A stretch of DNA of 64,000 nucleotides from Parietichytrium sp. I65-24A. Lineage: Eukaryota > Sar > Bigyra > Thraustochytrida > Thraustochytriidae. This document shows positions 1 through 64,000 of the stretch, in pieces (within the stretch, counting starts at the first letter, position 1; each line of letters starts with the position of its first letter). The notes beneath the pieces are model-generated. The model saw only the letters and a list, made by a program, of their open reading frames with translations. It was not told the DNA's origin and ran no database searches. The stretch lies in contig BLSF01000007.1 of the NCBI GenBank assembly GCA_012862575.1, positions 1 to 64,000 on the forward strand, read 5' to 3'. The translations under genes were made by a program, and so were the position numbers.

Positions 1-95
1 CCTAGTCCTGAGTCTTATCATCGGTACCATCAGTACTATTGCTAGAGATAGCTAGAGTACCTCGCGCCAGTCACCACGGCGCGAGCTGAGTAATG

Positions 96-190
96 TATTG
101 CACTGCATTGCATCGCATTGCATTTCCAATTGCACCATTGCATTCACATTCGCATTAACTTTACAATTACATTTTGCATTGCATTCACAT
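96..190. repeat. Irregular GCATT-type repeat
   Basis: The motif GCATT or ATTGC recurs many times between about 96 and 190, and again loosely to about 245. It forms a degenerate pentamer satellite upstream of the wax synthase gene. No open reading frame with gene-like composition covers it. Confidence 0.6.
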
Positions 191-359
191 CAACTGACCA
201 GTGGCCAAAGTCAATGCAAGTTGCAATTGTTGCAATGCCATTGCATCAACGACTGACTGTGCACAAGCTGCTTGCACTGGGGAGCCAGCAATCAGTACCT
301 AGCACACAGTTTCGCTCTTTCTTCCTTTTCGTTTCCTTCCGAGAGAAGTGAGAGAAGGT

Positions 360-646
360 GTGTATTGTCCTCTATACTCTGAGAGCTACACATCTCTATA
401 CCGGTGCTGAATGTGAGCACAGTGAGAAACGAAAGAGAAAGCGAAAGTGAAAGAAGGAGACAGCGTGCGGTGGTGGTGGTGGTGGAGAAGGCAGAAAGAG
501 GTTAAAAGAGGAGAGAAACGTGCACAAGTGGTCTTCAGAGAGCCGCAAGCAGCCAGGGAAAGGGAGGGTTGGCAGTGAGTTTGCAGCGCAACGGCGAGGA
601 GACCTGCAGGTTTGGTCGGTAGGTTTGGTCGGTAGGTTTGGTGAGA
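360..646 (+). promoter_or_regulatory. Purine-rich 5' leader of the wax synthase gene
   Basis: From about 410 to 535 the plus strand is strongly purine-rich (gagaaacgaaagagaaagcg and similar), with a short GGT run at 470-484. Just before the start codon the 13-mer tttggtcggtagg occurs nearly three times in tandem (611-641). I infer a promoter or 5' UTR from position and from the same pattern at other genes in the window. Confidence 0.4.
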
Positions 647-2387
647 ATGTCAACCGCGAGCGATGTGAAGCGAAGAAGCAGCAGGCGTAGCGTGGAGTCC
701 AGCAGCCATGGCGACTCAAGGCGAACGAGCAGCAAAAGGAGCGCCTTAGAAAATGGGTCAGGCTCTTCAGAGCTGAGACGCGAATCGAGTAGCAGAAGCA
801 GCAAAAGGCTGAGCAAGAGGTCGAGCACGAGAACGCGTGCGTTGAGCGATTTGGGGTCGAGCATGTTTAACCTCGGCACGCAGGACTCGCGTCACGATAC
901 TGTGGTTTCCTCAGTCATGTACTTTGAGGAGGAGGTGCAACTGGAGGATATCAAGGAGAAGGCGAGGGAGTGCATGCTTTCCCACTGGAGATTTCGCTCG
1001 AGCATCACCTTTGAAGAGGGCACTCCGCTTTGGCTGGTACCTACGGACGACACGGGATCGACAGTGGACACCGACAAGCTAGTCTTTGATGTCGAGATCC
1101 CGTGCGCGGAAGGCGAAGAGTTTGCGGGACAAGAAGACCTAAACAATTACATCGGCTCTTTCTACGGCAAGCTGATGGACTTTGACGCCCCTTTGTGGCA
1201 GATTCAGAGAATTACTAACGTTCGGAACTGCGGTCCCAATCAGTCGGCAAATTGCGTGGTGATTTTGCGCCTCCATCACCTCATCGGCGACGGCATCAGC
1301 TTGACTGCCTTTTTGATGAAACTTCTTGACGAGGAAGACGAGGAGGGCGGAGAAATTGCCGAGCCCACCAAGAAGAAGAAGAAAGTCCATCTGTGGCCCA
1401 AGGTTTCCCCCTGGTTTCGGAAGCTTCACAGCGCTCGTGTGTTTGCTCAGGGTGTCGTGGAAGGGCTCTTGCTTCCCCTGCTGCCTGGCGACGATGACTC
1501 TGCACTGCGCAGTCGCTCAACCGAGATTGGGCCACGCAAGATTGCTGTAAGTCCAGAGGTCTCCTTGGAGCTCATCAAGGATATCAAGGATAGAATTGGC
1601 GCCACCGTGAACGACGTCTTGGTGGCGGCACTCTCTGGGGTACTTCGCAAATACCTAGAGAAAAACGGCGAGAAAATTCCCACCGGGCAGGTCCGTGCTG
1701 CCTGCCTCATCAACATGCGCAGCCAAGACGAGATGCGGGAACTCATGGAAGGCCGCGGTGATCTGGGGAATCGATTCAATGTAAGTTTTATACCATCTGA
1801 CCCACCTGACGTATTCACGAGAAATCCTCGCGCTGACTTTGATGCCATCGCAGTTTCTTCCGGTCCACATCCCGATCGCTCAGAAGAAGCCTCTTGAAAG
1901 ACTGTACCATTGCAAGATGGGCCTTGATGACATCAAGCAAAGCCCTGCGCCGTTGCTTGCCTACAAGGTAAACGTACTCGCTGCGCGCTTCCTGCCTGCG
2001 CAGGCAGTTGTACAAGCCACACGCGATCTCTTTGATAAGATGACGTGCGTATTCTCAAACGTACCAGGTCCGCAAAAGCCGGTTTACTTTGCCGGCCAAA
2101 AAGTCAGGTCGCTAAACTTCTTCGCCAACTCACTCACCGCGCTGGTATTCGGACTCTTGAGTTACAACGGAAAGGTGCAGCTGACCTGTGTGGCAAACTC
2201 GGAGGTGGTTCCCGACCCACAATTGCTTGTGGACCTTTTTGTTGACGAAATTAATGAGCTACATCAAGCCACAGAAGGCAAATTCCGAAAGCCAAAGATC
2301 AACATGATTGGATATGCCATCGACGCTACGATCATGCTTGCGATCGCTCTACTGATGGCAATCTTGTTGAAAGTTATCCTTCTCTAG
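647..2387 (+). CDS. Wax ester synthase/diacylglycerol acyltransferase (WS/DGAT family)
   Basis: Two exons, 647-1780 and 1854-2387, give about 555 residues. The acyltransferase motif HHLIGDG lies at residues 210-216, matching HHxxxDG, whose second His is the general base in this family. Exon 2 carries the family motif SNVPGP. Members transfer an acyl group from acyl-CoA to a long-chain alcohol or diacylglycerol, making wax esters or triacylglycerol. The first 65 or so residues are Ser/Arg-rich and lie before the catalytic domain. The last about 25 residues are a hydrophobic segment that could anchor the enzyme to the ER or a lipid droplet. I chose ATG 647; the frame is open slightly upstream but only with non-ATG codons. 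Whether it makes wax esters, TAG or both cannot be read from sequence. The 3' end faces the EGF/7-TM gene, 291 bp away. Confidence 0.9.
1781..1853 (+). other. Intron of the WS/DGAT gene
   Basis: GTAAGT donor and CAG acceptor, 73 bp, phase 0. Removing it joins residues GNRFN to FLPVHIPI, restoring a continuous family-like sequence; reading through hits a stop soon after. Confidence 0.88.
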
Positions 2388-2678
2388 TCTCGAACGAAGA
2401 CAGACGGGAAGTACCCTGCCTCAATCCTTTTGATTGAGATTAGTTTGCAGATAATGACCTGCAGTTGTGCTAGGCAACTGTTCTGGACATCCTTTTCCGC
2501 GTTTGCAGATGTGGAATCACAAAAGTCATTCTTTCATTGACAGTGAGAAGATTTATTATTCGGCAGATCAAGTAGATGAACGTAAAAGCAATAGCAAAGT
2601 AAAAAACAAGTTTACACCTGAGCAAGCAGCACATTCCAATATGTTTGGAACAATCGCTTGTTTGTCGCGACGGTGTCC

Positions 2679-3941
2679 TCAAGCCTCCAAACGGGCGTCG
2701 GTCTCAAATTGCGCCTTGCGCATTTGAGTAATTGCAGTTGTATTTGTATTCGTGTACAAGTCTGCAGAACAAGAGGAGTATGCACCCTCAGAGCGAGCAA
2801 GCATCGAGCTGTCGGATGGCACAGCAGCGAGAGAGGTCTTGACGCCATGCACGTCACTTTTAAAGGTTGGAAGGCCCGGGTGTGGCAAGTCGCCTGGATG
2901 ATTCTTGTAAGCCTCATCCTCCTCCTGCACAAAGTCGCCACTGCTAATTTTGGTATCCTTCTCGAGAACGGCTTTGAATATGCGCATCCAAAGCACCGTC
3001 GCGAGAGCCCAGCTAATCGGCAAGACATAATCATGCTTCGTTCGCATGAATGGCCAAACGAGGAAAATGGCGTAAAATGCCCCCTGAAGGAAGCACTCGT
3101 AGATGATGGATCTCTGCACCCGGCCGATCTTGCGTTTCACAGACAAGATCCACGGGCTCTGGTGGAGAGCAAAGGATGCGTCAAGCACCTTGTCCGAACG
3201 ACGGAGAGCCAAAAACGCTTGCAAGCAATAACCTGTGAGGCAGAAGGCGTTCACCGTGAAGAAGGCGATGAAGATTCCGAACACAAGTTCGTTGGGCTCG
3301 CCACCATCTATGTATATTATGAACATGAGAGCGGTAGCAATAATTTCGGCCACCATACCCCCAAAGGTAGTGGCGAAACTCGCTCTTTTCAGAAACTGGT
3401 AATTTGGAGACCCATACAAAAGCACCCGCATAAGAGGAGGCGAGTAAAAGAAAAAACCCATGTAGAAGCCTGTGATGGTCATAAAGAAGAATAGCGTGGC
3501 CTTGAACGTGCTTCCTATGCGCTCGACATCGTCGCCACTTGTGTCGACGATCTTCATGATAGCGTAGAGTTCAAACCCAAGCCCACAAAGCAAAAAATAA
3601 GAAATCGTACTGCGCAGCGTAGAGTTGTGATACCACCGAAAGTTCCGGCCACGGCTCAGATACCTCTTCCTGAGTTCCTTATGCTGCCGAAATCTGACCT
3701 TGATCTTGGGCAAGATGTAGATATATATCGCATTCACCCAAACAAAGCAGAGCATCCACAGCAGCCTTACCGTTGGTTTGTGAACATGGCAGTCGAGTCC
3801 TTGGGCGTCTATCATATCACTGTGCCCGGTCCAGCCTTCGTCACACACACAGGTTCCGTTGACACACCTGCCATTCCCCGAACAGGCACCGTAGAACCAA
3901 GTGTCCACATAAGGGCTATCAGGGCATTCATCAGGCGCCAT
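2679..3941 (-). CDS. Seven-TM membrane protein with N-terminal EGF-like module
   Basis: 420 residues in one exon starting at ATG 3941. Residues about 19-50 form an EGF-like unit with closely spaced Cys residues (CSGNGRCVNGTCVCDEGWTG). Seven hydrophobic segments follow, at roughly residues 60-78, 112-132, 148-172, 193-212, 220-247, 280-300 and 308-326, then a Ser/Thr-rich tail of about 90 residues. No cleavable signal peptide is visible, so I infer that the first TM segment translocates the EGF module, giving N-out/C-in topology. I do not recognise the family; receptor-like architecture is possible, but no GPCR signature motif was seen. It could also be a transporter or a lumenal-EGF membrane enzyme. 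An upstream exon with a signal peptide cannot be excluded. Confidence 0.72.
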   Translation of the reverse strand: MAPDECPDSPYVDTWFYGACSGNGRCVNGTCVCDEGWTGHSDMIDAQGLDCHVHKPTVRLLWMLCFVWVNAIYIYILPKIKVRFRQHKELRKRYLSRGRNFRWYHNSTLRSTISYFLLCGLGFELYAIMKIVDTSGDDVERIGSTFKATLFFFMTITGFYMGFFFYSPPLMRVLLYGSPNYQFLKRASFATTFGGMVAEIIATALMFIIYIDGGEPNELVFGIFIAFFTVNAFCLTGYCLQAFLALRRSDKVLDASFALHQSPWILSVKRKIGRVQRSIIYECFLQGAFYAIFLVWPFMRTKHDYVLPISWALATVLWMRIFKAVLEKDTKISSGDFVQEEDEAYKNHPGDLPHPGLPTFKSDVHGVKTSLAAVPSDSSMLARSEGAYSSCSADLYTNTNTTAITQMRKAQFETDARLEA

Positions 3942-5852
3942 TGTCGACTTCGTGCAAGATCGACCGCCCTCTCATGCGCAACCAACACTTCAAGGCCAAC
4001 CCAGTCTCGGCCCAACCTAGTGCCCTGGACTTTGACTGGTGTTCCTGCAACAAGGTTGGCGCACCTCGAATCTCTCCCTCGCGACTCGCGGTGACCGTGG
4101 ACTCCGAGCCGTCCCCTCCCAGCCGACTGGCGCACTTCAGCGCACCGATCTTGCTGCAACCCAGAGCGCTTGCTTTACTTTGACGGCGACCCAGCGCTCC
4201 TCCCTCTCCATACACGCGGTTTCGAAGGTACCGCAGTCCTCACTCACTCACTCACTCACTCACGGCCAGTACCAAATTTCCGAACTGGGTTTACGGGCCA
4301 CTCTACCTTCAGACGCTTAGCACGCGTTGCCTGAGCTAAGTAACCTGGTATGCAGGATTGCAGGATGCAGGCTGGAGTGGCTGGGCGCAGTAGTAGTTTG
4401 GGTATGTTTGGGTGCAGAAAATGGACCAGATCAGAGGAAGAGGTGGAAGAAGAGAAGAAGACGCTGCTGGCGGTGCAGGCGATCGAGTGGGCGAGTGATC
4501 GTGATACTCGTGATAGTTACTGCACCGACAGGCTCTTTTGTGCCTCGGGCTGTTGTTGCTGTTGTTTTGCTCAATGATTTTGTTCCTTTCGTTGTTGCTG
4601 TTCTTGTTGATGTTGCTGTTCTAGTTGTTGTTATTGTTGTTGCTTTGGCCGTTTCTGCGTAGTTGACTCGCTCGAAGAAAGTTTGAGCGTCTTGTATGAG
4701 TCGACTCTCTCCTGTCAGTCTATAGCATCTCACATCTCACATGTCGCACATCGCATCTGACAACTGGCAAGTCTGATTTCTGCTCTCTGCTTTCTGCTTT
4801 TTCCATTCTTTCCATTCTTTCCTGGCCAATCACAAAGGGTGTGCACCCACGTCTTTGGATTAGTTTATTTGGAGTGGTACGAGTGTAGGGACCGGTACTA
4901 AGTAAGTACTAGCTAGCGGCGAGAGAGAGAGAGAGAGAGAGCGGCACTGGTATGGAAATTAGCCAAGAACAAGAAGGACTCGGAGAAGCCATGCATGAGC
5001 TTGTAATTCGCTCGATGAGGGAGGGCTTGCTCTCTGAGAAAGCTTGCTAATTGAAAGTTGTGAGTTGCAACTTTGAGCCTCGGAGCATCTTTGCGAATCT
5101 CAAAGCTCTCGACTTGTTTGATGATGGAGATGGAAACGTCGTATGTTGCCAACCGCGAGAAGAAGCGTTCGGTATCGTTGGACAAATTTGTTCTTCCCAA
5201 GGCGCACAACACTCTGAATTCTGAAATCTCAGTGCTGGGAGTTGCGTATGAGCTTTGAGAGGGAGCCGAAAGTGAGAAGAGGGCCAACCTGTCAAAACGA
5301 CCCATGCCTAGCTTGGCTCGCTTTTCTCGACTGATGAAGACTGATGACTGTAATGACTCTAATGACCAGCTGTAAGTGATAACGGAAATCACAGCAACGC
5401 TCTTTCCACCAAGGTGTGTACAAACTGACACCTGACTGCGAGCCCCAGGTACAATTTGTGAATCATTCCAGCAAATTCGGTAGGCTGGTATGCAAACCTA
5501 GTCTATGAACGGTGAACACTGTGAACACACGAAATCCACGACATCAGATACAAAAGTTGCTGATGGTAGCCGAAGAAGGCATCGTTGACTTTTGGACCGT
5601 TTGGTCTTGCAGAATCTCGAGCGCGAAGGATCTTTTCAAGTGCAACAGCAGACTGTGAAATAATAAAATACTTTTGACCTTCGGCTTGACGTGATACTGA
5701 AACTTGTGCTCTTTTTCGTTTGAAATATTTATAATGTAAAAGAACTGCTGTATCCTGCGAAAGAAGATCAAGAACATGACTTGTTCCCCCGAAACATTGG
5801 TTCACGTGAACTCTAGCACTCCATCTCGGTAGATGGCTCAGTGACTCCTTCC
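3942..5852. other. Intergenic region with several low-complexity tracts
   Basis: This 1.9 kb stretch lies between the start of the EGF/7-TM gene and the 3' end of the large membrane protein gene. It holds an (ACTC)n run at 4237-4263 (purine on the minus, coding strand), a GTT-rich run at about 4548-4655 and a perfect (GA)n tract at 4920-4941. A 32-codon ORF at 4952-5050 (+) directly follows the GA tract but is too short to call. No other convincing gene was seen. Confidence 0.6.
4237..4263 (-). repeat. (GAGT)n tract upstream of the EGF/7-TM gene
   Basis: About six copies of the tetramer CACT/CTCA on the plus strand, which read as a purine-rich GAGT repeat on the coding strand about 300 bp before the start codon. 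Confidence 0.7.
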
Positions 5853-8510
5853 CTACTGCGCTCCCTGGCTCCCTGGAAGCATGGTTGCTGACGATGTGCC
5901 TGCGGATTCTACATCGACAGTGGCTCCAGCGCCGACCAGCGCCCCGTCAGCGCTCTCTCCATTTCTCTCGGCAGCAGTTACAAGCCTCGAAATGTAGCAG
6001 TTGAACATGATGAGATAACAGCAAGGATATGCAAAGATTGCAAGCGCTACCCACCCAAGATTCTTCACCAGATTTAAGACATTGTTGTCAAGTTTCTCCT
6101 CGATGGAGTCCGAAACACTGAATGACACAAAGCAACTCGATCCAAGCAGCTGGAAAATGAAACAGGATAGAACCATTAGCATGGTGGAGAAGGCGAGCAG
6201 AAATTTGTTCACAGGGTCGAGCCGTGACCAGCTGGACACTTGGGCGCGCAGCTTCTCCCGCTTAGCGGAGGCCACCTCGTATGCCTTGACCTCCTCATCG
6301 TCGGGCCACTGCCTCAACTCTTCCTCCTGCTCTACAATGGTCTTTGCAATAAAATGAATTGCAGCCAACATTGCAGCCGACTGAGTGACAGTGGCGACAG
6401 CCAGCGACATCGTGCTCAGGGAACTCCACACACCACCTTCAGCACTACGGAGCAACAAGGCCCCGGCCAAGACACATGGGGCAATTAAAAAGAAAACGGG
6501 GAACGAACCGATCATCATGGACAGAAGCGGGAGCCGCAAAATTCCTGTCATCACTGACACGGGCCAGTCAGGTCCTCCGCAGAGTACCACCACCTTGCGA
6601 AGGTCCATGCCAGGCTTCAGGAGCATCAATTTGATGGCACGGATCTCCACCGAGTTGATTCCGACGAACCTGCGAATGTACACCCTGTTTGATGCCATGT
6701 ACTCGCCGATAACCTTTTGCTGAAGAACGATGGCAAACATCTTGAGTCCAAAGCAGATTGCCATCGTATAGCAAACAGCGCCCCAGAATCCCATCGATTC
6801 CTGCGCAGAGTACACCAGAATGATCCCGCCGCTGACGTAGACTGGAACACCCGGGATGAACGGATTCAAAAACATAAAAATGCCGACGCCAATGAACACG
6901 ACAGTGGTAATGCCAAGCGACACGCCTGCGAGTCGGGTGTTGAGCCAGCTTAAGAACACCGAAGTAATACGAACGACCCCGACGGCGAGTAGAAAAAAGA
7001 AAATTCCGAGCCAGATTGCCTTCACGAGGATCGACGTCCAGTTCCACGATTGGACCAACTTGATGTACCGCGCCGCACGAGACGTAAAGACGGAGCGACG
7101 ATCTTCATCCGATAGCTCACGCGTACATGAGAAGGTCTTTCGAGACAATTGCGTCAACAGACTCCCGGCGAGGTAGATGAGAAAAAATGGCGAAACGAGC
7201 ATAAGCATGATGGCCTTTGTCCAGTCTGAAGACATTGCCTTGAGCAGACGAGACCCCAGCGGAGTGCTTCTCAAGCCTTCCTGCACTGCCCCGCTCCCAA
7301 AGACAGCCACAACGACGATTCCCATGACGATCATCGCCAAGAAGCTCATGGCCAGCACAACGTTTGTCAAACTCATCTGTGCACCAGCGATCCCGGCTGC
7401 AGCCCAAAGACCAAAAACACCGAGCCCGATGAACATGACAAATGCCTGAGCGACGGGATCCATAGCATGAGCCTTGTCCTTGGCATGACGCGCTTGCTCG
7501 AGGGTCCGCACAAGAAAAAAGCAAACCGCACCGAACACGACTGACCACAGCGCAAGAATGAAAGGAAGCAACCAAAGCAAAAAGCCGGCCGTGCAACCCA
7601 CCAGAGCCGCGTCGATTGTTGCGCGGTCGCTGTCACTGAGCGTGGTGGAGTTTAATGTGTACGGCGCACCGTCGCTGTAGGTGACTAACCACTCGGTGGA
7701 GTTCTCCACAAGATACACCAAATCGGTGATGTTACACTCCATTTTTTGATAAAATCCCAACTTGACCTCCACGGACCACCACATGTCGTCGACAACCACC
7801 CAGGTGATCCAGGCCGCAAAGCTACCCAGACCAACCAGAGCGAGGCCAACTTGAAGGGCCTTCAGATAACAGATAATGTCCATCGACTTAAATATTAGAA
7901 CTTTCAAGCCCATAAGCACAAACGGCGCGCCAAAGAGAAAGAGCCCGATCGGAGCCACCACAAAAGCCTTGGTGGCCAAAAGGGCAGTGACTCCATATCC
8001 AAAGAGTGCAATCGCCCACAAGCACCACGCCAGGTATTTCCAGTGCCCCCGCCAGAATCGAGCGTCCAAGATTAACAGCACGACCGTTGTCGCGAGCGCA
8101 ATGCCCAGCGCATAATACACGTATGAGTATTGTTCCGACAAAGTCCTGTAAATGCGATCTCCACGGCAGTAGGGCATGCCACTGAACAAGAAGAGAAAGA
8201 ACACCCCGCCCCCCACGATCAACAACTCCAGAACCCCATACTCCCACCATTTGCCCGGCCTCGTTTGCGCAGCAGCGCCATCGTCTCCGTCTCCGTCTCC
8301 CCCCTTGTCTCCTTTCTTCCCGCTAACCGCACCTCCGCCGCTGTTCTTGCCGTTCATTACTTTAACGTCCGCTTTCGCGCCGTCCGCAGCCGGTTGCCGG
8401 CTCTCCGCGTCCTGGTCCCCACTCTGTACTGCCGTTGACGCCGGCATTGTAGACATTGATGTGCCTGCCAGTGGGGCGTCAGTGACTTGCAGCTCGTCCA
8501 TGGCCAGCAT
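5853..8510 (-). CDS. Large polytopic membrane protein with VTT/DedA-like segment
   Basis: 885 residues from ATG 8510; the frame extends to 8567 only through a GTG, so I use the ATG, and another ATG lies three codons later. The first about 90 residues are hydrophilic and Gly/Asp-rich. The rest carries about 16 hydrophobic helices. Residues about 535-660 contain NPFIPGVPVYVSGGIILVYS, which resembles the re-entrant loop of VTT (SNARE-associated Golgi/TMEM64/DedA) proteins, some of which are lipid scramblases. A loop with several Cys and N-glycosylation sequons near residues 270-300 is probably lumenal. I infer a membrane-remodelling or lipid-handling role, with moderate confidence only. The neighbouring genes give no functional hint. 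Confidence 0.65.
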   Translation of the reverse strand: MLAMDELQVTDAPLAGTSMSTMPASTAVQSGDQDAESRQPAADGAKADVKVMNGKNSGGGAVSGKKGDKGGDGDGDDGAAAQTRPGKWWEYGVLELLIVGGGVFFLFLFSGMPYCRGDRIYRTLSEQYSYVYYALGIALATTVVLLILDARFWRGHWKYLAWCLWAIALFGYGVTALLATKAFVVAPIGLFLFGAPFVLMGLKVLIFKSMDIICYLKALQVGLALVGLGSFAAWITWVVVDDMWWSVEVKLGFYQKMECNITDLVYLVENSTEWLVTYSDGAPYTLNSTTLSDSDRATIDAALVGCTAGFLLWLLPFILALWSVVFGAVCFFLVRTLEQARHAKDKAHAMDPVAQAFVMFIGLGVFGLWAAAGIAGAQMSLTNVVLAMSFLAMIVMGIVVVAVFGSGAVQEGLRSTPLGSRLLKAMSSDWTKAIMLMLVSPFFLIYLAGSLLTQLSRKTFSCTRELSDEDRRSVFTSRAARYIKLVQSWNWTSILVKAIWLGIFFFLLAVGVVRITSVFLSWLNTRLAGVSLGITTVVFIGVGIFMFLNPFIPGVPVYVSGGIILVYSAQESMGFWGAVCYTMAICFGLKMFAIVLQQKVIGEYMASNRVYIRRFVGINSVEIRAIKLMLLKPGMDLRKVVVLCGGPDWPVSVMTGILRLPLLSMMIGSFPVFFLIAPCVLAGALLLRSAEGGVWSSLSTMSLAVATVTQSAAMLAAIHFIAKTIVEQEEELRQWPDDEEVKAYEVASAKREKLRAQVSSWSRLDPVNKFLLAFSTMLMVLSCFIFQLLGSSCFVSFSVSDSIEEKLDNNVLNLVKNLGWVALAIFAYPCCYLIMFNCYISRLVTAAERNGESADGALVGAGATVDVESAGTSSATMLPGSQGAQ

Positions 8511-9820
8511 GTGCTCGTCATGCAGTCTGCTTTTAAAACTAGCTGGTCGCCACTGCCACCACAACACTGCACTCTCTCACTCACTCACTCACTGCACTCT
8601 CTCACTCTCTCACTCTCTCACAGGGCAACAACGCTTCTCACGTGGTGTGCGCCACCCGGCTGGCTGACTTGGCAGTAGGACTTGGAAACACTTGAGAAGA
8701 GAGACAGAGAGAGACAGAGAGAAAAAAAAGAAAGAAAGAAAGAAAGGAAGAAGGAGCGCTCAGCTCAGCTCAGGCTCTTCACTGAAACAACGTCTCAACG
8801 AGTCGCACACTCACTCTGGCAGTAGCTAGCAGGGCATGTCCGCCAATGTCTGCCTGCGTGTGGCAATGTGTGGCACCATCTGCTAAGCTTATCATCCATA
8901 CCATGCGGGCCACACTGCGATCCTCTTACCGGAAATTGGAAGTCGGGTAACTCACGTGCAAGAGCGAGAGCGAGAGCAAGAGCGAGAGCAAGAGCGTTGG
9001 TTTCTTCTCCTCTTTTTTTTTTCTTGCTCAGAAAAAAACACCGCCTGTTCTGCTGAACTCAGCCTCGAAATTGCCTGCCTGCCTGTACGCCTTTCCTGTG
9101 CATGATGGTGCCATTTTTTATTTACTAACTGTCAGAACTCTGTTCTGGATTCTGTAAAATTTATCAATGATGAATGAATGAAGGGATGAATGATGATGAA
9201 TGAAAATGAAAGATGATGAGAGAGAGGATGAGAGGAAAGCGTTGGAGGAATAGGAGGAGTCACAAAGGAGCCGCCAGACCGAGAGACAGAGAGAGAATGA
9301 GAGAGAGAGAGTGTGTGTGTGAGAGAGAGAGAGAGAGAGGGAGAGGGGTTGGGATCATGATCGCCTAGTCACAGGCATAAGGGACATAGCTGCTGAACCT
9401 CCCTCGCACTAGTTGTTACCAGTGCAGTAATACTCACTCAAATGTCATTAAGCAATACTACTAATAGCTGTCATAGTGCCGCGCTAGGCTTATCCCCGAT
9501 CATCTGGCTCTTCTCTTGTTGGCCACATCCAGCTAATGCTGGATAGTAGTATATGTAGAGTAACTGGAACATGAGACCTGACGATTGAGTTTGACCGTCT
9601 TGGGCTTACCGATTTTGAAGCTTGCCAATGTTGGCTGTTCACACATCTGTTCACGGCGTGCTCTTGTGCTTTTTCAAAGTTCGGGCCACTTGCAAGTACT
9701 GTACTAGTACTGCGCACCAGTACTTTAGAACAGATTCACAGACATTAAAATAACTGGAACAACCCACTGGCATACTCACAGTCAGCAAGCAACCTGTGTA
9801 TAACAAGAAGCGCCGCTAGC
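8511..9820. other. Simple-repeat-rich intergenic region
   Basis: Near 8570-8621 a CACT/CTCTCA tract is purine-rich on the minus strand, the coding strand of the gene to the left. Further right, purine-rich tracts lie on the plus strand at 8690-8752 (GAGA and GAAA), 8958-9000 (gagagc) and 9170-9345 (gatgaatgaa, GA, GT). The plus-strand tracts point toward TANGO2, now beyond the transposon. No gene was recognised in the region. Confidence 0.6.
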
Positions 9821-10461
9821 CACACATTGAAAGTTTTTCAGGTTCATAGTAGTTGGTAAACATTTTCTGGGAATAATAACACATAATAACATAGGTTTTG
9901 CAAAATCAATAGGATTTCCAACTTGCGTCTATTTTTTTAAAAACAATAGAAGTAAATTTTCAATTTTGAAGGTTCGCCAATTGGAATGAATAATGCGAGT
10001 TGAGGCTTTGAAAGGAGTGGTTGGTTTCCGACCATCCCGAGAGACAAGTTGAAGTATCAGTGATGAATCGCTAAAACAAACATTATTTACCTCATTCACA
10101 TCGGCTCGGACATATCTAAATAACCGTTTGCCTCCACTACGCGATCGAAGAAACCCATTAAGGTTTGCACACTTCCGCTCTGAGGATGAGAACTCCGCAT
10201 TTGTGCCAGCCCAGCTTTGATAATCTCCTCTAGAACATTCAGCCTTGCACGCATCTTCTCCCCATGCTCATAGTCGTCCAATAGTAAGTCTCGGAACCTC
10301 GCTTCGTGCCGCATTTTATTTGCAAGTGACCGCAGGCGTCGATTGTAGTACTCGCAAAGATTGAGTTGCGGGGAGTTTGGTGGCGTTTTCATGAGATGTA
10401 CTGAAGCTGAATTTGCACGAAGGAATTCGTGGAGCTGGGCATAATGCGGCAAAGTTGAGAG
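9821..10461 (-). mobile_element. Partial duplicate of the mariner-type element's left end
   Basis: About 641 bp nearly identical to 10495-11138, with only a handful of substitutions and small indels. It covers flank, left terminal repeat and the last about 130 codons of the transposase, and stops abruptly at the N at 10462. Either it is a real tandem partial duplication or two allelic or overlapping contigs were joined. One visible amino-acid difference is SGSVQTL here against SGSVLTL in the full copy. Confidence 0.8.
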
Positions 10462-10462
10462 N
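10462..10462. other. Ambiguous base (N) at a duplication junction
   Basis: This is the only N noticed in the window. It lies at the end of the duplicated segment, immediately before sequence that leads into the second copy, and is best read as an assembly join. Confidence 0.85.
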
Positions 10463-10534
10463 CTGCTAGCTTTCACACTCGCGCCACGCCACACCACACA
10501 TTGAAAGTTTTTCAGGTTCATATAGTAGTTGGTA

Positions 10535-10637
10535 AACATTTTCTGGGAATAATAACACATAATAACATAGGTTTTGCAAAATCAATAGGATTTCCAACTT
10601 GCGTCTATTTTTTTACAAAACAATAGAAGTAAATTTT
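10535..10637. repeat. Left terminal inverted repeat of the transposon
   Basis: It matches the reverse complement of 12537-12626. Both arms share blocks such as acataggttttgcaa, ggatttccaacttgcgtcta and aacaatagaagtaaatt. The left arm has about 12 extra bases (a local duplication of an aataacacat-like unit), so the two arms are unequal. Confidence 0.85.
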
Positions 10638-10772
10638 CAATTTTGAAGGTTCGCCAATTAGAATGAATAATGCGAGTTGAGGCTTTGAACGGAGTGGTTG
10701 GTTTCCGACCATCCCGAGAGACAAGTTGAAGTATCAGTGATGAATCGCTAAAACAAACATTATTTACCTCAT

Positions 10773-12530
10773 TCACATCGGCTCGGACATATCTAAATAA
10801 CCGTTTGCCTCCACTACGCGATCGAAGAAACCCATTAAGGTTAGCACACTTCCGCTCTGAGGATGAGAACTCCGCATTTGTGCCAGCCCAGCTTTGATAA
10901 TCTCCTCTAGAACATTCAGCCTTGCACGCATCTTCTCCCCATGCTCATAGTCGTCCAATAGTAAGTCTCGGAACCTCGCTTCGTGCCGCATTTTATTTGC
11001 AAGTGACCGCAGGCGTCGATTGTAGTACTCGCAAAGATTGAGTTGCGGGGAGTTTGGTGGCGTTTTCATGAGATGTACTGAAGCTGAATTTGCACGAAGG
11101 AATTCGTGGAGCTGGGCATAATGCGGCAAAGTTGAGAGGAACGTCCCCAGCTCTCGTTCAGGGCCATGTTCACGTGCTCCATCGACAACGATGACAATTT
11201 TCTTACCAGACATCCGCTCACGCAAACTATACAAGCTTAGCAAAAGTCCGTCCATAAACTCTTTGAACTGATCTTTCGTCCAAGTAGTGCGCAAAGCTGC
11301 TTTCCCCTTCTTCTTCTCTTTCCCATCCGAAGAACTTCCTGACTGCTCGGATACAGCAACCCGCTTCTTCGGAGGAAAGTAATCGGCGTGGACAATTCCA
11401 ATAGCAGGACTCACGGCCATGGCCACCACAGTTTTGTAAGAGTACTCGCCAGAGGCAGGTGTCTTCACCACTGCCCGTTTCCCCTTTTTGGCTCGTCCGA
11501 ATATCCGCCGAATGTCGAGGTAGAATGGCATTTCGTCCACAAAGATAAACTCATAGGAGTCGTCCCTTAGTGCTGCGCGAACTCTACGTGCGTACTCCAA
11601 ACGTTTCTTCATCGTTTCTTCGCAATTTACGGTTGTTTTCTCAGGCACTGCTATCTTCTTGGTCACCACCAAACCATCCAAGTAGTTTTTCACAGTAGAA
11701 AGACTTTTGATCTCGCGATGTTGAAAAATGCGCCGCACCTCCGGGTCCGAGTCTTCGCTGTGCGCGTACTTTTCCACATTGAGGGGGGAAAATATTTGTG
11801 TCTCATCGTCTGAAAGCGGGACCTGCTGCTCTTGCAAAATCTTCCGAAGTATCTCTTGATTCAGGTACTCGCGCATTTGCTTTAATGTCATACAGGGGTC
11901 CTTATCAAGGAGATCTTGTAGAATGCCTTCACTCCAGGTGCACTTCTTAACGGCTTTGACTCCATTCGCCGCAGAATCGCGTCTTTTGTCGTGCAGTGCT
12001 TCATCACTCAACCGAGCCTTCGTGGCAATGCTGTCCGCAGTTCTGGGTGGCATTCCAAGGATTTTGGCGACGGCTAGATACTCCTTTCGTCCTCCGCGCG
12101 CATCAGCCTCGGCGATACGTCGCTTGTCCTCATCTGAATACGTTTTGCGAGGACGTTTCCTGAAATCGGGGTTGTCAGGGTCACCTCGAATGCGCTTTTG
12201 TGCGCCAGTTTGCCCCGTTGGTTTCAGGACAACGCCTGGTGGAAGTTCAGGGCTAGTCTGTGGTTTTGGCGTTGCTTCTGGCGGAGGCTCGTCAATCTGT
12301 TCAAACAAGTCTTCCACTCGGAGCGCTTGTGCATCCTCCTCTGTCTGCGCAGACGTTCGGTCGCGATCCGCCATGTGACGCCGTCTTCGCCCGCTTTGGC
12401 GCTTGGGAAGCGCCTCGTTGACCTCCAGAAAGAGCTCATCCACTGCGGCTTCCGTGCTCGACTGCGTATCTTGTTGCGGTTTTGCCTTTGTAGCTTTGGA
12501 AATTTTGGAAAAGCTGATCACCAAAAGCAT
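10773..12530 (-). CDS. DDE transposase, Tc1/mariner (IS630) superfamily
   Basis: 585 residues from ATG 12530 to TGA 10773. The N-terminus is Glu/Arg-rich with DNA-binding-like segments at roughly residues 130-175 and 200-225. The catalytic triad is readable: D332 in FIFVDEMPFYLD, D450 in IVIVVDGAREH, and E501 in TPPNSPQLNLCEYYN. These match superfamily motifs, including the SPxLNxxE block. The D450-E501 gap is 50 residues, longer than the 34-41 typical of named Tc1/mariner groups. It would cut and paste the surrounding element. The intact frame and triad suggest recent activity, though this is not shown. Confidence 0.9.
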   Translation of the reverse strand: MLLVISFSKISKATKAKPQQDTQSSTEAAVDELFLEVNEALPKRQSGRRRRHMADRDRTSAQTEEDAQALRVEDLFEQIDEPPPEATPKPQTSPELPPGVVLKPTGQTGAQKRIRGDPDNPDFRKRPRKTYSDEDKRRIAEADARGGRKEYLAVAKILGMPPRTADSIATKARLSDEALHDKRRDSAANGVKAVKKCTWSEGILQDLLDKDPCMTLKQMREYLNQEILRKILQEQQVPLSDDETQIFSPLNVEKYAHSEDSDPEVRRIFQHREIKSLSTVKNYLDGLVVTKKIAVPEKTTVNCEETMKKRLEYARRVRAALRDDSYEFIFVDEMPFYLDIRRIFGRAKKGKRAVVKTPASGEYSYKTVVAMAVSPAIGIVHADYFPPKKRVAVSEQSGSSSDGKEKKKGKAALRTTWTKDQFKEFMDGLLLSLYSLRERMSGKKIVIVVDGAREHGPERELGTFLSTLPHYAQLHEFLRANSASVHLMKTPPNSPQLNLCEYYNRRLRSLANKMRHEARFRDLLLDDYEHGEKMRARLNVLEEIIKAGLAQMRSSHPQSGSVLTLMGFFDRVVEANGYLDMSEPM

Positions 12531-12536
12531 GCTGGA

Positions 12537-12626
12537 AATTTACTTCTATTGTTTTGTAAAAATAGACGCAAGTTGGAAATCCTACTATTGATCTTGCAAA
12601 ACCTATGTTATTCCCTCGAAAATGTT
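12537..12626. repeat. Right terminal inverted repeat of the transposon
   Basis: The reverse complement aligns with 10535-10637, and with 9859-9962 in the partial duplicate. It begins at the outer edge with AACATTTTC and lacks the 12-base extra unit of the left arm. Confidence 0.85.
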
Positions 12627-13101
12627 CAAAGTTTAGTTCATTCATAGATGGTGTACTCACAGTGAGTACCAGTATCGGTACGGTAGGTACGGTAGCTTTT
12701 GCCACTGTTCTGATGAGATGTGATTCTCTGTACGCGAACATCGAATCGCTCGTGAGCATTCTTTGCTCTGTCGGCTTTTCATCTATCATCTATCGCAGCC
12801 AAGACCGACGGGCACACACACGTAAGCTGTACGCTGCACACACAGCGTAGACCGAGCCAACGCAACGAGCCTGCTTTCTGGCGTGGCTGCGGAGAATGCG
12901 AGGAGTGCTCGTCAGGAAATTCTGAGGGGTGGTAAAGCAGGAGTCTCGATCCTTCGATATTACAGGATTGCGCGTCGCGAAGTGTTGGCTGCACGTCTTA
13001 CAGTGCGCGAGCAGTCTCGGTCCTAAGAAGAGACTCCTTGTAGAGCTCTTTTAGAAGGAGATCGTCGTTGAAGCCGCATTCGCTCTGCAGGCTCTGAGGC
13101 A
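12627..13101. other. Intergenic region upstream of TANGO2
   Basis: This 475 bp stretch contains a short run of related motifs (cggtacggtaggtacggtag, 12676-12693). A weak purine-rich segment lies at 13020-13065, just before the TANGO2 start. No gene was seen. Confidence 0.5.
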
Positions 13102-13995
13102 ATGTGCATTGTATTTGTGTACGTGGACAACAATCCTCGCTCCCCGTACGCGTACATTGTGGGTTCTAATAGAGACGAGTTCCTGTCGCGGCCGGCAGTG
13201 GCGGCAGCCCAATGGGGATCCCCGGACGGAGATACCTTTGCAGGGAAGGATCTTAAAGGCAATGGCACCTGGCTTGGCATCCGGGCCAAGCTGCTTGAAT
13301 TGCCAGTGGTGAGAGCGAAATCACCCGAGCAAAAGCCTACCTCAGCGGGCTTCAGATTTGGTGTTTTGACAAATTTTAGAGAAGCGAAGCCGGCATCTAG
13401 CGCAGCAAAACCATCTCGGGGTGAGATTGTGACTAGATTCCTATCGAACCAGAATCAATACGGGCCGAAGGAGTACATCGAGGGACTGAGAGAGCAGTCT
13501 GGCGCGTACGATGGATTTAATTTGATTGTTGGCGACTCCAACGGAATGTATTATTGCAGCAATAGGCTCGCTCACTGCGCGCCGCAACGCCTTGAACCCG
13601 GCGTGCACGGCCTCTCAAATGGTGTACTAGATAACGAGTGGCCAAAAGTAGTTCGTGGCAAGGAGCTCTTTTTGCAAGCTGTCGAGCGCCACATCAAGGG
13701 CGGCGGCGTGGATAGCACCACTGGCGAGGGAATACTCATTGACTCAATCTTCAAAATTATGGAGGACGATATGCTTGACGATCCCAAGCGCTCCCCGGGT
13801 ATCCTTGACGCGAGAGTCGAGCATCACCTCTCGTCCATTTTTGTTAAAGGGTTCGAAACGGGAGCTGGCGCGTACGGAACGCGCAGCACAGCGGTCTTAC
13901 TTGTTCGAAAGAATGGAACCGTCGCTTACTCTGAAAAGCACGCAGCAGATGGCGAAATAAAGACATCGCGACACAATCTCGTGTCGCTCCCATAG
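13102..13995 (+). CDS. TANGO2: TANGO2-family NRDE protein
   Basis: 297 residues in one exon from ATG 13102. It begins Met-Cys-Ile, with Cys2 placed as the Ntn-hydrolase-like nucleophile after Met removal, and carries the diagnostic NRDE motif at residues 23-26 within GSNRDEFLSRP. GTWLGI and GVLTNFRE are further family blocks, and length is near the usual about 275. TANGO2 proteins are linked to Golgi organisation, mitochondrial lipid homeostasis and intracellular haem movement; the exact biochemical activity is debated. The transposon lies immediately upstream and may have moved part of its promoter away. The next gene in the same direction starts 1.4 kb downstream. Confidence 0.93.
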   Translation: MCIVFVYVDNNPRSPYAYIVGSNRDEFLSRPAVAAAQWGSPDGDTFAGKDLKGNGTWLGIRAKLLELPVVRAKSPEQKPTSAGFRFGVLTNFREAKPASSAAKPSRGEIVTRFLSNQNQYGPKEYIEGLREQSGAYDGFNLIVGDSNGMYYCSNRLAHCAPQRLEPGVHGLSNGVLDNEWPKVVRGKELFLQAVERHIKGGGVDSTTGEGILIDSIFKIMEDDMLDDPKRSPGILDARVEHHLSSIFVKGFETGAGAYGTRSTAVLLVRKNGTVAYSEKHAADGEIKTSRHNLVSLP

Positions 13996-15405
13996 GATCT
14001 TAAACGTTCACATACTGGTATAGCTCTCCCATAATTAGTTTCACCACCACTTACTCTAAACCATGCCTTTCTGCCAAAAATTGCCTGAACCCACCCACAC
14101 CTTAAGTTTTCATTATTCATTATTATTATTATTGCTGTAAAAGCGCACACGTTTTCCGGTTGGTAGTCACGGCTCTCTTTTGCGTCCGCTCTTTCAAGTT
14201 TTTAAAAAGTACGGTAACCGCGACGCTCCACTGCGTTGACGACATACAATGGTCAGTGGATGGGCCACGATGGCCTTTGAAGAGGGGATGGTGATAGGAG
14301 TGCTAGGCATGAGTTGACTGTTGAATAGTTGAACTCGAATCTTCCCTCCTCACCCGGCCTCTTCTGCTTGAGTAAGCGCAGGTACGGTACATGATAATCA
14401 TCCTATTTGAGTCTGCACACTGCAAGAAGCGTAAAGATCCAGACCGTCCAGATGTGTGGTACTTGTACGGACAGTACCGGTATCGAGTACACCATGCATG
14501 GTAGGTATGACAGACAACTCAGCCCTGGCAGTGACAGCGCTCAAGCTGGAACGCTGTGGGCCATCACGGCCTTCGAAGGGCACAGAATGGCACAGATACA
14601 GTGTCAAGTTTAACAAAACGATTGTTCTTCAACTCTCATGCACCTTGAGTCCAAGATGTCCAAGACGCGCATTCTGCCACACTCCAACTTTTCGCTATTC
14701 GCTCACGCGGTACTGAGTACTTGCTTCACACTCAGTAGGCCGTTCCAACGACCAGGGTAGTCCACAGTGTGCGAGTCGCCAGGTCCTTAGCGGCCACCCA
14801 CCCCTTTTCTTTCCCCCCCCCTTCTCCCATCTATCAAATCTATCACCTTATCACCTGCGTCACCTGCGTCACCTGCGTGCCGACAAAAGTTGAAAAAGTT
14901 GTAAAGTCAGTAGTTCGACAACAGTCAGTACCGGCGCAGACTTTATAATGCTATAAAAAACGTTCATTTCAATAACATACGAGTGAGAAGAAGGAAGAGA
15001 AGGAGAAGAGGTTGGGTGACTTATCGACTTTGGTACGAAGGTGGTTCCAGCGCTAGTGGAAACGCTGGTGCCGCAGTACGAGTAGGCAACCTGGAGGTCG
15101 AGTGCGTTGCAACAGAGGCACCGTAACTTAAACGAGGCAGAAGGGAGCAGTCACCCACGGTCCTCGCGCTGTCAGTCTGTCAGTCTGTCAGTCTGTAGGT
15201 TTGTCGGTCAGACCGAGTCAGCCGAGTCAGCCGAGTCAGCCGAGTCGCCCGCTGGAGACGGACAGAGGGAAAGAGGGAAAGAGAACTCACCCGCTCTCCG
15301 CACTCTTGGTGCTGAGCAGTGATCCCTCTATCTATCCATCTATATATCTGAGCGAGTGTGAGCTTGGACTTCATCGCCCGATAGACAATAAAAAGAAGGC
15401 GGAGG
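13996..15405. other. Intergenic region between TANGO2 and the MFS transporter
   Basis: This 1.4 kb stretch has no supported gene. It holds a CACCTGCGT-like triplication at about 14853-14880, a gtcagtct triplet run at 15170-15197, a ccgagtcag run (four copies) at 15218-15246, and a purine-rich stretch gagggaaagagggaaagaga at 15265-15284 followed by another at 15388-15405, just before the transporter start. Confidence 0.55.
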
Positions 15406-17436
15406 ATGAGGGTCGAGTCGATGGAGATAAGCGGCGAGAAAGGCCAGGAGCATGAAGTTCTGCCGCTCAAAATTCGGCTGAGCTGGGCCGCGCCGCAGTT
15501 CTCGGTGCTCTCTGTGCACATGTTGCTCACTATCCATGCGACCATCTTTTACGACTATCTTGGCGCAAGCCTTGCATTCATCGCGTTTGGGACGGCGTTT
15601 AGTAGAAGTTGGGACGTGGTTTCGGACCCGCTGATGGGGTGGATAAGCGACTCCACGAGGTCTCGCTGGGGCAGGCGCGTTCCTTACATGCTGGTCGGCA
15701 TGTGGCTGTATGCTAGCAGTCTTCTGTTGGTGCTTGGCGCTGGAGTAATTCTGCCGGACAATGTGATTCAGTCCAGTGGGGATATTTGCGTAGGAAATGG
15801 GACGGACTACGTGGCTCAGGAGGACGAGTCCGACAGCAGGATTGTGTCCATCTGGTACTCGGTAACATTTGTGCTCTTCTACCTGAGTGACACCCTTTGC
15901 AACGTGCCATACAGCGCCCTCGGACCGGAAATTGCTCCAGACTACGACAATCGCTCCAAGTTGTACTTTAATCAAAACATATTTGGCATGACAGGCACCC
16001 TCTTCGGCGCTGTGGCCCCAGTCATTGCCGAGGCAGCAGGACTCACAAAAGTGCGAGCCTTCTTTGCCGTTGGACTCTTTTACGGTCTGTATTACATCAT
16101 GAGCGCTAGCAACCTTGCTGTTCACTGCAAAGAAAAGGTAAAGAAGGACGATCTTGCGAAGGCCATTCCCCTCGTGCCGAGCGTGAACCGGGCTTTTAGA
16201 AACCCCGCGTTTCGTATTCTTGTGACATCCTGGCTCATTGACGCAGTCGGCTGGTTTGCACTAGCCGCGCTGCTACCGTTCTACCTGAAATATGTTGTCA
16301 AGCCCGGCGACACGGAGGGTTTTGACTTTCTTGACAACGATACCTGGCTTGGAGTCGCTTTTGCGTCGTTCTTCATTTCCGCAATTCTAGCCATGCCCCT
16401 CTGGAAGCTTGTCGAAAAGAAAATCGGCATGTACCGTGCCTGGATCCTCTACAACATTTGTATGGGACTGTCAAACGCCCTTTTCATCTTTGTCGGCCGC
16501 GGCGATGTCGTCATTGGAATTGTCGTCACCATCCTGAACGGCATGCCACTTGGCGGAAAATACTTAAGTGACGCGACACTCGCCTCTTGCCTCACCGTAG
16601 ACGAGTTCTACACGGGAGAGAAGCGCGAAGCTCAGTTCACAATGTTTGCTAGCTTTGTGCCCAAGATCGTTTCCATCCCGTCAAATGCCCTACCGTTGGC
16701 TGCGATAGCTGCTGCGGGGTTTGTCGGAAGTAAAACAGAGTGCGTGGACGGAAGTCTGGTCGTCGTTAATCAAGACCAGCCACAAGTCGTGAAGACGCTT
16801 ATTGTTGCCTTCTTTGTTGGTCTTCCCGTCCTCGCCAACGCCGTGTCGATCATGGTGAAGATTCGCTTCCCATTGAAGAAGGCCGAGCAAAATTACGCGC
16901 TTGCAGAGGGCATTCGCCTTCACTCGATGGGCCTTCCGGCAGAAGATCCTATCTCTGGTCTCTTGATACCAAGTCATATAGGATTCACTGAAGAGGAGAA
17001 AAGGCTTGGTGTCCACCTGGATCATTTTTCTGCCTTGGAGCAGCTTCGCCTGGTTACGAACAATGGGGACGCGGCATTCTTGGTCAGAAGGGCCATGATC
17101 TCTCTCTTTGTCTGTTGCTGCATGCTTATACTGTGCATTGTGACCGTTGTTCTGACCTTCAATTTCCTGACGGAAACCAGTCTTTCTTGGATTCCATCGT
17201 TCGCACAAGTTTGTGTTGGACTCTTCTTGATGGGAACTGCATTTTCTCTCCTCAAGCTCAAGGCTGCACTGAAACTTAAAAAGGAGCCTGTTCCAGTCGA
17301 GCTCATCCTACGTTGGTCGCAAGCAAGCTTCACGAGCCATAAAATTTCGAGGAGACTTGAACAGATTATAGCAGCCAGAGAAGCTAGACCGGTGAGCATA
17401 TTGTCCCCCAGAGCAAGCAACGAGAAAAACCTGTAA
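15406..17436 (+). CDS. MFS transporter of the GPH/MFSD2 type (MFS_2)
   Basis: 676 residues from ATG 15406, with a second Met at residue 6. The loop 2-3 signature DPLMGWISDSTRSRWGRRVP, at about residues 75-95, is the hallmark of the glycoside-pentoside-hexuronide/MFSD2 branch. About 12 hydrophobic segments are visible, with a hydrophilic loop near residues 490-540. Animal MFSD2A moves lysophosphatidylcholine carrying DHA, while bacterial relatives move sugars with Na+. The substrate here is not readable. Convergent with the NRPS gene (313 bp between 3' ends), so a product-export role is only a weak possibility. Confidence 0.85.
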   Translation: MRVESMEISGEKGQEHEVLPLKIRLSWAAPQFSVLSVHMLLTIHATIFYDYLGASLAFIAFGTAFSRSWDVVSDPLMGWISDSTRSRWGRRVPYMLVGMWLYASSLLLVLGAGVILPDNVIQSSGDICVGNGTDYVAQEDESDSRIVSIWYSVTFVLFYLSDTLCNVPYSALGPEIAPDYDNRSKLYFNQNIFGMTGTLFGAVAPVIAEAAGLTKVRAFFAVGLFYGLYYIMSASNLAVHCKEKVKKDDLAKAIPLVPSVNRAFRNPAFRILVTSWLIDAVGWFALAALLPFYLKYVVKPGDTEGFDFLDNDTWLGVAFASFFISAILAMPLWKLVEKKIGMYRAWILYNICMGLSNALFIFVGRGDVVIGIVVTILNGMPLGGKYLSDATLASCLTVDEFYTGEKREAQFTMFASFVPKIVSIPSNALPLAAIAAAGFVGSKTECVDGSLVVVNQDQPQVVKTLIVAFFVGLPVLANAVSIMVKIRFPLKKAEQNYALAEGIRLHSMGLPAEDPISGLLIPSHIGFTEEEKRLGVHLDHFSALEQLRLVTNNGDAAFLVRRAMISLFVCCCMLILCIVTVVLTFNFLTETSLSWIPSFAQVCVGLFLMGTAFSLLKLKAALKLKKEPVPVELILRWSQASFTSHKISRRLEQIIAAREARPVSILSPRASNEKNL

Positions 17437-17749
17437 AGGTTTTGTCGCTGTGGAGACCTAAATTTTGTTTTGTGTATGTAAAGCTCCAAAGTTCCGACAA
17501 ACAGCGCCGGTTTTTCTCTAGTTTTTTTTTTCTTCGCGGAGACACACTCAGATTGGGGGGAGACAACATACAGTTTTTGTAGCACACACGGATAGTGAAC
17601 GAATGTGATTTGCACATCGACGGGTGGAGCAAAACATACGATCAAGAGTAGCGTCTCTCTCTCCTTTTGAAAATGAAAAGCAAAACATGAAAGAAAAAAA
17701 AAAGGAGTGCAACACTTTCATTAATCATTATATCACATATTCTTCCCTT
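17437..17749. other. Short convergent 3' intergenic region
   Basis: It separates the stop codons of the transporter (+) and the NRPS (-). It contains T- and A-runs (17522-17532, 17693-17703) that may be part of 3' UTRs. No gene was seen. Confidence 0.6.
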
Positions 17750-20700
17750 TTACTCGAACGTGAACAGCTCATTATCTTTCGGTGGCGGCGGGATGAATTC
17801 TAGCTGTATCATCCGCTCGAAATATACCTCGTTCATTGCATCATAACCCGGATACTCTCTATCGATCAAGTATGTGCATTCGAATTTGACTCGCACAGGG
17901 CTTTGCATGTGGGACACATCTGGAGCGAACATCGGCAGAAGAGGATAGAGGGCATTCATCCGAGAAGACGAGCGCGGAGAAGTCGACTGCATGTCCTCTA
18001 ATTGCTCATCATCAACCTCCTGGACAGGTGTGAAACCGGCAACAGTTGGATCTCGACGGCCCGAGACCCCGCCTCCGCGCGAGTGGGACCGAGAGTGCGT
18101 CGACGAAGAAGACACTGACCCCCTCTGACGGTGCAACCCACCCGACAGGCGCGGAGCCAAAGCGGCTCCCTGTCGCTCATTCACCGAGTTGATAGATCTT
18201 GGGCCACCTATAGTTATGGAGCTACTCGACTTGAATGAGGCAGACGAAGCGCCACCGCTGGATCCTCCTCTCAGAGACACCAGTGGTAAATTTGCGGGCG
18301 CACTGTCACGTTGTGGCGAGCAGCTTGACTCCCTAGACGGCGGAGAGATGATCGGAGTTATTCCAAATCCGGTTTCGAATACTTCCGCCTCAGAATGCCG
18401 TCTCGCTTTGCCCGACCCAACGCCGCTGGACGGCGCCGGTTCCTTGATACGGGTAGGCTGTTTGGCAAACTCGATCAGCTTTGCTCGCCACTCTGCGTAG
18501 TCCACAACGGGACACTTGTATCCGAAATCCGACACCCACTTGAAGTATTCCGGCAAGTAAATTGGCTCTGGGTGGCACATGTTGTACGCTCGCCCGAGGT
18601 GGCCATCCTTCTCAAAGCTCAAGCCTAGATTTAGGATCGATTCACAAACGAAATCTACAGGATTCATATCCATCACCCAATCGAGCTCAGGCGCCGCTTG
18701 CAGTTGCAAACAACCCTTCAAAAAGAGATACATAAAGTCACTAAAGTTGGCCATTCCATTCTCAGAGTGCCCAGTTATTCGCCCAGGGCGGAGAATAACA
18801 GCAGGCAGCCCTCTCCTCTGGCTTTCCTGCACAAGGTGCTCAGCGACCCACTTGGTCTGAGCGTAGCCTTCCATGCCAATAAGCGTCTGAAAGTCATCCA
18901 AAGCCTGGTCCTCGTGAAACAACACCTCCTGGCCTTTCTCCAGATCCACCGCCGAGGGGGCAAACACGGACAATGTCGAGATGTGAACTAGGACAGCAGG
19001 GTGGCCGGGCCGTGCGCATGCAAGTCGCAAGACTTCACGGGTCCCATCCACGTTTGCGCTCTTGAGTCGGCTATATGGAAACAAGGAATGAACGTATGCC
19101 CCACCGTGAAAGATTATATCTACGCGCTGGCCCAGGTCTAAGAAGGTTGACTTGGGGAGTCCCAGCAGCGGGAGCGACAAATCTCCGCACAGCACACACA
19201 ATCGTGGGCCCTGGCCACCAAAGGTGGGCGACAGAGTATTGCGGCCACCTTGTCCTCCGCCGTGAGAATTTTCGCTCACGGACGAGGAACCCGCTGCTGT
19301 CGGAGAAATTTTGTCCAGCTCTTCGAATAATATCATATTGTCGACCACATCGTCCAAAAGCTCCATCTTCGCTAAAGACTCCTTCAAGTGCGCCAATGCC
19401 GCTGCATCACTGCGGCCCCTCACCAAGCAGATGATCGTCGCATGCGGCCGCTTCTCCGCCAAAGCTTGCACGAGATGCCTAACTAGAAAACTTCCAAGAA
19501 ACCCCGTCCCTCCAGTTACGAGAGCCACTTGCCAGCTGTCTTCCCGGACTTGCCGCGAATCGTCCAATTTCTCCGGCAAAATGATATCATCGTCGAGTCT
19601 ACACTCTTCGTCGGGGTCAAACCCCAGCTCGTCCTTCCAATTGAGTTCAGCAATGCTCGACGCGCTGTTTGCCATCTGTGTGTTGCCCTTCCCGGCGTCT
19701 TGCTCGCTTCCCGGAACGACCCCATTGTCCACATCGCCAGGGGCGGGGTTTGGAGAAACGCGCCCAGAAGGCAACGCGTCTCCAGCGTTTGCCGGTTGCT
19801 GCTTGGAGACGATTGCGGCCGCCATTCCGGCTATTGAAGGATCTGCGAAAAACCTCCCAATGGAAAGATCAACGTTGAACGTGTCGCGGACCAGGGAGAG
19901 TAGCTGAGTGGCCGCAAGAGAGTGGCCACCAAGATCAAAAAAGTTGTCATGTATGCTAATGCTCTCCAGGCCCAGTGTGTCTTTCCAAAGACCGGCCAAA
20001 ATAATCTCCTCCGCCGTCCGTGGCGCGACCACGGCGCTCATTGCCTTCCCGCTCGTGTCTCGACTTTTTTCTGACGGCATGGGAAGAGCTTTGCGGTCCA
20101 CTTTGCCATTCGGCGTTAGTGGAAGTTGCTCTAGAAACACCCATGCAACTGGCACCATATATGCCGGGAGCTTGTCTTTGACCAAGCTTTGCAACTCGTG
20201 AATACGTTCCACTTCCGCTGCCTCTACCTCTTCCAGAGGATCACGCATCACTGCATATGCACAGAGCCGTTGCTGGCCTGGCTTGTCTTCGCGAACTAGC
20301 ACGCAAGCTTCCACGACTTGCGGATGCTGCTTGATGACCGACTCTATCTCCCCGAGCTCGACACGCATGCCGCGAATTTTCACCTGAAAATCGACACGAC
20401 CAATGAATTCAACATTACCGTCGCCTTTGAATCGCACTCGGTCTCCAGTTCGGTACATCTTCGTTCCCATTATCGTCTCATCAAAGCCTGCGCTTCGAAG
20501 GAAGGGCAGCAGCTTTTTCGGAATATCTACGAATTTGTCTGCAGTGAGGTCCGGGCGCTTGTGATATCCCCTTGCAAGCCCTAAACCCGCGATACACAAC
20601 TCTCCAGGAACTAGGATCGGAACTGGCTCCAGGAAGTCGTCCAATACAAGTGCAGCAAAATTAAAGAGTGGCTTTCCAATCGAAGGAGACACCACAGCGC

Positions 20701-23700
20701 CACTTCTTGCTTCAGCGTTCTCAGCGAGGCTGTTTACCACGAAATAAGTGCACATAATAGTACCCTCTGACGGGCCGTAGTGGTTGTCCAGCCGGAAGGG
20801 CACCTTGCGCAGGACATCAACCGGAACGTGAAGCTTGTCACCGCCGCCGTACAGTGTTCGGAGCGCCACTGGCCATTTATCGTTTTTGGATCGCAAAAAT
20901 ACCTCGAGAATTGGCGTCGGCATCAAAGTTACCGAAATTCGCTTGTTGTGAATCCAGTCTGCAAGTTGAGGGAGATTACTTCGGAGAGTATTGTCAACTA
21001 CGTGCACCGAAGCCCCAGAGCATAGAAAGGGCCAAACTTCCAGCCCAACGGGGTCGAACGCCGCGCCAACCAACTGCGACGCCCTGTCACGCGAAGTTAC
21101 ATTGTAACTCGAAATGTGCCATAGCGTGACATTCACCAAAGCTCTATGCTCGACAAGGACTCCCTTTGGGTTTCCCGTGCTTCCTGAGGTGTAGATCATG
21201 TACACCACGCTCCGTGACCCGTGCCACTGCTGATCATCTCGACCCCACGATGACGAGGATGGCGGAGCAAGATTTTCCACGGCTTCTTCCACGCCATACA
21301 TGCTAGCGACGCGGCGGGTTATCTTTTCCCACTGTCCATCGAGGGAAATAATGGATGGCATACGCAATGGGCCACGTTCCCCAGGCCCAACTGATCTGTC
21401 GGCAAGGTTATCGTCCTGCTTGCTCATGTCCAGGCTCGCTAGAAACTTCAGTGAGCTCTTGTCACAGAGGACAGCAGCCATGTCGGAGTCTTCAAAGACG
21501 TACATGAGGCGCTCACGAGGCCACTCAATGTCCATTGGAACATAAGCTCCGCCGGACTTTGCAACGGCAAGCATCCCAAGAATCATATTTGGAGAGCGCT
21601 CCACAAAAATGCCGACTTTGCATCCTGGCTCTACTCTGGCCTTCAGACGCAGGTAGCGAGCTAGAATATTTGCTCGCGAATTGAGCTCCAGGTACGACCA
21701 TGACTTGGAGTCCATTGAAACTGCGCACGCAAATGGGTTTTTGGCGGCCTGGTCCTCGAAAAGCTCGTGTATACACTTGTCCATGGGAACCTTTCTGAAC
21801 GTCTTATTCCACTCTGAGAGAATCAGGTTATGCTCAGCACTTGAGAGCAAACAAGTTCTGCAGAACAACTGTCCGGGATCAAGACTTCCTTGTATAAGAC
21901 TGAGAAAGTGACCCGCCATTCTCTCAATAGTTTCTCTTGTGAAAAGGGACTTTTTGTATTGGAATGACGCAGACAACTTTGTCACCGCTTCTGAGCTCCC
22001 TGATTTCTTTTCGGCCCCTTTACTGATGATTAGCTGAAGATCATACGGCGAGGCACGTTGCTCCAGCCCTACCTGTTTGTGACCTTGAAACTCGGACACG
22101 GAAAGTTTGGACCCAAGTTTCACCTTCTCTCCAACCTCAAGCCCAGCGAGAGAAGGAGCCTGGTCAGATGATGCTTGGTCAGAGGAGTCTTGAAAGAACG
22201 ATTGGTTCAAGGACAAGAGAACTTGAAAGATAGGGCTCGCATGCGACTGCCGGTAAGAAGATAGTCGCTCCACAAGAATCGCAAACGGAAGTTCTTGGTG
22301 TTCAAAGGCAGATAGAACCACCGATCGTGCCTGACGGAGTAGGCTCCGAAAGTGGTCTTCCTTGCTGACGTGCATTCGCAACACTACAACGTTCGTGATG
22401 TTTCCTACAGTCCGGTCGAGTTCAGGAATGGTGCGACACGCCATCGGGGTTCCGATCAAAATGTCCTCTTCGCCCGTGTACCGGTAAAGTAGTCCAGAGT
22501 AAAACGCTACCAAGGCCATGAACAATGTAGCGCGCTCCAACTTGATGATGCTTTGAAGGTGCTGCATTGCTTGTGGAGGAATCTCAAAACGGTACCACGC
22601 CCCATTTTCCTCTGGTTCTTTGTCAATGCGAACTCGCTCAAAGTCCGTCGGCAGCCCAAGAGCAGTAGTATGACCAGCAAGTTGACGCTGCCAGTAGTTC
22701 CACAGCCTAGCCCCAGCTGCGGACTGCATTTCCTCTTTCTGGAGCTTAGCAAATTGCGAAACCGTCAAGCTCTTGTGCTCCGGAGGGAGGTTTGAAGACA
22801 CACTTTGTCCGCTCGACAACGCGTCATAAACCATCCCGAGCTCTTGCAAAATAATGTCCAGCGACCACCCATCTAACGCGATATGATGAGCTGTCAAGAG
22901 GAACACGTAACTCTTGTCTTGGGCGGTGTATAGGCGGGCACGGAAAGGAGCCTCCGCCTCGAGATCCCACGGTTTGTGCAACTGCTTCTCTAGGGAGTCT
23001 GAGAGAGACTGGTGATCAGCTTCTGGCACGTCATAAAACTCATAATTCAAGCGATTCGGGGCGGATTTTGGAGGATCGTCCTTCGAGGGCGAGGATTCCT
23101 CTATCGTTTCTGGGACCCTTTGCGATGCTGCGCTCCTCAGCAACTTCCCCGCACTTTTGGTTGGTGTGGACAGCTCTCGATCGCCCCCCCAACGCTCGTT
23201 CTTGCTATTTAGATCCGCACCTCTTGCGTCAAGGGCGGGGTGCACAATCTGATAAGGGGTACCGTTTTCTTCCGCATAGATGGTTCGGAGAGATTCGTGT
23301 CTATCGACAAGAACCTGCAGAGCCTTTTTGAATATTTCGGGCGAAAAGTCTTCTGACTCCACGTTGCATGCGACATGGACCACAAAGTCAACTCTCTTTG
23401 GATTCATCTTTTGCAGAAACCAAAGTGACTGTTGGTTGTAGGACAGGACAGCTAATTGAGGCTTCCTTGAGCCCGGGCTGCTTTTTCCGTCTAGCCGATG
23501 ACGGAAGCGTATCGAAGACTCCACAACGGAGTTCGTTACAAGCCAGGAAGGCGAGTGTGCCAGGAGACTTAGGGGCGAGGTTGAGAGCGAATATCCACCC
23601 GAACTACTTGATGGTCCAGTAAGCTTCTCGCGGATCTTGCGTAGATTTGAATTGGACGCGACTGAAGCGCTCAAGATTGGAGTCGAAGGGTTGTCATGAT

Positions 23701-26700
23701 CCTGGGATGCGCCGGACTGGCGCCGCTTGAGCGTGCTCCGCTTGTCCTGTAACCACTCAGAGATGGCACTGTCGCGATAGCTTGACGATACCACAGAGTG
23801 AGCAGCAAATCGCACTCGGCTCCCATTACTTTCCGCATAGTTGGAAGTCATACTCTCTGGTGCAGCAGTGCCCTCCGACAAATTGTCAGCAACATCTTTG
23901 ACCTGGCTCGAGTCGGCGCGCCGAGAAGAAGACGACTTGAGCTGGTTTTCAACATATCTGGTGACTCCCCGGATCGTCGGAGTCTGCAAGAATTTGGAAA
24001 GCGGCATGTCCACCGACAGCTCATGCCTCACTTTAGACATAATTCTTGCTGCAGAGAGCGAGTGACCACCTTCCTCGAAGAAATCTTCGTCGGGCTTTAC
24101 ATTGGATTCGTCTCTGCCTAAGGCCGCGGCGAATATCGCGCGAATCGTTCGCATGGTTTTGGACATGTATTGGTGCCGTTCTTGTTTCGGCCCGCGATGG
24201 CGGCTTGGACCAACTCGAGCCTGCTCCTGTGCGCCAGAGCCCTGTGACGTCGGTCGCGAGGCATTTGCATCTTCAGGAGCCGGCAAATTTGTCCGATCAA
24301 TCTTGTGATTCGCTGTCAGCGGAAAGCTCTCCAACTGCACAAATGCGTTCGGAATCATGAAACTCGGTAGCTTTTCTTTCAAGAACGCCTTCACATTCGC
24401 GCTTGTCAGAACGTTTTTGGGGTCCTTGCAGATGAAGTAACCTACTAGCACTTTGTCCGCTAGCATGGAAGCTTGGCTTTGGGTTCGTGCGATGACTACA
24501 CACTCCTTTATCTCAGGGTGCTCGAGCACCGAGGACTCCACCGCTGTGAGCTCGATACGATTCCCACGAATTTTTACCTGCGTGTCCTTTCGGCCCAAGA
24601 AGTCCAACTCTCCGTCTTTAGTCCAGCGCACCAGATCCCCGGTACGGTACAAGCGGCCACCTGATAAGTCGCCAATGTGGGCAACCTCCAAAAACTTTTC
24701 TGCCGTGAGTTCCGGTTGGCGAAAGTACCCTTTCGCGAGCTGAATCCCACCCACAAAGAGCTCGCCGTAGATGCCAATCGGCATTGGCGTGAGGAACTCT
24801 GGGTCTAAGACATAACACTGCGTATTTGGGGCGGGCTTGCCAATAAGCGGTGGCGTGGTAAGTCCTTTCGGCACGAACGTCATGGATGAGTTGATGGTGT
24901 TTTCGGTTGGGCCATAGATATTTACGAGCTCATAAGATGCGTCGGAACGCGGACCAAAGTGTAACCTGTCTCCTCCGGTGTAGAGCAAGCGAAGATCTTT
25001 GAGATCTTTGCGAGGATTCGCCCGCTCCTCTTCAAGAACCATTTCACAAATTTGTGTTGTTAAGAATCCCATCGTGGCCTTCTTCTCCACGAACCAGGAT
25101 ATCAAGTGGTGTGGCACAACACTGATATTCGGATCTGTAATTGGAAGAATACAAGCGCCCACCACCAAGGTCGGCCACGTATCTGCCATCGAAGCGTCAA
25201 ACGCCAACCCGGCGCAGGCAAACACTCGGTCTTGAGGTGTCATTTGATAGTATGGGATATGCCAACTGATGTAGTTGACCAGCGAACGATGCTCCAACAG
25301 AACGCCCTTCGGTTTCCCGGTCGATCCAGAAGTGTAAATGGCATATGCAACCGTGTCGTTCGACTGCTGGGAGGAGCTATTCGCCGGCCTCGAGCTAGCC
25401 AGCGAAATTGCGTCTTCCCAATCTTTGTCGATCAAGACTCGCCGCCCCGAGAAAGAAGGTGGCACCTTGTCCGCAAGGCTCTCCTGCAAGATCATTGTCG
25501 GGCATTCCGCGTCCTCGATCATTACCTTCACCCTCTCGAGTGGGTATTTCGGGTCCATGGGCATTATTGTTCCCCCGGACTTGAGCACACCAAGCCAGGC
25601 CACAACAAGATCGATGCTGCGGTGGAGCAGGACAGGGACCAGGGACTCAAGCTTGACTCCCGTGAAGCGTAGAAAATTTGCGAGCCTGTTGGCGCGTTCG
25701 TTAAGTTCTTTGTATGTGAGCGTCTTGCCTTCAAACTCGACGCATATCCGCTCTGGATGCTCCGTGGCTTGTCGCTCGACAAGGTGGTGCACACACGCCG
25801 ATTTTACGTCTTCCGGGATTTCCTGACGTATGTCATTGAACGTTTGCGTGACTTTAAGCTGTTCGGATTGCGAGAGAAGACAAAGGTCAGAGAGTCGAAC
25901 CTTTTCCGGCATTGCGACACTCAACTCTTCGAGTATATTCACAAAATGTTCGCCGAGATGCTCGGCGAAGGCTGCAGAGAAAATGTCCGAGTTGTACTGT
26001 ACAGATCCGCAGACTTGATCGTCTTCCACGCACACCATTACGGTCAGATCGAACTGAGCGTGACGGTGAGGCGCAACAAGTGAGCGAAAGTTGTTTGGAT
26101 TTAGGTCTGGGTGCAGATCAAGCTTGACATCATCAAAGCCGAGCATCGCCTCTGCTAGCCCTGGGCGGTCCAAAAACGGTCGCTGCAAGACGTAAGCCAC
26201 ATTGAAGAGCGGGTTATCTGCTCGAGAAGGGCCAGAACCCCCGCCAGACGTGGAGGACTTCATTAGCTGCTCAACTAGGTAAGGGAAAGGAACAGCTTGA
26301 TTGTCCAGGCTGTTCAACACACTCATCGACACTCTGTGCAAGAGCTGGATCAGCGTTGGATTTCCAGACAAGTCGGCGCCAATAACTACCGGGTTTACGA
26401 AATAGCCAAACACTTGCTCCAGCTCATCAGAGGTTCGGCCTGCGGAGGGAACTCCCACGTGCACTTTGTTCGATCCTGTATAGGATCGCAGAAGAGTGCA
26501 AAACGACGTCAGCAAGAGAACATTCATTGTGAACCCTGTATTTTGCGCCAACGTGTGCAATAGACGTGTGCACTCCGCGCTCACCCGGAATAACCGCGAC
26601 CCTCCGCGATATGACATCTTCGCCGGCCGCGACCTTTCTATAGGCAGCTCCAAAGTCGGAGCAAATGAGGACAGCTGCGTTTTCCAGTGATCGACCATCT

Positions 26701-29700
26701 TGTGGCACCTTGACGACTGAACAAACTGTCTCTGACGCTTGATGTGGCGGCTGTAGGACTGGCTCTCCTCGATTGATGCGCCAGGACGTTCACTGCTTTC
26801 GTCAAAGTACGCTGAGAAGAGGCGGTCTAGAAGGAGCACCAGGGACCACAGATCAATGATTATGTGATGGACGACAAGAAGGAAGTACTGCTTTCCCTCC
26901 GAGTGAGCAAAGCGAGCCCTGAATAGTGGCCCCTTGGCAAAGTCGAACGCTCGATACGTCTCACGCTCCAACCAATCCTTCACATCATCTTGGGTGAAAG
27001 CAGCAGGGAAAACTTTGGAGGCGTCGAAGTCTACAGCTATATTGGAGAGAACGTGTCTTTCGACGACTCTGAAACTTTCCACGTCGGAGTCACCCTTGTT
27101 CTCTTTGGCACCTGGCTCTTTATAGACCGTCCGGAGAGCCTCATTAGATGCCACCACCCGTTGAAGCGCCTTGAGCATTCGCTCAGGACTTAGAAAGTCA
27201 CTCTTCTCTGTTACGACAAAGGAAAAGGGCACGTTATACGCTTGGCTGGCAAAAGTATCACTTTTTTGGCAAACTAGCCAAAGCGACTCCTCGTTGAAAG
27301 AAGCTTGCAATGGATCAACTGGTATCGAGCTGTCAAGGTCCGCCGCGTCAAGGCCCGAACTTGCCTGGCTGGCACCAGTTTCCCCGCCGATCACCACAGA
27401 CAAATCGAGAGTAGGGCCACCTGGCGATGCATTTTGGGCAATGATTACAGCCTGGGAGTATTTCTGAATGGTCTGGAACTTGTACAAGAGTGACAAGGGG
27501 AGGTCGGCCCCGACAAGTCGGCTCATTTGAGCAGTGATGCGTCCGGCAGACAAAGAATCTCCGCCGGCCTCGAAGAAGTTGGTTTCCTCGACGTCAATGG
27601 CGCTGGAGTCAACGCCAAGAACGTTGGACCAGATTGTTTTCATTTTCATCATCAGTGGAGCCGTCGCGTCTGCCTGGTCTACAGAGTTGGAGAGTTGTAA
27701 TTTGATATTCGACAGTGAAGAAGACCGCTCCTTTTGCTTTGGAGCAGACGAAACTGTAGACGGCGCGGGAAGCGCCGAGCGGTCTACTTTGTGGTTTGGC
27801 GTCAGAGGAAGGGTGTCCAGAAACACGAACGAGCTGGGAAGCATAAAGAGGGGAAGACGCTCTTTCACGTAGGCGCGTAGCTCCGTCGTGCAAGTCTCCT
27901 CATCTTTGCACCCATGAGGCCGCACAATATAAGCGACAAGCCTCTTCTGCCCGGGGGTGTCTTCGCGAGCGATGACGACGGCATCTCGAACAAGGTCGTG
28001 GTCAAGGAGAACAGATTCGATCGCAGTAAGCTCAACGCGATTTCCTCGAATTTTGACCTGAGTGTCACGGCGTCCTTGAAACTCTATTTCTCCATCCTCT
28101 AGCCATCGAACCAGGTCGCCGGTTTTGTACAGCTTTTCTCCTCCGAGTGTAAACGGGTTCGGAATAAATCGCTCCGCGCTTAGCTCGGGAAGCTTGAAGT
28201 ATCCTCGAGCTAGTTGAACTCCAGAAAGAAACAGCTCACCAAACACTCCCACTGGCACTGGTAGCAAGGTCTCCGGGTGGAGAACAAAGCATTCTGTATT
28301 CGGTACAGGGGAGCCAATTGTAGGGGGCGTCCGGAGCCCTTTGGGTACAACAGTCATGGTGGAGTTGATGGTGTTTTCTGTCGGGCCGTAGATGTTTACA
28401 AGCTGGTACGATGCTTCCTTATGGGAACCAAAGTGGAGACGGTCGCCCCCAGTATACAGAACACGTAGGTGATTCAGATTGTCTCTGGGAGCAGACGAGT
28501 CCTCTTCTAGAACCATTTCGCATATCTGTGTAGTGAGAAAACCCATCGTAGCTCGCTCTCGAGAAATCCAGTCTAAGAATCTCGCCGGCACGATGGTAGT
28601 ATCCGCGTCAATGATCGGCAAGATGCATGCTCCGACTGCCAAGGTTGGCCAGGTATCCGCCATTGCAGCATCGAACGCCAAGCCAGCACAGCTAAAGACC
28701 CGATCATCAGAGGACATTTCGTAGTATTTGATGTGCCAATGTATGTAGTTGACAATGCTTCGATGCTCCAGCATCACACCTTTGGGTTTTCCTGTGGATC
28801 CTGATGTGTATATGACATACGCCAAGCTACTAGGCTTCAACGAAACGCCTTGGACATCAGCAACGTGCGGCAGATTGGTACTTCCCAAGCTGATCATGCG
28901 CTCCCAATCTCGATCAACTAAAATCAAGCGGAGTTTGCGAGGAAAGTCTTTCTCCTGAAACAAGTGAGATAGAGAAGACTCGGTGATGATGACAGTAGCA
29001 TCAGCGTCGGCTACGGTGACTCTGACTCGTTCTGCTGGAAATTTAGGATCCATAGGCAGAATCGCCCCGCCGGATTTCAAGACACCCAGCCAAGAGATGG
29101 TTAGCATTGCGCTGCGGTTTAAGAGCACAGGAACGGGCGTCTCGGGTGAAACTCCGACTAGGAGCAAGAAATTGGCCAATTGATTGGCCTTCGAATCAAG
29201 CTCCCCGTACGTCAGAATCTCCCGTCCATTGCACAACGAGACTGCAGGGGCGTCAGGGGTCATTTTAGCTTGCTGTTGAACAAGCTCATGTATCAGCATG
29301 TCCCGCGTCGTTGGGGAGAAGATAGTTTTGGTTGCATTGAAGTGCTCCATAACAAGTTCTTCTTCCTCTCTCCGCATTATCGGAATGTCAGAAATTCTCG
29401 CAGCATGGCCAAGAACGCTAAAGGTGGGCTGCTTGATGAAGTAGCGGTAAGAGGATGGCACGAGATGAGCTAGAGACGAGCTTTCTTCTCCGCGCGTCTC
29501 TGCACCCGAGTTTGTGGGTGGATACACCCCCAAAATAGCTTGGAGAACACAGCGAAAGTGCATGGTCATTCGCTTCATGGTCGATGGCCTGAACAGCTTT
29601 CGGTTGTATTGGAATGCCACGCGAATGACCGGTGAGGTGACACCAATTAAGCGCAGGTCCTCTTCGCAAATCGAGTTGTGCAAAGGCACTGGAATTGGGA

Positions 29701-31078
29701 AGAGATTGATACCACCAATCACGATTGGTTTGGTCTGGTAAGGCGACCTCATAAGGTTCTCCTCGTCAATGGAAGGCTGAAATGAGATATCTGCCTCGGA
29801 CCGATTGCTCTCTAGCATCGACGCGGACACAGAACTAGCGTCTGGCCCAACACTAGAGCCCGAGAACTGTCTCGACGCAAAAGCAGGAAAAGCCGGGGGC
29901 TGAGCTTGCGCAGGCATCGGCTGCGTTTCCGCCGCGTCTAGCGTTTCCGACCGGATGTTTGTGGACGTTTGTGAAGAGAGCCCCCCTTTGGTGTCTTTGC
30001 GGAAAGTTGTGCAATGCCCAATTGAATCCAGAGCCATCGCTGGCTTGGTCAGTGACTCAAGACCGAGAATATGGCGAAGTAGGCGCGTGGTGATGAGAGG
30101 AAACGAATAGTCGTCCACAGTGTTCCCGTAGACCTCAAAAGCTGCCTGGTAAAGATCTGCGAGCCCGAGCTGGTCCTTGAGATCTGCGATGGATATATCC
30201 GGATGCGCCTCAGCATCTGAGAGCAAAGCGGAGACGCGGTCCAGGAACGTCTGTACTGAAGGATGGTCCGCACACTGAACGCGCAATGGGACCCAGCTTT
30301 CAAACTTGCCAATTAAATTCTTAATTTCAACGTGGTTTCCACGCCCCGAAGCGTGGCAGCCAACTATGACATCTGTTTTGTCTGTGTAACGCGCCAGCAA
30401 AATCAAGTACGCGGTGAGTAGAACGGTGCGTGTACTAACGTGGTTTTGTATGGCAAAGTGCCGGAGCTGATCCCCCAGCTCCTCGTCCAAGGGAATATCG
30501 CAGAGCCCAATTTCCTTCATTTCCCCCTGGGATTCACTTGATTGTCTCGAGGTGAATGCCACAGACTCCGTGGGCATCTCGAGAGTCGGTAAAGGTTTGG
30601 CTAGAACGCTTTGCCAAAAGGCAAGTTGCTCCGCGGGAAATTCCCCGCCCCCCTGCGAGTGCGACTTCCATAACTTATATTCATCATATTGCATCTCGAG
30701 GGGGGAGAGGGTGAAATCTATAGGCGCCTCGTATAAGAGCTTGATGTCCGAGATGAGCAGGCAGAGCGAGAGAGGGTCTATCAGGGTTCGGTCTGCCACG
30801 ATACCAAAGATATCTTTGGATCCTGCACAACGGATCAGTCGAATCACTACCGAGGGCCCAGCTTCCGAGAAAGAGCATAATTCAATTGTTTCGAGCACCA
30901 ACTCATCTTCCGTCTTGAGCTGGTCCACCTGATCTACTAACGCAAAGTCCACGCCGCTCCCATGATCTAGCAGCAGTGACTGCCTCTCTGCTGCCCTGTA
31001 GCAGCAGAGTTCCAGGTGCTCCACATCAAAGCTCGACGAGCTGCGGGCAAACAGCTGCGTCGTCGCCACGCGGTTCAT
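17750..31078 (-). CDS. Three-module non-ribosomal peptide synthetase with terminal reductase
   Basis: 4442 residues in one exon from ATG 31078; a GTG ten codons upstream is not used. Domain order: C0 (about 10-480) with the active-site motif degenerated to DRTLIDP at 96-102; A1 (about 596-1106); T1 with Ser1175 (GGDSL); C1 with HHIIIDL at 1404-1410; A2 (about 1761-2270); T2 with Ser2340 (GGHSL); a Ser-rich linker of about 150 residues; C2 with canonical HHIALDG at 2731-2737; A3 (about 3101-3668); T3 with Ser3720 (GGHSL); reductase (about 3845-4215) with VTGGTGFLG and an SDR-type Tyr4072-x3-Lys4076. All three A domains keep YTSGSTG and the C-terminal catalytic Lys (NHK or NGK). A reductase in place of a thioesterase releases the chain as an aldehyde or alcohol. 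A Ser-rich extension and a short ordered tail end the protein. The substrate is unknown. No introns; a transferred bacterial origin is possible but not shown. Confidence 0.93.
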   Translation of the reverse strand: MNRVATTQLFARSSSSFDVEHLELCCYRAAERQSLLLDHGSGVDFALVDQVDQLKTEDELVLETIELCSFSEAGPSVVIRLIRCAGSKDIFGIVADRTLIDPLSLCLLISDIKLLYEAPIDFTLSPLEMQYDEYKLWKSHSQGGGEFPAEQLAFWQSVLAKPLPTLEMPTESVAFTSRQSSESQGEMKEIGLCDIPLDEELGDQLRHFAIQNHVSTRTVLLTAYLILLARYTDKTDVIVGCHASGRGNHVEIKNLIGKFESWVPLRVQCADHPSVQTFLDRVSALLSDAEAHPDISIADLKDQLGLADLYQAAFEVYGNTVDDYSFPLITTRLLRHILGLESLTKPAMALDSIGHCTTFRKDTKGGLSSQTSTNIRSETLDAAETQPMPAQAQPPAFPAFASRQFSGSSVGPDASSVSASMLESNRSEADISFQPSIDEENLMRSPYQTKPIVIGGINLFPIPVPLHNSICEEDLRLIGVTSPVIRVAFQYNRKLFRPSTMKRMTMHFRCVLQAILGVYPPTNSGAETRGEESSSLAHLVPSSYRYFIKQPTFSVLGHAARISDIPIMRREEEELVMEHFNATKTIFSPTTRDMLIHELVQQQAKMTPDAPAVSLCNGREILTYGELDSKANQLANFLLLVGVSPETPVPVLLNRSAMLTISWLGVLKSGGAILPMDPKFPAERVRVTVADADATVIITESSLSHLFQEKDFPRKLRLILVDRDWERMISLGSTNLPHVADVQGVSLKPSSLAYVIYTSGSTGKPKGVMLEHRSIVNYIHWHIKYYEMSSDDRVFSCAGLAFDAAMADTWPTLAVGACILPIIDADTTIVPARFLDWISRERATMGFLTTQICEMVLEEDSSAPRDNLNHLRVLYTGGDRLHFGSHKEASYQLVNIYGPTENTINSTMTVVPKGLRTPPTIGSPVPNTECFVLHPETLLPVPVGVFGELFLSGVQLARGYFKLPELSAERFIPNPFTLGGEKLYKTGDLVRWLEDGEIEFQGRRDTQVKIRGNRVELTAIESVLLDHDLVRDAVVIAREDTPGQKRLVAYIVRPHGCKDEETCTTELRAYVKERLPLFMLPSSFVFLDTLPLTPNHKVDRSALPAPSTVSSAPKQKERSSSLSNIKLQLSNSVDQADATAPLMMKMKTIWSNVLGVDSSAIDVEETNFFEAGGDSLSAGRITAQMSRLVGADLPLSLLYKFQTIQKYSQAVIIAQNASPGGPTLDLSVVIGGETGASQASSGLDAADLDSSIPVDPLQASFNEESLWLVCQKSDTFASQAYNVPFSFVVTEKSDFLSPERMLKALQRVVASNEALRTVYKEPGAKENKGDSDVESFRVVERHVLSNIAVDFDASKVFPAAFTQDDVKDWLERETYRAFDFAKGPLFRARFAHSEGKQYFLLVVHHIIIDLWSLVLLLDRLFSAYFDESSERPGASIEESQSYSRHIKRQRQFVQSSRCHKMVDHWKTQLSSFAPTLELPIERSRPAKMSYRGGSRLFRVSAECTRLLHTLAQNTGFTMNVLLLTSFCTLLRSYTGSNKVHVGVPSAGRTSDELEQVFGYFVNPVVIGADLSGNPTLIQLLHRVSMSVLNSLDNQAVPFPYLVEQLMKSSTSGGGSGPSRADNPLFNVAYVLQRPFLDRPGLAEAMLGFDDVKLDLHPDLNPNNFRSLVAPHRHAQFDLTVMVCVEDDQVCGSVQYNSDIFSAAFAEHLGEHFVNILEELSVAMPEKVRLSDLCLLSQSEQLKVTQTFNDIRQEIPEDVKSACVHHLVERQATEHPERICVEFEGKTLTYKELNERANRLANFLRFTGVKLESLVPVLLHRSIDLVVAWLGVLKSGGTIMPMDPKYPLERVKVMIEDAECPTMILQESLADKVPPSFSGRRVLIDKDWEDAISLASSRPANSSSQQSNDTVAYAIYTSGSTGKPKGVLLEHRSLVNYISWHIPYYQMTPQDRVFACAGLAFDASMADTWPTLVVGACILPITDPNISVVPHHLISWFVEKKATMGFLTTQICEMVLEEERANPRKDLKDLRLLYTGGDRLHFGPRSDASYELVNIYGPTENTINSSMTFVPKGLTTPPLIGKPAPNTQCYVLDPEFLTPMPIGIYGELFVGGIQLAKGYFRQPELTAEKFLEVAHIGDLSGGRLYRTGDLVRWTKDGELDFLGRKDTQVKIRGNRIELTAVESSVLEHPEIKECVVIARTQSQASMLADKVLVGYFICKDPKNVLTSANVKAFLKEKLPSFMIPNAFVQLESFPLTANHKIDRTNLPAPEDANASRPTSQGSGAQEQARVGPSRHRGPKQERHQYMSKTMRTIRAIFAAALGRDESNVKPDEDFFEEGGHSLSAARIMSKVRHELSVDMPLSKFLQTPTIRGVTRYVENQLKSSSSRRADSSQVKDVADNLSEGTAAPESMTSNYAESNGSRVRFAAHSVVSSSYRDSAISEWLQDKRSTLKRRQSGASQDHDNPSTPILSASVASNSNLRKIREKLTGPSSSSGGYSLSTSPLSLLAHSPSWLVTNSVVESSIRFRHRLDGKSSPGSRKPQLAVLSYNQQSLWFLQKMNPKRVDFVVHVACNVESEDFSPEIFKKALQVLVDRHESLRTIYAEENGTPYQIVHPALDARGADLNSKNERWGGDRELSTPTKSAGKLLRSAASQRVPETIEESSPSKDDPPKSAPNRLNYEFYDVPEADHQSLSDSLEKQLHKPWDLEAEAPFRARLYTAQDKSYVFLLTAHHIALDGWSLDIILQELGMVYDALSSGQSVSSNLPPEHKSLTVSQFAKLQKEEMQSAAGARLWNYWQRQLAGHTTALGLPTDFERVRIDKEPEENGAWYRFEIPPQAMQHLQSIIKLERATLFMALVAFYSGLLYRYTGEEDILIGTPMACRTIPELDRTVGNITNVVVLRMHVSKEDHFRSLLRQARSVVLSAFEHQELPFAILVERLSSYRQSHASPIFQVLLSLNQSFFQDSSDQASSDQAPSLAGLEVGEKVKLGSKLSVSEFQGHKQVGLEQRASPYDLQLIISKGAEKKSGSSEAVTKLSASFQYKKSLFTRETIERMAGHFLSLIQGSLDPGQLFCRTCLLSSAEHNLILSEWNKTFRKVPMDKCIHELFEDQAAKNPFACAVSMDSKSWSYLELNSRANILARYLRLKARVEPGCKVGIFVERSPNMILGMLAVAKSGGAYVPMDIEWPRERLMYVFEDSDMAAVLCDKSSLKFLASLDMSKQDDNLADRSVGPGERGPLRMPSIISLDGQWEKITRRVASMYGVEEAVENLAPPSSSSWGRDDQQWHGSRSVVYMIYTSGSTGNPKGVLVEHRALVNVTLWHISSYNVTSRDRASQLVGAAFDPVGLEVWPFLCSGASVHVVDNTLRSNLPQLADWIHNKRISVTLMPTPILEVFLRSKNDKWPVALRTLYGGGDKLHVPVDVLRKVPFRLDNHYGPSEGTIMCTYFVVNSLAENAEARSGAVVSPSIGKPLFNFAALVLDDFLEPVPILVPGELCIAGLGLARGYHKRPDLTADKFVDIPKKLLPFLRSAGFDETIMGTKMYRTGDRVRFKGDGNVEFIGRVDFQVKIRGMRVELGEIESVIKQHPQVVEACVLVREDKPGQQRLCAYAVMRDPLEEVEAAEVERIHELQSLVKDKLPAYMVPVAWVFLEQLPLTPNGKVDRKALPMPSEKSRDTSGKAMSAVVAPRTAEEIILAGLWKDTLGLESISIHDNFFDLGGHSLAATQLLSLVRDTFNVDLSIGRFFADPSIAGMAAAIVSKQQPANAGDALPSGRVSPNPAPGDVDNGVVPGSEQDAGKGNTQMANSASSIAELNWKDELGFDPDEECRLDDDIILPEKLDDSRQVREDSWQVALVTGGTGFLGSFLVRHLVQALAEKRPHATIICLVRGRSDAAALAHLKESLAKMELLDDVVDNMILFEELDKISPTAAGSSSVSENSHGGGQGGRNTLSPTFGGQGPRLCVLCGDLSLPLLGLPKSTFLDLGQRVDIIFHGGAYVHSLFPYSRLKSANVDGTREVLRLACARPGHPAVLVHISTLSVFAPSAVDLEKGQEVLFHEDQALDDFQTLIGMEGYAQTKWVAEHLVQESQRRGLPAVILRPGRITGHSENGMANFSDFMYLFLKGCLQLQAAPELDWVMDMNPVDFVCESILNLGLSFEKDGHLGRAYNMCHPEPIYLPEYFKWVSDFGYKCPVVDYAEWRAKLIEFAKQPTRIKEPAPSSGVGSGKARRHSEAEVFETGFGITPIISPPSRESSCSPQRDSAPANLPLVSLRGGSSGGASSASFKSSSSITIGGPRSINSVNERQGAALAPRLSGGLHRQRGSVSSSSTHSRSHSRGGGVSGRRDPTVAGFTPVQEVDDEQLEDMQSTSPRSSSRMNALYPLLPMFAPDVSHMQSPVRVKFECTYLIDREYPGYDAMNEVYFERMIQLEFIPPPPKDNELFTFE

Positions 31079-33551
31079 GGTACGCCCCGCGCTCCCCGCG
31101 CGCCACACAACCTCCTGCCCTCCTCCCTGTCTTTAGTCTCTCTTTCCCGAGTCCAAGTCTACCGCGAGCTCCCACAATATGTATGTGCTCGAGTACACGG
31201 ACCGGTACTCTGTATCTGACTACGTATCCAAACTCTTTGCGAACTTTTCACCTTTCTCCACTTTCGTCCAACTCTTCTTTTCGATTCGACCCCGCGTCTC
31301 TTCCTGAGGACTCCAACGCTCTGAGACTCCCGCGGACCTGGCCCCGACTCTATTTGTCGGCTTGCTTGGCGGCTCTGGCAATAACCTCCGAAGGTCGCAC
31401 GGCACCTATCGGCACTCAGTACTCACAGTGCCAGTGGTACTGTACTCACAGTCGTCAGTAACACACGCAGCATGAGGATTGTGTGAGCGTCTCAGGATAT
31501 TTCACATGTAGGTCAACTTCGAAAAACAGCTAGCCGCGTCCTGATGGTCCTGACTGTCCTGACTGTCCTGAAGGTCCTGATGGCCCTGATCCCTGGCCGT
31601 AAGCAAATGTTTGTGTGATTGTGACCTTGTGACATCTTGTAACCTTGTGATACCTTGTGGCGTTTATGGTCTTATGGCCTCGCGGCTTTGGGGCTCAGCT
31701 GAGTCTGTCAGAACGATAGTCAGCTTCTTCCGTTCAAAGTTTGCCTCATACGGAGGCTGTGTGTTGAGCGCGCGTAGTTGCACGCTGCTTCGGATGCTTC
31801 GGATGCTTTGGAACTTGAATTTGATTGACTGGTTGGTGTGTCGGTAAATTGTCGCTTTGTCAATTTATCAATTTGTTGATTTTGGATGATTTTGGATTCA
31901 TTTGTCCCTCGGTCTACTGCTTCTAGCCTCCTCCAAAAAGATCATTGTGCATTGTTCATTCTTCCTTTCTTTCTCCTTAGCTTTTTTTTTCTCCGATTCC
32001 ACTTTTCGACTATTTGTGCTACACTACTGCACTTCTGCAACGGGAGCACTACTACGCAACTATGCTACACCTTGTCTGCACGAAAAAGATAACATGATAA
32101 TAAGTGCGAAGATTGTGGACGATGTGAAAGCGAAGTTGCAAAGCGAAAGTGAACTGACAGTGAACAGACTTTGTAAAATGAAATGAATGACACGACTACT
32201 TCCTTGCAGTATCAGAAAAGAAGGAAAAGGCGTCCACTGTACTCGAATACTGCGTGGTTGAAGAACCTTGACAGGGCGTTTCTCTGGAGTATGAGCAGGT
32301 GGACGGCAGCATGCGTCCAATTCATGCAGTTCAACTTGAGAAGAAATGTTGCAATACACTCTGGAGCTTGATTTCTCGACGATGAGAAGGGCGGAGCATG
32401 GTCGCTTCAGTCCAATGATGGCTGGGAAGACAGGGAACGAGTTCTCACGTCACTTACCGGTATCTCTAAATCAGTTCCTCACATGTTGTTTCCAGAGTCA
32501 CAGCCCATGTATGGGCTCCGTTACTCTACGCACTCTTCATGTTGCGAAACGGAGTCTGCTTTGGTTTTCGCATCAGGGTATAATGTAGTTTTCGAGGTTT
32601 GCCTTCTTGTTGGTACTTTCAGGTTGCACTAAACCGCCAGCCCAGAATACAAGACACTCAGTTCATGATCGTGGGTCCAACTCTGGTCACTTCTGTCTGC
32701 GTCGGACGTGCTACTGGTAGGCTCAATCACTTTCATCCACTCAGCTTGGGAACCTCCGGGGCTCCAACTCTTCCCAATCTTCCCAGGTCACCATCATTTC
32801 TAATCTTATAAATCTATTTTGATCAATCAATCAAGAGAGGTTGAAAAGTTCCAGACCCTTCTCGAGACTTTAGCCCAGTCTTGTACGAGAACCCTCTGCT
32901 TCGACAGACAGATCTAGCAGACCCAGGGTCCTACGGATCGGGCGAAATGAATGGTGTGAGGGTCCTAGTACTCGGTACCCCTTACAAAATCTCCTGGCTG
33001 CGGCTCCTACTCGGCCAACCTTCGAGAAGTAGGAGTGCCACGGAGGAGGCGAAGCGTTCCGTTGTTCTCCGGGGCGGCTGCTACGCTAGGTGCTATGCGA
33101 AACGAGTAAATTGTAGTAAATTGCTGGTTGTCAGATGTTGACAGATCAATAATCGAGGGCAAGTCAAGTCCAGAGCACGAAAGGAGAAAGCTTTCAAGCT
33201 CAAATTGCACAATTTGTGTTGAGTCGCAGCCGGGTGTGCTGGGTTTACGCGGCGTGCGTAGCGTCATTAGTCCGCGCGATTGGGCGGTCGGGACTCTCTT
33301 TGGTTGCGCGAAGCCCGCGCTTTTGTTCGGAGGGTTGAGTCGACAGACAGACAGTCAGACAGACTGACTCACTCACGCTTGGAAGACAGACAGATAGACA
33401 GATAGACTGATAGACAGACAGACAGTCATTCACTCAGACGGCTATACATCGGAAAAGCTCGAATTGCAGGTGCAGGGCAACAGAACATCTTCCTTTGTGA
33501 AGGTTTGAAGAAAGCGGTGGTCGAAAGGTGTGGACCGTGTGTGTGCCAATA
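31079..33551. other. Long divergent intergenic region (NRPS / DnaJ)
   Basis: A 2.5 kb region between divergent starts. At 31110-31150 the plus strand is pyrimidine-rich, so purine-rich for the NRPS. At 33337-33425 there is a GACA/GATA repeat on the plus strand facing DnaJ. A ggtcctgatggtcctgactg-like tandem array lies at 31530-31592. Small open frames here have no recognisable composition or motif, and no further gene is supported. Confidence 0.6.
33337..33425 (+). repeat. (GACA/GATA)n repeat upstream of DnaJ
   Basis: Blocks of gacagacagacagtcagaca and gatagacagatagactgata lie in tandem, on the coding strand of the downstream DnaJ gene about 130 bp before its ATG. Confidence 0.75.
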
Positions 33552-34769
33552 ATGCAGAGGTTGTGCTCCGGGTGCGTGCTGCGCAGCGCGAAGAGGGCTA
33601 CGTTTGGAGCGACGAAAACCGAACTTGGGAGAATTGGACAGCCGTGGGGATCGAATGGATGGTCTTATTCCAGCTCGCGGGCCTTGAGCTCTCACAGAGA
33701 CTATTATGATCTTCTTGGAGTTGACCGGAACGTGGATGCGAAAACACTCAAGAAGAAGTACAGAGAGCTCGCGAAAAAGTACCACCCGGACTCCAACAAG
33801 GAGTCCGACGCAACGAAGAAGTTTCAGGAGATCAACCATGCGTATGACGTGCTCTCAGACCCGGAGAAGCGCCAAGCGTACGACAATTTTGGTCCGGACT
33901 TTGAGCAAGCCGGGGGCGCGGGAATGAATGCACAGGGTTTTGAAGACATTTTCAGCCATTTTGCTGGATTTGGCGGCGGTTTTGGAGGCGCCGGAGGATT
34001 CCGCAACGCCGGCGGCGCGATGCGCAATGCGGGCGAGGACGCTCATGCTGCTGTACATTTGTCATTCATGGAGGCAGTGAATGGATGTAGCAAGACAGTG
34101 ACGTACCAAGTGGACGCGGGATGTTCCACCTGCGGCGGAACCGGGGTCAAGGCTGGTGAGAAGAAGAACACAACTCAATGCAAGGCATGCAATGGTAAAG
34201 GTGCCAGGATGGAGTCCGTCGGAGGTATGTTCCACGTCCGGGCTCAATGCGAAGCTTGCAATGGCACTGGGTCAACCATTGTGAATAAGTGCCCGTCTTG
34301 CAGAGGGTCTGGACTGGAGAAGAAGCTTGAGACAATATCTGTGCAAATCCCTGCTGGAGTTGATTCCGGAATGACCCTTTCTCAAAAAGGTGCTGGAAAC
34401 GCGGGCCTGCAGAACGGCAGGCGAGGGGATCTCTTTGTCCAAATTTCCGTGATGCCTGACAAGTATTTTAAACGCAACGGAAACAACGTTCACACAGATC
34501 TGAGCGTTTCCCTGGCTCAAGCGGTCTTGGGAGACAAGCTCCCTGTTCGCACCCTCGATGGCGACGTGGATCTTACAGTACCCGCAGGTGTTCGTCATGG
34601 AGAAGTCCGTAGGCTTCGCGGCAAGGGAATTCCTGATCTGTCGCGCATGTCACTTCGGGGAGACCATTTCATTACATTTAATGTGGAGTTCCCGAAATCC
34701 TTGACGGATCGCCAGAAAGAGATCATCAAAGAATTTGACGAAGAAGAGAAGAAGAAGAAGAAGGCTTAG
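33552..34769 (+). CDS. Type I DnaJ (Hsp40) co-chaperone, probably mitochondrial
   Basis: 405 residues from ATG 33552; the frame opens 24 bp upstream at a GTG. The first about 45 residues are Arg/Ser/Ala-rich without acidic clusters (MQRLCSGCVLRSAKRATFG), fitting a mitochondrial presequence. The J domain starts near residue 48 and has HPD at 78-80, then a Gly/Phe-rich stretch (about 120-160). The zinc finger (191-254) has four CxxCxGxG-like repeats (CSTCGGTG, CKACNGKG, CEACNGTG, CPSCRGSG), followed by the C-terminal substrate-binding domains. This is the MDJ1/TID1 layout: it stimulates mitochondrial Hsp70 ATPase and holds unfolded clients. The tail is Lys/Glu-rich. Confidence 0.93.
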   Translation: MQRLCSGCVLRSAKRATFGATKTELGRIGQPWGSNGWSYSSSRALSSHRDYYDLLGVDRNVDAKTLKKKYRELAKKYHPDSNKESDATKKFQEINHAYDVLSDPEKRQAYDNFGPDFEQAGGAGMNAQGFEDIFSHFAGFGGGFGGAGGFRNAGGAMRNAGEDAHAAVHLSFMEAVNGCSKTVTYQVDAGCSTCGGTGVKAGEKKNTTQCKACNGKGARMESVGGMFHVRAQCEACNGTGSTIVNKCPSCRGSGLEKKLETISVQIPAGVDSGMTLSQKGAGNAGLQNGRRGDLFVQISVMPDKYFKRNGNNVHTDLSVSLAQAVLGDKLPVRTLDGDVDLTVPAGVRHGEVRRLRGKGIPDLSRMSLRGDHFITFNVEFPKSLTDRQKEIIKEFDEEEKKKKKA

Positions 34770-36837
34770 AGAGCCGAGAACGTGGTCGATCGCGGCGCAG
34801 CGGTATGTTGGCGTGTCAGCTCAATAGAAAGCACATTGGGCAGGAGCTTGTATTCGCTCCGAACTTGAAGTTGCCCATCAAACTGTGAGGGAAGCGCCAA
34901 ACCGTTGTATGTTACTTTTTTAGCCTCGTTGCGAGTTTCCAGCTACTAGCCATGAAACTGGGACTTTGACGATGGCATAGACGACTCGCGCCTTTTTCAA
35001 TTTCAGGTATGTATTCGATTTCTTTATTAGGAAGATATAAGAATGTCAGAACGAAAGACAAAATGTCATGTACTCGAGCACCTGCTCCTTGAAGAATTTC
35101 ACTCCATTAATACCTCTGTTACGTATGCGTACAGCAGAACACTACGCTGGAACTATTACACAGCAGTACAACTTCTACCAATATCAGTACGTTACAGCGC
35201 AGCCATTACCTGCGCTCACAGTATGATGTTGTAGTGCCACTTCCAGTGCAAAACCCTGATACTTAGGAGGCCTTCTCAATTGGTGTGCTAATGTAGCTAT
35301 CACAAGTCCGTAATTGATACAAAGTTGTTCGAAAAAGGAACCTGTGCCTATCAAAGGCTAGATGAAATTATAGAAGACTGGAGAAGGTGCTTTCGATACG
35401 CGAGAACCTAATAGTGGTGTACTGAGATGGAGGAGTAGACACTGCCAACCGTTTCCCCTAAAAGCTGTTAATCGAAGAGTCATTATAGATGTGAGATAAC
35501 CCTGAGAGGTGATCTCCCGCCTTCTTCAGCTCTTTAGGCGTTGTATATTGCAAATTAGTAGGATTGCCTTTTTCCAACGATAGCTCCAGTTTGGACTTTC
35601 TTCCGGATAACATCGTATAGTACTCCATAGAAATACTATATGCCACAAAGCGTGGTGGCAAAAGCCCGCCTACGGATCCCTAACGATCTCTAGACGTGAC
35701 GGAAGGAACGAAGGAACTCTCGGAGGAAGCTTATGGCTCTTACTGTTGGCGATAATAGATCGCTACTCCACAGCTGGTGGAGATTCGCGAAAACCTCTCT
35801 CTCTCTTTCTTACTAACTTTCTTACCTGCTGGAGAGATATCCACTCTCCCACTCACCGTCTCCTCCGAGGGGATGAGAGGGGAAACGCGGTTCTTAAGTC
35901 CCGATTAGTAAATTGATAATCCGTCCGAGGAGACTCTGAGGAGCCGCCTTTGTGAGGAGGAGCGTCAGGCCTACTGCCCTGTTTACGTAACCGGTAAGAT
36001 CGCGACTACCCATCTGCCTCAACTTGTGATAGTTCTTGTGAGGCATCCATCCCTTTCCCGCCACTCCCCACACCTCGCCGGAGGAACGAGCTCCAAAAGT
36101 GTACTCGCAGAATAGCTTTCTTTGGTGCTCGCGCGTAGTGTGCTGCTGGTCGTAGAGAGGGAGAGCGACGCACGGTAGCGCGCAAAGAGAGAGAGAGAGA
36201 ACAGAGCGTGCGAGAGAGAGAGAGAGAGGGGGACCGCTTCTCGCAAACTCGCATACTCGCGTACTCGGCGCGTACCCTTCGCTACCGTACAGGTACAGGG
36301 GCGAACGAACATAAAGGCTGGTTTGAACGCAAAAACGGGAACAGGTTGGAGAGGGCTGCCGCAGATTGAAAGCACGCTGCTGCTGGGGGGAAGATAGAGA
36401 GAGAGCTTTCGTTCCGGCGGAAAGGAACGCCGCAAGAGAGCTTGCGGCTACTCCCTGGGGCGCTCTTGTGTGTGTATATGCTTTGCGGAGACTACTCTGG
36501 GCGCTCAAGATATCATCAAATTGGTGACAGACTACGTTGGCGCGAGAGGGAAATTCACCGTCCTGCAGAGCATTGGATCGGAGGTTTGAGGTTGTTTGTG
36601 TCGGCGTCTCGATCGCTTCGGTTGTCAGGTGGTTGACATTTGGGGGCCCTTCTGGTGGTCGGTGAAGCGAGTTCGTGGACGTCATCGTGCATTTGACGGT
36701 GGTGCTGAAGGTTTGTCGTGACATTGTCGTGACAAGTGCCTGGCAGGCCTCGAGGCACCGTGGGGTTCGAGGCGTATAATTTGCTGATTAGCAGGTCTTG
36801 GGTCCCCTCCGAGCATCCCTCCGTCGGTGAGGGCGGG
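34770..36837. other. Intergenic region upstream of the WD40 gene
   Basis: 2.07 kb. The 35030-35700 part is AT-richer than its surroundings and has no recognisable gene. A (GA)n-rich block at 36185-36230 is purine on the plus strand, the coding strand of the downstream WD40 gene. A 276-codon open frame on the minus strand (35894-36724) runs through this block and is Ser/Leu/Pro low complexity, so I do not call it a gene. Confidence 0.5.
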
Positions 36838-39800
36838 ATGGGCGAGCGCGGAGGAGGGGTGGTACGCGGGCTGTGTGCCCGCGAGCGTGGAGAAGGCGGC
36901 GCGCGAAAGTGGCACGGGGGATTGTTTTCTCCTGATAGTGTTAGAAGGCTGGCGGTGTGCGGGCTTGGCGCCCGGCTCGACCATGGCGGATGTGTTAACA
37001 CGGCGGCATGGAATTGGTGTGGCACGCTAGTTGTGACTGGGTCGGATGATAGGCTTGTCAAGGTGTGGAGCCCTGGCAGAATGTATAGGAACGTGGGGCT
37101 GAGGAGCGAGCCAATGGCGCAGATGCTGACGATGCACAGCAGCAACATCTTTATGGCTGGCTTTGTGCCTGGGAATGACGGGGTCGTGATGAGCTGTGCC
37201 GCAGATGGGAAACTTTGTCTGAACTTCCTGGACGCGAGTTCAGGCCAGCGGTCGGAGCTTGTTGGCAGCGTCAATCGGATGATGCACTCTTTCACATTTA
37301 CGCCAGAGTCTTGGCCGGGCTACGGCAACACGGTGATGGCTGCTGGCGCTGATCGCGTCATGTTATATGATCTTAGGGTGCCTCGCGGCAGCGTAGAACG
37401 TTTCGGGGAGACGCGGCCAAAGTCCACGGTTCTGTGCTCTCCAGGGTCGTTTACTGAGGTCAAAGCGGTGCAGCCTCTGAGTCTTTCGGGGCTCCCCCAC
37501 TATATTGTCGGCGGTGACGGGTCCACGTTGCAGATACTTGACGCCAGGAAAATGTACACAGCTAGCATGTTCTCTCTCTCTGACGCAAAGAAAACACCTA
37601 TAGCATCCTTCTCAGCCAAAAAGTACTATAGCAGATTGAATATACACAACACAGCCCCAAGGCCGCTCCCACTGGATCGAGCGTCCACTTATTCAGAGCT
37701 CGTAAGCCCGTCTAGTGCGGCAGGGCCCCGGGGACAGCGCATGCCGCAGCGACCTGCTATCCCAGGGGTCAACACGAATCTTATGTCGCGGCTGGAATCG
37801 CAATATAGGCCTCCTCCTAGAAACCACTTGCCGTCACGAACAAATTCGGTCGATATGTCGTTGGAGGGCGCCACTAGCAACAGCGCGGTTGATGCAGACG
37901 CTGAAACGCAGCGTACTGGTAGCCTCATACATTCCTCCTCTCAATCTCACAACCACCATAACCACATTCGCTCACGTGATAACGAGAACAGCACCAATAC
38001 GAGCGCCAGTAGCAGGAGCATGAGCAGCAGTGAGCTCAGTGAGAGCAGCTCTATGACGGAGCTGCCCAACCCTTCTGCGTCATCTGCCTGGGGGAGAAAC
38101 GAATCATCGAACGGTCAGAACGGAATGGAGCAGGACGGTCGCCATTTACATGCTCAGCAGGATGAGGAAGATAGCGACCATGGTCACAGTGTCGGGCGTC
38201 GCCGTGACCATGTGCAGGATAGCAGTAGCGACGAAGAGGATGGCGAAGATGACGAGGACGATAGCAGTGTTATGGATCGTAGGAGCGATCCTGGAGAGCA
38301 CGGCTGGGGCGAAGATGGCGAAGATGATGGCATTGTAAATTATGACTCTGATGCTTACGATATGAACATGGTCAACGATGTAGCGATCGGCAGTTGGGCG
38401 TTCGTGGTGGTCACTCGTGAGCGCGTGTCAGTTTCCGGGGTGTCCCTGCACCCAGACGAATCAGAAATGTTGGTCTCCTTTCAGAATGGGTTTGTTCACA
38501 GGTTTGACCTTACCCGGCGGGGTGAGGACATGAGTGGCGCATCCCTGCAAGAAACCTACGCCGGTCACAGGAATATTGAAACCTTCTTGAAGAACGTAAA
38601 CTATTATGGCCCAAATCAGGAGTTCATTGTCTCAGGCAGCGATACTGGTGGCTTGTATTTCTGTAAGTTGATGGCGCCTCGAAGAAGCTCGTGCAGCTGA
38701 TCCAGTATGATGTTGGTGATGACAATGGCGTGATTCCTAACCTTTTCCCTGTTGATGATATTCTTGCGTGCACCGCGAAATTAGGGGACCGCAAGTCGTC
38801 CGAGTTGATTACAGTAGTCGATGGAGATTCAAATATCGCCAACGGGTGCGCTCCGAACCCGCAATCTCCAGAAATTGTAGCATTTGGGTTGGACTCTTTT
38901 GCGCGAATTCTGCGACCACAATGCGAAGACGACGACGGAGACGGTTCTCAGGAAACACTGGCTTCGAGGAGTTTGTTGTACGACCAAGACCGGGACACCC
39001 ACGAGTGTAACTACGAGTTGCACAGGGGCTTGGACTTAAAGTATACATCCAGTTTCCAAATCTGGATGCTCGGTTCTCTTCTGAGCCGGAGCGTTCTCAA
39101 CCGCAAGGTGATTATTCCTCAGAATTGGCTCTCGCTGCGGAACCGCCAGCCAAGAATCCATGCCATGTGGGCCAAGTGCCCGGAAAATATTCTGGTGGAG
39201 GAGGCGAACTACAAGTCGGAACGAGGTTGGCAAAAACGTATCATGGACAAGCTTCGCAAGCACGTGGAGAAGCTCCCATGTCTGGATCACGATCGCTCTT
39301 TCCCATTGTACACCAATCACGTGCTGCATTACGTGGATGAGTGGGTGACGATCACGGGTGCAAAGCCCGGGGTTCCTCACGACTTTTTAAAGGAAATCGG
39401 TGACAAGTTGCAAAACCTGATGGCGAGCGCCCCAAAACGAAAGAGAGTTAAACTCGCATCTTCAGAGCAGGGAAACATAGACAGAAGCGCAGATAGCGCG
39501 TTCAGTCACCCCAATATAGATGGGCGCACCCATGAAGATGGTAATGCTATTCTTCACACCAGCTCGGGCGGGTCGAGCGGGACGAAACGCTCGAGCGAAT
39601 CCGAATGTAGGGGCAAGGTTTGCTGCGACTGTGTTCAGTGCAAATGGTCCGGCGCGCTAGAAACGAAATGCTTGCTTATGGGCTGTACGTTCAGCGTGGA
39701 GCAATACGACCAGGTTTTGGCATATATTCAAAAGCACGGGCCGACTAGCGAGCGCGCAGAGCTCGCTGCGCTCATTTTGTTTCAGGCGAGCAGATATGTC

Positions 39801-39944
39801 TCCTCCTACAACGGGGAGAATAAATTTAATCTTATGGGAATGGTTGTGGACCGTGTTCGACGGTACATCACTACCTTTGCCCCATATTCGGAGAGTCTTG
39901 GTTTGGAGGACCTCCTCTTGTTTCTGCAAACTTCCGCAAGTTGA
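36838..39944 (+). CDS. WD40-repeat protein, DCAF5/6/8-like (one frame change)
   Basis: About 1035 residues if read across one -1 frame change at about 38665-38670. The first in-frame ATG is 36838. The N-terminal repeat has HGGCVNTAAWNWCGTLVV followed by TGSDDRLVKVW, like DDB1-CUL4-associated factors of the DCAF5/6/8 group, which recruit substrates to a CUL4 ubiquitin ligase. A Ser/Asp/Glu-rich insert of about 280 residues (about 37690-38340) splits the propeller. After it comes FIVSGSDTGGLYFC, then in the next frame DGASKKLVQLIQYD and IVAFGLDSFARIL, which complete WD repeats. The C-terminal 300 residues contain a short Cys cluster (CCDCVQCKW) and are unfamiliar. No GT-AG intron of suitable length repairs the frame, so an assembly indel is most likely. 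Confidence 0.78.
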
Positions 39945-40223
39945 TAATCTAATTTTTATTTTGTTTGTTTTCCTTTGTATACCTTTCACTTGTGTGTTCA
40001 TCGCAGTGTGGAGGTATAAACGCGATTCTTCCATAACGCGCTTCCATTCACCATCTGGTGGTATCCCGCGAAAAAGTCGCTTTTCTTTCCAGTAGAAATA
40101 AATGTACAGTGTGATCTGCCAGTACAATTGTCTTCCAGCGAGTCTGTAAAAGTAGCTGCAAAACTATTTGCGGAAAAAGTCCCGGGTGATATAGCGCATG
40201 GTCTAGATCGCTTTTCCCGCTTC

Positions 40224-41732
40224 TCACCTTGCCATCAACTTGATGAGAATTTCCACACCAGCAATATACGTGCCGCTGATTGCAAGAGCAATCCCCCCAA
40301 AGATTAAAAACATGTCAAACGTCTTCTGAATCATCGAGATAGATTTGCAGAGCTTGATGTGGAAGTACGCTGGTAGAATCAGGGCCAGTGTTGAGCAAGC
40401 TCCCGCGCCGACCAAAGAGATGAAGTCCCCAAAGTTGGGAATTCCCAGCGCAACGAGAACCGAAAACAGAACTACAACGATTCGGACCATGTTTTTGGCC
40501 CAGAAAGGCTTTCTTGCAATTGTTGACGAAGATTCAATGATCTAGCCAAAGCCAAAGAAAAATCGGCAAAATGTCATCTGTCAGTTGAGCGCTCAGAGAC
40601 AGAGACAAAAATCTCTATTTTAGCCTTCAAAACTTACCGTGTACACGGGGAACATCATCAGCGGGTATGTAAAAAACAGGCCGATGCTTAGCGCCACTTT
40701 CACCACTTTGGTAGGAATTCCCGTACCAAGATTGAGAGTGATGATCTCCTTCGTTTCAATGCCATAGGCCAAATATCCAAGAACCCCAAAAAAGGTGTAC
40801 ACCATCGTGACCAACACCATGGTGAAGATGAGCACAGAGCGGAAGCTGGATTTATTTTCCATCGACTCTTGGATCGGAAGGATGACACCAACGCCTTCGT
40901 AACAGTAGATCGATATGCCCATAAAGTACGGAAGCTGAGCAGCAACGACTCCAAATGTGAGCTTCTCGAGGGGGTGGTCCATGTGAATTTCATGCTCGCG
41001 GAAGATTTCCACGTCATAAGACATGACCACCACTATCCCAATCAAGTTCGCAATATCTGCTACGAGCGCGAAGGGGGAAAGCTTCTTGATCTGACGGTAC
41101 AACACAAGCAGCGAGAGGCCAGGAATGCATATGGAGACAAGGACGCGGCTAGAAAATTCCGGGAAAACTGTGTGCATATTCTCTCCGATGAACAAGAGGT
41201 ATGCACAACAAAAGCTCACCTGCGTAAGCACCAGGAGAGCATCTACAAAGACGGAGCCCTTCAGTCCGAACACGCCAAACCCAATGTCTCCGTAACCTCT
41301 CACAAGCTTGCCAGCCTTTTGCAACTCCAACTTGCAGTCCACGAGCAAGATCATCGCGTACGTGGCGAAGGCGCCGATGAAAGGCAACACCGTGACCGCG
41401 CCAAGCAGACCAACTTTCATGAAGGCGTATGGAAGCCCCAATACACCGGCGCCGATAAAAGAGATGAACATGTGTGCTGCAGTGGATCGATCTGAGTTGA
41501 GCAGCTCATTTTCGAGATCATCTTTGCCACTAGGCGAATCTGGAAGCTCGAGGTCCCGCTCAACGCGGTCGTCTGATTTGTCCAGCTCGAAATCATCTGC
41601 CACAGGCAACTCTAGCCCAGCCGAGCCAAAGCTCGTGGACCTCGAGTCCCTTCCATCCGAGGAGCCGGCCATACTCGAAGAGGTCCGCCTTTGTTGAACG
41701 CCTCCCCTGTTGATTTCTAGAACGTCAAGCAT
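40224..41732 (-). CDS. AAAP-family amino-acid transporter
   Basis: Two exons, 41732-40638 and 40541-40224, give 470 residues. The N-terminal about 80 residues are hydrophilic and Ser/Asp-rich. About 11 TM segments follow. Family blocks include FIGAGVLGLPYAFMKVGLLG at the first TM, YCYEGVGVILPIQ, FFTYPLMMFPVY, and in exon 2 IPNFGDFISLVGA. This is the AAAP (SLC36/SLC38, yeast AVT) fold, usually moving amino acids with H+ or Na+ across vacuolar, lysosomal or plasma membrane. Substrate and location are not determined. The 3' end faces the WD40 gene 279 bp away. Confidence 0.9.
40542..40637 (-). other. Intron of the AAAP transporter gene
   Basis: GTAAGT donor at 40637 and TAG acceptor, 96 bp, phase 0. 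Splicing joins FPVYT to IIESSSTIARKPFW, giving the expected family sequence; reading through stops six codons past the donor. Confidence 0.88.
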
Positions 41733-43184
41733 TCAGCACTGCAACCAAACCTTTCACCGCCAGATCACCCGCTGCAACATCCGCGAATCACCCACCCTTA
41801 AAAACGTCAAACTCTATCAAATCCATCGTCCGTCCAAGCAATTTTGGCATGGTCAACACACACACAAACAAACGTGCAACCGCACCACCAACATGATCAA
41901 GTACGCAGCTTCATGTCAGCACCGCGATAAGAACTTGAACAACGCCACCACCCCGCCATACATACATACATACATACATACTTACCTACCTCAAGCAACC
42001 TGGACCTCTCGCCCAACGCCACCCACAAAGTTTACGATGACCCCCGCACAAGCCGTGTACGAAACGGGGCAAATATCAGGTATCAGGAATCAAGTATCGC
42101 ACACTCGACGCTCCTCGCTTCCCTTTCTCTCCTCCTCCTCCTCCTCTTCTTCTTCTTCCTCCTCCTTTCCTGTTACCGTACCCTGCGTACTCTGCGGGGA
42201 GCAAAAGATGTCGGTGGCTGTGGAGCTGTTTGGGAGTGAGGGCGTTGGCCGGCTCTCCTCTCCTCTTTCCTCTTTCCTCCACTCTCGTCTCTCGTCTCTC
42301 CTCTCTGCGAAAAAAAAAAAAAAAATGGAATAAAAATGGCTGCTGCTGACTCTGCTGACTCTGCTCGCTGGTGACAAATATTTCTGAGCTCTGAGAATTG
42401 CTGTTCTGAGCGTGAGTGAGAGTGGAAAACTTGAAAGTTGCTGCGAAAGGATTTGGAAGAAGTGAATTCGGCGCAAAGGTTCAAGAGAGGGCAGCTCCGT
42501 CGCTGTGAGGGTGAAGAGCTTTGGCGATGCACGGCGTGAACTATTAACCAGCACTATATACTCTTACCTTATGATCGGCTATGGCCTTCGGTCGATGATT
42601 AGTCGGCTTCGTATGAAGGAGTAGCCGGTGAGACGGCGGTGGTAGAAAGAAGAAATGGGGTTAGGAAGATTGATTTCAGAAATGGTAAAGCGCAGTTTTC
42701 CTCACATTCCTGCCGCTATTGAGAGATTAAAGTTTGCTACGGGAGTTTGGCAGAGGTTAGATGATCTAGCGAAACTGTAATAGCACCTATCAGATGGGAG
42801 AAGGGAGGAGAAGGGGGGTAGCGACGTACTATGGTTTAGACTTGCTGTTCACTTGATAGGCGAGTAGTCCATAGCTACTAGGTAAACGCAGGCTACAAAC
42901 AATACATTTACTATAACAGCTTCTACTTCATCTGTCCGACTTACGCCTTACCCTGTGCTGGAGAGTCACTAAGCGTCGCAACTAATCCATCCTTTACAAT
43001 CAGAGTCCGGTAAATACACTCCAGTATCTCCACTGCACCTGATGATGCGCGGACTTACCGGAACGCGACGTGGAACTCTTGAAAAGAATTGAAAGTTAGA
43101 AATACACACCTCTGCCGCCCGGTTCTTTGGACTGACATGACGGAGAGACGCAAGCCAAGAGCACGAGCAGAAAGCAGACCAATA

Positions 43185-43222
<38 letters not shown>
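41733..43222. other. Divergent intergenic region (AAAP transporter / GST)
   Basis: 1.5 kb. Pyrimidine-rich CTCC/CTT runs at 42111-42170 and 42250-42305 are purine-rich on the transporter's coding strand; a poly-A run lies at 42309-42325; a (cata)n microsatellite lies at 41959-41981. The right end is the GA tract of the GST gene. Open frames over these runs are low complexity and not supported as genes. Confidence 0.6.
43187..43222 (+). repeat. (AG)18 tract abutting the GST start codon
   Basis: A perfect 36 bp AG dinucleotide run ending immediately at the ATG at 43223. It is the clearest case of the purine tract found upstream of many genes here and would form the end of the 5' UTR. Confidence 0.85.
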
Positions 43223-43228
<6 letters not shown>

Positions 43229-43915
43229 GTAAGCGAGATGGGGTCGCGCAAGATCAAGTTGACGTACTTTGACCTGCAAGGCATCGCGGAGTGTGTGCGT
43301 CTCGCGATGGTGCTCAGCGAGATGGAGTTCGAGGACGAAAGGATCCAGCGGCCGGATTGGCCGGCGTTCAAGCTCACGGCCAAGTATGGGCAAATGCCGC
43401 TCATGACAATTGGAGAAGGGGATAGCGCGAAGGTGATGGCGCAGAGCTCGTCCATGCTGCGATACATTGGAAGACTTAACCCAGAGCTTTACCCCGATGA
43501 CATCATGAAGAGGTTTGAGATCGATGAGATGATTGATTTGATCGGTGACATGGACAGAAACTGGGCCGGGCCGCTCTACGTGGGGCTGGCGCCGAAATAT
43601 TATGGTTACCCAGACAACTTTTACGAAACTGAGGAGGGCCAGGCAACGGTGAAAAGGCTCAGAGAAAAATTTGTCAGGAACGAGCTCACTAAGTTTGCTG
43701 GATTCTTCTCTGATGCTATTCAGCGGAACGGAGGATTCCTCTGTGGAAATAAGGTCAGTATTGCAGACTGTGCGCTGCTTCCCTCGCTGTCCAAGTTCCA
43801 AATTGGTATCAAGTTCGTTCCTACGACCTGTTTGGACGGCTTTCCGGTCCTCATTGAATATTTTGAACGGATGAGAAGCATCCCGGCAGTTGCAGCGTGG
43901 TACAATAAGGAATAA
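43223..43915 (+). CDS. Glutathione S-transferase (sigma-like, cytosolic)
   Basis: 230 residues from ATG 43223, with a second Met at residue 6. The N-terminal thioredoxin-like domain has KLTYFDLQGIAECVRLAM, with Tyr15 in the catalytic Tyr position of alpha/mu/pi/sigma GSTs, then GQMPLMTI and QSSSMLRYIGR, which bind glutathione. The helical C-terminal domain includes GGFLCGNKVSIADCALLPSL, the N-capping Asp block. It conjugates glutathione to electrophiles or isomerises prostanoid-like substrates; the exact class is uncertain. Its stop is 52 bp from the stop of the opposing gene, so the 3' UTRs almost certainly overlap. Confidence 0.93.
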
Positions 43916-43967
43916 GGCGGCCTAGGCAACTCTCGGCCATCTTCAAATTATATCTACCTTAACTTAT

Positions 43968-46130
43968 TTACAGGTTTGAAAGGTTGGCGAGGTCGTCGAG
44001 CGCGTTGTCATCGAGCAAGTCATCCAGAACAGCTGAGGCCTCTCCTAAGGACATGAGACCATCATCCTCACCTTCACTGAGAGACTCTACTTCGGACCCA
44101 AACTCGATAACAAACTTTTCTTCTTTGCCTGCCAGTGTCTTTCGAGAAAACTCGACTTGCAATGGCACTGCTTCCTTCACCGTCGCAGATTGCTTCTTTT
44201 CTACGACGATGGGGTCGGTTTCTTCCAATTCTTTCTCATTGCCCTCGACCTCCTCGGTCTCTTCGATTGCTTCCACTGGGGACCAGTTTATCCCGGTTGC
44301 ATCATCTTCCCGCAAGTCATGGTCTCGCTCTGAGAGCTCTAGAAGCGACTCCATTGCGCTTGACTGGGTTGTGTCCTGGCGATTAAAGTTTGACGCGAGC
44401 ACAGGAAAGTCAAAAGACTTCATATCTTCTGATTTGCAAGAGATGCAAAGCGAGGAAAACAACCCCTCGTCATGCTCTGTGTATGAAACACCCTTCATCA
44501 ATCCCAGATGCTCCTTCGGAGAAGGCTCCAAATCACTTTCGAGCTTGTCGGATGCCTCCATATCGGGAAAGATGACCGATTCATTGCCGACTTGCTGATC
44601 AGAATTGCTCAATTCTGGCATTGACGTCTGGTTCTCGACAATTCGAAGACCAGTCGACGAGCTTTGTGGAATTAAATCTTCGTCCTCTTGGACTGCTTTG
44701 GGGTCTATGCTTTCTTCAAACTCTTCGAAAATGTCATCTGCCAAATCACTTTCCGAGGCAGCAACACTTTCCTGGACCCCTATGTCTTCAGACTCTTTCG
44801 CCTCTTCGATTTCCTCCATTTCTTTGTTCTCTCGGCCTCCTTTGCTTGGTTTTCGCTCCTCACTTTCTTCGGCTCCATTGGCTAGCTTGCCACCCTTCGG
44901 ACTTCCTTGAGCTGTCATGGAACTTCCCTCCGGATGAATTTCTTCGTCCTTTTGGTCGCTCTTCAATGCAGTGGAGCTCGAAATGCTTACCTTCTCCTTA
45001 TTCGAAACTTTTGGTCCTTGAGAATCGAGCACCAAGCTCGAACTTAAATTATTTTCCCGAGAACTCAAGAGCTCATTCTTACTGCCCTCCAACGAATCCA
45101 TTCGTTCGTTTGCGAACGCTTCAGACGAGCTCTTTGCCTTGGGGGTGGGAACTCCGAGGTTCTCGGGAGCTGCGCTAGTGGCAGGAACGTCGAGGGTCTT
45201 AGTTTCTTCCTCTTCTACATCCTCAATCTCTTCAATATCTAGAGCCTGCCAAGATTCAGATCTGACGCTCTGAGCGCCTTCAGAAGGAATCGCAAGCAGT
45301 GACGAAGAGCTGGACAACCTTTTTCTCTCCGCGTGATCTTTCTTCTCAGGTTTGCGCAATACTCTACTTTCATTTGCGTCGATTTTCCGCTGTAACGCTC
45401 GTGTCGCTTTCGCCAGAAACTGCTCCCGACGCTTGTGCAGTACCTCCAACGTGTTCTCCTCGAATAAAGTCAAGCTGTCAAAGTGCTTTGCTGGAGAAGT
45501 ATGTCTAATGCGCTCAAGACGGGCGCTTTGCTTTAGACTCTTCTGCCTTGCCTTTTCAAACTTGCGCCCCTTCCTATGATCGAAAGAGTTACACTCGACA
45601 ACCTCGATCGCGAAATCGTTGCAGTTTTTCACTGTTTTGTTCACGAGCTTTGAGTGCACATCCCGAGCGGCTGCAACTATTGTCGCATCCCGGCCCCACG
45701 ACTCTAGGCGATTTGCTCTCCAACTTCCTTGCTGCGATACGCACTTTATGTTCGCCAGCAGGTTGACTGTTTCATCGTATATGTCGTCAAGCTCGCATTC
45801 CTGAAAAGCGCGGCGGCCTTTCTTATAACTAGTTGGGTTGATATTCTTGTCCATCTTGGCTGTTCTTTCCACTTTCCATTTGCTTTGCCCCAGCACTCTC
45901 GCTGGCACGGCGCTTTGCGGCCTCGGTTTTGCTGTTGCGCTCTTGCTCGCCGCCCGGCATTGTTTTGCGGTCCTTGGGCGCCTCTTCTCCTTCGCATCGG
46001 CCCTTCTCCTGGCGCTCTTCATTTCCAGCTCTTCGCACGCCTTGTCAACCTCAAGCATCCACTGTTTCGCTCGCAGCAGCGACGTGGGCCTCCCTACTGG
46101 CACATTCTCCGCTCTGCCCTTGTGCAGCAT
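43968..46130 (-). CDS. Unrecognised protein with basic N-terminus and long acidic C-terminus
   Basis: 720 residues in one exon from ATG 46130. Residues 1-290 are Arg/Lys-rich with helical, possibly coiled-coil stretches (for example around KRREQFLAKATRALQRKID). Residues about 290-720 are dominated by Glu, Asp and Ser with repeated EE and EEVE runs, and end in a Leu/Asp-rich helix-like segment with DDLLDDNALDDLANLSNL. I recognise no domain. The charge split suggests a scaffold or chromatin/cytoskeleton-associated protein, but that is only inference. The long open frame and the tail-to-tail arrangement with GST support a real gene. Confidence 0.72.
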   Translation of the reverse strand: MLHKGRAENVPVGRPTSLLRAKQWMLEVDKACEELEMKSARRRADAKEKRRPRTAKQCRAASKSATAKPRPQSAVPARVLGQSKWKVERTAKMDKNINPTSYKKGRRAFQECELDDIYDETVNLLANIKCVSQQGSWRANRLESWGRDATIVAAARDVHSKLVNKTVKNCNDFAIEVVECNSFDHRKGRKFEKARQKSLKQSARLERIRHTSPAKHFDSLTLFEENTLEVLHKRREQFLAKATRALQRKIDANESRVLRKPEKKDHAERKRLSSSSSLLAIPSEGAQSVRSESWQALDIEEIEDVEEEETKTLDVPATSAAPENLGVPTPKAKSSSEAFANERMDSLEGSKNELLSSRENNLSSSLVLDSQGPKVSNKEKVSISSSTALKSDQKDEEIHPEGSSMTAQGSPKGGKLANGAEESEERKPSKGGRENKEMEEIEEAKESEDIGVQESVAASESDLADDIFEEFEESIDPKAVQEDEDLIPQSSSTGLRIVENQTSMPELSNSDQQVGNESVIFPDMEASDKLESDLEPSPKEHLGLMKGVSYTEHDEGLFSSLCISCKSEDMKSFDFPVLASNFNRQDTTQSSAMESLLELSERDHDLREDDATGINWSPVEAIEETEEVEGNEKELEETDPIVVEKKQSATVKEAVPLQVEFSRKTLAGKEEKFVIEFGSEVESLSEGEDDGLMSLGEASAVLDDLLDDNALDDLANLSNL

Positions 46131-46814
46131 CTTGCACGCACCAGCCTCTTCTGCTTCTTCTGCCTCGACTCCTCTTTCCTCTGCGTCCCGCTGCAGCTGA
46201 GCTCACCAAAGTCAAACGCCATTCACACAGTCACACAGCCACGCACTCACACACTCATACACTCACACACTCATACACTCACACTCACACTCACACACTC
46301 ATACACAAAAAGCCGACTCACACAGATAGATATTAGAAGTTTATTGACTGAGTGCTGAGATGTGAGTTGAGTACATATCTATCTGTCCACTTGCGCACTG
46401 TCCGGCGCGAGATTTTTGTGTGAGCAACTTTTGGACCGTGGAACCCTACCGATCCGCGCAGTCCGTCGGTAGGACCAGGTCATTAGGCTTTCCGGGCATG
46501 CCGGTCCTATGCCCGCGGCGCGATCTGCTCGGCGATGTGCTGCAACCCATCAGTGGAACCGCTCGGGGATGCAGAGCGCTTGGCGATGCACGCATGTGTT
46601 CTACGATGCAGAGCGCTTGGCGATGCACGGACGTGTTCTGCGATGCAGAGCCCACGCTGGACGACGACGGACAGAGTGAGGAACGTTTCGCGCGAAACCG
46701 TCGCGGACACTAACTGTAAGTACGCGACCGTGAAGACCGTGAAGCGCGGAGTGCGCACGTGAACTACCGGAGCTGATACTTAAACGGAGACTTAGACGGA
46801 GACTGAGAGGAAGA
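46131..46814. other. Divergent intergenic region with tandem repeats and inverted repeats
   Basis: Between the acidic-protein start (-) and chorismate mutase start (+). A CACT/CACA tract at 46222-46305 is purine/TG-rich on the minus coding strand. Two short inverted repeats lie at 46445-46473 and 46494-46514. A 37 bp tandem repeat occupies 46568-46652. A purine-rich segment (46784-46814) precedes the chorismate mutase ATG. Confidence 0.6.
46568..46652 (+). repeat. 37-bp tandem repeat, 2.3 copies
   Basis: Unit 1 (46568-46604) and unit 2 (46605-46641) start gatgcagagcgcttggcgat and differ at only a few positions; a third partial copy begins at 46642. Confidence 0.85.
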
Positions 46815-48333
46815 ATGGCGGAGACATTGCCGATCAAGGTGAGCGGGTTTCGAAGGATTAATTGATTGATTGATTGAGCAGGTGTGAGAACTGATGGAAG
46901 ATTGATTGGTTTTCTGTGTGTGCTGGCTACTGGCTACTGGCTGCGGCTTGTGGTGGGTGTTGGGACAGCTGAGTGACATTCGTGGAGCACTGATCAGGCA
47001 AGAGGAGACGATTATCTTTGCGCTTATCGAAAGGTCGCAATATGCGAGGAACAAAGGATGCTACAAGCGCGGCGAGTCCACCGTGCTCCGCCAAAGAATG
47101 GGAACTTCCAACGATATTGAGAACTCTCTGAGCTTCATGGAGTACTTTCTCCTGCAGACGGAGTCGCTACACTCCAAGCTCGGACGCTACAACAGCCCCG
47201 ACGAGAACGCCTTCTTCGAGGAGCTGCTACCTAAGGCGGTGTTGCCTGGAGAGCTTAAACAGAGCCCACTCAAGGCGAATCGAATCAACATTAATGATCA
47301 AGTGATGAAGGTGTACCTAGACCACATCCTTGACACGCTTTGCGGGTCTGATGGGGACGACAAGGAGTACGGCTCAACGTGCGCGTGCGACATAACGTTA
47401 CTCCAAGCTCTGTCAAAGCGCATACACTATGGGAAGTTCGTCGCAGAGGCGAAATTTCAGGCGGAAAAGGAGCGCTTTTCAAAGATGATTGAGGACAATG
47501 ACGCGGCTGGAATCATGGACGCCCTTACGAATATTACTGTGGAAGACGCAGTGGTGGATCGTGTGCGGCTGAAAGCTTCACGATATGGATCCGACGGAAG
47601 CTCCACCTCTGAAGCGCCAGCCTACAAGGTGGAACCCGATGTTATTGCCCAACTATACAGGGACTACCTCATTCCGCTAAACAAAGACGTGCAGGTGGAT
47701 TACCTCCTCCAGCGTCTCAATCGCCCATCACATGCTTTTGTGTCAGATGGGTTTGCACAAATCGTCGCCAAGTCAAAGTTTGCAGACGACGGAGTTGCTA
47801 TGGAGAGCATAGAGGACGTGTTCCTGGCCCTTGCACGGAATCAGGTCGCTTATGGGGTGGTTCCGATTCAGGATTCCCAGCGCGGCTTCTTTAAGCAGAC
47901 TCAGCGAGCATTGTTGTCAACAGGCGTCAAAGTGTGTGGCTCGCTCATCTTCAAGCATCCTGACGCAAAGAGTAAGGACTCGAGTGGCTCCGTTGAGACT
48001 TCCAAGCCTGAGGAGGCCGAGTGGACGCGATATTTTGTCATCACCTCCTTCATGCCATTCGGTAGCGCTTCGTCAACTCACATAGTCCTGTTCTTTGGGG
48101 TTACGCACGAGCCAGGGTCTCTTATGGCTGCGCTCAAGGCACTGGACGGTGTGAACCTGTCTTGTCTGGAATCCATTCCGCATCGCGCATCCACTTCAAC
48201 GGGATCACAGAGCGATTATGCATTTTTCTGCGAGATCGAGGGCAACTCTCTGGACAAGGGTGCCGTGGATGGTATCATTGAAAAGCTGAGAGGTGTGTCT
48301 AAAAGCTTGGTTGAACTTGCTGGCGCGTATTAA
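46815..48333 (+). CDS. Chorismate mutase (ARO7 type) fused to a shortened PDT-like segment and ACT domain
   Basis: Exons 46815-46838 and 46969-48333 give 462 residues. Residues 1-255 are a eukaryotic AroQ chorismate mutase: LSDIRGALIRQEETIIFALI near the start, CDITLLQALSKRIHYGKFVA in the middle, and IPLNKDVQVDYLLQRL at the end match yeast ARO7 and plant enzymes. Residues 256-378 resemble prephenate dehydratase (SIEDVFLALARNQVAYGVVP, then WTRYFVI for the TRF motif), but the block normally lying between these is mostly missing. Residues 379-450 are an ACT domain (GVTHEPGSLMAALKALDG), which usually binds Phe. It should convert chorismate to prephenate in Phe/Tyr synthesis; dehydratase activity is doubtful, and the rear half may serve as a sensor. 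Confidence 0.88.
46839..46968 (+). other. Intron after a 24-nt first coding exon (chorismate mutase)
   Basis: GTGAGC donor and ACAG acceptor, 130 bp, phase 0. The first exon encodes only MAETLPIK, and splicing joins it to LSDIRGALIRQEE, the conserved start of ARO7-type enzymes. The intron contains a (gatt)n run near 46862-46877. Confidence 0.8.
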
Positions 48334-48584
48334 TTAGTACGAGAGAAAACAGGAAATTAATTGCAAAATTTTGTTCTCTCCTCCAAGAATTCTACCCGCA
48401 ATCGATATCCGGACACCACAGCCAGCTGAGTGGTTGAGAAAAATAAAAAGTATACAAATTAGAAAGCTCATCGCAGATTCCAATTTCTTTTCTCGCATAG
48501 AATGCGAGGCATTTATCCTCATAAACACTCTGGGAGGAAAGACTTTAGAGCTTTCTATAACATGTCAACAACACCTATCTAAAA

Positions 48585-49865
48585 TCAAATTGCTGACGAG
48601 TCAGCTTCAGACGTGGCTGAGGTCTCCCGGGGACTTGACGCCGAGCCTACGAAATCATCGAATTCATCCTCGTTCACGTAATCTGATTGAGCGGCGACCT
48701 CGTGGTCAAAGGCTGCGAGGCCAGGACCACTCGGGCTGCTCTCCCCCAGAGTATTAACATCTGAATGTGGCAGCCGTTTACCTCCGACAGCTTCAAATCT
48801 TGCCTCTAGTTTCGTTTTAAGGGAAATAGGAGCGAGTTCAACTGGGGTTTCCCCGAATTTGTTGGGAGCGTAAATGTCAGCTCCATTATCGACAAGCATC
48901 ATGCAAATCTCCTCAAATTTGAACATTGCCGCAAGGTGCAGCGCACTTTGTCGCTGGTTGTCCACAAATTTACTCAGGTCTGGCTGTTGCTCCAAGATCG
49001 CGCCAACCGAGCCAACGTCCCCACTCTTTACAGCAGCCCTTAGCCCGAGGCCAGAGACATCAAGATCTTTTTCGACGCCAGTTCTCTCGAACAGCATTGC
49101 TGGAACAGAGGAGGATGGTGGCGGATTCTCAACACTTGTCTGCCTTCCTTGCGAGTTGTCTGCCTTCGCGCTATCGCCGATTTGCTTGCTTGCAGGCTTT
49201 TTCGGAGCAGGGCTTTTTCGCTTCGGGCTAGATACTTTGGCAGTATTCTTCGAGGAAAAGCTCATGTCCATTAAGTATGACAGCGGGTCTGTGGCATCTG
49301 GAGGCGGCGGAGGAGGCGGAGCTTGCTCCATTGGCTGGACGTCACTATTACTCCCCATCCGCTGCTTTCTCTCTGCAGACAAGGCATAGAGTTCGCTCGT
49401 TTCTATTTGATCGCTCTTTTCGGACACGCTTGCGCCCGCCAAGCTGGTTCCACCAGACGCTTCGTCTGTGTGAACAGTGTTCGTCGCACCAGGCTGTTTG
49501 ACATTGGCAGACTTGTCCTGCGATCCCGAGCGTGCCGTGGGAACAAATTCGATCGCAGCGCGGATGAACTGAAGCCACATGTCCAGCTCCTCCTTGGATG
49601 GCACCGAGAGCAAGTGCTCCTCATTTTTTGCTGTTCTAATTAGGAGCACATGATTCTGGGCAAGGTCGCCAGGGGCAGACAGCTGAACGGTCGTCGCCTG
49701 CGCCCCGATAAGCGGGATCTCCCCTTTGGCAACCGGGCTCGTCTGTTTTTCATAGTAGCACAGCGTCCTGCCTCGCAGCCGAAAGTATCTCTGATTCCAC
49801 TTCTTCAGCCATACTGACTTTTTCAGCATAAACCCTTCCGCCGCGCAAGCCTTGGCCTTACTCAT
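48585..49865 (-). CDS. PH-domain protein with ankyrin repeats
   Basis: 426 residues in one exon from ATG 49865. Residues 8-107 form a PH domain: EGFMLKKSVWLKKWNQRYFR opens it and MWLQFIRAAI closes it, and the basic first loop could bind phosphoinositides. A Ser/Pro-rich linker has a run of seven prolines near residue 190. Residues about 275-345 hold about two ankyrin repeats (SALHLAAMFKFEEICMMLVD then NGADIYAPNKFGETPVELA). The acidic tail contains NEDEFDDFVGS, which resembles short adaptor- or clathrin-binding acidic motifs. A membrane-associated scaffold is the likely role; partners are unknown. The stop lies 251 bp from the chorismate mutase stop. Confidence 0.88.
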   Translation of the reverse strand: MSKAKACAAEGFMLKKSVWLKKWNQRYFRLRGRTLCYYEKQTSPVAKGEIPLIGAQATTVQLSAPGDLAQNHVLLIRTAKNEEHLLSVPSKEELDMWLQFIRAAIEFVPTARSGSQDKSANVKQPGATNTVHTDEASGGTSLAGASVSEKSDQIETSELYALSAERKQRMGSNSDVQPMEQAPPPPPPPDATDPLSYLMDMSFSSKNTAKVSSPKRKSPAPKKPASKQIGDSAKADNSQGRQTSVENPPPSSSVPAMLFERTGVEKDLDVSGLGLRAAVKSGDVGSVGAILEQQPDLSKFVDNQRQSALHLAAMFKFEEICMMLVDNGADIYAPNKFGETPVELAPISLKTKLEARFEAVGGKRLPHSDVNTLGESSPSGPGLAAFDHEVAAQSDYVNEDEFDDFVGSASSPRETSATSEADSSAI

Positions 49866-51611
49866 TGCCCCAAAAGCATACGCACTCCGGCGCTCTTTCC
49901 CCAGCCCGCTCCTTTCACGCAGACGCAGAATGCCACCGCCTCCACTGCCTCGGCGACTGCCTTTCCACTGCCGGGGCTTGCCGGGAGCGTTTCTCGATGC
50001 CTCGATGTCTCGATGTCTCGTGCTCCTCGTAAGACCTCAAAGGTCGTCGCAGCACCAAGGTAACCAAGGTAGAGTGGTTGTCTGATTGTCTACATTTGTC
50101 TACTGTCTGCATCTGCCGTCAAAGATAGCGCGGCTCTTTAGCGGCAAGACGCCTAGCTACTAGCTCTCTTTTAAGTCCGAGGTAGCTTCTTTCGCTGTCA
50201 TGAAAATTTTGCGCTGGAAAGCGCATTCAGAGATATTCAGAGTTCAGGTGTGGGGGACCCACAAGAGCCCCACACATGGCAGGCCGATTCGCACTTATAA
50301 TTCAGAGCACTGTCAGTAGCGGTCCTCGGATGGAGCCACTGTCCGCGCCAATACGCAAGAGTGGGATTCGCAAGGGATTGATTGATTGATTGATTGAAAC
50401 GTGAAATATTTTCTTTCAGCTTTGTTTGGTCGGTTGGGAAATTAATTCGTTTTGATCGGCGACAAATTACGAGTTCCATCTCGAGTACTCTTGCGTGATC
50501 AAAGTGGCTGAGTGAGCATGGTTGCCGGCCCTCGCGCCTTTGGATCTCCAAGTCTGTACGCCATCTCCCGGTTACGGTATGCTCGAAGTGAACGTTGGCG
50601 AATCCATCGTGGGGTGGGTTGTAATGGGAATTGGCTGTCTCTTCTGAAGGTTTCAGTCTCCCGCTCTGCGATTGTCCGATGCCAACGCTCTCAGACGTTT
50701 GCTCTTGATTGACGTTGACATTTCCAAAAGCGGGGACACGGACTGACAGATACATGCCTTTAGTTCCATTCTTTCGAAGCAACGTCGCCATCGCGTGTAT
50801 CGCGTGAACGAGGCCACGCTTCTTCAGGTCTTCATGCATATCCTTCTCTTCCGTTGTAGCATGCGACTCTTTTTGTTGACAGATCTCCAGCAGAGGCCTT
50901 CTTCTTTTCGAGGCCTCTCTCTTTCTCTCGCATTTCTGGGAAACGAACGCCTTCCCATTTCACACTTCGTTCAAATTCAATGATGTTCGAGAGCAAGCTT
51001 TCTGCTTTCTGTAAGGCCACTCAGAAGTCTGGGTCTCCACGGCTTGCGTCATTAATAAGAAATATCAATCATTCCTTATTTAGTATTGCGACATTTCGCT
51101 TGGGAAAAACCTCATGGTCTTGAATCCGTCCAAATAGCGGCCGAAAGAGCTGCCATCTTTTTCTCTATATGGGCTCTTAGCGAAAGAATGCTCCTAAGTA
51201 GCTGGGATACGTACCAGTACTCAGTACTTCCTCCTCCCTGTCCTCCCAACAACAACAACAACAACAACAAAAGAAAGGCACTTTTCGTACATCTTTTGTG
51301 CACCTCGAAATTTACCGCGTACCTCCGCTATTCAAGGGTTAAAGGTAGACCAGCCGCCGTAAGGATCAAGGCAGCTCCAGCGCAGAGAGAAACGCCGTGA
51401 AGAAGCGGCAAAGTATAGAGTAGAAAGATAGGAAAAAAAGCAAAAAGCAAAAGAAAGAAAGAGAGAAAGAGCAAAGAAAGAAAGAGAGAAAGAGCAAAGA
51501 AAGAAAGAGAGAAAGAGAAAGAACAAGCGTGAGGAAGAGAGCGAGGAAGCGCGGAAAGACATCTAGGTTCGAATTGGTGCGTCAGGGGGTTGGAGCACCG
51601 AAAGGAAGGCA
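49866..51611. other. Divergent intergenic region (PH-ankyrin / myosin)
   Basis: 1.75 kb. It contains a (tgat)n run at 50378-50397, an (aac)n run at 51248-51272 and a long purine-rich tract at 51405-51600 directly before the myosin start. A 200-codon open frame on the minus strand (50237-50839) has no recognisable motif and is not called. Confidence 0.55.
51405..51600 (+). repeat. Long GAAA/GAGA purine tract upstream of the myosin gene
   Basis: About 195 bp almost free of pyrimidines on the coding strand, with an imperfect repeat of the type aagaaagagagaaagagcaa in three copies, ending about 12 bp before the ATG. Confidence 0.8.
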
Positions 51612-54600
51612 ATGCGGCGTGTGTGGGTGCGCGAACCCGACGGTGGATGGCAGCCCGCGAGCGTACTGTCGCACTTGGAAGGCGCCATAGAAGGAGGGCT
51701 AAAGGTGCAGCTTGAGTCGTGGGACGATGTTTGCTATAAGCGGAAGCACGGGTCGTCGGACTCAGATTCAGATTCAGACTCCAACTCTGAGTCGGGAAGG
51801 GATGTGGACGCGGAGTTGGATGTGGCTGCTGCAGATGTTCTGGAGATGAACGACTGGACCGAGCCACCGGAGGATTTGGTGCAGCTGGTGCATTTGCACG
51901 AACCGGCAATTTTAAGGGCGCTGTGCGAGAGGTTCATGATGCAGGGGATCTATACGTGGTGCGGGCCGATCCTGCTGGCACTTAACCCGTTCGAGAGGCT
52001 CCCGCTGTATCGAAAGTCGATCCTTGATCACTATAGACAGGTGCGAGGGGACGAGGAGTCCTCCACGAGCGACCCGCACGTGTATGCGGTAGCAGCGGCG
52101 GCGTACGCGTGCCTTGTAGACAAGAGCGGGCGAGATGGCGGGAACATGGATCAGTCTATTCTAATAAGCGGAGAGAGCGGCGCAGGCAAAACGGAGAGTA
52201 CCAAAATTGTGATGCAATACCTCGCCACCGTTGCCCGGAGGCCCAGGGCGGACGGATCTCAGGAAGCAGAGCTGAAAGTTTCCGAATATTTAACGACAGA
52301 TAGCCCGAGCGAACCGAGCACTCCTCCCGACTCTGCAGGGTCGATCTCTCGCGATAAAATATCTATCGAACAACAAGTGTTGGAGAGCAATCCTATCTTG
52401 GAAGCGTTTGGCAACGCCAGAACAATCCGCAATGACAATAGCTCCAGATTTGGCAAATTCATCCAGATCCAATTTGACGACAAAGGCTACTTGGTAGGCG
52501 CGACAATATCGAGTTATCTTTTAGAAAAGGTCCGAATCATACACCAGGGCGAGAACGAAAGGGGCTACCATGTGTTTTATCAGATGCTTTATGGAGGCTC
52601 GGACGATGACAAGTGCGCATGGGCCCTCGGTGAGGGTCAGGAGCCAGAAGACTTTGAATTTCTGAACAACGGCGGCTGTTACGATAGACGTGATGGTGTG
52701 GACGATGCAGAACAACTTCAAGTGACTCGCCGTGCAATGAACATTATGGGGATCTCAGAGGACGAGCAGGCAGCGGTCTTTGCGCTCGTGGCGGGAGTCT
52801 TGCACATGGGCAACTTGGAATTTGTGCAGCAAGCTCAGGCCAATCCAAATACAAAGACGGATGGATCCTCTGCCGGCTCTCTGATTGACGTGAAAAATAA
52901 GTCCTCAGCAGACGCGTTTAACGCTCTCGCGGGATTGCTCGGGATAGAGAAGGACGACTTGCAGAAAGCCCTTTGCACGCGGATGGTGAATGCAGGCGGG
53001 GAGAGCTTCGAAGTACAGCTTGCTCCGGAGCTAGCCGCGGATACGAGAGACGCGCTGGCGAAAAGTGCATATAGCCGCGCGTTTGATTGGCTCGTTCACC
53101 GAGTCAACGAGTGCATCCAGTCCAAATCAAAGGCGAAGAGGTTCATTGGGGTTTTGGACATCTTTGGTTTTGAGATTTTTAGACACAATTCTTTTGAGCA
53201 ATTGTGCATCAACTATGCGAATGAGCGGCTCCAACAGCAGTTCAATGACTTTGTCTTCAAGCATGAGCAGTCCATTTACGCCAAAGAGAAGATAAATTGG
53301 AGCTTTATTGACTTTCCTTCCAATGCTGCAACTGTTGAGCTAATTGATGGCACCTCAGTCTCAACCTCAGCGCAGCAGCAGGAGAAGGATCAACAACAAA
53401 CGTCTGGAACGCAAATGGGAATTTTAGCTTTGCTTGACGACGAGTGCCGTCTGCCAAAAGGAAATGACCAAGGATTTGTGCGAAAGCTTTACGAGACTTG
53501 TAGCCCAAACGGTCGCTTTGATGCTAGCAAAGCACAGCGCGCACAAGGAGAGTTTGTCGTAAAACACTACGCCGGCGACGTCGTGTACGATTCTGAGGGT
53601 TTCTGCGACAAGAATCGCGATGCGTTGCGCCAAGAGGCTATTGATCTTATGTGCTCATCAAAAATTGACTTTGTGAGCAGACTTTTTTCCGAAGAAAGGG
53701 ATAGCGCTTCCAAGTCGTCTTCAAGGAAAAGCACGAGCAAAAAATCATCTAATGCTTCGGACAAACAGCGTCGTTCGGCGATCTCGTTAGTGTCTGTCGG
53801 TGCAGAATTCAAACGACAACTAGGAAGTCTCATTGAGACGATTGGAGCAACTGCTCCGCACTATATACGATGCATCAAGCCCAATGACATAGCAAAGCCG
53901 AAGAATATAACTCGCAAAAGGGTTGTCGCTCAGCTTCGTTGCGGCGGTGTGCTAGAGGCCGTGCGAGTAGCCCGAGCTGGATTTCCAATTCGTATGCCTC
54001 ACAAGGTTTTCGTGGCAAGATACGGTCGAATTGTCGGTCCAGCTGCTGTGAAATGCTTGTTTCAACATACGCATAATGCCAAACAAAAGAAGACCGCACA
54101 AGAAGTTTTAGCGGCTATACCAACATCTGGCGATCTCGACAAGACGAACGCAAGAGCTCTGGCAAAGGCAGTCCCGCAGGTGTTGAAGGAGTGTGATAAC
54201 AGCGAAGAAGCTGAGATGGATAGCGTTCTTCAAGTTGGGAAAACAAAGGTGTTTTTGCGCAAGGAGGGTCACGACTTGTTCGAGCGATGGCTCTCGAAGT
54301 GGAAGAGCTTTGCAGCACAGCGCGTTTTAGCGTATGTTCTTGGAAACCACGCACGGAATTCGTACAGAATCTCGAAGGATGCCGTCCTGGTGTTGCAGTG
54401 TGCGCTACGGTCATACATGGCTCGCAAGAAGGCTTACGATTTAAGACGCGAGAAGGCCACCATCAGAATTCAGTCTTGGATCCGAACTATGTTTTTTTCA
54501 CACGCATTCAAGACCATTATAAACTACGTTCGAATAATACAAGCAGCTGAGCGTGGCCGCCGGGATCGTATCACGGCTCGGCAACGGCGTATTGAACGCG

Positions 54601-57600
54601 CACGAGCACGACTTCAAAAATGGTCTCGAGGTTATCGCATACGACGGGAGTTTGTCAGCAAACGGAGAGCGGCCCTGACGCTACAGTGCGCTACTCGATG
54701 CATGATCGCGCGAGAAAAATTGCGAGCAAGGAAGAGAGACGCCCGTGATCTCGGCTCGGTCGCGAAAGAGCGAGACCATCTGCGCCTCCAGCTTCAGCAA
54801 TTGCGAAAAGAGCTCGAGCTTGCCAGGGCATCCGCAGGGGCCAACGGTTCCCAGCACCAGGCCTTGGAACACGCGGAGGCCATGGTTTCCGGGGTTTCTG
54901 AAGACGCGCGGGACGTGACTGCTGTGGACAGTCAGCCAACGCCCGCCATATTGATCAGGAATGACCCAGAAATTCGCAAGCGGAGTATTGCGATAGGCGC
55001 AGCCGCTCGCTCAATGGCAAATTTACTCTGTAACGTCCACCGGCTTCGGATCTCTGATTTAAAGGCCCAAGACTCGCTTCAGAAGCCAGTGGTGGAGCCC
55101 CAGCAGGACAAATCTGTGCTCTCCGTGGATATCAGCAATCTTTCACCCGTGATGCTTCCTAGTGGCGACGACGATACGTCTGATTGGTACAAGCAAACTT
55201 TCAACCTGGAGCTCCAGCAGCTTGGAGACGCGACCACCTCGTCCCCACGCAGCCAGCAAGCTTTTGGCAAGGAGCCCGAAGGCATCTCTTCCCCCGCGTC
55301 GGGAGAGAAAGACAACTCGATCATAGAAGAGGAGCTGCGAGCTCAAAAAGAAAGAGTGGAAGCAAAGCGCTTGGAGTTGGAGGCCTTGGAGTTGCAGATG
55401 CGTGAGGCGCAACATATCCTGCCAGAGACACCGGACATGGACACCGAGCTGCATGAGATGCTTGAAAGCATGAAGGCAGAGCTGGAAAAGTCGGCCAGGA
55501 CTGCAGCAGAAAAAGAGGAACAAATAGAGTGGCTTGGCAAAGCGTTCCAGGACGAGAAAGATCAGATGCTGGAACGTCACCATAAGGAGATGGAAAACCT
55601 GGAGAAAGAGACCAGGGAAGCAATCGAAATCATGAATGCGAGGCTTGAATCGGAAGTTGCTCAGAAGACACGGGAGCTGGAAGAGCAGAAAAATTCTTCT
55701 CAGGCACTCCAAAACGGAGTTGGAGGAGACGAAAGCGTATCTTGGAAAGCTTACCAGTCTTAAAAACCAGGCAGAAATAAAGCAAGGAGAATCTGAGCTG
55801 GCATTAAGCGCGTTGCGGCAGGAGGTTGAAGATGCAAAGAGGCGCGTGCAGTCAATGGAGGAGCACAAGGAGGCTCTCGAGAACGAGATCAAGTCGCTAA
55901 AGTCCGCGCTAGAGACCAACCAGCACATGGCCAAGTCTGCCGCCGTACTGCAGTTGGAGAATGAGATTCGTATTGCACACCAAGAGGCAGACGAGCTGCG
56001 AACAAATTCCGAGAGCCTGGAGACAGTGAACGAACGACTTCGTAAAGAGATCGAAGTGAAGGACGCTGCGCTCGAGAACTACCACTTATTGTCGGAGGAG
56101 AGAAATCTCCATCATGAGGAAGGAGTTCAAGCAAACGAAGAGGAGAGCAGCAACTTCTGAGAGCGTGCTGAGAGCGCGAATTCTTATTGACCGTAGGTCT
56201 CGCCGAGTTGCTCAGAATGTATTTAGTGTTTGGGGACAGTTCGTTCGCGAGAGGCGCCAAGTACGGCTGCAAATCATTCACACCATGAGAACATTTCACT
56301 CCAGGTTGACATTATCAGCATTCAAAGTATGGTCGGACGAAGTGCAACGGGAGAAGGCAAATGAAGCTCTTGCAAGGAGTCATTATTCCCACTCTTTGCA
56401 TCGCTTTATGCGTCGAGCGTTTCTCGCATGGCATTCTGTTGTGCTTCACAACGCCCATATTGAGCTTCTCTCTCTTCGAATGTTGACTAATCGCGAGGCT
56501 ATGAGTTTGCAAAAGGTGCTAATGTGTTGGAGAGAAGCTGCGAGCGCCTCAGCTCAATCTCGAAAGCTTCGAATTCATGTGGAGAATGTTTTCAGAGCGA
56601 ACAAATTGAGGAGGCATTTGATATCTTGGCGCGCGCTAGTTGTGCAGTCCATTCGTCTCGAGATCCTCTTTGAACATTTCCAAGAGACACGGCGCCGTGT
56701 ATTATTGAGAAAGATCCTGTACAGTTGGCTTCGTGCGTGCAAAAAGGAATTCGCAGCTAACGGGCATACCGATCAACTGCTGCCAGATACAGAGGACCAA
56801 GTGCAGAGCCCGGACACGAACGGTATCCCCAAGGACAAGGCGACAATTGACTTTGTCGCCAAGCTCATGCGCCGCCTTGAAAAGCAAGACGCAAAAATTG
56901 CTGCCCTGATGCAAGAGAAGGCTGAGCAAGATGCTCGGCAGGCGCAAATGTCGACCAAAGATATTCTGATTTACCAAGGCGAGAGTTTTACTAGCCCACG
57001 GGTCGAGCATCTTGCTTCCGATGAAGACGACGAAGACAGTTTTTACTCTCGCCGTTCTCCAAGACTTCGTGAGTCGGCGGGTTCAGCATTGCGGCACACC
57101 CGATCTGAAAGATTCACCCCAGTGGACCTGAGTTATCAAACCCCTGATCGCGGACTAGAGCAGTCACGCTCTAGCAGAAACGGCCGCCACTCATTCGGGT
57201 CCGCTCGCCAAGTTCGATTTGAAGAGCAAGACTCTCCGCCATTGCTCACCAGAGAGAGTGACGTTTCGCAATGGGCTGCAGAGATCAGGGGCAGTGACGC
57301 GAGTTTTTTTCGCAGGCGCCGATCGATGCCCGCGAGAAGCTCCGTTGCGCCGCCATCCTCCCCTGCTGAGGACCCCATAGATTCCTCGCAACTAGTCTTG
57401 AAAGGTTTCGACATCGACGTACATGACCTTGGTGACTACGATGACGGACCAGAGCTCGATCTTGAGTCTGTGCTACAAGCTGCCACGAGTTGCGGAATTC
57501 CGCCTTTAATTCTGGCTGCGCAGCATGGCATCGTCAATGTTGTGGAGCAGCTGCTACGACAGGGGTGTGACCCAAATGTGCAGGATAATCGCAAAAATGT

Positions 57601-58732
57601 CACTGCTTTGCAAGCTGCAATCCAGGCCTTTAAATGGCGGAATGATGGGTCAGAGCGCATGGTCGAAATGTTGCTAGAAAGCGGGGCTGATGTGTCAGCC
57701 CGAAACAACCGCGGCAACACCCCCCTTATGGAGGCTGCATTGGTAGGAGATGGAGCCATCGCGATCACAAAGGCTCTGCTGAGGCACGGCGCACTCTCCA
57801 GCGACTCTGCAAAAAGCCGAAGAAGCGTCGCAGGCTTGTCTCCTCTACACGCTGCCGTTCGAATTGGAGCTGTGCAAACTGTTCACTTGCTACTCAGTTC
57901 TGGCGCCAATTTGAGCGAGCGAGACGCGCAAGGGCAGAATTCCCTGCATCACGCTGCAAGATTTTGCAACGTCATGATGCTTGAGAATTTGTTGGGATTT
58001 AGATCTATGAACATTAATTCGGTCAAGCAGGAGAAAATTGTGGATTCGCAAGACGACAAGGGTGACACTGCTCTGCACATGGTGTGTGCGAGCACATCTG
58101 AGGACCTGTATCGTGCGGTCTACGTCCTACTTGAAAATGATGCCAATCCAAACGTAACTAATAACGCAAAGCAGACGCCGCTCCACATCTTGGCGGCAAA
58201 TAGCAACAAAGCGGTGGTCAAAGGTTTGAAGGCTTTTGGAACATCCCCTGTAAACCTGTATTTGCAAGACCGGAATGGAAACACAGCGCTCCATGTCGCA
58301 TGCCTTGGAAACATGCGATCTGCAGCGCGTGAGCTGGTTCGCATTGGAGCGCCACTTTTTGTTCGCAACGTGCAAAAAGAAACCCCTCTCGATACGGTGT
58401 CCCCGCTTTTTGCCGCAAAGTTGTTGTCCTCAATTACAAAGCCTCCCGACGAAAGCCGCGTGAAGGAGTTTCAATCTGGGATCAAATCCTGCTCCCTTGG
58501 CTGTGGAAATGCATTCAAGATGTTTGCGCAGCAGATCACGTGCTCGCACTGTGGAAGAATATGTTGTTCCAAATGCGCACGAAAGGCTCCACTGCTAAAG
58601 TTCCATCGCGAAGACAATTGCAACATGTGCAGGCATTGCCATACAGCGCTATTTGCGACAAACGGCGCTCTGCAAGATGAGATGGGCGAATCGGATAGTG
58701 ACGACGGATCTATGGCTCTGACGGTGAGATGA
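51612..58732 (+). CDS. Giant myosin with IQ motifs, coiled coil, Sfi1-like repeats, ankyrin repeats and FYVE-like finger
   Basis: About 2372 residues if two +1 frame changes (about 55720-55735 and 56095-56120) are bridged; total length then divides evenly by three. An SH3-like start precedes the motor: P-loop GESGAGKT at 187-194, switch I NDNSSRFGKF at about 274, switch II LDIFGFEIF at about 515, actin-binding-side HYIRCIKPN near 755. Five IQ motifs (about 924-1037) bind calmodulin-like light chains. Coiled coil follows (about 1230-1500). Then come W-containing helical repeats resembling Sfi1 centrin-binding units, about five ankyrin repeats (57480-58400), and a Cys-rich C-terminal finger (CSLGC, CSHC, CSKC, CRHC) like FYVE. 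Probably an actin motor linked to membranes or a centrin structure. Both breaks lie in the coiled coil and look like assembly indels. Confidence 0.85.
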
Positions 58733-58909
58733 CTCAGCCTATGTCAGAGTGATAGGAAGGAGCCAATTGACAAGCTCTCGATTGCTTTTTGAAGAACAAC
58801 TTGCGTTTTACTCTGGTTAAAATAAATCATTTTTGTTGGGTGGCTAGGAAATTGAGAGTCAAGGAGGAATGATACCAATCTTTTTGCTTGTGGGTCTGGA
58901 AGTCTACAC

Positions 58910-60232
58910 TCAAATAGAACAGGTTGTTGCCGTTTGGGTGGGAGATGGAGTTCGGTGTTGGCTAGCCTTTTTGGTAGAGGTTTGTGGTCCTCCCGGTGTC
59001 CCACCGCCAGCGCTGGACACGGACTTGCGCTTGTTTGCACTAGCATATATCGCCTTCACATCACGCAAAGAGAGAGAACCATCGAAGTTTGCACATTCCT
59101 GGCAGCGGCATCGATTACCGCACACCACCCCGCCAGCAAAACAATCACAATACATTTTTAGGCACTTGGATCGTTTGCAAGTGCATGCCACCGCTTTCTC
59201 CGTTTTCGGTGTGAACGCATTTGGGTGGCGAGTCAGAGTTCTGCTGATTGCAACTTGGCGGTGTGATTCATTTTCAACAGTATTTTTGCAGTTGGAGCAC
59301 TTGCATGTTTCGTCGCAGTATACGCTTGCCGCGAAGCATCCGCAATACATTTTTAAGCACGAACTCTTCGAGCAAGCACACGTCTTCCCGTCCGCAGGTG
59401 ACTCGTCTGCCTGCCCGCTTGCGTTTTCCTTTTCGGCTTTAAGAAGAGTGATGTCCGACGCATCAGCACTGTTGCTATCAATTGCAGCCGCTGATGGCGT
59501 AAGCGAGGATTCTGGTGAACGGCTCCCGCTTGCCGATACTCGTTTAAATGGTCGCCGCGACAGACTCTGATTGCAAGCCGACTTGGAAGCGTTCATCGTT
59601 GGGGTGCGTAGCGGGAACGATTTGGCCGAAGGCGTCAACTTATCTCCCACAGGGCTTGACATCGAAGGTGACCGGCGCCTCTCTGCGGCTGCTTTGACGC
59701 GTTTCTTGTCCGGTGAGAGATCATCGTTTTCCTCGCCGTCAAGCGAATCAGAGAGTTTCCTCACGTTAGACTTGGTGCTCTTAACACCCGACTCCGTCTT
59801 CTCGTACCCATTGCGAAGAACAAGAACAGCTTTTGCAGCTTCTTGGACGGAAAGTTCCGATTGCGGGGAGCAGCTTGGAGCGGTGGAGTCTGCATCACGC
59901 TGGGGTGCTTCGTTCTCTTTCTCGTCAGCTTCCAGGGTCGCCAGATATTGTTCAAACTTCTGCTTTACATGGGGAAACTCTGAGTATCTCGGAACAATTT
60001 CCATCTCTGGCACCAACTCTGCGATTTTCAAGCAGTCATTTGTGTACCCCTCAAAATTGTCTGCGGACAGAAATGCCTGCAACTCGTACTTTCTCGCATT
60101 TTTCTCGAGCGTTCCCCTCTCCTCTTGTATTTTGCTCGAACACACTGCATCAATGAGCAAGTTTTGCATCTTGAATCTCGCTTTGGCCAATTCCGCGAAA
60201 GACGGCCCCGTCGGCCATCTCTGCTCAAACAT
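58910..60232 (-). CDS. CXC-domain (LIN54/TSO1/tesmin-like) DNA-binding protein
   Basis: 440 residues in one exon from ATG 60232. Two Cys-rich CXC modules at about 283-315 and 347-380 (each with the sequence CLKMYC near its middle) are separated by a short linker carrying RHPNAFTPK, the CRC layout of LIN54, TSO1 and tesmin. In LIN54 the Tyr of each module inserts into the minor groove of the CHR promoter element. The N-terminal about 280 residues are helical then Ser/Pro-rich, with possible CDK sites (SP, TP). The likely role is cell-cycle gene control, perhaps in a MuvB/DREAM-type complex. The short C-terminal tail is basic and Ser/Thr-rich. Confidence 0.92.
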   Translation of the reverse strand: MFEQRWPTGPSFAELAKARFKMQNLLIDAVCSSKIQEERGTLEKNARKYELQAFLSADNFEGYTNDCLKIAELVPEMEIVPRYSEFPHVKQKFEQYLATLEADEKENEAPQRDADSTAPSCSPQSELSVQEAAKAVLVLRNGYEKTESGVKSTKSNVRKLSDSLDGEENDDLSPDKKRVKAAAERRRSPSMSSPVGDKLTPSAKSFPLRTPTMNASKSACNQSLSRRPFKRVSASGSRSPESSLTPSAAAIDSNSADASDITLLKAEKENASGQADESPADGKTCACSKSSCLKMYCGCFAASVYCDETCKCSNCKNTVENESHRQVAISRTLTRHPNAFTPKTEKAVACTCKRSKCLKMYCDCFAGGVVCGNRCRCQECANFDGSLSLRDVKAIYASANKRKSVSSAGGGTPGGPQTSTKKASQHRTPSPTQTATTCSI

Positions 60233-60602
60233 CCCTTCCCTGTATCCTCTTCCACCGCGGACGGTTACTACTTCCGAGGTTCAACGCCAAACAGCCACAA
60301 CCACAACCGCGCAATTCAGCCAGACCAGCTCCCCAGCCGATCTAGCAGTTCCGAACAACCCAGATCACCCGACTGGTCGATTGGCCCGACCAAGCGCTTT
60401 CGCTTCCTCGCCAACTCCGTTCTAATCGACTCACAGCGCTGCAGGCCAGTTGAGAGAGAAGCAGCAGCGCTCTCCGCAGCAATTGCCTCCTTTTGCGCCA
60501 ACCGCTTTTTGCCCGACGGCAGCACGGAAGGCGGCACCCCTCCAACCGTACCCAACTGCAGAAACCGACCCGAGACTCGCGCCCGCAACTACCAACCAAC
60601 CG

Positions 60603-60655
60603 ACAATCAACAATCAACAATCAACAATCAACAATCAACGATCAACAATCAACGG
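60603..60655. repeat. Heptamer tandem repeat (aatcaac)n
   Basis: About seven copies of aatcaac with single-base variants in a row, in the leader region of the CXC gene. Confidence 0.8.
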
Positions 60656-61147
60656 GGATCGACCAAACAGGCGCCTGCTTGCCTGCCAATCCTCAGATCC
60701 TCAGATCCACAAATCAACAGATCCACAGATCAACAACAGATCAACTATTCGTCTGATGGCGCTTGCTCTCCTGCTTCTCGCCTTTCGCCTTTCGCCTCTT
60801 GCGCTTGCCTTTCGCGTGGCTTGCGTTCGAAGGTGTATGTCTCTCTGTGTGTGTGTCTCTCTCTCTCTCTCTCTTTCTCTCTCTGCACTTTTGGTTCGAC
60901 CGCGAAAGGAGCAAAGCGCCCAATTTTTTCCCGACGAAAGATGAAAAGAATGAAAAGGGGTCAAAAACCTTTTCAAAGCGCGGCAGCGACCTGCCTGGTT
61001 TAAACTTTCGCCCCTGTTTTTAAATGCCGTTAAGGACGATTAAGGAAAAGTGATAGGGAGCACGATGGTTTCGGACGAAAGTTAGGACGCGAAGCCTTCC
61101 AGGGAGGAAAATCAAACGGGCGAATAGCTCCTTGTTCGCCCAACTTT

Positions 61148-61180
61148 CAAAATTCAAGCATTCATTCAACTTGAATTTTG
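61148..61180. repeat. Perfect 11-bp inverted repeat
   Basis: caaaattcaag (61148-61158) and cttgaattttg (61170-61180) are exact reverse complements around an 11-nt loop. A second inverted repeat, gggcgaa/ttcgccc (61118-61124 and 61135-61141), sits just to its left. Confidence 0.75.
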
Positions 61181-61616
61181 CAAGTTTGTTTCATTTCAAA
61201 TTGGACGAATGCTCGCTCGTTCCTTCTTATCTTAACGTCGGTCCTTACGTATTTTGGTAAATCAGTTTTGAATGAGACAAGACGATTCCTGAGTGTACCC
61301 GAGTACACTTTGCCTGCCAAAAGGTAGTACGCGGGCGGTAACCGCTCCAAAGTATATGCTCCAATAGGAAGCGCAACGTTGATAGAACTGTTGGGATAGG
61401 TTGTGTCTGACAGCTGAACTGAAGCTGATAGCAGTGTTCTTTGAGTTTCAGTGTTTTCTATTGCGGACCTGAGGATCTGCCCGGGCGTACTATCTCGCGG
61501 CCAAACTCTGTGACCTTTTGGGTTGTCAAGTCAGAGTATATATTAGCGAACCGTTGGAGGCGCGGAAGTGGCAGCAGGAGACCGGAACGGCTAGTGCCGC
61601 TCGGAGAGCAGGCGCG

Positions 61617-62377
61617 ATGAGTGCAATTGATGAGGCAGAGATCGAACAGCAGTTCAGGGAGGAGTACGGGGATGTGAAAGATTTAGATAAACCAGCAAGC
61701 AACGAAGATGTCCTGTTGCTGAGGAGAGCGTTGATGAACGAGAAGGGGGCACCTGTGATTTTGGAGTACCAGGAAGAACTTGTAACAAGCTTGAAGAACG
61801 CGGTGGATCGGCAAGAAGATATTCTGAATGAAACGTCATTAAACGTGCAGAGCGTTTTGAAGCAGACGTTGGCGCAGATGGAGCTAGATAGGGTAAAGTA
61901 TCTCATTGCAGAGTATCTGCGTACGCGGCTCCGCAAGATACAGAAATACACGCTTTACATTCTCTCCAGTGAAGACATGCAGCGAAGGCTCTCTGAGGCC
62001 GAGCTTAAATTCGCCACATCGTTTTTGGACCTCGTTGCGGAGCATTTCCAAAAGTCGTTTTTAGATAAAGTACCCAGAGTGTTTCGGAACATTACAGAGC
62101 GGAACGATGACGTTGATATGAGTAAGTTGGGGGCAGTGGATGTGCGTTGTGATTTGCGACAGCTTGCTGACTTTGTCTCTGTGATTAAATTCGCACAGTC
62201 CCTGAGCCAGATGTTGACTCGTATGTATTTTGCCGGGTTGAGCGTGACGTAGGGGATGTGCAGATCGAGGACGCTGGCGGCGCGACGACAGCATCTTTAA
62301 ACAAAGGGTCACTAATGGCAATCCGCTTTTCGGCCATTCAGAGCTTCTTGGAAGCAGGTGACGTCAGTCTAGTGTAG
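61617..62377 (+). CDS. SLD5: GINS complex subunit SLD5
   Basis: Exons 61617-62121 and 62199-62377 give 227 residues, close to the usual about 223. The A domain contains ELDRVKYLIAEYLRTRLRKI, written here as LAQMELDRVKYLIAEYLRTR in part, a strong SLD5 signature, followed by IQKYTLYIL and RRLSEAELKFA. Exon 2 supplies the C-terminal B domain with PEPDVDSYVFCRV and LNKGSLMAIRFSAIQ. SLD5 joins PSF1-3 in GINS, part of the CMG helicase, at replication forks. I start at ATG 61617; upstream extension uses only non-ATG codons. It is convergent with MPDU1, with 196 bp between stops. Confidence 0.93.
62122..62198 (+). other. Intron of the SLD5 gene
   Basis: GTAAGT donor and CACAG acceptor, 77 bp, phase 1. 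The split codon becomes ATC (Ile), joining DDVDM to IPEPDVDSYVF. Without splicing the conserved B domain falls out of frame. Confidence 0.88.
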
Positions 62378-62573
62378 CAGTTGCCTGGCATTCGATACCA
62401 ATTGCATTTATTGAAATGCATTATCTTGCGAGGCATCGGCTTGAATGAAAAAAAATGCGTTTTCTTAGTTATCTCACAGTGGCGGTTTGCTCCCATTCTT
62501 TAAATAATATGACATCACACCTCTTTCTTCTGAAGAGAGTTTCGCTGTTACTTCATTCAAAAGGCTTTGTAAC

Positions 62574-63221
62574 TTATGACTGTTTTGCAGCTCTAGAATA
62601 GTACGCCTCAGTTTGCTTGCGCATAGACACAAGCTGAAATAGAAGGATACAATGAAACAGGGTAGATATGGTGATGCTTGCCAGCGCAGCAGTGTCTTTG
62701 ACAAGATGTATAGTCGTGAACACTCTTGTCATGCTCCCCGCAACATTCAGGGAGCACGTCACCAAGGACTGTGCGCCAGTGTGGCCGTTCCGGTAGTTCT
62801 CCATTATCTGCGGAATCTGCCCACACGTGCCAACAGTAGTGGCGGTGAGTGGAAGCATGAGCAACAGGCTCCCATCCAGGGTCCAGAGGCCCCACAGTAT
62901 CGTGCCATAGGCGATGCAGAATGCCAATGCACTCGACACACCCGCTCGAGAAAATCGCCACATCATGCTGATCAGAACAGCATTTTGGGCCAAAATGCAT
63001 ATACACTCCGCCCATGCGCTGAGAGGCGACTCTCGCTTCACATTGTACACCGTTGAGCATGTGAGCGCCATAATCTCCATAATCACGGCAGTCCAGCTTA
63101 GCCCTGCCGGAGATTTGAGTTTGTTCACGTTCATGATCAACGGCAGTTTGACCGTGAGGGATCCCATGATAACCAAGACCCCGAGCCCTCTGCTCAGCGC
63201 CACGGTCCACTCATCTCCCAT
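62574..63221 (-). CDS. MPDU1: MPDU1-like PQ-loop protein (mannose-P-dolichol utilisation)
   Basis: 215 residues from ATG 63221; the frame extends to a GTG at 63248 that I do not use. Seven hydrophobic segments fit the PQ-loop/SWEET fold. The first half has GSLTVKLPLIMNVNKLKSP then AGLSWTAVIMEIMALT; the second has GQIPQIMENYRNGHTGAQSL, aligning well with human MPDU1, which ends each half with a PQ-loop. MPDU1 is needed in the ER for use of dolichol-linked mannose and glucose in glycan and GPI-anchor assembly; how it works is not settled. The first PQ is PL here. The length is a little short at the N-terminus. Confidence 0.88.
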   Translation of the reverse strand: MGDEWTVALSRGLGVLVIMGSLTVKLPLIMNVNKLKSPAGLSWTAVIMEIMALTCSTVYNVKRESPLSAWAECICILAQNAVLISMMWRFSRAGVSSALAFCIAYGTILWGLWTLDGSLLLMLPLTATTVGTCGQIPQIMENYRNGHTGAQSLVTCSLNVAGSMTRVFTTIHLVKDTAALASITISTLFHCILLFQLVSMRKQTEAYYSRAAKQS

Positions 63222-64000
63222 GCTTTCCGAGCTGGGCTCGCTCTCCACAGCTTCGTACCAAATCGAACAACAACTTTCTCCTTTGAGCCCCTTTCCCTCT
63301 CAACTTTCCCCTCTCTTCCGGAACAGAAATCGGCCAGGTTGTTCTCAAAACATGAGCCTTCGTCTCGGCAGCATGAGCGTAAAACACACCCGCACCCGCA
63401 CCCACCCACTCCCGTGCGCCTCAGGTTGTGCTGTCTTTCATCGTCGGTGACCTGGAACCCTTCCAAGTTGGGTCGATACAGTACTCGGACTGCTATTTGC
63501 CATAGTAGCTCACCCTGTTCACCTTCGTCGGAGTAGATAGAGGCCGTGCTGAGATGATGAGGAGCTGGTCCAACTTGAACAACAGGATGTTGTCATATGT
63601 TGTCGGTCAAAAGCTGGTCGACTGATGGAATTGTTCTAGCTAGAGCAGAGAGACAGGCCATCTTTTTCGAGACGTTCGACTCGTTAATTGCTGCGCTGTA
63701 CGCAGTCGGAAGTCGCAAGCGGCAATCTCTTCACTGTTCGGTATTTTCATCGAAGCCACCATCGTTTGCCAAACGTGCACTTTCACCACTTTCACCGGCA
63801 TACGAGACGGAAGAAGAGTCGAGAACAATAAAATCGGAAGGACTGGATTTGATTTCTTCAACGTTTTACACAAGCTAGAGATCATAAGTGCGTGCGGAAG
63901 AAATGACACACACACACACACACACACACACAGAGGGCGATTTCCAACGGGTAGCGCGACTGTTCTGTTGCATTTTGCGTTTTGAAAGAGAAAGAGAGAT
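63222..64000. other. Terminal non-coding stretch
   Basis: Pyrimidine-rich sequence at 63278-63320 is purine-rich on the MPDU1 coding strand. A (CA)n microsatellite lies at 63906-63931 and an AGAG run at 63987-64000. No supported gene; a gene may begin beyond the window edge. Confidence 0.5.

Follow-up and report, generated by a model that had tools for sequence, protein, structure and literature searches.

The locus analysed here poses a double question: What would a protist make with a giant peptide synthetase of bacterial type, and is the gene its own? Throughout, the window is the whole stretch of 64,000 nucleotides that was analysed, and the gene in question is its frame at 17750-31078. 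This frame runs on the minus strand from an ATG at 31078 to a TAA ending at 17750, comprises 4442 codons for a protein of 491 kDa, and is preceded by an in-frame stop 5' of the ATG, 18 codons apart. An earlier note on this DNA described a single unbroken frame of that length, which I confirm, adding the strand that it did not give. Across 40 dinucleotide shuffles of the window no ATG frame exceeded 294 codons, and the frame is therefore non-random. The gene had also been called intronless. Reading the frame requires no intron, but this is a statement about genomic sequence, and the low-complexity inserts could in principle hold in-frame introns.

Pfam identifies three AMP-binding, three AMP-binding_C and three PP-binding matches, four condensation stretches (C3 being matched in two) and NAD_binding_4. 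Combined with NCBIfam, this gives three adenylation (A), three carrier (T) and three condensation-type (C) domains and one terminal thioester reductase (R; Table 1). C-A-T modules with active-site motifs therefore recur on a single chain, as in a multimodular non-ribosomal peptide synthetase (NRPS), and the A-domain motifs that I searched for are present in the A domains. Domain calls, the check that the earlier note proposed, thus returned a complete set, and the relatives are bacterial-type. Its triple C-A-T repeat holds insofar as Pfam calls three modules; what it overlooked is the degenerate state of the first C domain. On the evidence of the sequence, the frame is very probably a bacterial-type synthetase encoded by a nuclear protist gene, with three loading modules and reductive release.

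Table 1. Features of the NRPS gene, in the order of the protein; positions are those of the window.
Feature	Positions	Strand	Basis or remark
NRPS gene, (C)-A-T-C-A-T-C-A-T-R, 10 domains counting C1	17750..31078	minus	4442 codons, 491 kDa
C1, degenerate N-terminal condensation-like domain, residues 40-560, internal low-complexity stretch	29399..30961	minus	Pfam, model fold
C1 site of the HHxxxDG motif, reads DRTLIDP, without catalytic His	30773..30793	minus	
A1 adenylation domain, pocket code DAAFYGIIN	27743..29365	minus	Pfam, alignment
T1 carrier domain, GGDSL	27449..27640	minus	motif, Pfam
C2 condensation domain, HHIIIDL, catalytic His kept, Leu in place of Gly	25859..27250	minus	motif, Pfam
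A2 adenylation domain, pocket code DAAFYGIIN, 54% identical to A1	24257..25870	minus	Pfam, alignment
T2 carrier domain, GGHSL	23951..24148	minus	motif, Pfam
Ser-rich linker T2-C3, about 170 residues	23438..23950	minus	translation, domain bounds
C3 condensation domain, HHIALDG, low-complexity insert	21839..23437	minus	motif, Pfam
A3 adenylation domain, pocket code DPLLYGHIM	20054..21841	minus	Pfam, alignment
T3 carrier domain, GGHSL	19811..19999	minus	motif, Pfam
R, terminal thioester-reductase domain, TGGTGFLG and YAQTK	17753..19531	minus	Pfam, NCBIfam, motifs, PDB, model
Shorter disordered insert in R, about residues 3927-3952	19223..19300	minus	model
Disordered Ser-rich insert in the R C-terminal subdomain, about residues 4210-4388, about 180 residues	17915..18451	minus	model

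What the enzyme loads is best approached through its A domains. A1 and A2 (54% identical; A1/A3 38%, A2/A3 35%) are sisters, with support of 1.0 in a FastTree of 261 domains and 100 in an IQ-TREE of 84. Since these sisters also share one pocket code, a product of the form X-X-Y is expected. Neither DAAFYGIIN nor DPLLYGHIM is matched at more than five of nine positions by any of 273 bacterial A domains in pairwise alignment, and a first comparison, with 261 bacterial A-domain stretches from overlapping loci (some counted twice), gave no match at more than five of ten positions. The codes were retaken by pairwise alignment because column 278 was unstable in the first alignment. The same extraction method recovered DFWNIGMVHK, which I take to be the threonine code, 16 times. 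A literature search for the two codes found no printed occurrence. None of A1, A2 and A3 carries DAWFLGNVVK or a close variant, and five to seven of nine positions differ from leucine codes, so that the specificity of the A domains may have shifted.

The trees nevertheless place them with leucine-type domains. Four were built, with 261 domains (258 bacterial; FastTree), 84 (IQ-TREE), 93 (FastTree) and 32 (IQ-TREE), after dropping A stretches that span fewer than 400 profile positions (350 in one earlier set). In all four, A1-A3 fall with bacterial domains that mostly read DAWFLGNVV or DAWFLGHVV (support 0.985, 93, 1.0 and 100, respectively). The clade has 9 tips in the 84-domain IQ-TREE (93) and 18 tips both in the FastTree of 93 (1.0) and in the IQ-TREE of 32 (ultrafast bootstrap 100), where A1-A3 are nested among leucine-code domains: 14 of the 15 bacterial tips read DAWFLG[NH]VV and one DVWFFAHVI. 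In passages of two papers, DAWFLGNVVK is a leucine pocket (PMC7524897) and one of the most frequent codes for Leu/Ile/Val, mentioned where leucine seems to be meant (PMC12283262). From DAWFLGNVV I infer that DAWFLGHVV, which is absent from the passages of both papers, is a leucine code as well. Descent of the A domains from a bacterial leucine-type ancestor is well supported by these sequence comparisons; that their present substrates may still be leucine or another aliphatic is a guess, which I would put somewhat below an even bet.

Around this clade the picture is less steady. The next clade carries codes such as DAFWLGGTF and DALFFGVTF, presumably of Val/Ile type (0.926 in the 261-domain FastTree; 99 in the 84-domain IQ-TREE), and once Acidobacteriota and Myxococcota sequences are added, the adjoining clades are either different or weakly supported. 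What surrounds the leucine-code clade is thus unstable between trees. A3 itself joins either A1/A2 (0.695 in the FastTree of 93) or bacterial domains (97 in the 84-domain and 24 in the 32-domain IQ-TREE). For each of A1, A2 and A3 the best single-A-domain match in the PDB is McyB (8hlk), which presumably loads leucine, and the summed score of LgrA, with its two A domains, lies above that of McyB. Stand-alone A-T frames of 630-681 codons with the code DAWFLGNVV also occur in Acidobacteriota and Verrucomicrobiota (loci L003, L009, L010 and L037).

How would the product leave the enzyme? The terminal SDR-type reductase reported earlier is borne out by the NAD_binding_4 match and by TIGR01746 (thioester reductase), which scores 252 bits against a cut-off of 213. 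The chain ends in a thioester reductase with GxxGxxG and YxxxK motifs, the arrangement of reductive release. In the structure model most core blocks of R reach a pLDDT of 80-96; the low overall mean of 67.8 is due to the inserts, and because confident structure resumes past the second of these, the C-terminal part of R appears complete. Both sequence and fold single out the MxaA R domain as the best PDB match of R, and the second-best NCBIfam model is TIGR03443 (Lys2), at 195 bits versus 182 for MxcG, an order that is reversed in both bacterial R domains scanned alongside. The product of MxaA is an alcohol, and Lys2 is aldehyde-forming. R domains carry out a two-electron reduction to the aldehyde, which reduction to the alcohol can follow, according to passages of two papers (PMC7586950, PMC12783407). 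For the window enzyme, judging from the sequence of R, release as an alcohol would have about an even chance and release as an aldehyde a little less than that.

Put together, these parts suggest the following course. A1 and A2 would load the identical amino acid onto T1 and T2, C2 would condense the two residues, and C3 would append the residue loaded by A3. R, with NAD(P)H, would then reduce the T3 thioester and so set free X-X-Y, a linear tripeptide whose C terminus is an aldehyde or, after another reduction step, an alcohol. I infer the order of these reactions, the hydrophobic (leucine-like) substrates, the aldehyde or alcohol and a role as a small molecule from the domains; the product is probably a hydrophobic tripeptide aldehyde or alcohol. 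The earlier note had already proposed a tripeptide of one or the other kind, which is what the architecture leads one to expect. It is still a prediction, and the note had overlooked the identity of the A1 and A2 codes from which X-X-Y follows.

A product that is not linear, the aldehyde cyclising or passing to a partner enzyme (to an imine, a pyrazinone-like compound or further amination), would fit the statement that peptide aldehydes released by R domains are often intermediates (in passages of PMC7586950). I consider it unlikely, since no obvious partner gene is found among 20 neighbouring frames, though partners need not be clustered. Moreover, pyrazinone formation is known for dipeptides, and a three-residue ring is strained.

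Turning from the release of the linear tripeptide to its N terminus, the question is whether C1 still works. C1 aligns to PF00668 only at positions 122-340 of 456, about half of the profile, the start of which is unmatched. The pair Asp96-Arg97 of C1 stands in the place of a His-His that at least 90% of 25 aligned C domains possess, whereas the motif Asp is kept at 101. In its predicted structure C1 resembles a C domain in fold and contains one disordered stretch, some 100 residues long (mean pLDDT 66.7). The fold and the retained Asp would suit a C1 that still acts as a starter domain and caps the first residue, for example with an acyl group, to yield an N-acylated tripeptide aldehyde or alcohol. 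With both motif His lost and the first part of the profile unmatched, such a role is quite improbable, and I found no convincing upstream exon that could supply the missing part (C-domain profile against 102 six-frame pieces of 31079-33552; best E 0.67). The most plausible view of C1 is that it is a vestige and probably inactive, and for this reason the N terminus of the product is predicted to be uncapped by the NRPS. Thus, the gene predicts that A1 and A2 accept one amino acid, that C1 is dispensable and that release is reductive.

The other two condensation domains retain their catalytic motif. The Leu that follows HHxxxD in C2 is rare: it occurs in 2 of the 239 HHxxxD-bearing C-type domains (C2 and C3 counted), that is, in C2 and in one of the other 238, while HHxxxD itself is absent from 7 of 246. 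C-like stretches shorter than 330 residues were dropped before these counts. In the C-domain tree, C2 and C3 pair weakly (0.671) inside a set of 153 tips, 86 of which are labelled LCL, 47 N-terminal, 18 other, 1 E and 1 DCL; with only 10 DCL and 3 E domains labelled, any subtype assigned to C2 and C3 would be tentative. The unusual C2 motif, the degenerate C1 and A codes without a close match among the codes compared might be taken to mean that the NRPS is decaying or repurposed and that the peptide is no longer made. I regard this as highly improbable: 13.3 kb are still open, the A, T, C2, C3 and R motifs are intact, and a similar layout in two other protists, known from the passages cited below, suggests maintenance.

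Where did the synthetase come from? The best match of A1 is 41% identical among the best 80 of 577 confirmed candidates from a GTDB-220 scan with an A-domain alignment, 45% in 199 Acidobacteriota genomes and 48% in 146 Myxococcota genomes (43-47% over longer alignments; blastp). On plasmids it is 36-40% among the 25 matches listed of 2767 records; one record outside those 25 falls in the 60-80% identity band and is probably a short piece. Best identities of R are 48% in 244 cyanobacterial, 44% in 193 Myxococcota and 40% in 249 Pseudomonadota genomes, the phyla being those of the seed loci. These phylum searches sampled 146-249 genomes per phylum and, in most genomes, scored at most 7-9 candidates. 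R finds its best matches in stand-alone proteins of cyanobacteria, at 42-48% among the twelve best. These reductase frames (loci L085-L096), of 508-566 codons, are reminiscent of HglB/HetM. In the R tree the window domain sits on a long branch next to three Pseudomonadota R domains and has no near relative. An IMG/VR scan with the A1 and A2 alignment gave 11 pattern matches and no confirmed relative, and a genome scan with whole-protein patterns, which are poorly conserved, likewise gave no confirmed relative. With the nearest sampled bacterial A domains 43-48% identical, any transfer must be old. The gene is bacterial in type and distant from every sampled bacterium, which is consistent with an old transfer. 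A and R would point to different donor phyla, the best A matches being in Myxococcota and the best R matches cyanobacterial.

The setting of the gene is eukaryotic. Pfam returns a match at E 0.001 for 17 of the 20 neighbouring frames, including a myosin with IQ motifs, ankyrin repeats with a sub-threshold FYVE, a PH-ankyrin protein, TANGO2, GINS Sld5, tesmin/CXC and a PQ-loop protein. The myosin motor with its IQ motifs and the ankyrin frame with the sub-threshold FYVE follow one another at 51612-58732 and are possibly one spliced gene, although candidate introns joining them show no clear consensus. At 647-2387, a WS/DGAT-like acyltransferase gene has WS_DGAT_cat followed by WS_DGAT_C in another frame, and a consensus GTAAGT donor at 1781 marks a candidate intron that joins the two; its exact extent is not fixed because 39 GT-AG pairs keep the frame open. 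An MFS_2-type transporter (15406-17436) converges on the 3' end of the NRPS gene with a gap of 313 bases, and the minus strand carries a DDE_3-type transposase of 585 codons at roughly 5 kb from that end (10773-12530). Neither a PPTase nor an MbtH gene turned up in the 20 neighbouring frames that were scanned (3 of these lack any Pfam match), and ARAGORN found no tRNA.

Codon use agrees with this setting. The NRPS frame correlates at r = 0.970 with a pool of 18 neighbouring frames that excludes the transposase, compared with 0.568-0.932 for the 19 other frames, all of which are shorter, and 0.830-0.883 for NRPS pieces of 550 codons; the measure is coarse, since the NRPS in wrong frames still reaches 0.649-0.905. 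Bacterial contamination or misassembly, which bacterial-type domains and a frame open without an intron might suggest and the first of which the earlier note had named as a finding that would overturn its reading, is very unlikely in view of this codon use (even with wrong frames at up to 0.905), the eukaryotic flanking genes, one of them split over two frames with a GTAAGT donor between, the long Ser-rich inserts of the NRPS, and the fact that no bacterial A domain exceeds 48% in the genome samples (for GTDB-220, among the matches listed), with 1 of 2767 plasmid records, outside the 25 matches listed, in the 60-80% band.

Among known systems, the bacterial ones resemble the window enzyme in parts. 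The R domain of MxaA, from myxalamid synthesis (4u7w/4w4t), is 30-31% identical to the window R in structural alignment; MxaA is a PKS-NRPS module, and the two disordered inserts belong to the window R. Lys2, the L-aminoadipate reductase, is a single A-T-R enzyme, whereas the window enzyme has three modules and scores 966 bits with TIGR03443 over 7 stretches, below the cut-off of 1030. The nearest A relatives in the samples are the leucine-code domains (DAWFLGNVV/DAWFLGHVV) of Myxococcota, Acidobacteriota, Verrucomicrobiota and Gemmatimonadota, of which the best from Myxococcota are 45-48% identical to those of the window (43-47% over longer alignments). A Nitrosomonas metagenome-assembled genome (L067:1874-16225) shares C, A and T stretches that end in R on one frame but is bacterial and has four modules, an N-terminal TubC docking domain and 4784 codons.

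The closest likeness in layout is found among protists. The earlier note knew of no described product for such an enzyme in this kind of protist. The enzyme type itself has been described in protists: a 2015 survey of 32 algal genomes found NRPSs in 7 species and, in the passages cited here, gives as the largest that of Bigelowiella natans, with 490 kDa, 10 domains and 3 C, and an equal arrangement in Aureococcus anophagefferens, with 460 kDa and 3 C (PMC4661987). The abbreviations in a figure legend of the survey include a reducing domain, and function and products are said to be unknown in almost all cases (PMC4661987). Passages of a second paper mention, for B. natans, a three-module NRPS with an apparent epimerase and a tentative cysteine call as well as a two-module NRPS with a reductive terminus, and six NRPSs in a Euglena transcriptome (PMC7073580). 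On their face, the statements on epimerase and cysteine do not fit the window gene, for which no epimerisation domain was called; its R part does match the NAD-dependent 'Epimerase' model of Pfam. In thraustochytrids antiSMASH has been run, and the passages of that paper name no such enzyme in the text (PMC6050695). Literature on thraustochytrids, labyrinthulomycetes, stramenopiles and Aurantiochytrium, mostly at the level of titles and abstracts, yielded no product for such an enzyme; protist NRPS genes are known, and the passages cited here give no product for one.

The three-module layout is therefore not new for protists, as far as these passages go, and the window gene is a further example of it. 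Three C-A-T modules and one more domain make ten, from which the tenth domain of the B. natans and A. anophagefferens enzymes would be a reductase. What they share with the window enzyme, by their published description and not by comparison of sequences, is approximate mass (490 and 460 versus 491 kDa), 10 domains, 3 C and a place among protist nuclear genes. The near-equal mass might even hint that the window comes from B. natans, which seems unlikely given that the B. natans genome is intron-rich and that many window frames are long and uninterrupted. It is tempting, though a long shot, to see in them a single family of reductive NRPSs with three modules, obtained in the distant past from a bacterial lineage of leucine type, kept in a chlorarachniophyte, a pelagophyte and the window organism, and making uncapped hydrophobic X-X-Y (Leu-Leu-X type) aldehydes or alcohols by way of pocket codes not found in print. 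Peptide aldehydes and alcohols of the Leu-Leu-X type are a protease-inhibitor pharmacophore that, to my knowledge, is not known from protists. If the window gene does have a common origin with its counterparts in B. natans and A. anophagefferens, a single product would account for the family across distant eukaryotes.
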